A model generated the notes under the pieces. It did not search any database and was not told where the DNA came from. It was given only the letters and a program-made list of their open reading frames with translations. Below, piece after piece: positions 1 through 64,000 of a DNA stretch of 64,000 nt. Source of the DNA: Apostichopus japonicus (lineage: Eukaryota > Echinodermata > Holothuroidea > Aspidochirotida > Stichopodidae); the NCBI RefSeq assembly GCF_037975245.1, contig NC_092564.1, positions 1,195,984-1,259,983 on the forward strand, written 5' to 3'. A program made the position numbers and the translations under genes. The number at the start of each line of letters is the position of its first letter. The stretch's first letter is position 1.

Positions 1-3000
1 TTGATTGTACATACCACGCATGTTTCATGTACCAGTGGTCTCTATTGTGTGTTATCTTAACTGCAGCTGTACCAACTGAAAACATGCAGTACATTGCTAC
101 TGAAAATTTATAATGTGAAACAAGAAAAGTCAAGGTCGGAAGCCTGCCTGGAATGACTTGCATGGCTCAATGCTAAATACCTCAGGCTGAAAAACAAGAA
201 TTAAGAAGAACAATTGTGATGGTTTACTAGTCCTATCAACTGAAAGGTTATTAACAGAGCTCTCCATATATTCTCATCCTAGCGCTCTCGCTTACTGCTG
301 CATACTGACATGTTCTAACACTGCTTTGTAACTGTCAACCTATCAATGTAACTTTCAAGTAGTGTACGTGGCAGATTAAACTGAAGAATCAGGAATGTGA
401 AAATACATTAAATAGCTACATTTGAAAGGGAATTGTTGACTGTAGATTATAATGTGGTTGATTCTGATTACATGATGGAAAGAAAGCGAACCACATTGCA
501 CAAACCTCTATTTAAATGTAGATATCATCATAGTATTAAACAGGATGTGATTTAAAACTAAAGTTTCTACCCCTAGTTATTGTTAACGATCATATGCATA
601 AATTCATGGGAGTACTTTAACCACACTAATGACAAGCACTGGATCCATAATCATTAAGAAATATGGTACAAAAAAGCCAACTCATGCTTCAACATAAGAT
701 GATACAGCAGTTGGTAAGCCATAATTGGTACAGTCAGCTGCAGATCGATATCAACTGCTGTAAAACTTGCAATGAATTTGTTCTCCCTTTCAGTCTTGGT
801 TGAGTGACCACTCTATAACTGGCTTGAAATAGCCTTAAATTTAACCTTGAACACCTCAAGACACAATACTATTCAACCCAAGGTGTGACGTACACTGGTA
901 TACACACATTCTTTACAGAATATTCTACACGGATGGGATGTGCGTGCAAAGTTGTGGTTATGAGAAGTGACTGTTTTCACTCTTATGATATGCACAGTCA
1001 AAGCTAAACAGTTTATAAGATGCCTTCAACAAAGGACTGTGGCAGGGTAGATCCTCTCAAAGTAGATAATATGAACAAAGAGTGTGAATACATTATAATG
1101 TTAGTAAAGCCACATTACATAGCCTACATACACAAACCAATCCCAAGATCATCATGGCCTAAATCATCACTTTAAGTTTGAGTTTTAATAGACATATTAT
1201 CACTTTGATGAAATACTGTTTTCTGCAGGACTAAGACTGTATGCAAAGAATGAGCATCTTAGTTTCTCTCTCAACAAGTCAACATGGATGTAATAACCTC
1301 ATCAATATTCATCAGAACAACGCCAACAACTACACAGCACACTTCCTTCTTAAATACATCTACATAGCAAGAATGACAAATATTAAACTCCGTTGTTGAG
1401 TTATCTGACTGCTGAAGTTCCTTTGCTTCCAGCAAGGAGATGAAACAAATCTGGTGACAAAGAGTGTGAGCTTCATACTGAACATTCACACATGTACAGT
1501 ACCTAAATGTATTTAAAGGAAGATGCTAAACAAGGGACTATGTACATTCAAAGTTCACATACAAACCAACATACAGATTTTATTTACACAGATTCAAGCA
1601 CAAATAACCTAGAATTTACTTTCAAAACCTCAAATGTGTAACAACAAGCATCACATGTTCAGGAGTATTCAACTACCATACATACACGCACTGTGCGGGA
1701 TGGTCTGGTTGGGACAATCTACAGAAGTAAGGATTGCCTTATATTGCTTGTGCACACATGATTTTCCGACATTGGCAGTAAATGGTGGGTAACTATGGAA
1801 CTTTGATGGCCAGGCAACTAGGTATGAAATATTTACCTGGTGCAAACATTTGACTGGATTTAGTGATTAAATAATTTACATTTCTGCACATTGATTAACT
1901 GAAAGCCACTTCCTGTCATTAACCCAGGATCAAACAAATTACACATGTGGTAGAGTGCAAGGCCACCATTTTGTCTAAGTTTTTACAGCTCTATAAAAGC
2001 TTTATTTGGTAGGTGCTGAAACACATACATTGATTACGATATTCCTTTACTCTAGTTTATCCTTAATGAGGAACTTTCAATTTATTGTGATCAAATTTGC
2101 TTTCATCTTTCAGCAAAGGAAGAGCAACTGTGCATTGAGTGTTAGCTTCCTGGATCTCGGTTAGGCTGTCAGCTCAAGGCAATCACCAATTTAATACTCC
2201 ATGGAAGCCAGGATTCCTTGAACTAAACCTAATTACTCTGCAAGTTGAGTGAAAAGAACCTTCAACCATCTGACCAAGGATCTTGTTGACCATATGAGTC
2301 ATCACACTCCAGCAATCTTGCGGTTATAAAGTCATGATAGCAGCGTGCAGTGAATTCAACACACACACTGTAACACATTCAATATTAATTATGTTGAAAT
2401 ATGAGTCTAATTGACTCAATGAACTGGTCGGTCTACTTACAGAAACTTGTTTACTTTGATCATTCAAAAATAGTCATGCAGTTACTACACTCAATTGCTA
2501 GTACTCTTCAAACTAGGCAAACAACTATGTGTTATCCAACATTTTGATGAGGGTCCCAAGATACCACCAAGTTCCTTTCAGAATGCTATTTAGTAAGATG
2601 GATGTGTCTGTCCTAAATTGAAGTGTGATGTGCAAACACATTGAAACATCATGATATTATTACTTGATAAACTAGCAATGTCAGAGAAACAGGGTAATAT
2701 TGTTATATATACTAGCTATGTCCAATGTGCAGTATTAAGTGGTGGATCCTCCTGTAGGGAGTATCTGGTGGTCCTACCCAAACCCCCTTCACACCCCACC
2801 TCTGGATCCATGTCTAGTTGTGTGCTATAATAATCCCATCATTCTACATGAATCATTCTAAACTTTAGTGGTTCTCATCACTGATTGTCTAACTGACTTG
2901 TTAACCTCTTACTGTCCCACTTTCAAATGTTTTAGCTGAACACTTTAATTTACATGACCCATAACGGTGCATCACATCCAATTCATGTTAAAATGTTGTT

Positions 3001-6000
3001 AATTGTTTATAACTAATTTGTTTAGTCACATTCATGATGAGCCTTCCAATAGCTCATCAAACATAATTTGTCATGATCAGTTATTAATTTACAGAGGAAG
3101 CACAGAGATGAGAGACCAACGAATCCCCCGCTGCATAGCTATCATCAAGCCCATTGTTTCTATTCTTGATAAGGGAAATGACAAATTCCAAGGGTTCTTG
3201 TCCAATATTAAGACTGCACTGATCTATATATAGAATGGGATAGATGACAAACATGGCCATTGGCAATGGTGACCAGGACAGGCACGAACTCATAAATAAA
3301 GATGATGTTTGCTCAAAGTTTGTCCCCAATTTCATGAAACCTACTGAGCATATATACCTGAAAATAAGATACCTTCCTAAATATATTTTCATCAAGTAAA
3401 TATTAATCGTTAAATAACTAATGCTTAAATATTATATCATAAACATTTGGCTTTGATACTTGTGCATTTTAGTGTGAATCAAAGGTTAAAATCAGGTTTC
3501 AAAACAAAAAAATCTTCATGAAACAACACTTAACATAAGTCAAGGTAATGAATGAACTTTGTAATTGAGCAGACTTAAGTATCAATTAGGAATTGCAACA
3601 TTACCAAAAATAAACATAAAATGCTACTTGAACCATGGATCCATGCTTGAACGCAGCTGGTTTCATTTGCAGCATTAATGCATTATGCTTCCTGCCATTC
3701 ATGTTATATACACTCAATCAGCACTGCCAGTTAACTGCTTTTAAGTTCAACACTACAGTAGATGTCTATCAACACATTGATTATGTTTCTCCTCTATGAT
3801 CAAGGTGTTAACTTGAAATTCTTCTGAAAACCAAACATCAATACTTGAATCTCCCAGTGTCTTAGACACAGCATAGCAGATGTAATGTAGAAGGCCTAGC
3901 TAACTGAACCATTGTGGAATAGAGAACACTAAATGTGGTATGTATTACTCCACACTGATCATACAACAAGAATAATTGAACATTAACTAGTTGAGTGGAT
4001 GTGAGAGGATCATCTAGTACTACTATACAGCAGCAGGTGAGGGTGTGTGTCATGTCAGTGACAATAATACAATACACAACCAGCTGCTTGACATTGTAAT
4101 AGTTCAATATGAAACACAAAGGATTGGACTGGATATCCTAATCAAGCAGAAAACATGTCCAAGATTCTCCAGTCTGGAAAGAATATCACTAAACCACACT
4201 GATCATACTGGACAAAGGGGAATGTGAAAAAGAATGCATAGTAATACAATACTGTAATATAAATGCAGAAAGTGGGGGAACTGGGGGAATAAACCATGGA
4301 CGATAAAAGCAACATTTGCAGAACTTCCAGTCAGTGTTATGAAGTCTGGACGGAACGATGACATTCAGGATGAATGTAAGCCACTCTAAATATCAATTAA
4401 AAGTTGCTTTATTTTTAGAAGAAAATGAAACATATGGCCACTGGTCACTATACAAAACTCCAAGTTGTCATATTCTCTGCACTTGGATACGTGTATTAAC
4501 TGGAAAGCCTTTGCCCAAAAAGTAGCAGACTAAGAAATTGCCAAGGTGTCCAGCAACTGTACCTTACATCAGATGATAAGACTGAGGAAGTTAAGAACTT
4601 AACAAACAGACGATCAGAAATCAGTTAAACAAATAAACAAAACCTAATAACTGTGTAAAATGTTAAAGGCTCACAAAATAACACTTGCTGATATTTGTAC
4701 GCCTACAGTTACTGGGCAGTGTATGGACTGTAAACATGCAATATATACTGGGCAGTGTATGGAATGTAAACATACAATATACACTACACAGTAATACAGG
4801 CAGTGTATGGAATGTAAACATACACTACACAGTTACAGGCAGTGTATGGAATGTAAACATACAATATACACTACACAGTAATACAGGCAGTGTATGGAAT
4901 GTAAACATACACTACACAGTTACAGGCAGTGTATGGAATGTAAACATCATACACTACACAGTTACAGGCAGTGTATGGAATGTAAACATGCAATATACAC
5001 TACACAGTTTTTGGGCAGTGTATGGAATGTAAACATACAATATACACTATATATAATGTAAATTTTTAGAGCGCCACTCTAGGAAACGAGTAACTGCCCA
5101 ATATAGGGGGTTGCAGCGCTAAACCGTTTCAGTCCTATACATTAGGATTAGGTAGATTGGAATGTGCATATATGTAGATTGGAGTTAGATAAGAGTGGAA
5201 GTTTACTACATTATAAAGTCTTCACGTATCATTTATTTAGAGATCCAGAACACAGACTTTTGATACCGTCATCATATTTGTGAGCCTTTTGTCAGTGCTG
5301 TGACTCAGGAGAATACAGTCATCATCAATTTCCTGATAAGGTCTGACATGGAAATTAAAGATGAGCCAATCAGGTGTTCTCTAATCTACCTGCAATCTGC
5401 TCATCTCCATGAATCTTGCCAATCTAAGAATCGCATGGTTATACTTATATTCTCAATCCATTTGATGCTGGCCAGCATTGGAAGCACTGCCATACTAATT
5501 TACCTTAATGCACTCTCCTACTTGTGGTAATATCTAGAGGTCTGATTCTATTGTTTATGTAAACTTACAGTAGCTAGAGCAGTAGCTGGTGCTCTCCCTG
5601 GCTGTAATTACCTCCTGACTAAAATTCAGAGCTACACAAATTAGATTTGACAAGTTCAGGGAAGGCAAATTAAGCTTCCTTGAAACTGCAAGAGCCATCT
5701 TGTAATAGAATCTATTCTTCTGAACAGAGACACTTTAAGAGCAAGGTTAATCGGACAAAATGTGTCTTTTAAATAAATATGCATTTCCCTTTGACTCATC
5801 AACTCCCTTATGAGTTACTTCCTGCAAAGTGACAAACATTACTAATGTTTTCAATCTTGATCATGTTGACACCAGACACTACAGTACGTTTCACTTTCAC
5901 CACATAGTGTATTTTATATACCTTGGTAAAAGTACTAGCCAGTTGTACATACGTTCTTAGCTACAGAAGCTCTCGTATGAGACCAGGTCATTCATGTAGA

Positions 6001-6572
6001 ACATTCCAATAAATGTGTAATTTGTACAAAAGAAATGATTTCCACACGAAAAGAAAAAGAACATGGTTGTCAAAAATGACAATTGCCATTCATGTACCAT
6101 TTGACTAGAGAGTAGGACAACTCTTGATAATGATACTGTAGCATGTCAGAGAGCTCCGTTATTATTAATGACTCTTTTTGAGAATGTGAGGCTATAATAT
6201 TGTCAGCAATGAAGCTCAATTATGAAACCAATACATCCACATTGTCAGGTATTGTTATCTGAATGGATACTCTTTCATGTATGCTTACATCATTTCCAGC
6301 TTAACATTAATAATTAATGTAACAAAGCTCGGACCACCTGGTGATGTCGCACATCAATTTCCTGAGCCGAACTTCCTAACTAGTCTAACGGAAGCAGTAC
6401 AGTAACTGTATTTTCTTTGAAAACCTTTAAGTGACCACCCTGTGACAAACGTCAATGTCAGATAAAATTATATCTTGCAGACAAAGTCAGACATTGGATT
6501 CACAGAGCAACACACCCAAATCATCTTAAAAGCCTTAAACGTACCGCAAACCCCACCCAGCCTTAAACTTAC
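1..6572. other. Non-coding stretch, probably intron or flank of the ENTREP-like gene
   Basis: AT-rich sequence with no coding exon I can support. The ENTREP/FAM189-like gene runs leftward from 6815, so this is most likely its first intron, but I could not find the expected second exon (transmembrane segment 2) here. Two open stretches stand out weakly. One is 3084-3395 (-), about 100 codons behind a good acceptor-like tattttcag. The other is 5300-5530 (+), with a hydrophobic tail. Neither resembles a family I know. A tandem repeat lies at 4721-5050. Confidence 0.5.
4721..5050 (+). repeat. Minisatellite, 39-48 bp units
   Basis: About eight copies of a unit built on ggcagtgtatggaatgtaaa followed by a variable catacactacacagt block. 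Short and long unit versions alternate. The array is open in one + frame for about 115 codons with a GSVWNVNI repeat. This follows from unit lengths near multiples of three and is not evidence of a gene. Confidence 0.85.
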
Positions 6573-6597
6573 CGCAAACCCTGCCCAGCAAGGACTA
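6542..6597 (-). repeat. 28-bp tandem duplication spanning the splice donor
   Basis: On the + strand taccgcaaacc starts at both 6542 and 6570, each followed by similar cccagc sequence. Read on the minus strand, both copies contain GCG|GT. The first donor is GTAAGT (exon end 6573) and the second GTACGT (exon end 6545). Using the second would add 28 nt and shift the frame. Confidence 0.7.
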
Positions 6598-6815
6598 GCA
6601 TGACGAATCCGGCTGGCTGACGTCAGGGCGAACACGGAGAAACTGACTCCTATTATAACTAATCCCAGGATCATTTGGGCGACACCTAAAACCAGAACTG
6701 TTTTTTTCCTCTTCTTGGAATATCTGCCTCTAGTTTGAAATCCAGGTTCCATGTTGACTCGTCTGACCCTTCCAGAGCTCAGCCTCTGCGGTTGTTGTCC
6801 TCGTATGTGAGCCAT
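6573..6815 (-). CDS. ENTREP/FAM189-like membrane protein, first coding exon (partial gene)
   Basis: 81 codons from ATG at 6815 to a GCG|GTAAGT donor, phase 0. The start is favoured because an in-frame TGA lies 9 nt upstream and the context is A at -3 and G at +4. The protein has a basic N-tail (KKRKK at residues 34-38), a transmembrane helix at about 39-64 (LVLGVAQMILGLVIIGVSFS), then TSASRIRHASPCWAGF. That post-helix block is the part I recognise from the ENTREP/FAM189 family, CD20-like four-pass proteins that act as adaptors for NEDD4-type ubiquitin ligases at endosomes. In the family this exon ends at the same WAGF point. Later exons (loop, other helices, PPxY tail) were not found and may lie beyond the left edge. 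The paralogue cannot be assigned. Confidence 0.7.
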
Positions 6816-9800
6816 CCTGGACGCTCAAGTTGTGCGTTAATTCCTTTCAAAAACGATACTGAAATATACTCATTTTGCTCAGATTTCAGATTTGAGCAGT
6901 TGTCATCACAACCGACGCAAAACCAGTCGCTTCAGATAACTTCTGTTCCTCTCTTCTCCATCTTCATTAACATGAAGTTACCGGGTTTTTGGATAATCTA
7001 AAAGAATAATTGACAAAGATATATATTGAAAGGAATCAATGGATGTACAGTATCATGTATATGTACCAATCACATTCTGAATTTAACTAAAACAATTTGC
7101 TTTAAATCAACATTAATTAACCCACAAATTAATGTGAATGTGAAGTTACTTTTAATCACTTTGAACTACAAAATAGATCTACTAATTGAAATACTTGCCA
7201 ATCTTGCTGTATACAGTATTATATTTCATGACCAGTCATATTTGATTCTGAACTCTGACTCATATATCGTTAGCATTAGCATAGTTTCAAATTGTCCACA
7301 ATGTTTCCTTAGCTGAGCTCTAATAACGTCTATCTCATATCCTTCCTTCCTGTATCGGTCATTTTCAGGTTTTACATTTCTAACTTACGTGCTTTATTCA
7401 ATATTTGTTTCTTTTTCTCAATAAGGGTTTAAGGGCAATTCAATCAACTATCAGTTTCTGAAGAACTGATCATTAAAAGGTGATCTCATGGGAAAAAATT
7501 AAACAAAACGACACAGAGATTGTATCAATGAAAAGGGGAAATTTTCCATGGATACATTACTCCAATTTTGACAGCGTGTACTGTGAGGCTGTGATATTTT
7601 AAAATGAGTGAACTTTATCCAGAGCTTTGCTAATCGCTTCATAATAATGGGCAACTTTAAAACTGTACGTCTAGAAACAGCCTTCTTACATAGTGTAATG
7701 AAATTCTAGACCTACTGTAGCAGGGCAAATATTTATGATCAACCAGTAGTCTGAGATGACCAAATTTCTGTTCGGAAAACCAAAATTAGCTTTGAAGGTC
7801 GTCAAGTGTACTGTGTAAGACTAATTATTTACATCAAATTTGATCAGATTGCATTGTTACTAAAAACCAACCCCCTCCCCCATGATTTATTGGTATCATC
7901 TTCCATCACTTTGGCAGTAATGAAATAGAACACAAAGGTAGGCTAAGATCTTCTACATAAAGGGGAGTTTTAAATACTGGTGCAAGAAACATCAATAACA
8001 CTGAAACTAACTAATCCATTAAAAAGTGTTCCTTTACGAAGCTAACAAAAATGAGATGGGTACATTTTCCAATCATCTTAACTACTGTACATACTGTAGC
8101 TACTGTCCTATAAGTCAACTGTGGTGCAGAGTTAGCAGTGGTATTAGTTTACCATATTTAGTATTAAAATCTGGATTTCACAGCCTTGAAATCTGCCTCA
8201 TTTACTGTCAATGTTACTAAGGATTTAGATGCTGAGATGGGAGCATTACTGCCACCTACAATTTGGTTTCTGGATGGTTTATCCACATCCAGATTGGTAA
8301 TCAATCAATACTTTAAATTCCTAAATACATGTTGACCTTGGCTTTCGGGCATGTAAAGACTTAATCAGATTCTATGCAGTACAGTCCTACTCCATACACC
8401 AAATCACTTTAAAAAGTGACCAACACAGTTGAAGTATATCCATTTAATGCATGACACTATCAACCAGAAAAGGAAAATGTTTCCACCAGAAATCACCATT
8501 GAAGCACCTGTCAAATTAAATAGTATTTGTCACATTTTGTCCCTAACTTCACATTTTTTAAATTTGCTTATATATTTGTAGTAAGCTACTAAGCATAATT
8601 TAAAAAAAAAATTGGGAGGTTTTGTTGAGTAACAGCATACATTAGAACTTTACAGAATATTTATAAATATGAAGAGCATTATTGTCCTATTAAAACCTAA
8701 ACAAATAAACTGAAATTATGACATACTGGACAATGGTGTTTGGAATCTACCTAATTAGCATAACTAATTAATTAATTAACATTTCAGTAAACTTTTTTTT
8801 CAAAATTACTGGAAGAAAGGGTGTACAAGTTCTCCAATAACAATTATTCAACTGATTCATGCCGCTGGCTCTTAGATCAATTTTCAAATATCCCGTACAT
8901 GTCACACTGATATTTTAATTATAATGCAAATTTCGGGATGAATTAACATATGAATACAGTAAAATAGCAACCTGTAATTAATGGAATATGGACAATTTTC
9001 AAAACAAAAAATAAAAATTGAAAACTTCAGTTACAATTCAACTTCAAGATGATACCATGTACTCACTATATAAAATGAGAACTAAAATTTGACTTAATGG
9101 GATAGAATAGCTTGGACTTGCCCTTAGCAAATTTCTATAGACTTTTGGCTAATACAGTTAAATTGTTGAGTTCATCTAAATAGACTACTCAGTCCACACC
9201 CATATTAAAGAGAATTGTTCACAAATTGTTTTGATAGCAGATTGCATGAAATAGTTCATATTGATCAATTGAGCATACAGACCACTCTTATTGTCAAAAT
9301 AACTAAAACTTTTATTTGGTGTTAAAAGGTATTTTCAATCTGATTAGTGATTACTACAAATAACAGTACCTTAAACTACTGAACTTTGACCAAAGTCACA
9401 CACACCAAAGTTCTACAGAATGGAAAAACAAGGGTTAAGAGCTGCAAACAATTACGTCACAAATAACACTTTGTTGATATGTCATCTGAAGAGCTGATAT
9501 AATCTACAATTTAGCTTTTAAGGACCATCGTCAGAATTCCAGACTACACATAGCATTTAAAAGCTGAATATCATGAAAACTGGAACAGCTATAAACACAT
9601 ATTATACTAGGCTACTGGAACCCAAATGTTGGAAGTAATCTTGATATGTGACATATGGAGATTATCATTCTGCCTAAATTCATCCTTTTAAGGGATGATG
9701 TTTTTACCTTCCCTACAAAATTGGACCAGGTAGTAAAGTATAAAAGTTTGAGTGCAATTATTCTCACATCACATACTAAATGATTGTAAACTTTTATGAG

Positions 9801-12529
9801 ACCTACTATTTTAACACCTTTAATTGTTTCTCTTGAACATTTTTTGTGGTAGCTAGGTGAAGTTGTGTGAACTTGTGGAACCAGGAACAAAGATGGCTGC
9901 AAAGTACCTTCATAAATAATCAGTTTAGATGCACTTTTACATCAAAATGTGTAAACCTTAGATAACGATATGGAGTTTAAACAAATCATCATTCCAAAAA
10001 ATGTCCTGATAATCAATATTTTGAAGCAGCAGGTAGAGCTAACTTGATCAAGTTTTTCATAGAAATTTCAAATTTATACTCTTAAGATGAATTGTTCATA
10101 TATAGTTTTGACAGTTTTAAGAATCAATCATTTGAAACTTGACCTTCTGAAACCACAGATCAATGCACAGGTGTCGAAGACATCCTATAATAAATCAATA
10201 AATCCAAGTAACTGCATTGAATGCATGACATGTTACTGTTAGACAAAGATAATGACAAGTTGTAATTCCTCAAGATTAAGGTAACCACATTTTTTTCCGA
10301 ACATACCAGGACATTTTATTGATGTTGATGTTAAAATCATCCAAGAGAAAATTCCGCACATTCACTTCATGTTTAAGGAAGTGGTGGAATTTTTATTGCA
10401 AAATTTGATGATTACAGAAACTAGTATTATTCATCAGTAATTTGCATTACTGCAGAGTGTCAAATTATTCAGTGATCTGTGTGACCGTAAGCTGTGATTG
10501 TGAATAAACTTTATGTCTGTAGCTTCGTAAACTATCAAGGCTTAAGCTTTTAAGTGGTTTCTATGCAAGATAAGCCGAGTAAATTTAAATTAGTCAGGGC
10601 ATTTTGATATGGGGACAGTCTATGAAGTTGGTGGCCAATCCTGGGGACAATTCTGGGGAAACTTTGATCAGCTACACGAAATCCAAGTCATGTCCCCAAA
10701 AATCGAGGCTTCAGCTGGCCAGCAAACTCAGCACACTACTGTAAAGCAAACTTCAAGTGGCAAGATGCAGATCTATGCATGAAAGCACAGTGCAACTATA
10801 TTCTCTATAGTTCATATTACTGAACAACTGCAATTAACTTAAATACCAATAGGTGGCACTTAAAAATGTTAGGTGCAAAATGATACTCAATGACAGGCAG
10901 TAGATAAAATTTCATACACTAATATATTCATACATTCATGTGGACTGTCTGCTTCATTCAGCAGTAACTCACCTTCCCAAATTGAAATCTGTATCTAGGC
11001 CAAGCTCTATATGACTGACATACAAGATTGTTTCAACTGGAAGTGACATACTTATTGCAAATCTTCTCCTTCCTAACTTTTGTTTTACCATAGGCCTAGA
11101 TCTGTGTTTCCTGTCAAATTTGCAGGAGCCTCTGGCTCTCACCTCTAAACCAGTTAAACCCTATCTTGTTTATGACTCTTGTGATTAGAGTTTCACCCAT
11201 TGAAAGTTGCATAGGGCCTAACTTTAACTTGCTTAGGGCCTAGGCTAGGCCTCTCCATTAACTTTAGGCCCACTGATCAATGTGGCTTGGAAAGACACTG
11301 AAAGAAACGGGTGAAAATTGATGTTATGTTTTAAAAAATATCCTTTGTCACGAAATGCATGTGCCTTACCATTAAGAAAAATCAACTTGACGATACTTAA
11401 TTGATTCGCAAGGACGTACCTTTTACACTGGTTGAACCGCTGGTAAATGCTTCTGACACTGTATACTGTTACTTAGGCCTAACCCCATGAACTAGCCACA
11501 CGTTCCCTGTATGTAAACACTAACACTAGCAGTTACAAAGCACTGTTTACCACCAGTTTTGAGCATCAAAAGTAAAAATTAATCGTTTGACTTACTAATT
11601 AGCAGACAAGGCTTCTTCTCAGAGTTTGGACGTTATTCACACCGATTAAAATGTCTATTACGTTTCTCTTTGAAAGTCCAAAACGATAGCACGGTACAAG
11701 AAACGAAAATTTAGTATCCTTTAGTCCACGAAGCAACCCGCCAGATAAATGTTCGATGTGGGAATAATTCTAGCCATGATGATGTACCTGGAATCCTATG
11801 TAAGCACGGCGGTATTTCACTTAGTGTGATTTTGTTCACTTGCAATGACAATGTTTGACCCACAAACAGAGAACATCTTGCAAGAGCTCCAATTACGCAA
11901 AGATAAGTTCACAACAAATATACAGCGGGATTCTTTTGCTACTCACGTACAACCCATGATTGAGTAACCCTGCATGCTGGGGAGGGGAGAGGGAGGGAGG
12001 GGGAAGGAAAAGCCATGATCCTTCATTAGTTGTCACAGAATGATTTTCGCACAGGTCTTGCTGTCTGGCGCAGACGGCAATTTCAACGTACGTCGCTGAA
12101 CAATGGTATGATTCCGCCCAACCGGCCCACACCCTAAACCATGATTCAAAGCCTGCGTAGGGCCCTATGATTTCGGTGCAGGACTTTAGGGGAGTATCGA
12201 CCCACAACATATTCGGATCCCTTTTTGCTCTTAGAATGCTTCGCCCCGTAGGTGATTATATTTGTGGTACAACCATTTGGGCCATGTATACTCAATCTTA
12301 GGCTAGCCTTCAACCGTGTGAACAGACACTCCCCCCCCCCCCGGGCCCCTCCCCATCCTACCCGTTCACGAACTGGAACTTACATTGCTCGATACAAATA
12401 AACAGACGATAGCATGCAAAAGGACATATTGAGGATATACGAACGGCCGAAGGAAGGGGATGAAAAAGGCTTAAGCTGGGGTAAATTTGAGCAGCGGATA
12501 ATGTTAACTTAATAAGTACAGTCAGCGAT
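6816..12529. other. 5' flank of the ENTREP-like gene and intergenic DNA; no gene seen
   Basis: The first 200 bp should hold the 5' UTR and promoter of the minus-strand gene, but no TATA box or initiator is clear. The rest is AT-rich with only short chance frames, including 9612-9902 (-) and 11893-12210 (-). Around 11200-11260 and 11470 there are clustered taggcctaggc-type words. A C homopolymer lies at about 12330-12343. Confidence 0.5.
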
Positions 12530-12785
12530 ATCGGCATGACGCCTCCGGCTCCCCAGCGGTATGCCGCTTACTTGCCGCCGGTGGCATCTCGGCCCTCATC
12601 GGTAAACCGCTCCTTTACCGAGGGCGGCTTGCCGCCTGCTCACCGCCGCCGGGCCGAAGGCCGACGTCGGCAAATCGCGTGTTAGTCGACGTCGGCCCAC
12701 CGGCGGGTATGAAGCGGTTTGCCGCTGCCAATATGCCGGTGATATGCCGCCGGCGGCCCGACGTCGGCTTGCTGGCTGGACAGTG
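12530..12785. repeat. CpG-rich palindrome-dense dispersed repeat, family unknown
   Basis: About 250 bp of very high GC in AT-rich DNA. It contains several self-complementary words: ccgacgtcgg-type blocks three times, gcggtatgccgc, gcggtttgccgc, ccgccggcgg and a hairpin from cggtaaaccg and its complement. The edges are sharp but I find no clear terminal inverted repeats or target duplication. It looks like a short non-autonomous interspersed element and not a CpG-island promoter, because CpG sits inside repeated palindromes. Confidence 0.55.
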
Positions 12786-13411
12786 ACAAGGACTATCTTT
12801 AATTGTAGCGGAATTTCTGTTACAGTAGATACTGACTTTACATGTGATTTTTTTTTAAACACAACCGCACTAGCACAATGACATGTTTCACATCGAATTT
12901 GAACCTTGAACGCGATGTGCCACCGTACTATGTACACCTTTCTTGTTAGATTCGGGCCCATAAGGGTCCCGGGTTCATTTCCTCTCAACCCCCTGGCGAA
13001 ACGCCGCTGGGTTGAAATAAGTCTATGTGGATGTCATGGGTCCACCTATTTAATCAGACCAGACAGTATCCAGCTAGTGAACATTTTGTCAGAGAATAGT
13101 GGTCTTTTGTCTCAAAGTGGACCATTTGGGTATTGACATTGGACAAACCTAGGCCAACTAACAGGCAAAAATACGGCGCTGTCGGACAAGGTGTTGAAAA
13201 TGGTAATCAAGGAAAGAACTCATGACCACTAGAGGTTTCAAACTCCGGGCAGCTCGAACGAAATAGTCAAATTAAAGTCCAAAAATGTCAGTCCAGGTCT
13301 TGAGTGCTGCTGGTCAAGTCGACCGAAAACCCATCCAAACAAATGTACAGTTTGTCCTGAAGATGGAATATCTGCATGAATCGTTCGATCTGTAGATCTG
13401 CGGGCTCGACT

Positions 13412-14062
13412 CAAGGGCGGCGGAACCGGGGGGGCACAGGGGGCACGTGCCCCCCCACTTTTCCTCAGGGTTAAAAATGTGCCCTTTTTCCACATAAAAA
13501 TTGAGGTGTCTCAAGTTAGCAAGAAGCCAGGGAACCAGAATGAACACTCGGGAAGGGCCGTTTCCGGCCATCTGAGGAGTTTGTAAAACCAAAATTTTTC
13601 TTGTACGCTCCGCGCCAACCGATGGTGGCGCTCCGCTCAGATAGTCGTGCATACAACTTTGCAAATCCTGGCTACGCCCCTGACTTTTAATGAATTTATG
13701 TGGGTCAAACTCAAAGCTATTTCGAATGGAAACAATTTGTTAAGATATTAACAAGAAAATAAACTCTAATTCGGAAGATTCCTACATTAGCAACTAGCAT
13801 GATTTCACCTCATTTGTCTCAATAGAAAACTTGTTCCTTGTTTCCCAATTTGCACATTGGATATTGCAGTGCTAGTATGCATATTTTCCTTGAGGGGGGG
13901 GGGGGGGCGTTGATGGAGTGATATGTATACGCGAATAAGATAATACAATAAGAGTTATAAAGGGTACTAATGATATCAGGCTACATCAGTCCAATCGAAT
14001 TTCTGCAAAGTGCCCTTTGATGTCGGTGCCCCCCCAGATTAAAAGTGGTTCCGCCGCCCTTG
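13412..14062. mobile_element. Non-autonomous hAT-type element, 651 bp, with 8-bp target duplication
   Basis: The ends are perfect 16-bp inverted repeats: caagggcggcggaacc at 13412 and its complement ending at 14062. Both are flanked by the identical octamer gctcgact (13404-13411 and 14063-14070). An 8-bp duplication plus a CAAGGG-type terminus fits the hAT superfamily. The interior has no transposase. The open frames inside it are low-complexity Pro/Gly/Ala artefacts. Long C and G runs (around 13430-13460 and 13893-13907) sit near the arms. Confidence 0.8.
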
Positions 14063-14070
14063 GCTCGACT

Positions 14071-17000
14071 TACAGCATATGATTATATTCTGTCCTCCTG
14101 CAGGGGGGGGGGGGGCTAACCCTTATCATGATTCCAGCAGAGGATAATACCTTCAGTGCGTAAGTAAAAGACACTAATTTTCGGAAGGTCCAGAAGAGCA
14201 GCGAGCAGGCGACATACCAACAGAAGGATTTAGCTTCCACTGCGTTATGCGGCCAAACGATGTTGTTTTGCTAAGCTTGAGAGCTGTGGCGAGTCAGACA
14301 TAAGCCCATCAAATTAAACTCTCCATAAGTCATTCCGATTGTGTATGGATACATATATAGAAAGCAGTTAAATGTAGGGGCTAGGGCACATTCTTGGAGA
14401 GGATTAATGCCATAGACCCCTCCCCTTCCCCTACAAGGTAGAAAGTACTGTAAGCATACAAACTTTCACAAATGATGGATCGATGAATCCGTAAAGCTTG
14501 TGTGGTATCAATTATGTCTATGGTTTCAACTCGGCCTTATAATCCGATCTATGTTGTGTGCAGACTAGGTCGGTAACACGGGCCATGGCCATCAACATTA
14601 ATACACTGACGACAAATTTCAACACTACTAAACATTGTCGATTGGTTCTTCCTGTTCTTGTTATTTTCAGCTGCCTTATACAGTACATGACTTTTTTTAT
14701 ACGTTTAATACGAATAATAGTTTTTGTAAGACATTTGATTTTAATATTATATATTATATATTTTGAATTTAATATTTTTGTCTCCCTCTTCGACTTCGTT
14801 ATGACATATTCTGCGTAGTCGTCAGGTCATAGTAGTTATTTGCAATGCAGATATTTTTGCAGGTCCGAAAAGTTGTGTTGGGAGAACTAATATCATGTTG
14901 AGGTCCAGCCGGTAGCACGTTTAGTAGAGAACTGGTAGATGCATGGGGCGACCTGGTTATAACTCGGGGGTACATGGTCTGGGACTGACAACAGGGGGAC
15001 AACCCATGGAGCACATGTGATCTGTGCCAAGCTATACGAGGGTCAGGATTCAAAAATCTCTTCTCCCGTCTTGCACAAGTTTGCTAGTACCTACACTTCA
15101 CGATGTTCTTTAGCAAATGAGAAGGCTGTATAATGCCAACAAAATTATTGGTAGGCCTCACCTTCTCTCGCAAAGCACTGCTCCGACATGTTTTGGACTG
15201 AACATGTACTAATAGTGCTCCTGCATATCAAATTCAACATTAAGTTACTAATTCTACCTTTAAATTTATTATTAAAAAGCTGTGTTCACTTTATTCTGTA
15301 TGCAGTACACAGTCGGTATCATTCGTGGCCTCGTTGTAAGCGTTATCTTTGCCTGCCTAAATTCTTATCACGCTCTGGTATTCTAGATAATTGGATGAAA
15401 ACTTTCTTTTCTCGGAAATGGAAGTCTACAGTAAACGAGAAGTGACTCCACACATTCCAAATCAAATTGCTATGCGATTCGAAAGTATAGTTGCGGGCAG
15501 AGAAACAAGAAGGTAAATGTGAGTGGATACCCCATGGCAGTATATAATGATGTAGGGTAAGATAAATGAAATAATAACTTCATGCATTGATTTGATGATT
15601 CACAACAGTGTAAGTGATGATGGTGCTTTAAGCTTCTATAAGTCATGTTAAAAGTTGAGAGCCTTCTTCATTAGATCAATTTGAAATCTTCACTACACTG
15701 AGGGGCCGGAGGTTGCAGCATTAAGGAGAAGTGTAGAGGCTTGTAGATCAACAGTCAATTGATAGCTATCGAGAGACTGTGCAAAATTTCCATCTGTTTA
15801 GCAACAAACAGAAACCATGGAAAACTAGGTTGGGAGAAAGGGTGTGGGAGAAAATGGCCCCTTCATCCTTAGCCACCTTCTGACATAGCCTGATGTTGAC
15901 AAATGTTATTCATAAACTCAAATCCCAAGAAACGAAACAATAAATTTATATTATTTAAAACATTTTCAAAATATCATGTATTCATCCTTCATGTTTTGTG
16001 GTAATACGAGTAGGCTGATGTCAGCATTGCGATATATTTTGAATTTCCTATTTAGAGTTAAGCTATCTATTAAAAGCATTACCACCAAATGTGACCTAAC
16101 ATTAAATAATATTCACTTATGTTCAACTCCGACTACCCACAATGCAGTTTGCTTCATTCAGACATTCACTTTAATATAACACTCCTCTAATATGTCTATG
16201 AATAATTTAAAGGGTCAGAACTGGCAGGAAAATATTTTTGAAAACACACAGAAATTACAGGTAATAAATTTATTGGGTTTTGGTGAAATGTAACTGGACT
16301 AATTCAACATTAGTTTCTGCAATTGGTTAATAATTTTTGTGAACATTTTCAAATTTCTACAGCTTTCTTGATTTATAAATATCTGCAGTGACAGTAGTCA
16401 AGATATGAACTAACACTATCATTTAACACTCATTCCTTTGTGTAGGGGAAGGAATCATATCACAAATATAACCAGCTGATTATAATTCAAGCAGACACCT
16501 TAGTAATGGAAGGCTTAAAAGCCAACAGATGCAATAAAACCCAAGACAAGGGTAATTATTTCTTGCAAGTTTGCAGGGTTGAATAAAAGATACCATACTA
16601 TTATTATTATTATGATTATTGTAATATTGATTAATGTTTTATGTTTCAAAGGTTTACATAAGATAACAGACACAAGAAAAGGTAACCATAATCATATCTT
16701 CAGTTAACAAACACATGTTTTTATTGGAGATGCCTATATACTCAGGAGATGTGCCATTGAAATGAACACTTTAGAAAATATTATATAGTCTATGTAGCCT
16801 AAACCATTGTTAGCCATAATCAATTTGGAATGCTCAATTATAAAAAACATGGACTTATTAGAAGTCTCTTGCAAATGAAATATAATTTTTTTTAGAGGAA
16901 CAAAGCAAAAACACAAACCCTATTCCACATCTTTATATGATTTTTTTCCTTTTTTTAATTCCAGGGACAGAGGAGGGGTGATGTAAAGACTAAGTATAAA

Positions 17001-17145
17001 TGAATATGAAACCTTTTCATATAAAAGATAATGTTAGTGAGAAACATTCAACTAAGTCAAAAAATACTTTTGCTGAAGTGTATAAATATCAAGGTTTTGT
17101 TTAGAGTTGTTTTGAACAACATTCATTATATCTTCAGAGTGGTAT
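14071..17145. other. Intergenic DNA and MYCBPAP 3' flank; no gene seen
   Basis: AT-rich, with a 12-bp G run near 14104 and only short frames without family resemblance. The rightmost few hundred bases should contain the MYCBPAP 3' UTR. Confidence 0.5.
16720..16725 (-). terminator. Candidate MYCBPAP polyadenylation signal
   Basis: AATAAA on the minus strand (tttatt on +), about 420 nt after the MYCBPAP stop codon. It is the first canonical hexamer downstream of the stop. An ATTAAA variant lies nearer, around 16955. Position and motif are the only evidence. Confidence 0.35.
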
Positions 17146-17235
17146 TTACTGCAGAGTATTTAACTCTTGCTTCTTTTGAATATCTTCAAAAAGTCCTGCC
17201 ATCTGCTCGGCTGTGTCTCCAAGTAAATTATAAAC
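17146..17235 (-). CDS. MYCBPAP: MYCBPAP last exon 22 (aa 876-904 and stop)
   Basis: Acceptor gtttcag. It encodes VYNLLGDTAEQMAGLFEDIQ then KKQELNTLQ and TAA. It completes the C-terminal amphipathic helix; vertebrate proteins also end in such a helix. Confidence 0.9.
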   Translation of the reverse strand, partial: VYNLLGDTAEQMAGLFEDIQKKQELNTLQ

Positions 17236-20200
17236 CTGAAACAAAACAGAAGATATTACTTAACACAAGTAACCTAAACCTAGCTAGACATTATTGAACA
17301 AGAAAATAGAACTTTGGTGAATCTTAGTATTGGCATCCAAATATAAACATATAATGTTCTTTACATGTATGTATCAACAAAGAAATATCAGAGAATACAG
17401 ATAAATTAGTTTCAACGGTCAGCATTAATGTAATAGGTGACTATTTCAGGGATTTCAGGAAATATGAATTAATCAGTAGCAATTGAAAGAATGGAAGTAT
17501 AAAGAAACTACCTGACCATTTTTGGTGATTCTGAACCATCTTAAAGTGCTAAAAGGTCAACATAGGTATGATGCAGTTTGTCTCTTTCCTACTTTGAAAA
17601 GCGCTTTGAAACGCTGTATTAAGCGCTATATAAGTGTAATTTATTATTTATTATTATTATTATTATGCAGTTAAGAAAACATTGTTGATAGTCTCTCACC
17701 ATAATGTAAAGTTTATTCCTGTACTTGGCATCAAGGACTGGATCTCCAGTCTCTGATGGAGGAGGATAGGGCCGGACTGGCATCCGCTCCACCTTCCTGT
17801 CTCCTCTTGGAGTTTTTCTTTCCCTCAACGGTTTTGGACTAGATGTCTCTCGACTCTTTCCTGCTCTGGATTTATCTTGTTTACTCTTTGGTCTGTCTTT
17901 GTCTTTGTCCTGGAGGTAAGAAGTTTCAAAGTAAAGAGAGGCAAATTTGATCTGCTATCAGCAGAACATTGTTTAAGACTTTTGAGAACAAGCTAGATCA
18001 CACCTATGAGAATAACAAGTTTGTTTGATATCTTGCAAAGTGGACTACTGGTTGGTAGGTACCATGAAACTAAAGTACAGAGATGTTAGCTCTGGTAGAT
18101 GGTAGAAGCTGATTTATAGGACGATGGGGAAAATAAAGAATAGCATTATTTACTTCCTCAGATGTAAGTAAGCTTCCTATAATACTTGAGCTACCATTTA
18201 GAATAATGTAATACCTGTATTACTTGAAACTCTGTCATCCACATCCTATATTGTCTGGACCTAACATCTACACAATAATAATTGTGTAAAACTGTACAAG
18301 TTTCATATTAGTACAGATATCTAAGCTCTTGTAGGTGAGTAGGAGGACCATAGACTAGTAGGAGGACCATAGACTACTATAGGTAATACTTGAGCTATCA
18401 CTCTGAACAATGTAATACCTGTATTATCTGAAACTCTGTCATCCACATCCTATATTGTCTGGACCTAACATCTACACAATAATAATTGTGTAAAACTGTA
18501 CAAGTTTCATATTAGTACAGATATCTAAGCTCTTGTAGGTGAGTAGGAGGACCATAGACTAGTAGGAAGACCATAGACTAGTAGGAGGACCATAGACTAC
18601 TATAGGTAATACTTGAGCTATCACTCTGAACAATGTAATACCTGTATTATCTGAAACTCTGTCTTCAACATCCTATATTGTCTGATCCTAACATCTACAC
18701 AATAATAATTGTGTAAAACTGTACAAGTTTCATATTAGTACAGATATCTAAGCTCTTGTAGGTGAGTAGGAGGACCATAGACTAGTAGGAGGACCATAGA
18801 CTACTATAGGTAATACTTGAGCTATCACTCTGAACAATGTAATACCTGTATTATCTGAAACTCTGTCATCCACATCCTATATTGTCTGATCCTAACATCT
18901 ACACAATAATAATTGTGTAAAACTGTACAAGTTTCATATTAGTGCAGATATCTAAGCTCTTGTAGGTGAGTAGGAGGACCATAGACTAGTAGGAGGACCA
19001 TAGACTACTATAGGTAATACTTGAGCTATCACTCTGAACAATGTAATACCTGTATTATCTGAAACTCTGTCTTCAACATCCTATATTGTCTGGACCTAAC
19101 ATCTACACATTAATAATTGTGTAAAACTTTCATATTATTTCAGCAAATTGTAATAACACAAATGAAGATAAATGTAACTCTCAAAGACCTGTAAAGTTGT
19201 TACAAAACACAATGTGCATGACAATATAAAACTACACTATTGGCTCCATTATCCAGGTTACTTTGTTATCCAGACAACCTCCGGTCTTGAATAATGTCCA
19301 AATAATCCAGAGTTTGACACTATTATGGCGTCCAAATTTGCTTAATTTTGCAAGTATTTGCATTTTTCTATTCTGTATTATTAGTTCTGTATTATTGATG
19401 AGGGAACGGTGTCCCATTTGCAGTAAGATACTTTCTAATCACACATTTAATCTTGACTGATATCTCTTAGCTTGGTGGGTAAAATTCCTTTAAAATATCA
19501 CATCTATTAAGAGGTTGCAGTCTGACTTACATCCTTCTTGCCTTTCTTGCCATCCTTCTTATCTTTCTTATCATCATCTTTGCCTTTTTTGTTCTTCTTG
19601 GGGTCGCCTGTTAGAGAGTTATAAATATAATTATGAATGAATGTCATGATAACAAAGATCAGTTATGTCATCATGCCAGCTTTGGAATTTCATTCTTCAA
19701 ATGGAAAAGGGGTTATGTTTCCTAAGATGTAATATAAATACCTCCTTATCTGACAGAGCTACACAAATATACCCATAGTTATAACAATTTTCTGTGCTTT
19801 TACTTGATGATTCCTTAAGACCATCCTGTGCTAGTGACCTCTGAAATTATAAGTAACTATTTGTTAGAGTGATTTATCAACCCAGAATGCAAAGGTCATA
19901 ACATTGCTTACATCTAGAATGTTTTATTTTATGCATAAAATCCCATTAGCAGCCTCCACACATCCCCCTATTCCCCCACCCCTTTCCCCTACTTTTCCCA
20001 AATTGTACTGTTTAATCCTATTCAAGTCTCCATTGATCTGAAATGTATACTCCAGAAATAGTCTTTTGTAAATTAGAACCCCTTTATACTGTAAAATCCT
20101 TCCTGACAGTGTACACCACTGAGTCCCACAAGAACCCATGGATTTCTTCTTCTTCTTTAATGAATGTGAGACATACCTGGTGAGTCTGCACTGTGTCTAT

Positions 20201-23200
20201 CCAAGGCAGGTTCTTTAGTAAGCATGCAAAAGATTATGAGATAGAGGGTTAACAGGAACTAGCAGTCAAAATAATTCAATATGAAAACTAAATGACAGAT
20301 AAATAAGGAATTCCTAATGACAAGATACAAACATGCACTGTTAACAGAGAATATCCAGACTCAACATGTGAGAGGAAAATCATCAATCGTTTCTGTAATT
20401 GCAGATTCCATATTTTGTTTAACTTTTCACAAAATGTGCAATTTGTTTTTGTTTTGTACTGTAGAATTTCTATCCATCTGCAAGCTCATTTAGCATGTAT
20501 AAACACATCACATTAAGCTCATTCAGCATGGATAAACACATCACATTAAGCTCATTCAGCATGGATAAACACACCACATTAAGCTCATTCAGCATGGATA
20601 AACACATCACATTAGGATCATCACATTAAGCTCATTTAGCATGTATAAACACATCACATTAGGATCATCACATTAAGCTCATTTAGCATGGATGAACATA
20701 TCACATTAGGATTATCACATTAAGCTCATTTAGCATGTATAAACACATCACATTAAGCTCATTCAGCATGGATTTACACACCACATTAAGCTCATTCAGC
20801 ATGGATAAACACACCACATTAAGCTCATTCAGCATGGATAAACACATCACATTAGGATCATCACATTAAGCTCATTTAGCATGTATATACACATCACATT
20901 AAGCTCATTCAGCATGGATTTACACACCACATTAAGCTCATTCAGCATGGATAAACACATCACATTACGCTTATTTAGCATGTCTAAACACATCATACTT
21001 TCTAGCCATTGATACAGTGCTTGTTCCATTTAGACACATAATTAAGCAAATATTTGTAAGGCGTGAATGAGATCCAGGCTACAACAAAGTCTCTTTATCA
21101 TGGTATCAGGGATTGCAGTATAAATATATCTGTGTGCAGATTGAATATTTGGTATTATCCTCATGCAACATTCTCTTTACTTTAGAGTTAAAAATGGAAA
21201 GAATAAGAAAACCTTTAATGAGTTTCATTTATTGTGATACTTGCCACATAGTTTACAACATACAGATATATACTAGTGATAGTTCTAAAAACTAAGCCTA
21301 ACCACTTATTCTACCACAGTAAAGAGTAACTTCTTTCTGATATGCAAGGATTATACAGCAGTTGACTTTTAAAGCAGAGAAAATAGAGTTAATGGTGTTT
21401 CATCACAGAGGAAAAAGTGGTTGTTCTTTGTAAACAATGGTAGGGATCATTAATGTTAAATGATTATGAAAGGGGTGAAAATAATATAATTGTTAAAATA
21501 AATGAAGGTTCGTTACAATCAAGTGCTTATTAATGAGATAATTGATACTTACTCTTCTCCTTGGGAGGCCCTGTGGAGCCAACATGAAATGAGTAAGAGG
21601 ATAGTGGAATGAGTGACATGTTATGATTTAAACATACATTCAAAATGAATAATCTGTTATGACTTAAATATGCATTCAAAATGAATTATCTGTTATGACT
21701 TAAACATGCAGTCAAAATGAATTATCTGTTGTGGCTTAAATATGCATAGAAAAACCCTTCTTAATGAATGATCTCAATATTTACAACTTTTGGTTTAAAA
21801 AGGCACAAAATTAAAAAGATTCTTACTATTACTTGGACTGATGTCATGAGATGCGTACTATATAACTCATTATACATGAAGCTCCTTAGCAAGTTAAACA
21901 TACATGGCACACCTGTATATATAGTACTGTAGTGTGAAGGACAACACAATTAACTTGATGAGGGTTCATGGCTTCATTCTTCACTCTACACCACATTGAC
22001 CAACTAGTCCCTCAAATCAAACCTTTATCATCCATCAACAATTCAACTTTTCATGGTTGGTCAATCGTGTTTTCTTTTAACTAAAAAGGACCATAGCAAT
22101 GAGTTTTTATACATGATGTCCACATTTAAACATAAGATACTGTATTCATTACATCTACTTACCACCTCTCAAGGTATCGTTTGCTGATAGGACTGAAAAT
22201 TAAACAAAGAAATTCAAGATTAAACTTTGTCAGTAGGTATCGTCTTCACCCTGTCTCGCACCAAAGGGCAATTATTGAAATATCTGTAGTTCTTGAGTCC
22301 TACTAACATATCTACTTAATCCTGGTTAAAGATTCCCCTCAAAAAGGAGAGAGGTAGTATTTAGAAAACTTAACAGAACATTTTGGAGAAATCTATCTAA
22401 TTGTTGGATAATCAGATTGAACCGAAGGAAAGACAACTCCTAGAATTTAAATTACCACAAGGTATGGTTATAGAAACAATGAAGGTCATTTAAAAGTTAT
22501 GTAAATAAGTTTGCAAAATATAACAGTGGCAAAAACATCCAGCCATTTAAAGATTACTGAATGAATATGAAACCAAGATGAATTATCAAGAACGATCCCA
22601 AAGGTGTAAAGCAGGTTGTTGAGTTGACTATTAATTGCATTCTTATTGCAAAAAGTACTCCAAAGGTTTTGGAAAATTGCTGAACCAAAGACAAGAAGCT
22701 TCTTTCAACTAACACTATGCATTTTCTGTGATAATAGATTCACATTATTAATGCCTCTACTGTTTTCTTTGGTTTAGAGTAGTAAAATGATTAAAGATCA
22801 TTACCATTGATTATTCAACTCACAGAATGGTTCAGAAAGCATAATTTTCAATTTACAGAAAAAACAAACTGTTTTCTGTTTAGAGTATGGTGGGTGAGGA
22901 TTACTTACTATCAGGCATTGATGGATAGGTTGGATTTTTCTCTGGGAATCCAAGAGATATTCTTAAAGATTCAGCCTCTGCATCTAACATATCTGCTGCT
23001 TCCATCATTAACTGGTACCTGAACGAGTAACCAATCAAACAGGTAAGCAAGATATCAAAGCAATAGGCAAAGAAAATATATGAGAACTAGCCAATACAGA
23101 TCTTACATAAAAGGATTCTCTTGCATTTTTCAATGCAGAAAGACATTAAGACAATACTATTAATATCTGCAGGACACCTAGAATAAAGATGCTTGGATTG

Positions 23201-26200
23201 ACTAAATCAAAGTTGATGTTTTACATTGACTCTGTTCAGTTCATATGTTTCCAAAGATAGACCTTTTTTAGGAATGCTGGACTTTATTCAGTCTCCTGTA
23301 AAGCTTGGTTGGAATGGAAGTCTGACTGAAAGACCTCTCTTTTTCATTATCAAGGGGGATTGTTACTATTCTCATTTTTCCTTAGTATTAACAGTCTCCA
23401 ATCTTCATAATGCAATGACTTTCAGTTCCTACACAAAAGACTGGTCAGTGCTTTTGGTATCCAAACATAAATTATTCATTCTTTGTGAAAGAACAAAGTT
23501 TGGACTGTAAATTGTTGTTATGATAAGATGATGTTGGCTATGTGTGACTACTAAACTCACCCTAATCTATACTGTTCTTGCTGTACAGGCATCAGTGGAG
23601 GGAATGAGAGAGATGCCACCGATGAGTTTAGACGGGTCAGTAGTTCTTCTCGCCTTTCCTCATCCTCTAGACCCAGCAACTCCTAAGAAGTAAAAATCAG
23701 AACAGATTATATTAGAACTGATTCAGGATCAACTCTATGTTGGCATAAAAGTGCTATGGTAAAGTGGATAAGGGCGGTGACATTAGAAGCAATGAAATGT
23801 AGCATCTGGGAGGTTGTGGATTTGACCCCTAAAGAGGATTTACATCATTGAGTAATCCACAGTTTTCCCATCTGAAATGGTCTCCAAAATGAGACTGTAA
23901 TGTGATAGCCACCTTAAATGAGTTGTAAGTAGTAAGCCATTGGGCTTCTCTCTCACATACCCATGTGGCTGCATAGCATCGTAAGTTACTGCTTTCCAGG
24001 TCCATATTATATTAGTGTAAAGCATGATGGCTTGGCAACGTAAAATAACTGCTTTCCAGGTCCATATTATATTAGTATAAAGCACGGCTTGCAACAGGCT
24101 ACATATGATGATATCTCTGACATATGCTACTTACCTCTTTCAAGCCTTGCACAGAAAAGTTCCAAGGTGGCACCTCTAAATCGTCCTCATCATCATACAG
24201 ATCTTTCCAAAGTTCCTTCAAATTAGTGACAACCTCATTAGAGTAGTGCATCTGTTAATGAATGAAAACCTCATTAGAGAAGTGCATCTGTTAATGAATG
24301 ACAACCTCATTAGAGTAGTGCATCTGTTAATGAATGACAACCTCATTAGAGAAGTGCAACAAAACCTTTTCAAACTGAAAAGACAACAACCTATTGCTAT
24401 GATGGTGGTCATTTGATACAGAGATAAAAAACAATGCACTTCATTGGCTTCATTATTCAATTTCTATTTCAGGTGATGTAGAAAGGTCGACAACTTTCTA
24501 ATTTGTGTCTTGATTAGCACCGACGTCAAACAGCTTTCTCATAAAGCAGTCTTAACATCTGTTGTAATCACTAACTACTCACTAACATGTAATATTCGTT
24601 TGGCATCTGAAACTACCAATCATACACTATTTCGCTGTTGAAATGTTGGAAATATAGGTATGCCATCAGACTGAACATATGTAAGATGTGTTTCACACTG
24701 TAGCTATACAGTAAACCTGTTACACATACGCATCTTCTTGCACTATTTCTTAGTTCAGAAACACATAGTTTAAATGATGGTACTGCATGACAAGTATTAC
24801 ATATGAAAGTTCTTAATCCTAAAAGAGAGGTTGAAATGTTCAAAATAAAATATGTTTACAAAACAGTTTAAACGGTTTACATCCTCCTTTTAGAGGCTTA
24901 CATCCTCCTTTTAGAGGTTTACATCCTGATTTTAGAGGTTTACATCCTCCTTTAAGAGGTTTACATCCTCCTTTTAGAGGTTTACATTCTCCTTTTAGAG
25001 GTTTACATCCTCCTACCTGAGGGTTTTCTTTCTCAAACTGTTCTTCTTCAGTTATGTAGGCATCCACTGGAGAGCGAGCCCTCTGAGGGGTGCGGATACC
25101 GTCAACAATCTCATCAAGAACCCTCCTGACAGCCACCTCTGCTTGTCTGTGATAAAGCTCTTGCTGTTGATATCATATAATAATGAAATAATCTGATCAT
25201 GATCTATGGGTTATAGTTACCTCTCATAAACCCATCTCAAAATAAGCATTGGAATAAATACGATGGAGACCTCATCATCATATCCTATTTTACAATTGAC
25301 CTGATGTTTAAACATGAAAAGTGACCTTACATAGAGAAATTAAAAAAATTTTGTTTAGATGAAACCAAATGATTCTAACCTCAATGTCATTTCTCTGTTT
25401 CTTGGTTTTATCTTCTTGCAGTGCAATACCTCTCAACGTCACTTGCAGAGTCGCCCCTCCACAAAGGGTAGGTTTCGTATCCAGCTGCCAGGTCTCTGAG
25501 AAGATGCCAGGATTCGGTGACTTGAAGATGAACGGAAACTGGAGCTTGTCACCTGGCAACAACACTCCACTGCTAGTGTTGAAGTAAAACCGCTGTACTT
25601 TGCTGTTGCTCCTTGCTGCTTCAAATGGATTCACCTTGGGGATTTTCTGTCAAAAGTAAACCCAGAATGCAAGCATAGTTCTGCATCTTTAGGAATTCAA
25701 CTGCTCTAGGTTACTATTGCAATATGAACTTGTTTATCATAGTGAAAATCATCAGTTGAGAATCTCCAAAAGAACATCAAATAACATAAATTTGATTTCA
25801 ATGGTTTGTAAAGCTGTAAATACCATAGAAATGCCACGCATTATTTATTAAAACCAAACACATATAAATACTATATTTGTCTGTGAATCATGTGTGCTGT
25901 AAATAGGAAGCTTCTTAGGTTAACTAGCCTTTGAAAACATTCCCAAATTAACTGTTAAAACCTAGCACTACTAGATTTAACTAAATAAATGGAAAATTTA
26001 TCAAAGATGAAGATGATTTTATGAGACTTTCGTCTTCATCTATGTAATCTACCTTCCAGTCGTAGTGTAGGCTGGTTGTACCATCATTCACCAACTCTAA
26101 ATAAGCAGTGGTTCTTTCCCCAGCAAATGATTCAAAGGTAACTCTTGCTCCACTAGCTACTTGACCCTTCCCACTGCAGCTGTCCCCAGTCCATCCAGCA

Positions 26201-29200
26201 CGGAAGCCTTGGAAAACCAGGCAAGGACCAGAAACAGGGCCCTCCATGATCTCTGCTTCCTTTTCGACTGAAGGTGCACTTTTATGTGAGAAAACAGATA
26301 AACAAAGTGAATACCTTACGAGAGGTTGGAAAATGAAACTTGTTGTTTCTTGCATGATTCTGTGTATTATTTCCAATCCATAGTAATCCTGTAACGTATG
26401 CTTTATTGTTTATGATAGAAACATTAACAATATATGACATGATATGTAAGGTTCTTGTTCTAAACAAAGGCAACGATTCATCTTGTAAGGTTGTACGTTG
26501 GGAAGATATTTCTTTATAGAGTACCTTCATATAGGCCCAAACTTAACTTACATGTTTTCCTGGTTTTCAAGAGAGTCCATCTCTCTGGTCTCATGGGTCC
26601 TCTTCAGGGATGATTTTGTTGCAGTAGACGGCTTGTGAGGTTTGTTGGTCCCAGAAACATGCAGAGAATCAAGATCCTATATTAAAATTGGAATTAAACA
26701 AAATGTTGAATTGATAAAAGCATTTAGTACAAAAGGTTGAATAGGTAAAAGCATTTAGTACAAAAAGTTTTGGTTAGGCTTATTCCTTCAGTAGATCCAA
26801 TTAATATTAAGTTTAATATCTCTAAATCTAACAAGTTTCAAAACAAAAGAAACTGATCAAATTGACAATTTAGCTCACTGGTTTAAATGGATCTAGTTCC
26901 TCCATAACTGCAATTAGTTGATCTCTTCTCTGTTTGAGGTACTGAGACTGGTGCCATGGGTAGTAGACAGGGCTGTTACGACCCTCTCCAACTGGTAAAC
27001 CTTTTGAAAGCAACACACAGACAAAGTGAAAGTTTGAAACAAATTTAAATATCCTCTCACAATGCATTAACTAAAGTAAGCAATTTCTCTCGATTTATTC
27101 CAAGAGTGTTTCAGTGATTAAAGTTTACTCTCCAATTTTGCTGGAAACAACCAAATTTTGCAGATGATTTTTTCTTTTTTGAAAGAGAAAATAATGATGA
27201 AATATTTATATTGGGTTGTGTTATAAATTTACAGATATGGTAAAATGTTATATAAAAACAATTCAACCCTTCCAACTATTCTTGGGTAAATAGTCACAGC
27301 TTGTTACCATTTCATGGTAGCTCCAAAACTGCCAGAATACTGTCTTCCTAAAAATACTGACACTTTAGAATTGTCAGCACGAGGAACAGAAAACAATAAA
27401 TTTGAAAGATTTGTCCAACTCACAGGACTGCATAAATTTAAAGTGACAGTACACGGTTCAACCTTCAGGTGAACTGCACATTGACTCACAATAGTAAGCA
27501 AGCAAACAACTGTATCAAGAGTATCCTTGAATAGAATTGTATTGAGTGGTTAGGTCATATTATATACCTCTTACTGGTATGTTGAAGCACCATTGGGATT
27601 CAGTCAAGTATTGATTTATTCAATCCCATATCACTGTTAATTTCAAACTAACTTGCTTGAAAGCCAGTCACTATTTACTAACCCATTTCTTCTTTGATGA
27701 TGTTTGGATTCCTGATGTGTTCAACAGGAGGTGCATAGCCCCTCTCAGTCTGTGATAATGTCATACTAAAAGAGAACAAAACAAAAAACATCATTGAACA
27801 TCTTTCATCAGATTTTATGCCTTCAGTAATAGAGTGAACTCTAGTATTAAAAGTAGAAACTTTCATACTATTACAACAGCTATTGCAGCATGAGAACATA
27901 ACCACCTTTAAAACTAACCACTGAAGCAGACATGTAGCCAAAGGGGTGGGAAGGAGGGAACAGTGGTGTTTAGAGGCTAAGTTCCCTTGAGGAAGCATGA
28001 AGAAGCAACACTGGGGTGGGAGAGGAGGGAACAGTGAGGTTTAGACTTTAGAGGCAAAGTTCCCTTGAGGCGGGGTGGGTGAAACAGCAAACTTGAGGCA
28101 GTGACAGCTTGGAGGGTCCTTGGGGGTGCAGTGCAACAATGTTACCAGTTTGAAGGCTGAGGTAGATATGAGTGCATATGTATAGGAGACAGGTAAGAGA
28201 GGAGTGAAGTAAATTATATAAATTGGAATGATAATAGAATGACTAAAGGATTTAATGAGAATAGTGACTTCAACAGAACCCCTCTTTGACACCCGAGAAA
28301 ATAAAAATACTCACTGAATTCCAGAAAGATCATTCCCAATTCTCTCTTGTTGTTTCCAAAATTCACTACCAACACGATCTGTGTTCATAAAGCAAAGATG
28401 AATAATTTCTACTTGTATGGGTGATCCAAAATGGGAGGAAACTTGAACACAATATTAAGGAATGTAAGGGAAAGAAACATCTATCATACACACAATGAAT
28501 AATCATAAATTACACTTTATAAAGTGATGAATAACAAAACAAGGTACTTGTTGAAATCATACTTCAAATATAAAAAAAATCTTCTTGATGACTGGTCAAG
28601 AAATAAATATACCCACCCTTCAAAGAGCACACAACTATTATCTTTGTTACCAGTCTGTTGTTTCTGTATCCATTTTTATTTACTTACATCCTTTGCCATA
28701 ATCCATTGCTGGTATGGTTCGATCTATCAAGTACCATTTTATTTACTTACATCCTTTGCCATAATCCATTGCTGGTATGGTTCGATCTATCAAGTACCAT
28801 TTTATTTACTTACATCCTTTGCCATAATCCATTGCTGGTATGGTTCGATCTATCAAGTACCATTTTCATTTACTTACATCCTTTGCCATAATCCATTGCT
28901 GGTATGGTTCGATCTATCAAGTACCATTTTATTTACTTACATCCTTTGCCATAATCCATTGCTGGTATGGTTCGATCTATCAAGTACCATTTTATTTACT
29001 TACATCCTTTGCCATAATCCATTGCTGGTATGGTTCGATCTATCAAGTACCATTTTATTTACTTACATCCTTTGCCATAATCCATTGCTGGTATGGTTCG
29101 ATCTATCAAGTACCATTTTCATTTACTTACATCCTTTGCCATAATCCACTGCTGGTATGGTTCGATCTATCAAGTACCTCTGCTCCTGGGTCTTCCTGAA

Positions 29201-32200
29201 ATCACTGGCCTGGTTCATAACCAAGGTATCAACTGGTTTCTGAAGTAGCTCTGCAGAAATTAAAGAAGAAAGAGATAATCCCCTGACTATAGTTATAGAC
29301 GTTCAGCAATAGTTAATTTGCTGCTACTGGGTAAATTACCTACAGATAACGCTGCTTCTAGGTATAGCAATAATCATTTCAATGAAAACATGAAGCTCTG
29401 TCTTTTGTTGCATCAGAAGGGGTGGGGACATAGAGTAGCATTAGGGTGGTTGTAGGGGTGGGGTTGGGGAAGAGTTGGGTAGGGTGGGAGTTGGGATGGT
29501 GGCTGGAATAGAGGTGATAAATTTCTTTCACCAAACAGTCAGTTAAATAAATTTGTGACCTTAACAAAACAAAAAACAGATGGAAAACATTCAGGCTTAA
29601 AAAACAGTGTGTCATCTGCTCTTTCAGTGGGTGCTGTAGCATGAATTATTAATCACTAACTTGATATGTATTCGTAGCATGACTTATTAATCACTAACTT
29701 GATATGTATCCATAGAATGACTTATTAATCACTAACTGATATGTATCCGTAGAATGACTTATTAATCACTATCTTGATATGTATCCATAGCATGACTTTT
29801 CAATACTAACTTGATATGTACCCATCACATGACTTATCAATCACTAATTTTATATGTATCCATAGCATGACTTATTAATCACTAACTTGATATGTATTTT
29901 TAGCATGACTTATTAATCACTAACTTGACAGTATCCATTGCATGACTTATTAATCACTAACTTGATATGTATTCTTAGCATGACTTATTAATACTAACTT
30001 GATATGTATTCTAAGCATGACTTATTAATCACTAATTTGATATGTATCCATAGCATGACTTATTAATACTAACTTGATATGTATTCTAAGCATGACTTAT
30101 TAATACTAACTTGATATGTATCCGTCGCATGACTTATTAATCACCTACTTGATATGTATCCGTCGCATGACTTATTAATCACTTACTGGTATGTATTCAT
30201 AGCATGACTTATTAATCACTAACTTGATATGTATTCATAGCATGACTTATTAATCACTAACTTGATATGTATCCATAGCATGACTTATTAATACTAACTT
30301 GATATGTATTCTAAGCATGACTTATTAATACTAACTTGATATGTATCCGTCGCATGACTTATTAATCACCTACTTGATATGTATCCGTCGCATGACTTAT
30401 TAATCACTTACTTGATATGTATTCATAGCATGACTTATTAATCACTAACTTGATATGTATCCGTCGCATGACTTATTAATCACTAACTTGATATGTATCG
30501 TAGCATGACATATTAATCACTAACTTGATATGTATCGTAGCATGACTTATTCATAACTAACTTTAATGTATCATTAGCATGACTTATTAATCACTAACTT
30601 GATATGTATCCGTAGCATGACTTATTAATACTAACTTGATATGTATTCTAAGCATGACTTATTAATACTAACTTGATATGTATCCGTCGCATGACTTATT
30701 AATCACCTACTTGATATGTATCCGTCGCATGACTTATTAATCACTTACTGGTATGTATTCATAGCATGACTTATTAATCACTAACTTGATATGTATTCAT
30801 AGCATGACTTATTAATCACTAACTTGATATGTATCCATAGCATGACTTATTAATACTAACTTGATATGTATTCTAAGCATGACTTATTAATACTAACTTG
30901 ATATGTATCCGTCGCATGACTTATTAATCACCTACTTGATATGTATCCGTCGCATGACTTATTAATCACTTACTTGATATGTATTCATAGCATGACTTAT
31001 TAATCACTAACTTGATATGTATCCGTCGCATGACTTATTAATCACTAACTTGATATGTATCGTAGCATGACATAGTAATCACTAACTTGATATGTATCGT
31101 AGCATGACTTATTCATAACTTTAATGTATCCGTCGCATGACTTATTAATCACTAACTTGATATGTATCCCTGCTGTCGTTTCCGATCTATCATCTTCCTC
31201 TGCCAGTTGATTAAAGCTTTGTTTTCATCAAGAAATGAGTCTCTGGGAGCTGGTTGGGAAGTCTGGTCCTTTTGATGACTCTTCACACTTGGTGTCTGTG
31301 GTCTTGATTGGATCCCAGGAGGAATCTAAGAAAAGCAAATGTAAAAACATTAACAAATACTTCTTCAGTCTCATTACTGTTGAACAATGAGCAATGAAGA
31401 TAATTTTAGGAAATTGTTTTAATGAGCCCAAATTCAGGAAATGACAGCAAATATAAGTTTCCAGTCTAATTACTGAGGTCAACAACATAGTAACATTGTA
31501 GGGTCACATCACCTTGGTCAACAATCAAGGAGAAGGAAGTTGGGTCTACATTAATGTTACTGATCTCTAAAGATTAGCCACCCTTTCTACACGATAAGTC
31601 CGTGCAAAATAGTCATATAAAGTTTGAAGAAGCCTCAGCAAATGAAAAATGTAAAACAAAGTGTCACATTACTTGCATAATATAACATTTAATGTTCATG
31701 GGTATTAGAACTGTTACTGATGTTCCATGAAATATGTACAATTGGAAAAGAATAATACGGCAAAGGGAGATAAATGGAAGATTTGTTCTTACTGTAACAT
31801 GGCCTTGTTGTGCAGCTTCTTGAGTAAATTCCTGCATTGTGCCCAGAATGCTATGCGGTATAATGTTACCGCTAGCATCGAACCTTGGCCCACTAATACC
31901 TGTGAAATAAACAGAAAACTAAATGAAAGGACATGTCTGGAAAAGTAAGGAAAGTTGAAGAGAGAAATAATATCATCAAATGTATTTGACAGTGATGCTT
32001 CTTTGAAAAGAGGAAACTCTATGTTTTTAAGAATGGGATGGAAGGTAAGGAAGGGGAGGAGGTATTTACTCATAAAACCAGTAATTCTGCATTGATAGGC
32101 AGTTTAGCACTCTTTTTCTTTGCAAATAGATCTATAATAAATCTTCATTTTCTTGTCAACTGGAAATAGCTCACACTGGCTCCATTTTGAAAATTATACA

Positions 32201-35035
32201 GAGAGCTGTAGTGTAATCTACTGAAAATATATTATTTATACCCAAAGAGGATGGTAATGATGATGATAAGAGGGGAGGAGGGAGGGGGGGTCTACATAGA
32301 TTGCCTTAGTTACCAGCCTGTATTCACTGATATCATCACAAACCAGCTTCATCTATCATGAAAGCATATAATAGTTACTGATGTCTATCCAAAGAAGGAC
32401 AGCATCTTGAGTTAAAAGCAATATTTCTATCTTTAAAAAATCTCAACCTAAGCCCTTCCTGAAGAAGTTAATGAGGTCGCAGAATACTCACCGGAGAAAT
32501 CATCACTTTTGATAGGAGCATGAGGTGGAGCGGGCTTAGCAATCAAGACAGTCTTCAATGGTGGTTTATCTAATTCAGATTGAGGCTTTAACTTGCGGAC
32601 TACCACTCTTTTATTCTTGTCTGGTCCAGCCGACTTCTCGGGAGGTTTTGGAGCGTGCAACTGTAGAGACACGAGTGGGTTTATTACAAGCAAACACGTC
32701 TTCTAATTTGTATGGGTACTTACAGTATGTGTCTCAATGATAACACTCACTGATAACAAAGGTACATAGAACCTCAGATTGTATGGTCACAGACTACCTC
32801 AACTCATAACTTTCACAATATTTGAGGAATGAGAGAAAATGGTTCCTTTGCTTTCGCAGAAGTTGCTTATTAACAATGAAGAGCCAGTTAATAACATGCA
32901 GGATTTGCATTGAAGATTCATACATGGGGTATTCAGTCATCATAACATCTTCTGTATTGAAGTTATGACTGAGGAGAATATACTCTAAAGCGACTTTTTG
33001 CTTTTGCTTGAAACTTTTTGGAAACATTACCAAATATAAGCAATTTTACTCAAGATTAAATGGCAAGTGACCAAACTGAGACAATCTGCTCTATATTTTT
33101 ACCAAATGTTTAGTTGGTATTTAATGATTACATTCCATTCTCTAAAAGCAAGTCAGAAATCTGCAGTATTCTTTACTCTTTTCTTAATATTTAGAATCAA
33201 GTATGGACAGTATTAATGCAAAACCTGCTTTAGTATGTTCTATTAAGACCACTTCAAATACCTTGACATTTAATTATCAGAGCCAAGAGCATGCTACAGC
33301 ATTGTGTTCTTAGTTTCTATTTTCCAAGAGTATGACAACTAAATTTGGCATAGCCCACAAAACCAAACTTGAACAAGATATACTTTTCATTGTTAGTTCA
33401 CAATACTACTTTCATAGGGATGTAAAGCATGCTCACCATTTCCCATAATACAACTTCTCTGTTAACTTATTTGTTGAACATCATAAAAATACCTTTGTAA
33501 GATCATTTTGTTGGATGGCCAAAGCCTGGATGTCGTCACCATCCAACACTTGTTTACTGGGTGGTACAACCTCCTCCTCTAACAGCTGAGACTGTGTGGG
33601 ACTTACTGGTTTCTCTGGGGTACCATCTCTTTTATTACGACTTGTTGACTTTGATTTGTCTATTAAAAGAAAAAAAGAAACACATTAATTTGGTAAACAT
33701 GTTGAAAACTATGTATTCAAATAACTAACTTATTGTATAAAGGAAGATATCATGTGGAAAAGTGAGAATGCTGAAAGGCTAAGCTACAGTATATGGACAG
33801 TCAGATCATCCATTTTGTCATCTTCTTACACACAAGCAGCATAGCATGGTTCCCTCACTTTTCAACAAATGAAATCCCAGATTTTCTTAAGTCCAAAACA
33901 TGGTTCGTAGTTTACTATATAACACACTACTAGGTTAACTTAAGTAGGCCAAACCGCTAATAAACCGCAAATAATGATCATATGTGGCGAGGGGGATCTT
34001 CCAAGAGCAATTAATCTCACACATGACATGCCGTAGCCTTAGCTTTTCAGTTTTCACCAGTTTGTTGAATGCCGTAAACTTATCTCAAATTTCCAGCGAC
34101 CTTGCTTGAGTAATTCTCACTATAATGCAATGTTAGATCTGTGCCTTAGCTTAAATGCATGAAGGCTAGGACAGAAAGTACAAATCACAGGGGAGTATAA
34201 ATCCATAATTGACCACTCCGGACAAAATATTCTTCTTCTTCTTCTTTTTTTGCAAAAAAAACAAGAAGTGTTCATATGAGAATCTTCCTCACTTTTCTGT
34301 ACTGAGAGTTCAAACTTCAAGGACTTTCATGAAACCACAAAAAAAAAAGGTTTTTCCTTTTTCCTACCTTTTCCCAAAATTTCCCATTTTCCTGACAGCT
34401 TGGGAATAATTGGTTTTGAGTTGATCTTTCAACTTTTCTATTGATCCATTAATATCATCTGAAATATGTGTCTTTTTGTTTGAAAAAATGTACAAAACAG
34501 AGAAGCATACCAAGTAGTGATATTAAAATACGACTTGTGTTGAAAGTAATGGCTAGCTGTCACAGCTTTGCTTGTCCAGAGAAAGCAGTTGGAGAGTCTG
34601 TTTGGAACGCAAACATATGAAAGGAATACAAACATCCTAAAGTAACTCAGTATAAACAGGACCTCATAAAGAACTTAATGTAGGCACTGATAATCTCCCA
34701 CTTACACTTGACCGTTATACTTATCTATGACCATTACACTTATCTATGACTAGCAACTCTACAAGCTTTGACATTATGTTGTGACGGGATGAAGGTGGGT
34801 GGCAGGGGGGGTGGGGAGGGGTGGGGAGAGGTGGGGAAGTTACATTGCTGCAGAGAAAGTGATACTAACATGAGCCAATTAAATGGACCATAGTGAACCC
34901 AGAGGTCAGTCTTTTGGAGGACCGACTAACAGATGTAGAATGTTCGGAACTGATGGAGTTACGAGAAGAGGATCTCTTTCTGAGAGAAGATGTAGGTGAA
35001 CCTTGGCGGCTCTTTCTCTCTCTTGGCGATGACAT
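17146..35035 (-). CDS. MYCBPAP: MYCBP-associated protein, complete 22-exon gene, 904 aa
   Basis: Exons in transcription order: 35035-34870, 33659-33493, 32660-32492, 31899-31793, 31325-31157, 29250-29131, 28378-28315, 27765-27683, 27000-26879, 26676-26552, 26278-26053, 25646-25380, 25136-25017, 24251-24135, 23682-23561, 23018-22909, 22192-22163, 21570-21553, 20212-20177, 19607-19531, 17909-17700, 17235-17146. The lengths sum to 2715 nt and every phase matches, giving one uninterrupted frame close to the vertebrate length (about 950 aa). Landmarks recognised include DIQALAI (exon 2), GPRFDASGNIIPHSILG (exon 4), VGSEFWKQQERIGNDLSGI (exon 7), ARVTFESFAGERTTAYLELV (exon 11), RFYFNTSSGVLLPGDKLQFP (exon 12) and GIRTP..SPV (exon 13). 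In vertebrates the protein binds MYCBP/AMY-1 and is linked to sperm development and cilia. Exons 11-12 look like the immunoglobulin-like beta folds of cilium proteins (inference). The start has an in-frame TGA nine codons upstream and A at -3. Confidence 0.92.
17585..17666. repeat. Short interspersed-element-like tail with (TTA)n
   Basis: The sequence aagcgctttgaaacgctg, then aagcgctatataagtgtaat, is followed by a TTA/ATT microsatellite. This aagcgcta-tataa-...-(tta)n arrangement is the common 3' end of several animal SINE/LINE families. It lies in MYCBPAP intron 21, only 34 bp downstream of the exon 21 donor. A weaker relative may be at about 38960. Confidence 0.45.
17700..17909 (-). CDS. 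MYCBPAP: MYCBPAP exon 21 (aa 806-875)
   Basis: Acceptor acctccag, donor GTGAGA. It encodes a basic DKDKDRPKSK stretch, then VERMPVRPYPPPSETGDPVL and KYRNKLYIM, the start of the C-terminal conserved helix. Confidence 0.88.
18178..19137. repeat. 204-bp tandem repeat, about five copies, MYCBPAP intron 20
   Basis: The landmark atacctgtatta recurs at 18211, 18415, 18638, 18842 and 19046. Spacing is 204 bp except one 223-bp unit, which has an extra 19-bp copy of the internal accatagactagtaggagg subrepeat. Each unit contains a small hairpin, acacaataataattgtgt. Copies are nearly identical apart from the first. Confidence 0.9.
19531..19607 (-). CDS. MYCBPAP: MYCBPAP exon 20, Lys/Asp-rich (aa 780-805)
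   Basis: Acceptor tctaacag, donor GTAAGT. Encodes almost only Lys, Asp and Gly (PKKNKKGKDDDKKDKKDGKK), a charged and probably disordered linker. Confidence 0.82.
20177..20212 (-). CDS. MYCBPAP: MYCBPAP exon 19, 36-nt microexon (aa 768-779)
   Basis: Acceptor tactaaag, donor GTATGT. Phase 1-1, encoding KPALDRHSADSP. Like exons 17 and 18 it is a symmetrical cassette candidate. Confidence 0.65.
20485..20990. repeat. 33-bp minisatellite, MYCBPAP intron 18
   Basis: About 14 copies of a unit based on aagctcattcagcatggata plus aacacatcacatt. Some copies carry an extra 14-bp aggatcatcacatt insert that itself recurs, giving a compound array. Confidence 0.9.
21553..21570 (-). CDS. MYCBPAP: MYCBPAP exon 18, 18-nt microexon (aa 762-767)
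   Basis: Acceptor ctccacag, donor GTAAGT. Phase 1-1 with six codons (GPPKEK). Supported by strong splice sites and exact phase only. Confidence 0.65.
21612..21750. repeat. 36-bp minisatellite close to the exon 18 acceptor
   Basis: About four copies of tgttatgacttaaatatgca plus ttcaaaatgaattatc. It lies in intron 17, starting about 40 bp upstream of microexon 18. Confidence 0.8.
22163..22192 (-). CDS. MYCBPAP: MYCBPAP exon 17, 30-nt microexon (aa 752-761)
   Basis: Acceptor attttcag, donor GTAAGT. Length divisible by three and phase 1-1, so it can be skipped without a frame change. Encodes ILSANDTLRG. Confidence 0.75.
22909..23018 (-). CDS. MYCBPAP: MYCBPAP exon 16 (aa 715-751)
   Basis: Acceptor cgttcag, donor GTAAGT. 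It encodes YQLMMEAADMLDAEAESLRI then GFPEKNPTYPSMPD. Helical segment followed by a Pro-rich turn. Confidence 0.88.
23561..23682 (-). CDS. MYCBPAP: MYCBPAP exon 15 (aa 675-714)
   Basis: Acceptor acttcttag, donor GTGAGT. It encodes ELLGLEDEERREELLTRLNS then a hydrophobic/Pro segment SLSFPPLMP. Probably helical. Confidence 0.9.
23970..24090. repeat. 60-bp direct duplication, MYCBPAP intron 14
   Basis: Two copies exactly 60 bp apart containing ctgctttccaggtccatatt, differing at a few bases. Confidence 0.8.
24135..24251 (-). CDS. MYCBPAP: MYCBPAP exon 14 (aa 636-674)
   Basis: Acceptor cattaacag, donor GTAAGT. It encodes MHYSNEVVTNLKELWKDLYD, an acidic DDEDD run and PPWNFSVQGLKE. The acceptor and first exon bases are copied three times upstream. 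Only the nearest copy avoids an in-frame TAA. Confidence 0.9.
24218..24352. repeat. 36-bp array copying the exon 14 acceptor
   Basis: Read on the minus strand, the unit is a cattcattaacag acceptor followed by ATGCACTACTCTAATGAGGT, the start of exon 14. There are three full acceptors and a partial fourth unit. Tac/ttc variants alternate between units. Confidence 0.85.
24878..25014. repeat. 21-bp in-frame array at the start of MYCBPAP intron 13
   Basis: Seven units of tttacatcctccttttagagg on the + strand, beginning about 2 bp inside the intron 13 donor. Because the unit is 21 bp, the exon 13 frame continues through it as a (GCKPLKG)n heptapeptide until a stop at 24840. Confidence 0.88.
25017..25136 (-). 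CDS. MYCBPAP: MYCBPAP exon 13 (aa 596-635)
   Basis: It encodes VAVRRVLDEIVDGIRTPQ and SPVDAYITEEEQFEKENPQ. The acceptor is chosen by phase: AGAG|GTGGCT at 25136 fits phase 0, while the nearer cacag gives a wrong frame. The donor is CAG|GTAGGAGG. Beyond it the frame stays open for 59 codons through a 21-bp tandem array. Confidence 0.87.
25380..25646 (-). CDS. MYCBPAP: MYCBPAP exon 12 (aa 507-595)
   Basis: The longest exon. Acceptor ttttgacag, donor GTTAGA. It encodes VQRFYFNTSSGVLLPGDK, FPFIFKSPNPGIFSETWQL and GGATLQVTLRGIAL, a second beta-rich block. The GIFSE.W..D..P.L.GGA pattern is diagnostic for the family. Confidence 0.93.
26053..26278 (-). CDS. MYCBPAP: MYCBPAP exon 11 (aa 431-506)
   Basis: Acceptor cataaaag, donor GTAGAT. 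It encodes PCLVFQGFRAGWTGDSCSGK, then ARVTFESFAGERTTAYLELV and NDGTTSLHYDWK. The pattern of alternating hydrophobics and 'NDGT' turn resembles an Ig-like/ASH-type beta domain (inference). The exon match to MYCBPAP is strong. Confidence 0.92.
26552..26676 (-). CDS. MYCBPAP: MYCBPAP exon 10 (aa 390-430)
   Basis: Acceptor aatatag, donor GTAAGT. It encodes a polar linker, DLDSLHVSGTNKPHKPST then KRTHETREMDS. Low conservation is expected here. It is supported by both splice sites and by phase. Confidence 0.85.
26879..27000 (-). CDS. MYCBPAP: MYCBPAP exon 9 (aa 349-389)
   Basis: Acceptor ttcaaaag, donor GTGAGC. It encodes SPVYYPWHQSQYLKQRRDQL then a short acidic helix ending DPFKP. The junction codon is Gly split after its first base, matching the end of exon 8. 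Confidence 0.9.
27683..27765 (-). CDS. MYCBPAP: MYCBPAP exon 8 (aa 321-348)
   Basis: Acceptor tcttttag, donor GTTAGT. It encodes HMTLSQTERGYAPPVEHIRN then PNIIKEEM, continuing the conserved central region. Confidence 0.9.
27930..28080. repeat. Imperfect ~90-bp duplication, MYCBPAP intron 7
   Basis: Two copies of a purine-rich block ending ggcaaagttcccttgagg or aggctaagttcccttgagg, each with ggtgggaaggagggaacagtg-like sequence. Confidence 0.7.
28315..28378 (-). CDS. MYCBPAP: MYCBPAP exon 7 (aa 300-320)
   Basis: Acceptor gaacacag, donor GTGAGT. It encodes YRVGSEFWKQQERIGNDLSG, a strongly family-typical segment. Confidence 0.92.
28668..29178. repeat. 63/64-bp array copying the exon 6 donor
   Basis: Eight units, with tacttacatc at 28681, 28744, 28807, 28871, 28934, 28997, 29060 and 29124. 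The last unit is the real exon 6 end. Each minus-strand unit contains about 47 bases of exon 6, then GGAT|GTAAGTAAAT. Units are 63 bp except two of 64 bp with an extra C. It fills about 60% of intron 6. Confidence 0.93.
29131..29250 (-). CDS. MYCBPAP: MYCBPAP exon 6 (aa 260-299)
   Basis: Acceptor tttctgcag, donor GTAAGT. It encodes KLLQKPVDTLVMNQASDFRK followed by TQEQRYLIDRTIP. About 47 bases of its 3' end plus the donor are tandemly copied in intron 6. The exon copy reads GTG (Val) where array copies have ATG, which separates it from the array. Confidence 0.88.
29640..31156. repeat. ~38-bp satellite copying the exon 5 donor, with 562-bp higher-order repeat
   Basis: About 40 units of catgacttattaatcactaa plus cttgatatgtatccgtag. 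On the minus strand each reads GGATACATATCAA|GTTAGT, the exon 5 3' end and its donor. The variant cacctacttg occurs at 30142, 30367, 30704 and 30929, spaced 225, 337 and 225 bp, so a 562-bp block is duplicated. The array occupies about 80% of intron 5. Confidence 0.92.
31157..31325 (-). CDS. MYCBPAP: MYCBPAP exon 5 (aa 204-259)
   Basis: Acceptor tttcttag, donor GTTAGT. It encodes a Gln/Pro/Ser linker then DENKALINWQRKMIDRKRQQ. The 3' junction is the template of the large minisatellite at 29640-31156: its last 13 exon bases and donor recur throughout that array. Confidence 0.9.
31793..31899 (-). CDS. MYCBPAP: MYCBPAP exon 4 (aa 168-203)
   Basis: Acceptor tttcacag, donor GTAAGA. It encodes the well-conserved GPRFDASGNIIPHSILGTMQ segment, one of the best family signatures in the gene. 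Confidence 0.92.
32492..32660 (-). CDS. MYCBPAP: MYCBPAP exon 3 (aa 112-167)
   Basis: Acceptor ctctacag, donor GTGAGT. It encodes LHAPKPPEK, then NKRVVVRKLKPQ and a Pro-rich tail. The VVVRK segment is family-typical. Confidence 0.9.
33493..33659 (-). CDS. MYCBPAP: MYCBPAP exon 2 (aa 56-111)
   Basis: Acceptor tttaatag, donor GTATTT. It carries the DGDDIQALAIQQNDLTK block typical of the family N-terminal region, after a Pro/Ser/Glu-rich linker. Confidence 0.9.
34870..35035 (-). CDS. MYCBPAP: MYCBPAP coding exon 1 (aa 1-55)
   Basis: Begins at ATG 35035 and ends at a GTTAGT donor with one base of codon 56. It encodes a Ser/Arg-rich, probably disordered N-terminus starting MSSPRERKSRQGSP. An unrelated + strand frame overlaps it and is a shadow. 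Confidence 0.8.
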
Positions 35036-38000
35036 TTTCGAGAGAGCAAATTTATGGATTCAGTGTCTAAACAGAGATATTATTCTTGATCAATGTAGAT
35101 CCCAGAGAATGGTTCCATGCAGCCTTTGCCTAACATTGAGATTAATATTTACAGACACTAAGACCATCAATCCATGTCAGAGTAGAACTTGTTGGTCACC
35201 TGACACCTCCAAGCGTAAATTTGAGTCCCAGAACAAATGTGATGGCTGTACAGGCTTACCATTCAGTATGTATGGTATAAGACACTTCTAATACTTGTAA
35301 CTTAACAGTTTAGAGATGATATCTATACAGATCTACATGCAACATATTCCAAGTATCCGCATGACAACGTATTATTTCATATAATTACAAGTAAACTTCC
35401 AAGTTGAGAATATTTATTCAGAATTGAAACATCCGGAAAGTAACGACTGCGAGCTCAACAAGTATATACAAATCCAATATTGCAAATACTAATAAGTCAT
35501 GAAACCTGATGATGCCACTCAAAATAAAACAACAGCACCAAAACTGATCAAACAAATCCCCTGGCATTCATGAGTTCCTTGATCCGTATGTAAAATATAC
35601 ACAAAGAAAGAACATAATTGCTATAAACAGACTCAATTAATAATGTAACATCAACTCTGTATACTACTAGAGCTACACTGTGGCTGTAAAAGGCTTCAAA
35701 TCAACAAGAAGAAGATACAAATATATTGGCTTGATACAGCCGGGACTTTACAAATGACTCTATGGTGTCTCTATAGTTACACCACTGTAACTAACTGATA
35801 ACAGGGCAGCTCCTGTTGACTGGGCACAAACATAAGGACACTTCCAGAGTAAACATATATCATAGGAGTCAAAAGACACATCCTAACTTTGTCAAGTTAT
35901 AGCAGGCTAACTTCAATTGTTTAAACAAATACAAAACAAACTATAGTAGATGGGTGTGAATTTCAAGAACAATGGACCCACTTACAATTAGTTCTGAAGA
36001 GACATCTGCTCACCAACCACTTAAAATTGCCAGGAATCCATTAACAGATTACCTTCAACAAGAATTGTTTACATCACACCTACATCAGTACCTTGACTAT
36101 TTGGTGTTCCCCATCCAAACCTATCCCTTACAGAATAACATATCTTGAGAAGAAAAATAAATTAAAGGGTAGTAAAAACTTCAAGGTATGACTGTTTGAG
36201 AAGGGGTGTATCAGAATCGGTTCTCCTGGTCAGACCTGGAAAACAACAAGACAATGTCTTGGAAGTTTCATCTTCACTGGTAAGTGTCACTGGCTCTTAG
36301 GATACAATAGGTTAGCTTTAGAGTTAGGCAACATATATCTGTAAATTAGGCCTACATAATGAATAGTTATAACACATTATTTCCCTCCAGATTGCAGTAT
36401 TTAGGTAAAATCATATGCGCAGAGCTAACTTGAAATAATTTGTAAGTAAAATGTATTCAAGTTAACTACAATGATTAGTTCCAAACATGTAGGCCTACTG
36501 TTTCCCTTTTGCAAACCCATTGTAAGAGCTTTTTGAGTCTAGCAGATATTTGACATGCAGTACAGATTCTTCTCTGCCACACTTATGACTTGGCCGTGAT
36601 TCTCTTACAATCGTTCAAGTTTAAGCAGCTTATGCCCATTTAATTGGGATGCTCATTCCATACTACACAATCTCCAATATAAATTCGACTTCTATTGTTT
36701 CTACCTCAGTTAAGAGGCTGGACTGATGTGATCATAATTTTATAGGTTTGCAGTCAGTATCAGTTAATCAAACATTCCAGATGTTAGTATAATGCATGAT
36801 CACCATTCTTAATGCAAAAGAATAAATTAAATACTAACTTTTCTTACAGTTTCACTCTTCCTTTACTCTTTCACAAAACTACATTACAAAAAAAAAGTTC
36901 ATTTGGAGCTATTTGGATTATATGAAGCAATAAAAGATGAATTTGGAGGGCTGGGAGCTATCCAACGTAAAACTGCAGGATACACTGGAGATGATTGGAA
37001 AACTGCAACGTACGTCTCCTACGGATCAAGGCATTCTTATGTTTTCCTTGGTTCATTTATAATCTTGAGTACCTCCAATGAGGATGACAAGAAAAGTACA
37101 CTGTATATAAAAAAAACATTTCGTCGATGTCAGCACATTTTTGTGCACTTTTATGTAGACCTATTGTATGTGGGGTACACAACCATGGTCAAAATGAATT
37201 CTGTATACCTAGTTAGAATAGCCTACATGCTACGAATGTGTATTCAAGAATGGAAATGGAATGCGCTGAACAGAATGGTTTAATGCACACATCTTATACA
37301 ATCAGCAATTCAGGAACCAAAGGAAAGCAAAGAAATATGACAGAAAACCATGCAATGTATAACAGAAGGGCACAGACATTGTCCAATTTTGCAATTTGAT
37401 GCAATTCTTACTATAAGATTGAAACAAACCACATATACCTTTTAACTTCCCACTTGTACTCTTATGTTACACATCAGGTATAAATGGAACATTATAAAGA
37501 TACAGCTTATTATAGTTGTGCAAAATACATGTACACAAACATTAAGGCATTTGTAGTGCACCAACTGCTGACTTAGTTCTCCCATGGCTGTGAAATATGA
37601 ATTATGCACACTAACGAACCTACGTGGGATTGTCCAGAAAACAGGACAAATGATGTAGTGATTTTTAAATGAGTAAAAAAAGTCAAATTTGTTGCAAGCT
37701 AACAATCAATATATTGTTGTTGAACTCAAAATTAATAAACTCCATCTTCCAGAGGTTTGAATGATTACACCATGATTCATCATGGGCATATCTGAAGGGA
37801 TAACAATGTTTCAGATCAAAGGGTGTAAAGACCTTATCACATTCCAGCCAGTAAACTGAATTCCCATGTTTCACTAAGGTAAAGGTATGTTAGCATTGGG
37901 GTGTTTACTTCATATTTCATAACTGACTGGTGGATTGTACTTAGTGATTCACTTACAAATAAAAAAAAAATGAAGGAAAAGACTAAGGCTTGAATATGAT

Positions 38001-40690
38001 TGTGTGAGAAGGCAACAAAACCATTTTGCTTATTCAGCAAACTATCTGGCAAATTATGTAAAGCGTGTTACCGCACCACTAAAGTACAAATCTAACTTAC
38101 AACATAAGGAAGCTTACTTAAAAGTAATTCTTGTAACTATTTGTTGAAATTTCAACCATGTGGACAAGTTTGCAGGTTAAATTTCACCATTACTTAAAGT
38201 ATTTGTAGTTAGCAATTGTATTTTATAAAATTTGGATTTTCCTAGCTTCAACATTTATTTAAGTCCCCAGGAATGAGGGTTGCACCATTTTATTTTGAAA
38301 CTGTATTCACAGAGGGTCACATAATTCCTTGCTGTGTAAATCAGCACAGTTGACTGAAGATACCAAAATGGTTACACAAACAAATGCTTGTAGTCTTGGT
38401 AGTTTGTCTAAGCAATATCCATACAATGCATACATTCTTACAGACTTTACAGACATTATGTTACTTATTTGGCATAGCTTAAATCTTGTTTTATAAGTAA
38501 TATTGATCATAGGAAGAAGCCAGGCACTTTCTTGGTTACTCTTGACATTGAATACTGTTTTATGCATCTAATCAACAATGCAGTAAATAAAATTTGATAA
38601 TTTTCAAACTTTAAATTTTTTTGCTTTCATCAGATTTTGATAAAAATTGCAGTAGCTATCTGCATCATTGCAAGAATATCTATTTCTTCATTATTTACCA
38701 AACTTGTAAATGGTAGGTGGTCATAAATTTATTCACGTCTAAAGTTTGTTCTCTCCTGTATTTATGAGCAAGAATTTTAGAAAAGAACATATTTCTAATA
38801 TTATATAGAAGGCTATGTGCACCTGAAATATAAAAACTACCCAACCAAATCCCCTCCCCCCCCCCTCCTCACCTACATTCCATTTGATTTTGCTCATGTT
38901 TTGAATAGTTTATTATTTTTTGTATTCTGTACTTTTGTATTTAACAAATTTTTCTTTTTCTCCAGTGTAAAGTGCTTTGAAATATGTCTTACACGAAACA
39001 TTCTAAAAATGTATAGCCTATTATAAGTATCAAAAGTTACAGTGAATCCAAGCACTTACAGTCTGTTCATGTTAAAAATGCTACTTGGGGACTGAACATA
39101 ATACCATGAATGAAATTTGAACATCCCACTTTATTCGGTGGGAACCAAAGGCCTACTGTAGCCCACATACCCTCCAAGTTACATAAAAATCAAACTGTAC
39201 ATCAAACTGTTGAAGACTCCATAACCTTAACGTTGGGTGACCTAGCATTAAGGACCAAATCTGTTTAGGCCAACTACTCAACCAAATCAAACATTGAATG
39301 AAGATAACAAAATCTCATTGGAGCAAAAAATGAACACTTTGAAAGATGCCTTATCTGCATCAAAGACATCACATTACAATTCTTGTCAACAAAAAATTGT
39401 CTTCTGTTTTTTCCCCTCTCCTATTGGGTCCTTGATAAGGACTTAAGTGTCCTTCCTGATCCTTTTTTTTCTACTAAACTAACCAACCTGAACTAACTAA
39501 CTAGGCCTAGGGGCCTAAAAAAGTAAAGGCAGTATAGCCTAGAGCTAGGCCTATAGGCAAGGCCTAAGTATAAATTTCAGAATATAGCTGTTGGAAATAT
39601 ATGGAATTCCAGCTCTAATCGGTTAGGCTCTAATAATGTCTTGACTCTTTTTTTTTTATAGTTAGCATAGGCTTTAAAAAATTTGATAAAGTTGGGATGT
39701 TCAGTGTTGTATACAGTCACAGTAAACTAAGGACTAACCCGACTGTGTAGCCTAACGGCTATGCCTCATATTACAACTTAAGCTTAGGCTACGGATGCCG
39801 TTTGCCAGCCTTAGCAACCACAATGAGTTAAACATTTCACTTCTTATTACCACTCGATTTCGGCCTGTCTTTACGAGACGGCTTTGTAGTAAGTCTGCTA
39901 TTCATATCTTAAGTCCACCCACAATTAGATGCAGACAAATATCAAATAAACGATTCCTGTCCACATACTTTGCTTGACAACGATACAGACTTTTTTATTT
40001 TGCACACTCGACTCGTAACAAGATCAGGTGATGGTCAGGTGACAAAGAAAGAGGGCGCTACACTAAAAATAACAAGGGAAAAACTGATCTATTTTATGGT
40101 CATTTCTTTTGGTCGCTCAATTAAAATGATTTAATATGGCTACAATCCTGCATCCCACACAATCGTAATCCGAAAGACAATATTTCAAATTGAATTGAAA
40201 TTCGAGTATACATTTTATTTAACAGAAAAAGACATTATTTTGAGAAAAAAAGTGGAATCTGTTGAGACAGTCGAAATTTTGAGATGACAGTCGAAATCGA
40301 GGAACAAGTCGAAGTTTCGATTTTAAAAGGTTTGAGATCAATTTAATTTCTTTCAGGAAAGGGTACACATTTTAAATAAACGTTACACAATATAGTTGAA
40401 TTTTTAGAAAATTGCCAACCTTCGAGATAAAAAGTCTTAAAGTTGCCTAGTTGAATCTTTGATACTTAAGTCCAACTTTCGAGAAACTTTGTCCAAATAT
40501 TGAATTGGTATTCATTCATTGTATTTGGAGATAAGTAGTCCAAAAATGTATGTAGAAAGTAAACATTTGCAAATAAAATAGCCACCATAGTAACTTTTCT
40601 TTCAAATTAACATTTTTTGGGGGGAAGCTCCAAACACACCGCCAGTTTCTGCCCTCCAATTAGTTGATAGCTTCCTACACATCTGGTCAT
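35036..40690. other. Intergenic region upstream of MYCBPAP; no gene supported
   Basis: Should contain the MYCBPAP 5' UTR and promoter, but no clear TSS signal is visible. A + strand frame at 36903-37283 (126 codons, ELFGLYEAIKDEFGGLGAIQ) follows an acceptor-like ttttcttacag but resembles nothing I know. At 39490-39830 there are dense taggcctagg-type words. Confidence 0.45.
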
Positions 40691-40870
40691 CATGCCCCAC
40701 CTCCTCTCACTATGAAAAGCCAATCAAAGCCCACCAGGAACGAGATTCTCTGGACCAGTTCAAAATTGAGCGGTTAGCGTGTTTAGTGTGGTTTCGAAGC
40801 AACTTGTTTCACTATGAACGCGTCGTGCAGTGATGACATATAGAGCGGCGTGTGCATAGGTGTGTGTGGG
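40690..40870 (+). promoter_or_regulatory. Possible promoter segment between MYCBPAP and PEMT
   Basis: GC-balanced stretch with agccaatcaaag (CCAAT-type), tgatgacata (CRE/AP-1-like) and several CpGs (gaacgcgtcgtgc). It lies in the divergent MYCBPAP/PEMT interval, 5.6 kb from the PEMT start codon. No transcript evidence; the direction is a guess. Confidence 0.2.
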
Positions 40871-41600
40871 GCGGGGGGGGGGGGATACATCATTTGAAGT
40901 CTAATGTTTCTATTTTTCTGGGAGAGGACCAACAAAACCCCCTACATAGGAGACGGCTTCATTGACCCCAGGGTAGTATACTCCATTATAAAATCATTCA
41001 TTCGCCTCTGGCTCTAGCATAAAAGTTTAGTCCCCTACCTTAATCAGTCGGAGGAGATTGTGAATTTCTTATTATTTATATCACAACCTTTCGTTCACAA
41101 CTTCTTATAAAGACTTACATTATAGCTTAAATATGCCACAAAATTCACCATTTGACCTCTACTTTGTAAATAATTTTCTGGAGGGGAGGTGGGGGTGGGG
41201 GTGGGGTGGTTGACCCAGACATCCTATTAGGAGACGCCATGGCAGCACCCCTCCTTTAAAACTACTTCGTTCGCATTTGGCCTTCCCTTATACTAGATTC
41301 AGGTCGCACTACCTTAAGCATTCGGAGAAAATTTGGATTTTATTGTTATTAATTAGCACAATCCTGCGTTTAGAGATACTAACATGAAAGTAAAATATAA
41401 GTATGTCTCAGAATGCACCACTTGACGTTTAAACTTTTATTTTGTTTATCTGACCTGAGTGCAATCCCCCCCCCCCCCTTTATAAAAATCCTACATTCGA
41501 CTCTGGCCCTTCCACAAAATCATGGTCAGCACACTACCTTCATCAGTCGCGAAAATCTTGAATCTGGCCAGCATTTGAAATCCTGTGAATGCAACTGATT
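40870..41600. repeat. Three degenerate tandem copies of a ~225-275-bp dispersed repeat
   Basis: Repeating blocks are catttga-...-tttctg followed by a G- or C-rich run, then cctttaaaa/cattataaaa-...-cattcgcctctggc, then cctaccttaatcagtcgg-...-gagattgtgaat. Copies centre near 41000, 41270 and 41490 and are well diverged. No coding capacity; family not recognised with certainty. Confidence 0.55.
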
Positions 41601-42027
41601 CTGAGATACAGCTTCGTCCAGTTTGTAATTGTCTGAACACTCATCGAATAGAACCGAAGGGGAAGCAAGGCGGAAGGTATTCCAAACGGTAGTGTTGGAT
41701 CGTGGAGGGGGGGGGGGGTGGCTCCGATACCCTGCTCTCATGGGACCGACATTTATTTCATTACTAGAAGGACGACATTTATAAATAAAGATCACCGTAA
41801 TTTTAAATGAGTGCAGTCCAATACAGGGGCACAAACACCCGTTTTGTACTGGGGGTGGGGATAAGTCTAAGATGTTAAGATGTTCACGTGAGAGGTGTAG
41901 GAGAGGGAGAATCATACCCTTCCAGCAATCTTGGTAAAATCACAAGATGGTGTCATATTTTGCGAAGTTGTTGAAGAATTTCAGACTGTTTAAGTTGCAT
42001 CACATGCATGCATGTTATATATGTATA

Positions 42028-42948
42028 TGTTATGCGCTATCGACCGATTTGCGCCATCGATCGATAGCGCTGCGCTATCTATGGATCCGTCGTTAGCGCA
42101 AGCATCGGTATATCGCGCAGGTATCGATCGATGGCGCAGGCAGATCGACGGATTGTATGTCTATTTTTGATAATGACAATGTTTTTTTCTTAAACTTCAG
42201 GATGACGCCAAGTGCTGTTTAAAGGACACATCACCGATTTTTCTAAAAATTGCCCGTTTAATTATTATTTTCTGTGTAAATATTTATGATAAATTCAATA
42301 AAATGTTATCAATTGATAGTGATACAATGAGTTCCAATAACTTTGTTGTATCATGGAGATAACCTAAATCCATTGCTTAATCAGGCATATGTATCAGGTT
42401 GTATCATATGTCTTCAGGCCTTGGTTCTAAGAAATCTGCTAAATTACTGATATGATTGGGCCAACAGTGACTATCGACCTCATATAGTACTGATATATGG
42501 TGACGATATTCGTAAAAATGGAAAAAGAGCCAGCTTTTCGAGAACGCATGCAGGAGACTGTCGACCGCCAAGCTGCTTCAACAAAGAGCCCAGTCATTAG
42601 CGCGGAGAAGTACGATGCCATAAAATCTCATCTTCTGCATCCAAGCATCAAGGTGGACTCGCACTTCCGACATTGGGTCAAAACACGGAATTTTCAGATT
42701 GTCGACCTCCCTGGCCTCGAGGGAAACTCCAAGTTCCTGCGAGTTGTCAATGCTGAAAACGTGTTCGATGTCGTGAAGGGTATTCACGTAGACAAGGCCT
42801 GCAGTTCCCCTTTAAATCTCATCCTACACGACCCACGAACTATCGATTGATAGCGCAGCGCGATCTACCGATGCTTGCGCTAACGACGGATCCATAGATA
42901 GCGCAGCGCTATCGATCGATGGCGCAAATCGGTCGATAGCGCATAACA
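42028..42948 (+). mobile_element. Ginger-like DNA transposon, 921 bp, internally deleted
   Basis: The termini are perfect 83-bp inverted repeats (42028-42110 and 42866-42948), extended by one mismatch and seven more matching bases, then a degenerate extension to about 110 bp. The ends read TGTTA...TAACA and both are followed outside by TATA (42024-42027 and 42949-42952), consistent with a 4-bp target duplication. TGTNR ends and a 4-5 bp duplication fit the Ginger superfamily as I remember it. The inverted repeats are packed with gcgc and atcgatcgat words, possible transposase sites. Perfect arms suggest recent mobility, presumably driven by a full-length relative. Confidence 0.8.
42497..42850 (+). 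pseudogene. N-terminal remnant of a Ginger/KRBA2-like integrase protein
   Basis: Open for 117 codons from ATG 42497; a second ATG at 42518 (MEKEPAFRERMQETVDRQ) may be the true start. Recognised pattern: KYDAIKSHLL, then DSHFRHWVKTRNFQIVDLPG, then KFLRVVNAENVFDVVKGIHV. This is the arrangement upstream of the H2C2 zinc-binding motif in KRBA2-like proteins derived from Ginger transposons. The frame breaks off just after the first zinc-ligand His (IHVDK) and runs into the right inverted repeat, where it stops. The rest of the zinc finger and the whole DDE catalytic core are missing, so it cannot be an active transposase. It could still bind DNA or act as a repressor (speculative). Confidence 0.65.
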
Positions 42949-43587
42949 TATATACTGTACTGTATACTTGGAAGTTTAGTAATACTCTCGTTGGCCAGTG
43001 GGGATGGGGGGGGGGGGTATTGTGGTTATCCACCTTATTTGTTCTGGGAGAGGGGTATGCCCATAAAGGCACTGACGTGGTTGTGCCCCTGGTCCTGTAA
43101 CCATTTTTTTTCGGTTTATATTTTAGCAAGATCGCTGCTGCTTTAAAAGTACCATTCTAATGTTATATGTTATAACCAATTGTGTGTTAAAGCGATTAAT
43201 CAATTTTGTTTTCTATCAAAGAATACGCCTTTTCATTGGATGAACCAAAGAAGGCAATCATTGCAGAGAGGAAGGACACATTACTATACTCATACCCGCC
43301 AAAATTGCATTTTCTTTCTTCGTGATCGTACGGATTATCGACTATGAGCGTACATACATAAGTCACATTTTGTTTAGTTTTGCGTGATGCCGATTTTATA
43401 ATTCCATTAATTTAAGGGGGCTTTAGGCGCATAATTTAAAATCTTTCAGTTGTTGTATATCACTCAAAACACTGATATCAGTCCAGTGCGGTTTTTTTGC
43501 AATTCTTGTAAAACTAAAACTGACACTTATCAAAGACTGAATTTGCAAGGACCTTACTTTCTCTTCTCGCCGTTTGACCCACAAAAC

Positions 43588-43956
43588 CAAGGGCGTAGGA
43601 ACCGGGGGGGGGGGGCTGGGGGCGCCAGCCCCCCAGTGAAAAATATGGTGGGGCGGAAGTATCATTCCGCCCCCCCACTTCGCAAGTCAGAAAACCCCTT
43701 TTTCATTTCCAAATGAGAAAAAAATCTCATTTGGAGCACCAAATTGCATCTAAGGCCAGGTGAAAATGCAAAATTATTTACAAAATGGAGTGGATGTTGA
43801 AGTGTGCTATATTGCACCAAATTGCATCTGAGGCCACCTGGAAAAAAAATTCCCAAAGGGGAGAGGGACACCCCCTCCCCTTAGACCCCTCCCCCAGGCC
43901 GGCCATCAGTCTTCAGCCCCCCCCCCCCCACTCAAAAGTACCTTCCTACGCCACTG
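43588..43956. mobile_element. Small hAT-type element, 369 bp, with 8-bp target duplication
   Basis: Left end caagggcgtaggaacc and right end ccttcctacgccactg are imperfect inverted repeats (13 of 16). The octamer cacaaaac flanks both sides (43580-43587 and 43957-43964). Length-matched duplication and CA..TG ends fit hAT. It contains G/C runs and no coding capacity. The termini resemble those of the element at 13412 (CAAGGGCG..GGAACC). Confidence 0.8.
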
Positions 43957-43964
43957 CACAAAAC

Positions 43965-46297
43965 AGGCACAAAACAAAAGAAAGAAAGCAAAAAAAAAAC
44001 ACAACAATTTTAAGAGTTTTATTATTACAAAATAAAAACAAGAAATAAATAAACAGTTCACAAAATGTACATATGGTTATGTATAGGGCTGCTTTGAACT
44101 ATGAAGTGTTGTGATCATCCAGGGGCTGTATAGCATTATATCCAGCCGTCATTTCTAGCATAATTGTAGTTGGACATTCTAGTAACTGATCGATATAATT
44201 CATCGTCGTTTTCGTGCAACTGTATTCTACCGAAAAATGTTCTATTCAGCTACTAAGGAATAGTGAAATATTTGCATGTATCAAGATTATTGTACTCAGC
44301 AATCCAAGGTACAAAAAAATCGTTTGATTTCCTTTATAGAAGAGACGAAAGAACTGATTGACATGGTTTGAAGAATGTACGGTCTTCATTTTTATGTTTT
44401 GGCCCAGTTCCACGATTTTTGCATTTAACCCCATGGTACGTAGACTGACCATGGCAAGTTGATATTTAAGTGACTTACGCAGGTTGCTGTAAGGCGTCAT
44501 GTGCACATGTCTTGTTATGCGATGGCATTTGCTAAGTTGTATTGAAGAAGGCAGAAATCAGTGGTCAGTCAACTAAGTAAAACTGTCTGGGAAGTTTAAA
44601 ACAATTTGAAAAGAGGACAGAACCTTCTTTTTTTGTGCTAGAATGGGATTCAAAGCAGTGGCTTCATTAGTTAATTCCTGGTACTCCTGGGGTCACTGGT
44701 TTTAATCCTTTTCTAAGCTAGCCAAAAAGTTTGGTGCTTTCTATGGATATTTGTTTAACATTGCTGCAAGAAAGATTCCCATTTGGACTCACCTTGCTAT
44801 TACATTTTTTCTTGATTCCTTTGGAAACCTAGAATTTATTGGCCAATTTATCATTGCTGATGTGATTTTCATGAATTGCATTTAGTTCATTATGTTATGT
44901 TTTACACTTACCTTGTTTTTCATTTGATGGTCTTGTTTGGAATTATCATCTGGAATGTCTCAAGTTCAAATAAAATATAGGTTTAATTAGAGAAGGGGCA
45001 TTTGTTTCCAGGGGAAGGGTTACAGACATGTTTGGTACCCCGATTTAAGCTTTGCAATGTCGAAAAAAAAAACAGCTTGAATTTTACTAACAATATAAGT
45101 TAATTATGTGTACCAAATTCTGCTGATTTGATGTTCTGGAAATGATGAAAACTGCGAAGCTTCAGGGAGATTCTCTCCTGTGACCCCCAGTACCATCTTG
45201 CACTTACCAACCTTCTGTGCCCACCAAATGTTGCTCTCATTTTGCTGTGCTCCACTTCCAAATGTCTGTAGATTACAATGGTTAAATTATGGACTCGGGA
45301 TGAGATTTGTTGAATTGAATTGAAGTTGAATTGGAAGGCACCCGTCGTGTAGGTTGTAATCTATAAGCCCTTGCAGGTTTCTCCCACATTTGTGGTTGTT
45401 TAAGCGTCGCAAAAATAACTGCTGATGATTATATTATTATTTAAGTCACTATCAAGAAAGTTTTGTCACCTATTTACATATTTATTTATGAAACACAGTA
45501 AATTTCAAGCATTAAAATTGTGTGAATCCACCTGTACAATAACATGAGATAGAAATCTGGACATGGTAACTCTACTCTTGAGGATAATAGCTAGTTTTAC
45601 CTTTAGGGGTCATGTGAAGAAAGTTCTGTGTAAACATACTAAAGTTTATAGTTTTCCTTCTAAATGTACATGTAGCATTTATAAGGTTCCTGTCTTGTAT
45701 TTTTAAAGCCAAATTGTAAGTGATATATTATGATTATCATGCGCAAATGAACACTCTGCTATATTTTCAGATATAAAGTGATCAGCATCCACATTGGACA
45801 ACCTGGAACACAAGCAAGAATTTTAATGGTAACATTCTAATGGGCAGACAACTGCGTACATGCTGCGATTTTGGAGAACTACTTGATTTTAGCAAAGTAA
45901 GATTTCTGAGAGTAACCCTTTCCCTCTCCTCATCGGTTCTTCCCCCCTCTCCCCAATAGAAAGAAAGAAAAGGGGGGAAAAAGGAAACGAGTAGATATGT
46001 TGAGCACATGTTTAATGTCTTTATTCAGCAATAATAATCATTCTTTGGTCAACCGAGAAACCCTCCATTTTTCTTCCTTTAGGTCATCTTAGTGATTTGG
46101 TCTTTACTTCAAAAATTTTTTTTTTTCTTTTTCAGGGGTGGTTATTGAAATAAACATGATGTATGTAACATGTTTCTCCTTGTACTTTAGTCTACATAAT
46201 CCACTCTGATATGTGATAAGTAAACACATGTAGTTTAATGTTTATATAGCTCCATCAGAAAGGTGAAATTCAAGTGATTAGGGTAAAGGAGCAGGAC
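43965..46297. other. PEMT upstream flank; no gene supported
   Basis: AT-rich. It holds two weak exon-like signals, a minus-strand 58-nt segment at 45208-45265 with good splice sites and a tubulin-like short match at 45776-45820 (+), both discussed as findings. Confidence 0.4.
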
Positions 46298-46318
46298 GGG
46301 GGGGGGGGGGGGGGGGGG
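46298..46318 (+). repeat. 21-bp G homopolymer, 85 bp upstream of the PEMT first coding exon
   Basis: Uninterrupted G run followed by tgtggggggg, capable in principle of G-quadruplex formation. Length is likely polymorphic and may be misassembled. Confidence 0.8.
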
Positions 46319-46424
46319 TGTGGGGGGGAAGATCGGAGATTGATTTTACAATCCTACAAATTATCAGTCGGGAAGCGCTAACCTTTATTTCTTTATTCAT
46401 TAGGCAGAAATACCAGCAGTACTT

Positions 46425-46505
46425 ATGGAGGTGATCTATTTCAATGATTACAATTTCTGGCTGAGTGCCTTTCTAATGGTCTTTAACCCTCTCTTTTGGA
46501 ATGTG
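46425..46505 (+). CDS. PEMT: PEMT coding exon 1 (aa 1-27)
   Basis: Encodes [20 protein letters not shown] and NPLFWNV, ending phase 0 at GTAAGG. An acceptor-like cattag ends at 46403, so a non-coding leader exon probably lies upstream. Confidence 0.87.
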
Positions 46506-49500
46506 GTAAGGCTTGGCATTCAATGTCATTCAGTATACATATTACAGTAACATGACATGTTATTTCAAGTATTAATTGCTCTATTCCAAAAACTTGACCT
46601 GTTAGCTGTGGTATGATATACCAGGAGTGACAAATGTGTCCATTTTTCCCCACTAGTTCTTTTTTTTCTTTTACTGGCTGTAATTCCTCACCAGTAATCC
46701 CTCACTAGTAATACCACCTCTGTCCCCCCCCCCCCAAAGAAAAAAACAACACAGAAAACAAAAGAATACATACATTGCAATTTAGAAATAATTACAATTG
46801 CTAAATATGATTAAGAAAATATTATTAAGAAAACAATTTTTACTGTAATCATACAGTGTATTTATTTGGAAACCTTGACTATCTTTTAGCATGCAAGCAA
46901 TAGAAATTAAAATACAAAGAGTGTCAAATCTATCATTTGGCAAGTGTTTAATAACAGTTCTAGATTTCCCTCCAAAACATATTAAGCTGAGTTAGAAAGC
47001 AATCAATCTTTCTTTCCAATCCCCCTTTAAATTCACCAGTCAATGGGAAAGTGAAATTGTAATGCTTTTAAAAGAACGACTGAAAATATGGGACAATAGA
47101 ACTAGACAATGATGAAACTTCAAGTCAACCAAACAACATATCTAAATCAATATGACCAGGGAAGATGTATCGATTAAAAGCTAAAGAACAGAATGAAGAA
47201 AAAAGTAAGAAAGTTACCCAGAGATGGCTTTGCTTAAATAATAAATGAGGTACTAGGACCCCCTGAAAGTCCTAAGCTCCCTGAGAATAGTTTGATGTAT
47301 TGGTCTTACAGCCAACATGATAATATCAATGGTACATGTTAATGGTGCATGTTACTGTCTGTATTGTCTGTGTTGTTGCAGCTATTTGATGAAGCAACTT
47401 GAATACATAGATTTGACATAGTAGATGTGTAATATACAAATTACTAATTTGAAATATTTCAAACAATTCTTATCCCTGTCATACACAGTTTAGTCTTCAA
47501 TGCAAGAGTACTCCTTTCTTTTCATATTTGTGACTTTCCAAACTTTTTTGTGCAATGTGTATCAGCAGCATTATGTCTTACTCCTCTAGCAAACTACATT
47601 AATCCAATTAAGCTGTACTTTATGCTGAACAAAAGCTTAAGATGAACACGTTAATCAAAAGCAATGAAATCACATTAAAGACATGAAACATGTCTTAATA
47701 AAGGTTTAGAGGTCAAGAGGTACAGGAATATGATATCCGTCTACGGTCTTATCAATTTGTATGAAGCTGCCATTATTAATTCCCATAACTATTTAGCCAC
47801 ATAGAACCAACCTCCCCATCTTGTTATAAAATCAAAACCAGATCTTTCTTGTCTGGGTTGCTAGATCACATTTCATATTTTTCTATTTGTGACATTATTC
47901 ATACGACTGCCAGTAGTTTCTTAAAATATTTTGTCGCAACATTTGAGAGGTAAATATGATTGAAATTTATGATGATGGACTACTGCATCTTCCTCATTAT
48001 ATTATAGAGGAAGCTTATTTTAAAGTCAGGTCAAATATTTGGAAGCGAGGGATGGGGGAAGGGGGGATTAACAATATCTTTTCCTGTGAAGAGGGAGGTT
48101 GGGGCATAGGTACAGACTGTGGACAATGGAAGCTGGCATCACAACTTTGGGATCCAGGGTCCCATAATGTGGTCCCCAGTGGTGGTAAAGTGGGAACCTC
48201 ATTGCTTTTTGCATCATTCTGGGAACTAAAAATCAATAGAAATTTAGGTAGACAGAAGGCAGGCAGAAATACATTTTTTTTGGGGGGGGGGGACGGGTTT
48301 ATTTTAATCAGAGTTCATGATATTGTCAAAGAGCTACATTTATAATTGTGTATTTAATATTAAATATTGTTTCATCAGCACTGTACATTAACGTTGAATA
48401 GTTATGCATTTATGGATCTACATAAGTACCAAACCTAATGCTAACATCTATAGTGGTTTAGCTAAGGTATTAGTAGCTAATATATGTTCTCATGTTTCCC
48501 CCGAGATGAACCTCTACCATGAATTTGTTATAAAAAAAGGACAGTGTGGTGTTGTTGTGTATGGCGCATGGACTCTGTGTAGGAAGTGAGTAGATTTATA
48601 AGTATAAGGAAAAGGGAAATATGATTTAAGGAAAAGGGAAATAAGTATAAGGAAAAGGAAAAGGAAATATATAGAAGTATAAGGAAATAAGAGTACTGAA
48701 TACAGTAGCTACTGCAGAATGAACCACACTGTACACAAGGTGACATAGTACTTAACATTGTCAGATATGAACGTGAAACACTCTTGTAATGATCCAAGGA
48801 AAATCTCAATATTAGTATAGTGTACACTCACTACAACATGGATCTATTAAAATTGAACTAAGCAGGAAAAGTAGAGCAGGAATAGATAGGAGACAATGAT
48901 TTAATATTGCAAGCCCCAAAACGGAGTACAGTGTTTGCCTCTGCAAGTACTAAGAAATATATTGCCATGTATTACAGCACAAGAGAATTTAGTAAATAAG
49001 AAAATTGTAGAATTGTAAATAGAGAAAATGGTAGAAAATAAGTAAGAAAAACTGGCAAATATACCTGATAGTCTGGAAAGAACCCATGCAAATGTCAGGA
49101 TGAATAAATTGTAGTGTGCACTAACGACAAGCGTTCATCTTGTAAGTTGCGCGGTAGCTTTTTCCGTAACTTTTTCTGTTTTCAGTGATGATTTTTCCAC
49201 TGTTCCATGTTCTTTGTGGGACAACTCATCTGTTGTAATTTCACACGAGCTGGCCCACAAAAACCAGAGAACAAGATGGTGCCAATGGCTGGCCAGTTCT
49301 TTTCGTCACAATCTTGAGCAGGTTCTCCAGAAGTAGTGTCACTGACATGGTGTCCTGCTGTTACAACATACCATGTGTAGAATTTTGAGTGAAGGAATGT
49401 TGACCAGGCAATTTAACAAGATGAAGAGTTTTAAGTTTGTAATTTTAGAAGTTCTCTCCTCCCTCTGCTTGGATTCTGCCTCTTCCTTCTGCTTCTGGTC

Positions 49501-52500
49501 CTCTGAGAGAAGTGAAGTGAATGTCTCCTGTTTGGGGACTTTTAAAGCCTAGTAATCAATGCTTAGTATTGACCAGTCTATCATTTCTCCTTCTCTTGGG
49601 GAACCTGTTCTGTGCCTTTAATAACATGGACGCTAACAATAAGGTGGGGTAACTATTTACTTCTATTGTAATGAAATGACAATAGGCTTACCTCTATTAT
49701 CCCAGCTACAGGGGCCCCTGAAAGCCTCCACTAATTCTCCTATGCCTTTCTTTATTAAATACAAGAGGAGAGAGATTGTAAGCAATGAAGGAAAAGAGTA
49801 GATGGTATTGATCTTCATCCATTGTTAGGTTGATAAGCTCCTATGATCCTCTTATGGTTGTCAGATGGAGAAGTTACCACGAAGACAATAGACTTACTAC
49901 CTGGATGATCTGGTAATCTACTTATCTGTGGTCAATAATTACAAGTGCAGCAGTAGCAGCAGCATCATCAGCAGTAACAGAAAGTTTAAATCAAAACATT
50001 TTAAATTCAGTTTGAGATAAAAACTATTGAGATGAAAACATCTTCTGAATTAGTTCTTGGCAACGCTCTCAAAACTTTACGAGGAGATGGGATATGGGGG
50101 GGGAGGGGGCTGAGGAGAGAGCGTAGAGGGATTGGGGAGGGAGGGTAGTGGGATGGGGAGGGAGGATAGGGGGATGGGGAGGGAGGATAGGGGGATGGAG
50201 AGGGAGGATAGGGGGATGGGGGAAAGTGAGTAGGGGGATGGGGGTGGGGTGGTGGTAGTGCCTTATTAATTCCTCACTGTGAACAGGAGAAACTTGTTTC
50301 TTTGATAGTTTCTTTAATTAACGTAGTAAGTTCTAATTTAAGCTATATCATTCAATTTTAACTATTTAGTATTCAAAATTGGTTGGAAATATAGTGTTAA
50401 TCGAAGGCAACACTTCACTTGGAAAAATTCATCACAAGTCATCCATTACCCTTCAGCCTGTCATATTAAATAATGCAAGGAATGTAGGAATGATAGAAAG
50501 CACAAGTGCATTTGTTGATTATTTTTGTGACATTTATTTATTAAATTATTGAAAGAGGAAAAATGTTGAGGGACTAATAAAATGTCTCTCTTTGTGTTGC
50601 TCATAGTTGAAACAAATCTGATCATTCTTGCTGTTATAATGTCTCGTTATAAGAAAGTAAATTGACAAAAGAAGAAGGAACCCTATAAAGGTGGTATCAG
50701 AAATCATTCTGTGTCACTATGGGCAACATCAATTTCACTGAAGTTGTCCCATACCCATTTGTACTGTCCTAATAAACAGACTGCATAACTGTAACAGCTA
50801 GGCCTGTGTCACAGTATGCATTTGTGTTGATGAATTAAATTCCATATTAGTGTACTTTGATGCATTAGCTTAGGTAGTTAGTTTAAATAACACCTAAGGA
50901 AGTAAAAGCCTCAAACTGAAACTATTCAGTTTTTGTTGATATCATGCACAATTTAATACTACAAAGAATGCTATCACATAAAATCAGTTACTATTTACTT
51001 TCAAAAAGCTAGAAGGTAATATGAGATTGAAAAACGGAACTGTTACTTTGAGAAATGCTTGATAGATTTGCCAGAAATTAGAATCCAAAGACAAACAATT
51101 GTTTGTCATTTTATTATATCTAGTCAACCTTTGAGGTCTATTAAAGTGTTTTTGCACTATACTCAAGCATAGATAATGTACCTGAAAATACAACTCATTA
51201 CTTACCTTTGAGGTCTATTAAAGTGTTTTTGCACTATACTCAAGCATAGATAATGTACCTGAAAATACAACTCATTACTTTAGGCCACAAACTTGTTCAT
51301 AGAAACATTGAAATATGTATTAAATTTCAAAGGTTTGCAAACGATGCAATCAAACATATTACTTCACTTTTCTTGCCAAATTTGCTACATTGGATAAAAT
51401 GGTTTCAATTAGGTGAGATAGTTAGGTTATTGTAAGCACAAAGATCTCATAGTTTGGGTTGAGGGATATCCCATAATGCAGTGTGAATGTTACAGTCCTT
51501 GGTCAAAACTTTGTCAGGTACAAACCAAGTGACCCACAATAACGAATCATTGCAAAATATAGATTAAAAGCAAACTGGCTTTGAGTAATGGTACAATCCT
51601 GTGTAACATAACTAAGCAGTCATGAAAAATACTTACTTGTATTTATATTAGCATTCCTCATAGAGAATGTGGACATTTTACCAAAGATGTATAGAACTAA
51701 ATTATGAAGCTTTGCTATGCATTCTACCTGATTGTATTTGTACGGTCTATCAACACTCTCCTATTATGTGCACTATTTGTCATCAGTTGCCACCATACTG
51801 TAGTTGCTACAGTCACAGTTTTCTAAAGATTACCAGCTTACAAGTAGCTAGCCCATGTACTTAAAGAAGTAGTTTGATCCTCTTAACTACATCAAGAACA
51901 CCCCCTTTAGTTAAGAGTCTTGTAATCTGCCTTCATCCTTACACTACAGATGAATTGACTGGTGTCAATATTAACCACTGATGGTGTCTTTGTTTGCTTG
52001 ATTAGGACCAAAAATGTTGACAAGATTAGCCTTAAAAGACCTCCAAGTACCAGATGATCAGAAAAGTGCTACTTAGCTCCATCTAAACTAATTGTTGTAA
52101 AGAACTTATGAAGGAACTTAAAGGGTTTTCATTTGTAATGATGGGTTAAGTATGTCATGGAAATTATGCCATTAAGCGTTGCAATGTAAAGTTGAAGAAA
52201 CTCTTCATCAGACCAATTTCCTTTCTCAAGGAAGGAGGGGTAGAAGATGACTATAAGAGGAGAGGGAGGGGGAAGGGGGTAAGGAGGGATAGAAGAGGAG
52301 AAGGAGGGATAGAAGAGGACTATAAGAGGAGAGGAAGGGGAGGGGGAGGAGAGGGAGGGTAGCTTAAAAAGAAAGAAGTGAGAGGAAATGGTAGGAAGGG
52401 GGCATGCCAAATTTAAGAGGAATAGGGGAAAACAACCTGAACTTTATAGTAAATGCATTTTATTTGGCAATTCATTACATTTCATTTAATGACACTTTTT

Positions 52501-55500
52501 TTGTTGATTATAACACATCCAAAGAGATGGTGTATAGGTGTAGCACCCTGGCATCTAGCCTGTAAATAGGCTGAATTTTGAGGCTTGATAATAGTATAAG
52601 CCCCTACGTAAGATGCAACTAGTACAACAATTGAACTACATAGACAGGTGATTTAGTATGGAGAGGCAGAATTTTAATTCTAGTTTCCACTCAGAAAGCG
52701 ATAAGTCTTTGAAGTTGTAATAATTGATGGTATTGCCTTCCTTTCACCGTACACATTTGCAGTTTCAAGGTTTTGGTGTTTCACACTTGGCATGAATGAA
52801 AAACATGAAATGTTAATTTTGCACTTTGTTCAAGAACTGGAAGACATCTGTTCTGGTGTTGTGATCAACAGACAAAATAACATATAAATGTTTTAAATAC
52901 AGTGGAGAAAAAATGAGCAATATTTCATGAATTTGTCCTTGTAAGGATCTATTACTTTTCCTTCGATCAAGATAAAAACTCTTCTTCAAGCTGTTTGTGA
53001 ACTATGGTATGTACTAGGTTAGTTGGTTTGCCCACAAGAACTAGGTTCCCATCAGATGCAAGATTCTCTTGACTTATTCAAAACTGCTGCTTTTCTGTGG
53101 TGTTTTTTCTTCCAATTTGTCGTTTTTTCGTGCTCCTTAACATATCAGAAAAAGGGCACAGTGGAGGAGGGGAGGAGTGAGGGCATGAAGGAGGGTAGGG
53201 AAAGATCTAATTCAATTCAATAAAGAGACTTTATCAAATAGCAATGTCAGGGTTAGAATATCTGTTTAACCGTAACTCATATAGTCCACCTCTAGTTACA
53301 GCTCTCATCTTAGCAGCTATTTGTTCAAGGGAGGTCAAAGTGTTGCATAACTTCTCACAGAGTTGAGTTTAGAGCGTCATTGATTTCCAATACTCAATAT
53401 GGGTTAGAAGGATTAACAGCCTCGGCCATACAGCACACCTAACTAAAGAGTCCTGGTACAGAAAGTAAGACCATCAATCAATCGTTTGTTTAGAAGGATT
53501 ACTGGCTCCCAACTCTTCAGCAACTTCATCTCTTTTAGAATGGACCCCTTGATGGATGAAGGATGGATAGTTACCATTCTATATAACTACTTTATCATGT
53601 ATTTAAATAAAGAAACTATTCTCCAATTGCATCTAACACCACAGCTGGAAAGTGTGTTATCTCCAGGAACATTTGGCCAGTGTACTTTCTATTTCTTGTG
53701 GCTTGCAGGGGCTGGGGGGCATAGGATAGGGTCAGATGGCTGCAGGGTTCATCCATGTGAGAATCTTAGTGTTATAAGCCTATAATGCCTTTATGAAGAA
53801 GTTTTAAATTGAGCTGAATAAAGGTAGACATTAGATTAACATTATGGACTCTAATTTTCAGATAGCCAATTAAGTTACAGATTCAAATTAAGATTTCCCT
53901 TCCTTATATACCCCCTCCCCCCCCCCCTCCCTTCCTCTTCCCACATCAAGAAATGTCCTTTGATGTCGTCATATAATGAAATGTCAAATTAAGATATGCC
54001 TTGTTGAAAGATATTTAAAATATATATTTGTCTATAATTACAAACTCCAATATTTGTCCATGTGCTTGAGGAAAAGTGTTCAATCTTTGGGGGGTTGGTT
54101 ATTTGAAGGAAGGGGGTGGGGTAGCACAACTTGGAACAGCAGTGGGACATGTGACAAGTTATCTCAAGACTTTCCGACACAATGGATCCTCTTTGCATTC
54201 CATGCCTTCAAACTGCAGTATTTGAATATTTTTTTCAACAATTTTTGAAGGACAATAACAAAAGTGAGAAAAGGACACTTTTAATTACCAAAAGGGACAA
54301 TATTTATATTGTGATAAATGGCACTTTTGGCATACTACAATGTCTATGTTGGAAAGGGCTATCAGCTTGAATTAGATTTCTTCCTGTTCTTTTTGTATCT
54401 CTGCAGGTAGCAAGACAGGAACATAAGAAGAGATTTCTAACAAATTTGTTTGGTTCGGCCAAGGCAGGCTGTATTTTTTTGGCTATTGCCATAGTTCATC
54501 TAATGCTCTTTAGATCTAGAAGGTAAATACAAACCAATAACTTTGTTATATTTTCATCACTGATAATAGCAGCTGGTTACATTGAGAAAGGCAAAAATAG
54601 AAGAAAAAAAATCTTCTAGGACATGTAAGTTGCCAATTTACTGATTTTTATTACAAGAAGACTAGTTTATTAAACATGGGCAAATTATATGAAAGTTTCA
54701 ACCTCAACTGCAGCAGTCTAATCGACATCGTTATGAAACTATTATATCATCATCTGATTGTAATGACAACCTTCTCCCCAGAATTATATATGCATATTCT
54801 TCTGAATATAGAAGAACTTTGATTCATTAACTATTAAGCACTCTATAATTATCCAAGTTTAAACTTTCCATGTCTTACATGTATTTATGTTTGTTTGGTT
54901 TGTTGCCATGTCCTGCAATGTACTGGTATTTGTTGATAATAGTAACAAACCCTCTTGAACTTAGTTATCACCTAGAACATCTTACAATGCTTTGTGCGTA
55001 TATACATGTATCTGGTACAATACAATGCATGAGCAAACATCTCTTTTAAAAGCTCTTTCCCATTCAGTGACATAAAACGATACATTAAAATTACATAATC
55101 TCCTCCCCCCTCCAACTTATCTCACTTCTTCCCTCCCTTGCACTCCCTTGCACTCCACTACCCTCACCTTTCTCTTCCCTCCACCTTCCCTAATCCCTCC
55201 CCCACCCCTCCCCTATCCCATCCTCTCCTCTCACAACTGGCCAGGTAACCCCCCCCCCCACCTTATCTCACTTCTTCTCTCCCTTGCACTCCCTTGCACT
55301 CCACTCCCCTCTTTCCTCCACTTCCCCTACCCCTACCCCTCCACTTCACCTACCCCTCCACTTCCCCTACCCTCTCCCCTATCCCCTCTGCCCTCTCCCC
55401 TATCCCCTACTGGACCGGACCACAAGAACTGAATCGTCAAGTTTATCTGAATATAACAATTTACCTTTATTATAGTTTGCTAACTCTGCTCCTTTATGAA

Positions 55501-58500
55501 ATGTAGCCATCTAAGATATGAAGAAGCAATTATTAAACTCTTTGCTCTAGTTGCATGGATTGACTAGCATCTGTCACTTATCCTACCTTCTATAGAACTG
55601 AGTGAGCTCTTTAATACTTGGTTTAGCCTCACATAGTCAGATCTAATGTTGAAGAGTTTAATTATGTTGTTTAACACACTTTTCTTGTTTTGTATAGGTT
55701 CCAGTTAGTTCTTGAGTCACAGCCAGTTTTGTCTGATTGTTTACCCATTGTATCCTCATCTTTTGTTGACTGGCTTGGTTTTGGCCTCATCGCTCTCGGA
55801 CTTATTCTTGTCATTACCAGCTTCTTTGCTCTTGGCTTCTTTGGTACCTATTTAGGTAAAGCTGATTTTCTCGGAATTTTTCATAAAAGTGAAGACAAAT
55901 TCGTATATATATTACTGAGAGAACACAGCAGAGAAAGTCTTAGAATGTGAAGTCAGTTGATAGGACTGCACACAAAGTATGAAGCTAGTACTTACTAAAA
56001 TTCATTACAATGTGACAGTATGGTAAGTCATACTTCAAAATAGTGAATTCTTGTATTAAACCAGCGCATTAAAGAACAGGTTGAAAATTCCAAGCCAATA
56101 GTGAAAAGGAGTGATGTTGAAAGTTTCTACGGTGACACCAAGCCTGTATGAAAAGTTAAAAATAATTTGTAGGGGAGGGAGAGGGAGAGGGGAAGGGAGA
56201 GAGGGAGTGAGTGTCTCCCTTAAGTGTCCGGGACATAATATTCATTTAGTTGGTATGCTACTTTAGAAATTGTAGAGGTTCATATAAAGTGAAAAGGAGT
56301 GATGTTGAAAGTTTCTACGGTGACACCAAGCCTGTATGTAAAGTTAAAAATCATTGGTAGGAAAGGGAGAGGGGGAGAGAGGGAGGACATCTTTCACTCC
56401 CTTAAGTGTCTGGGTCATAATATTCATTTAGTTGGTATGCTACTTTAGAAATTGCAGAGGTTCATATAAAGGTGAATAGGCTTATTTGGAAATTACATAC
56501 AGACCAGCCCGATCAGGTTCAATCAGCCTGATCAGATCAAATCAGCCTGATCAGATTCGATCGGTCTGATCAGATATGATTGGCTTGATAAATAAATGAT
56601 CATGATTGGAATTCTGGTTCAATATCAAGTCTATGAAGTTCAATATAAAGTCTTTGAAGTTCAGGCCACGTTTACGTAAGAGAACAGAGCAAGTTAGCTG
56701 CCAGTGTATGTCATGTCTGAATGTTTTATGTGAGTAAGTCAAAGAAAAGTTTTTAAATTTGATTTGTTTGCTTAAAGGAAAATCCAAAAAAGGCAGGAAT
56801 TCCCCATGGGGGGGGGGAGGGGATCTGACCTGGATCATTGAGGCTGGGGGAGGGGGTAGGAGGAGGGGAATAATTCATACTTTACCTGGTATTCCCCTTC
56901 AAATATTCTGTTGTAGAGAGTGAGATTATTCAATGACTCAGTGTCTTGTCTACTTTCATATTTCAGGAGATTATTTTGGGATCTTGATGGAAGCTAAAGT
57001 GACCTGCTTCCCTTTTAATGTGATGGCACACCCAATGTACTACGGATCATTCCTGGAGAACTTTGGCACCGCTATATGGTTAGTGATTAACAGAATATAT
57101 ATTGTTGCAATCAGATGTGAAAACTGAGAAGGATATCACAAATATAAATTATGTACATATCTCAAAGATATTATTTCCTAGAACGGACCTCAGGAATACA
57201 AGTCCACCTACTGTACTCTACCATTTGAGTTATCTACCCTTTATTAGCCTCATCTTGCCTGCTTGCTAAACAAGTTAATAACTGTGGGCACCTGTCAGAA
57301 TCTACTGCACTCTACCCTCTATTAACTAGAATGCCTCATCTTGCCTGCTAAACAATTTAATAACTGAGGACACCTGTCAGAATCTACTGCACTCTACCCA
57401 CTATTAGCTAGGATGCCTCATCTTGCCTGCTAAACAATTTAATAACTGAGGGCACCTGTCAGAATCTACTGCACTCTACCCACTATTAGCTAGGATGCCT
57501 CATCTTGCCTGCTAAACAATTTAATAACTGAGGGCACCTTTCAGAATCTACTGCACTCTACCCACTATTAGCTAGGATGCCTCATCTTGCCTGCTAAACA
57601 ATTTAATAACTGAGGGCACCTTTTAGAATCTACTGCACTCTACCCACTATTAGCTAGGATGCCTCATCTTGCCTGCTAAACAATTTAATAACTGAGGACA
57701 CCTGTCAGAATCTACTGCACTCTACCCACTATTAGCTAGGATGCCTCATCTTGCCTGCTAAACAATTTAATAACTGAGGGCACCTGTCAGAATCTACTGC
57801 ACTCTACCCACTATTAGCTAGGATGCCTCATCTTGCCTGCTAAACAATTTAATAACTGAGGGCACCTGTCAGAATCTACTGCACTCTACCCACTATTAGC
57901 TAGGATGCCTCATCTTGCCTGCTAAACAATTTAATAACTGAGGACACCTGTCAGAATCTACTGCACTCTACCCACTATTAGCTAGGATGCCTCATCTTGC
58001 CTGCTAAACAATTTAATAACTGAGGGCACCTGTCAGAATCTACTGCACTCTACCCACTATTAGCTAGGATGCCTCATCTTGCCTGCTAAACAATTTAATA
58101 ACTGAGGGCACCTGTCAGAATCTACTGCACTCTACCCACTATTAGCTAGGATGCCTCATCTTGCCTGCTAAACAATTTAATAACTGAGGGCACCTGTCAG
58201 AATCTACTGCACTCTACCCACTATTAGCTAGGATGCCTTATCTTGCCTGCTAAACAATTTAATAACTGTGGGCACCTTTCAGAATCTACTGCACTCTATC
58301 CACTATTAGCTAGGATGCCTCATCTTGCCTGCTAAACAATTTAATAACTGAGGGCACCTTTCAGAATCTACTGCACTCTACCCACTATTAGCTAGGATGC
58401 CTAATATCTTGCCTGCTAAACAATTTAATAACTGTGGGCACCTTTCAGAATCTACTGCACTCTACCCACTATTAGGCAGTATGCCTCATCTTGCCTGCTA

Positions 58501-59057
58501 AACAATTTAATAACTGAGGGCACCTTTCAGAATCTACTGCACTCTACCCACTATTAGCTAGGATGCCTAATATCTTGCCTGCTAAACAATTTAATAACTG
58601 TGGGCACCTTTCAGAATCTACTGCACTCTACCCACTATTAGGCAGTATGCCTCATCTTGCCTGCTAAACAATTTAATAACTGAGGGCACCTTTCAGAATC
58701 TACTGCACTTGCATGCTCTTCAACCAAGGATCTCACTTCATTATCATTCAATACAAAACTGAAAGTTGCAGTTTACAGATTTCAAGCGATATTTGGTATT
58801 ATAATAGTAACTTATTTTCCTGTGTATTTACTGTATTTATGATGCCACTTGTTCCAATTCTTCATCCATCCAGTGCATTTGTCTGCGGGTTAATTGTGAC
58901 TTAATATTGATTGCATTTCAGGTACAAAAGTCCTGCTGGTGTTTTGTTGTCATTTCTTCTGCTGTGCACGTATCTCGTAGCAATCAGGTTTGAAGAACCC
59001 TTCACCGCAGAGATATATCGACAAAAACAGTTGGAGGACTCCAAAAAATCACGATGA
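46425..59057 (+). CDS. PEMT: Phosphatidylethanolamine N-methyltransferase, complete, 200 aa
   Basis: Coding exons 46425-46505, 54407-54522, 55698-55855, 56967-57078 and 58922-59057 sum to 603 nt with all phases matching. The product methylates phosphatidylethanolamine to phosphatidylcholine using S-adenosylmethionine, in the ER and mitochondria-associated membranes. Recognised segments: [47 protein letters not shown], and [13 protein letters not shown]. Length matches the human short form (199 aa) and numbering stays in step. E180-E181 of the SAM site are present, and the G-x-G site reads A98-L99-G100. Four hydrophobic segments fit the known topology. The C-terminus is KKSR, a KKxx ER-retrieval pattern. 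The start is inferred: an in-frame TAG lies just before the exon, but an upstream coding exon joined at 46404 cannot be excluded. Confidence 0.93.
50092..50252 (+). repeat. G-rich tandem tract, ggatagggggatgggga-type
   Basis: About five units of gggaggataggggg(at) in PEMT intron 1, on the transcribed-sense strand. Repeated G4-5 runs could form quadruplexes in DNA or pre-mRNA. Confidence 0.8.
51128..51281. repeat. 77-bp perfect direct duplication in PEMT intron 1
   Basis: cctttgaggtctattaaagt starts at 51128 and again at 51205, and the following sequence is identical to the end of the unit. Identity suggests a recent duplication or an assembly artefact. Confidence 0.85.
52244..52400. repeat. 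Purine-rich low-complexity tract
   Basis: aggaggga/agaagagga-type sequence with a repeated ggagggatagaagagga block, in PEMT intron 1. Confidence 0.7.
54407..54522 (+). CDS. PEMT: PEMT exon 2 (aa 28-65)
   Basis: Acceptor ctctgcag, donor GTAAAT. Encodes [20 protein letters not shown] then a hydrophobic helix [14 protein letters not shown]. Confidence 0.92.
55100..55415. repeat. Pyrimidine-rich tract with internal ~130-bp duplication, PEMT intron 2
   Basis: Almost pure C/T with ccct units. The block ttatctcacttcttc-...-ccttgcactcccttgcactc occurs twice. Three overlapping Pro/Leu-rich frames in it are composition artefacts. Confidence 0.8.
55698..55855 (+). CDS. PEMT: PEMT exon 3 (aa 66-118)
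   Basis: Acceptor ttgtatag, donor GTAAAG. Contains transmembrane segment 3 and the first SAM-site region, [20 protein letters not shown], followed by GTYLG. Confidence 0.94.
56101..56475. repeat. 188-bp direct duplication, PEMT intron 3
   Basis: gtgaaaaggagtgatgttga starts at 56101 and 56289. The copies stay similar to about 56470, each including a gggagaggg purine patch. Confidence 0.85.
56505..56590. repeat. ~20-bp array of tgatca palindromes, PEMT intron 3
   Basis: Four to five diverged units of aatcagcctgatcag with self-complementary ctgatcag cores. Confidence 0.65.
56967..57078 (+). CDS. PEMT: PEMT exon 4 (aa 119-155)
   Basis: Acceptor atatttcag, donor GTTAGT. Encodes [20 protein letters not shown] and [17 protein letters not shown], the most conserved part of the family. 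Confidence 0.94.
57205..58710. repeat. 82-bp tandem repeat, about 17 copies, PEMT intron 4
   Basis: Unit includes ctgcactctacccactatta, gctaggatgcctcatcttgc and ctgctaaacaatttaataac. The landmark ggatgcct lies at 57411, 57493 and 57575, giving exact 82-bp spacing. The first copies are more diverged. Near the right end an alternating pair of variants (gctaggatgcctaatatc and ggcagtatgcctcatc) forms a ~167-bp higher-order repeat. It occupies about 80% of the intron. Confidence 0.93.
58922..59057 (+). CDS. PEMT: PEMT last exon 5 (aa 156-200 and stop)
   Basis: Acceptor gcatttcag. Encodes the fourth transmembrane helix ([16 protein letters not shown]), the E180-E181 pair in [14 protein letters not shown], and the charged tail ending KKSR before TGA. 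Confidence 0.94.
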
Positions 59058-59514
59058 ATCGCCCACATAGAGTATCTGGTATGAAAGCTAAATATACTGG
59101 GTAGAGAGAGCCAGTTAGGAAAGAAACAGGTTAAGTGAAAAGTATATTTAAATCCAGAGATAAAATATATTAAATCCAGGATTTGATGAGAGGAGAAACA
59201 AGAAGGACCAGCTTGAGAGATGGAAGAAACAGAGCAAATAGAAAGTATATTTCAGAGACAATAATTAAGTCAAGCAGACCTAATCCTCTCAATTTGTAGG
59301 CGATGAGAAATTGAAAATTTCCTGTGGTATTTTAGTTTTGTTGATTTTTTCATCATGAGTGTTAAGATCCAACTGTATTACTGTCATGTTACAGGTTTAT
59401 ATTCTACAATACCTTTCTTACCTATTCTCAACTATTTTTGGCATAAATGGGAGGGAGAGGGGGAGGGGGGGAGGTTGGGCATTGCTGGAAGGGTAAAGAG
59501 ACTGGCAGAATGGC

Positions 59515-59520
59515 AATAAA
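59515..59520 (+). terminator. Candidate PEMT polyadenylation signal
   Basis: AATAAA 458 nt after the PEMT stop, the first canonical hexamer found downstream. Motif and position only. Confidence 0.4.
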
Positions 59521-60084
59521 TGATACATTGATTGTGTGGGAATCCAAGACTCACACTAATATGTACTATTACATGACCAACTAATGCTTCCCAGCTGTTT
59601 TTATTGATTTACTTTGTCCTGTCTGTAAGCCAGTGAATAGGCGGCAATATGCAACAATTACATGAAGTGAGGGCAGTATTTGTATTTAAAAATCGAATGA
59701 AGACAGCACAGGCAAAAGCCAGGAGGTTACAGTTGGTTGGATAGTGATAAGGGGAAATAGAATGTTAAAAGGGTTCACTTTGGTAGATGAACACTAATGA
59801 AGGACAGTTTAAGCTGCTGCAGTTGAAGACGGTATGTTTTGATAAAGGGTAATTGTTGGCAGCAACTTTTGTCTCTAATGATTTATTTTAGAATGAAAGT
59901 GATTAGTGCAAACTTTTGGAAAGAGAAATCAGGTTTACAATATTTCTGGAATAATTAAAGAAAGGCTAGATTGATCAAGAGTGAAAATTACTGACAATTA
60001 CTGTTAAGGAAATGTCTCTAATTTGAGATTTCATTGACCTATGTAATCACAGTCATACCCAATGGTAAAGATTGACAGGATTAA

Positions 60085-60320
60085 ATGGATAATGAAACTG
60101 TGTGCTTGTTAACATGAGTACAGTTGTATCTGATGATAAAGATTGGCTGTAGTAAATGGATATGAAACTGTGTGCTTGTAAACATGAGTACAGTTATATC
60201 CGATAGTAAAGATTGACTGTAGTAAATGGATAATGAAAGTGTGTGGTTGTAAACATGGTTACAGTTGTATCTGATGATAAAGATTGGCTGTAGTAGATGG
60301 ATATGAAACTGTGTGGATCT
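60085..60320. repeat. ~65-70-bp tandem repeat, about 3.5 copies
   Basis: Unit contains ggataatgaaactgtgtg, aaacatgagtacagttgtat and gataaagattggctgtag. Confidence 0.8.
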
Positions 60321-62049
60321 AGTATACTTGAGTAATATCTTAAAGCTGATAAGAACCTTGATTGAAACAAACACTGAATGATGACAATAAAATTTGAAAT
60401 TGTTTCTTTATGTGAAGAATCCTCTTCATCATTTAATTCTTCCTCACCTTTCAACATGCTATTTCTGGTTCATGTTTCATAAAACTGTACATCAAGATGG
60501 AAAAAAAAAAAGAAATAAGAAGAGAAATAAAAGGAAGAAAAAGAAGAACCAAGAGACATGAAAGATTGATACAGAGAGAACTTTTTTTTAGAGAAAAACT
60601 AGTTGAGAAAATGCCAACCAGATCTCTCTCTCTGTGTTAATAAAGTAGCCTCCTCTCACCAGAGCAGTGTTTTCATGACACCCTGGGTCTAACTAGACGA
60701 GTAAAACGTTCCTGCATAAACCTACTACCATCCTGTCAACAGTCTCTGGCTCTAGTCTTTCATAATTTATACACTTTGAGGCAGTAAATAACCTAATTAC
60801 TTTGAGATAATTTACACACATTTTTTGCAATCGTTTTTTTTTTTTTCCGTTTTCCTTCAACTCATTTGTGACAAGCGATTATAAATTACAAGATAATAAT
60901 AATAATAATGATTAAAGAAAAGAACAAAAGAGCAATGAGTATTGTTGATGCAACATCAAAAATCAGAACTACTTTAGGAAATATGTTGCACAAAGTATTT
61001 TTTTTTCTCAAAGTAAGCTAAGTAAAATCTTGTACAATCAGAAAAATAAATAAAATAAAATGGTTGCTATGATGGCAGGGAGCAAATTTTCAAATCAAAT
61101 CCTTTGAAATGGCCCTCCCCCCTTCTGTTATAATATCAACCTTTAGATTCTGGTACCTGATGGGTGTGTGTGTGTGTGGGGGGGGGGGTAATCAGTACTT
61201 GCCACAAGTTTTCACTTTTACAAAGGAACCATAAAACTAATGAAAATATGAAAAAAGGAGACAAAAACAACAAGAACATTTGACTTAAGGTTCAGTGCAA
61301 ACTGAAAGTTGTCCTACTTTTAATCAAACAAACAAAGAAATAATTTCTCCAAGACAATCCTATTCTCATGCCACAAAACAAGCTTTCTCCTGGCAAAGAT
61401 TTGCAAACCTAACAGAAATTATCCATGGATTCTAGAAAAAACTATCCTTCCAATCCACTTTGTCCATGAGCCTAACGAGTGATAGATCCACTCTGATTGG
61501 TTCAAAAATATAAAAGCATTAAACGTTGAAATTAACATGATAACTTCACACTTTATGTACCATGCATCGTACTTCAATAGTGATTTGGAAACATTATTAA
61601 ATTAATCTTTGCATTTTGGAAATGTTTAAACTTAAATCATGTTCACGCCTATAAAAGACAAGTTCAATAAAAGAGTATAATGTTTGAAATTAAAGAGCAA
61701 AATTTTCAGCAGTTCATAATGGATTGATGTGGAAGATTATTCACATTTGGCTGAATACAGAGATTATTGACTTAGCCTTAATGATAACCCTCATGAGGTC
61801 TGATGAGGGTTGTAAGAGGGAATGCAAGATTGTCCTCCCACCCTCACCACAATGTGTTACATCCTACACTGGCATTAACAAAGTATGGAAGAAATGTAGA
61901 CAAAGTGATTATCTCTAGCACCTATATATGCTTACGTCCTCAGGTTAAAGGAATAAAAAATAAAAAAAATAGCGAGATCACGCAAATAACAGTGGCAGGT
62001 TCCTGAGAAAATAAATTTTGAGGGTATCTAATAACCAAGGCTGGGTTGA

Positions 62050-62725
62050 AATGCCATTCTCCCTAAAGGAAGGTATAAACATGGCCATCCTCCCCTAAGA
62101 GAGGCATAAATGAGGCCATCCTCCTTGAGGGTAAAGATATGCATGACCATCCTTCCTGAGTGGAGGTATAACCATGGCCATCCTCTCTGAGTGGAGGTTT
62201 AAACATCCTCTCTAAGTGGAGGTTTAACCATCCTCTCTGAGTAGAGGTCTAACCATGGCCATCATCTCTAAGTGGAGGTTTAGCCATCCTCTCTGAGTAG
62301 AGGTCTAACCATGGCCATCCTCTCTGAGTGGAGGTTTAACCATCCTCTCTGAGTAGAGGTCTAACCATGGCCATCCTCTCTGAGTGGAGGTTTAACCATC
62401 CTCTCTAAGTGGAGGTTTAACCATCCTCTCTGAGTAGAGGTCTAACCATGGCCATCCTCTCTGAGTGGAGGTTTAACCATCCTCGCTGAGTAGAGGTCTA
62501 ACCATGGCCATCCTCTCTGAGTGGAGGTTTAACCATCCTCTCTAAGTGGAGGTTTAACCATCCTCTCTGAGTAGAGGTCTAACCATGGCCATCCTCTCTG
62601 AGTGGAGGTTTAACCATCCTCTCTGAGTAGAGGTCTAACCATGGCCATCCTCTCTGAGTGGGGGTTTAACCATCCTCTCTGAGTAGAGGTTTAGCCATCC
62701 TCTCTGAGTAGAGGTCTAACCATGG
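62050..62725. repeat. ~56-bp compound minisatellite built of 28-bp half-units
   Basis: Alternating half-units atcctctctgagtggaggtt (then taacc) and atcctctctgagtagaggtc (then taaccatggcc). The aaccatggcc landmark recurs at 62251, 62308 and 62363. The left end is more diverged. Confidence 0.9.
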
Positions 62726-64000
62726 CGATCCCCCACAAGGCAGGGATACTGTTTATTACAAGGAGTACATCAACCCACTTGCAAAGGACTAAAACTAAGT
62801 ATACCTCAGACTGGAAAATGCAAAATTTTATGGATAGATTTAAGAGAGTTCTTCAATGAGGTTATTAATAGAGAGATATGTACACATTAACATTCTACCC
62901 TAAAACAAAAAAAACAAAACAAATACTACTTGTTGGTTGGCAAGTTCCTGTACATATAAATAGAGAAAAACAAGCAACAAATGCTAACACAATATTTTTA
63001 AGTTAATAAAACCATGTCCTGCACAACAGAAATATTACTGTAACAAACACAGAAATGAGGAAAGGAAGGAATTAAGTTGAGTTTATACACCCATCAAAGA
63101 CCACTTGAATATCCTAGGAATGATAACATATGAATCACTCATGATAGGCAGCAGCTCAAGGATTTTCAACATGTCTCAGTAGGTATTGGTTTATGATTTA
63201 GTTTGCAGGCAGTAAGTTAATCAGAATTTCACTGACCTTCCTTCCAATTTCCATTTCACTTTGTTTATATTCCGATCAAGAATAACATCTTATAACTTCG
63301 TATGTAGTATTGATGTTGTACCAATGGTATTCGATGTGGATTTTGAAGATTCACATCAGCATACATTATTACATTGGTAAACAAACAAGCTAATTTATGA
63401 ATTTTCTACTTTCTACTGTACTTCCAACAATAGTTGTGAGAGCTGATTGATTGTTCAGTAGATAAATACATAACTGTTTTTTTTTGTGTTTTCTCACTTT
63501 CATCTGGACTACGAGCTTGGTACATCTGTGTATTTTAATCAGAGAGATGCTTTCTAATGTTCACTGATAATGTTCGTGAGTCGATAAGGTCTAATGAATC
63601 AGCATCATATTGGTGTATATACAACCCTTACCAGAACTAGCCCCAAGCTATCATATCAACTGAAACAATGACAACATGGTTAAAACTGGTTACAGTCTTT
63701 CCTTACTACAGTATTTTACTTTACCATGATTCTTTCTTTCCTGTATGGTATCTATGGCAACGTTTATTCCTACCCAATGAAATTATTTTGACTTTGCAAG
63801 TTTAAATTACTATGCTCAGTCACAATTCCATTTCTACTTTTAACTTCTATTCCTGTCATCTCTTTCATGCTCTATAACCAAGCTGCCTATAATTATGCAA
63901 AGTAGTTTTTAAAACCATCATTGCAATGCACCAACTCTTTTTCAATCATACCTCTGTGAATTGTTCTCATTGACTCTCATTATCCTGTGCGATTAAGCAC

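Follow-up and report, generated by a model that had tools for sequence, protein, structure and literature searches.

Intron 5 of the MYCBPAP gene in the sea cucumber Apostichopus japonicus opens with a long ladder of tandemly repeated splice donors. Which of these donors ends exon 5, how did the ladder arise, and does it serve a function? We addressed these questions in a stretch of 64,000 nucleotides containing the gene (the window) and in a sample of loci from elsewhere in the genome.

MYCBPAP was modelled as 21 coding exons with AG/GT ends, which join into a single open frame of 857 codons (Table 1). The product aligned with the MYCBP-associated protein chain 9ijj_v (E 7e-126), and no gap interrupts the alignment where exon 5 meets exon 6 (GYISKLLQKP against EALSKHLKKP) or where exon 13 meets exon 14 (NPQMHY against NPRLHY). 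The gene and the end of exon 5 had been named in the original prediction, and the open frame and the ungapped 5/6 junction bear both out. The exon 6/7 joint coincides with a 3-residue gap in the alignment. The C-terminal part of the product aligned weakly, and the small exons 17-19 are therefore based mainly on the frame and the splice signals. The model omits exon 1 and a possible exon 20, whose ends could not be fixed, and the name exon 5 is valid under a model whose exon 1 is not fixed. In this frame, exons 5 and 6 each end at their first donor, and exon 14 begins at its last acceptor. Rfam gave no match over the window at gathering score.

Exon 5 ends inside an array that TRF described as 38-bp x 41.0 (89% matches, score 2270). 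As the exon runs from 31325 to 31157 on the minus strand, the array covers both its final 13 bases, GGATACATATCAA, and the GTTAGT donor. Segmentation gave 41 units when the real exon end was counted as the first, in agreement with the predicted minisatellite of about 40 copies, each reproducing this 13-base exon end and its donor. The units are 38 (23 units), 37 (16), 36 (1) or 32 (1) bp long and have the junction form CAA/GTTAGT. The donor GT is kept in 38 of the 41 units and lost in three; the retained donors read GTTAGT (29), GTAAGT (4), GTAGGT (4) and GTTATG (1). The copies at the edge have diverged, as the last 11 units account for 11 of the 17 single-copy unit types (counted by eye). Comparison of the array with itself gave a best lag of 562 bp, at which about 544 bp are duplicated with 3 mismatches, from a mismatch list read by hand; the block delimited by the lag analysis itself is 583 bp at 97.4%. 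The expected 562-bp higher-order duplication was thus recovered. When the end of exon 5 was compared with the whole genome, all 21 of the DNA matches listed lay inside exon 5 and its array, these counts being lower bounds. The assembly is probably the one described as built from PacBio HiFi reads (PMC10344927), which makes an invented array of 1.5 kb unlikely.

Because the end of exon 5 is in phase 1, readthrough gives AGT TAG, a stop ending 5 nt beyond the exon. Use of any later donor in the array would therefore bring an immediate TAG stop, just as had been foreseen. The description of the donors as near-identical held only in part: the GT is kept in nearly all units, but the sites differ in their predicted pairing with U1. 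The exon 5 donor has the weakest U1 pairing of the 20 MYCBPAP donors (-2.5 kcal/mol, the rest ranging from -4.5 to -12.3). Compared with this first donor, 18 of the 38 GT copies pair better, 18 equally (the first included) and 2 worse, and eight inner donors reach -6.1 to -6.4 kcal/mol. With the first donor the weakest and eight inner ones much stronger, it is not self-evident that the first site is used. If it is used, as the protein requires, position beside the exon body would have to outweigh strength. We also considered whether the decoys are hidden by RNA structure, and rejected this for the first 11 units, to which the prediction was confined: among their 11 donors, the first was not set apart from the later ones (0.41 unpaired; range 0.27-0.61). 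Variation affects 3 and 2 of the 41 units in the two GT columns (mean over columns, 3.2), which are neither more nor less conserved than the rest.

The original prediction treated this array as a lone case and overlooked others like it at splice sites of MYCBPAP and of kinesin and myosin genes. In MYCBPAP, the end of exon 6 is repeated with all eight GAT/GTAAGT donor sites retained, and readthrough of the exon meets an in-frame stop that ends 8 nt beyond it. At exon 14 it is the acceptor that is repeated; of its three copies, both upstream ones would run into a stop, which the last alone avoids. A further array starts just inside the exon 13 donor. Its units, judged by eye, are apparently derived from the boundary with the donor motif gone from the copies, and its sequence runs for 177 nt without an in-frame stop. 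Intron 13 is thus flanked by two different arrays (within 24227-25014), of which one covers its acceptor and the other starts immediately behind its donor. The window also holds a short duplication over the probable donor of a CD20-like gene, whose identity comes from a weak Pfam CD20 match under its cut-off. Inside MYCBPAP exon 21 there is a 21-bp x 3.0 lysine-rich coding repeat. Large tandem arrays occur as well deep in MYCBPAP introns (18180-19128, 204-bp unit; 20482-20995, 33-bp unit) and in unannotated sequence of the window (57260-58709, 82-bp unit; 62146-62731, about 137-bp unit).

Elsewhere in the genome, we sampled the 66 best-scoring loci of three families, each family chosen before its loci were screened for repeats: the best 6 of 26 tektin, 30 of 126 kinesin and 30 of 70 myosin matches. 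These loci form 56 separate blocks with 198,485 bases and 93 matched exons. Seven further arrays spanning splice sites were found, five at matched exon ends (5 of 186) and two at other exons, which were identified as kinesin and myosin sequence on visual inspection. The six tektin loci had no array on any matched exon end. A 21-bp x 23.7 array in a kinesin intron (L038, 1750-2248) was not counted as a splice-site array, its TRF start lying about 45 nt inside the intron; its TTTTAGGTTACTTGAAGCATA-like units resemble a fused acceptor and donor. Short repeats near a donor but not on it were also set aside (L024, L028 and L037). At L019 (426-1172), array units on the plus strand carry AG/GTAAGC donor-like motifs, while the kinesin exon lies on the minus strand; these arrays are possibly a splice-site array of another gene.

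Table 1. Gene model and splice-site arrays in the window, with the arrays found in the sampled loci
Feature	Positions	Strand	Basis
MYCBPAP coding exons E2-E23, 21 exons (unproven exon 20 omitted)	17146..33659	-	frame, protein alignment, Pfam PF14646 matches
MYCBPAP exon 5, 169 nt, phase 1, end ...GGATACATATCAA	31157..31325	-	open frame, AG/GT ends, alignment across junction
MYCBPAP exon 6, 120 nt	29131..29250	-	frame and protein alignment
MYCBPAP exon 13, donor CAG/GTAGGA	25017..25163	-	frame and protein alignment
MYCBPAP exon 14	24135..24251	-	frame and protein alignment
Exon 5 donor array, 41 units of 38 bp; in a typical unit, GTTAGT donor flanked by 13 nt of exon 5 and a further 19 nt of intron	29636..31169	-	TRF, unit segmentation
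Higher-order block, first copy (step 562 bp)	about 30577..31120	-	lag analysis
Higher-order block, second copy	about 30015..30558	-	lag analysis
Exon 6 donor array, 63-bp unit x8; unit with the last 48 nt of exon 6, the GTAAGT donor and the beginning of the intron	28674..29178	-	TRF, donor copies, overlap
Exon 14 acceptor array, 36-bp x 3.7, repeating CATTAACAG/ATGCAC	24227..24358	-	TRF; alternative acceptors and peptides; 25 nt overlap
Exon 13 array, 21-bp x 6.7, start 2 nt inside intron 13	24874..25014	-	TRF, sequence
CD20-like gene, 28-bp x 2.1 duplication over probable donor GTTTGCG/GTAAGT	6531..6589	-	TRF, sequence
L044, donor array, 113 bp x1.9; second copy without GT			
L029, acceptor array, 168 bp x1.9			
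L046, donor array, 53 bp x17.4; only about 7 nt of true exon, because the match extends 2 nt beyond the donor			
L071, donor array, unit about 163 bp, 5 donor copies			
L051, acceptor array, 124 bp x3.0			
L032, donor array, 158 bp x5.0; exon outside the match list			
L056, donor array, 47 bp x25.4; exon outside the match list			

Are splice sites preferred by these arrays? We compared the counts with random placement of the arrays, 76 in the sample after merging (93 exons) and 9 in MYCBPAP, omitting the two crossings at exons off the match list (L032 and L056); the rates are rough because the matched ends only approximate exon ends. Boundary crossings numbered 5 against 8.31 expected in the sample, and 3 against 1.96 in MYCBPAP (P 0.31). 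No exon was swallowed whole in either set, against 4.46 expected in the sample (P 0.004) and 3.84 in MYCBPAP (P 0.003). Arrays inside exons were likewise missing from the sample (0 seen vs. 3.85 expected, P 0.017), and MYCBPAP had one, the exon 21 repeat, against 0.36 expected. The arrays thus mostly spare coding sequence and strike splice sites at about the rate of random placement.

We consider it quite likely that the exon 5 array is a minisatellite of the kind called a mirage in amphioxus, formed by neutral tandem duplication and tolerated since the donor touching the exon is the one used. A short tandem duplication may by chance have straddled the boundary of exon 5 and intron 5, and the array would then have expanded within the intron via slippage or unequal exchange, including one duplication of a 562-bp block. 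Splicing would tolerate the array because the donor in contact with the exon body is used, and the later copies would sit in the intron, their use yielding only transcripts with an immediate stop. Neutral duplication of this kind, indifferent to splice sites, could also have produced the arrays at exon 6, at exon 14 and in other genes. The stops 5 nt past exon 5 and 8 nt past exon 6, and those reached from both upstream exon 14 acceptors, argue for this reading, as do the open frame with its ungapped joints, the placement counts, the variation of the GT columns and the undisturbed splicing reported from amphioxus (PMC3087553, PMC3902484); the weakness of the first exon 5 donor, the predicted structure that does not single this donor out, the gap at the 6/7 joint and the stop-free exon 13 array argue against it. 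It is hardly conceivable that the whole picture comes from a wrong exon model or an assembly artefact. Both the model and the array do derive from assembly sequence, but the frame is open, the protein aligns over the junctions, seven similar cases occur elsewhere in the genome and the assembly is reported as a HiFi one (PMC10344927).

Other readings give the repeated donors a role or the splice sites a special susceptibility. Regulated unproductive splicing, in which the stronger inner GTAAGT or GTAGGT donors are used, the stop transcripts degraded and the level of MYCBPAP tuned by array length, is suggested by the eight of 41 donors whose U1 pairing greatly exceeds that of the first and by the immediacy of the stop. 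However, the GT sites drift as other columns do, and like arrays are found in unrelated genes roughly as often as chance predicts, so that we regard this mechanism as unlikely. The array might instead act as a landing platform for U1, dozens of weak donors raising its local binding and thereby aiding the weak first donor or blocking early polyadenylation. That the weakest of 20 native donors bears the highest-copy array of the gene fits such a role, though as a single coincidence; other repeated donors are less weak (-7.0 kcal/mol at exon 6 and -11.1 at L071), acceptors are repeated too, and the platform seems very unlikely. A functional ladder, in which weak donors jointly bind U1, rescue the weakest donor or protect the intron, with its length tuning expression between individuals, appears decidedly improbable. 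It is also very doubtful that splice sites are hot spots that start tandem duplication, for example through transcription-linked DNA structures. MYCBPAP has three repeated splice sites and one array starting just inside a donor, as a hot spot would predict, but the crossings do not surpass random placement in the sample or in the gene, and this reading is rejected for now.

On the mirage reading, natural genes can apparently accommodate decoy splice sites in long ladders, and the arrays show a simple route for intron growth. If 5 of 186 is representative, thousands of splice sites in this genome would, by extrapolation, be accompanied by tandem decoys, mirages would extend from lancelets to echinoderms, and the arrays would offer a natural experiment on how the splicing machinery settles on a single donor when dozens of others are equal or stronger. 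In a search of the literature by title and abstract, with most subscription journals outside its range, no report of splice-boundary repeats from a sea cucumber or any other echinoderm came to notice. As far as that literature goes, what is new is the phylum, how large the array is, the occurrence of several in a single gene and their frequency in the sample.

Multiple splice donors are reportedly also present in a minisatellite of the human interferon-induced gene 6-16 (IFI6/G1P3), said to have been described in Nucleic Acids Res in 1995. Its unit is said to be about 12 nt, much shorter than that of MYCBPAP; in both cases a minisatellite offers many donors, without an evolutionary relation between them. 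Tandem duplication at splice-competent sequence is likewise shared with the intron gain reported to follow duplication of coding sequence that contains a proto-splice site (e.g. PMC2891723). That process makes new introns, whereas in MYCBPAP existing introns grow.

The closest likeness is to amphioxus, where repeats spanning exon-intron boundaries were named mirages and splicing was reported to be undisturbed (PMC3087553, PMC3902484). These papers describe them in Adh3, the globins BflGb6 and BflGb9 and TnC, with PGBD5 compared with them, as minisatellite-like repeats at donors or acceptors, with units of tens to about 160 bp and splice signals kept in many copies. The MYCBPAP array has the sequence features of mirages, and it is on sequence that the two are likened. 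Both are tandem repeats across an exon-intron boundary, and the MYCBPAP units of 38, 63 and 36 bp lie within the reported range; of the sampled arrays, those with units of 113, 124 and 168 bp fall between or above the lengths quoted (10-72 and 150-160 bp; PMC3087553). Splice signals are kept (38 of 41 at exon 5, 8 of 8 at exon 6, three acceptor copies at exon 14), and inner copies are homogenised, here in the block repeated at a 562-bp step, while edge copies have diverged. Mirages were suggested to be a cephalochordate phenomenon (PMC3087553), but the host here is an echinoderm. Amphioxus as the host was considered and rejected on tektin and mitochondrial evidence: among the chains listed, tektin-2-like exons reached 522 bits with one of 8snb (sea urchin) and no more than 323 with any other, and the 16,099-bp mitochondrial contig places 16S rRNA ahead of cox1 on one strand and a cluster of tRNA genes behind 12S, an arrangement of the echinoid/holothuroid type. 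A tektin-3-like exon, by contrast, matched 9cpc best (205 bits) and gave only 127 bits with 8snb, a difference that was attributed to paralogy. In contrast to the amphioxus mirages, the exon 5 array reaches 41 copies and contains a 562-bp higher-order duplication, MYCBPAP has arrays at three of its splice sites, and seven more lie in the sampled loci.
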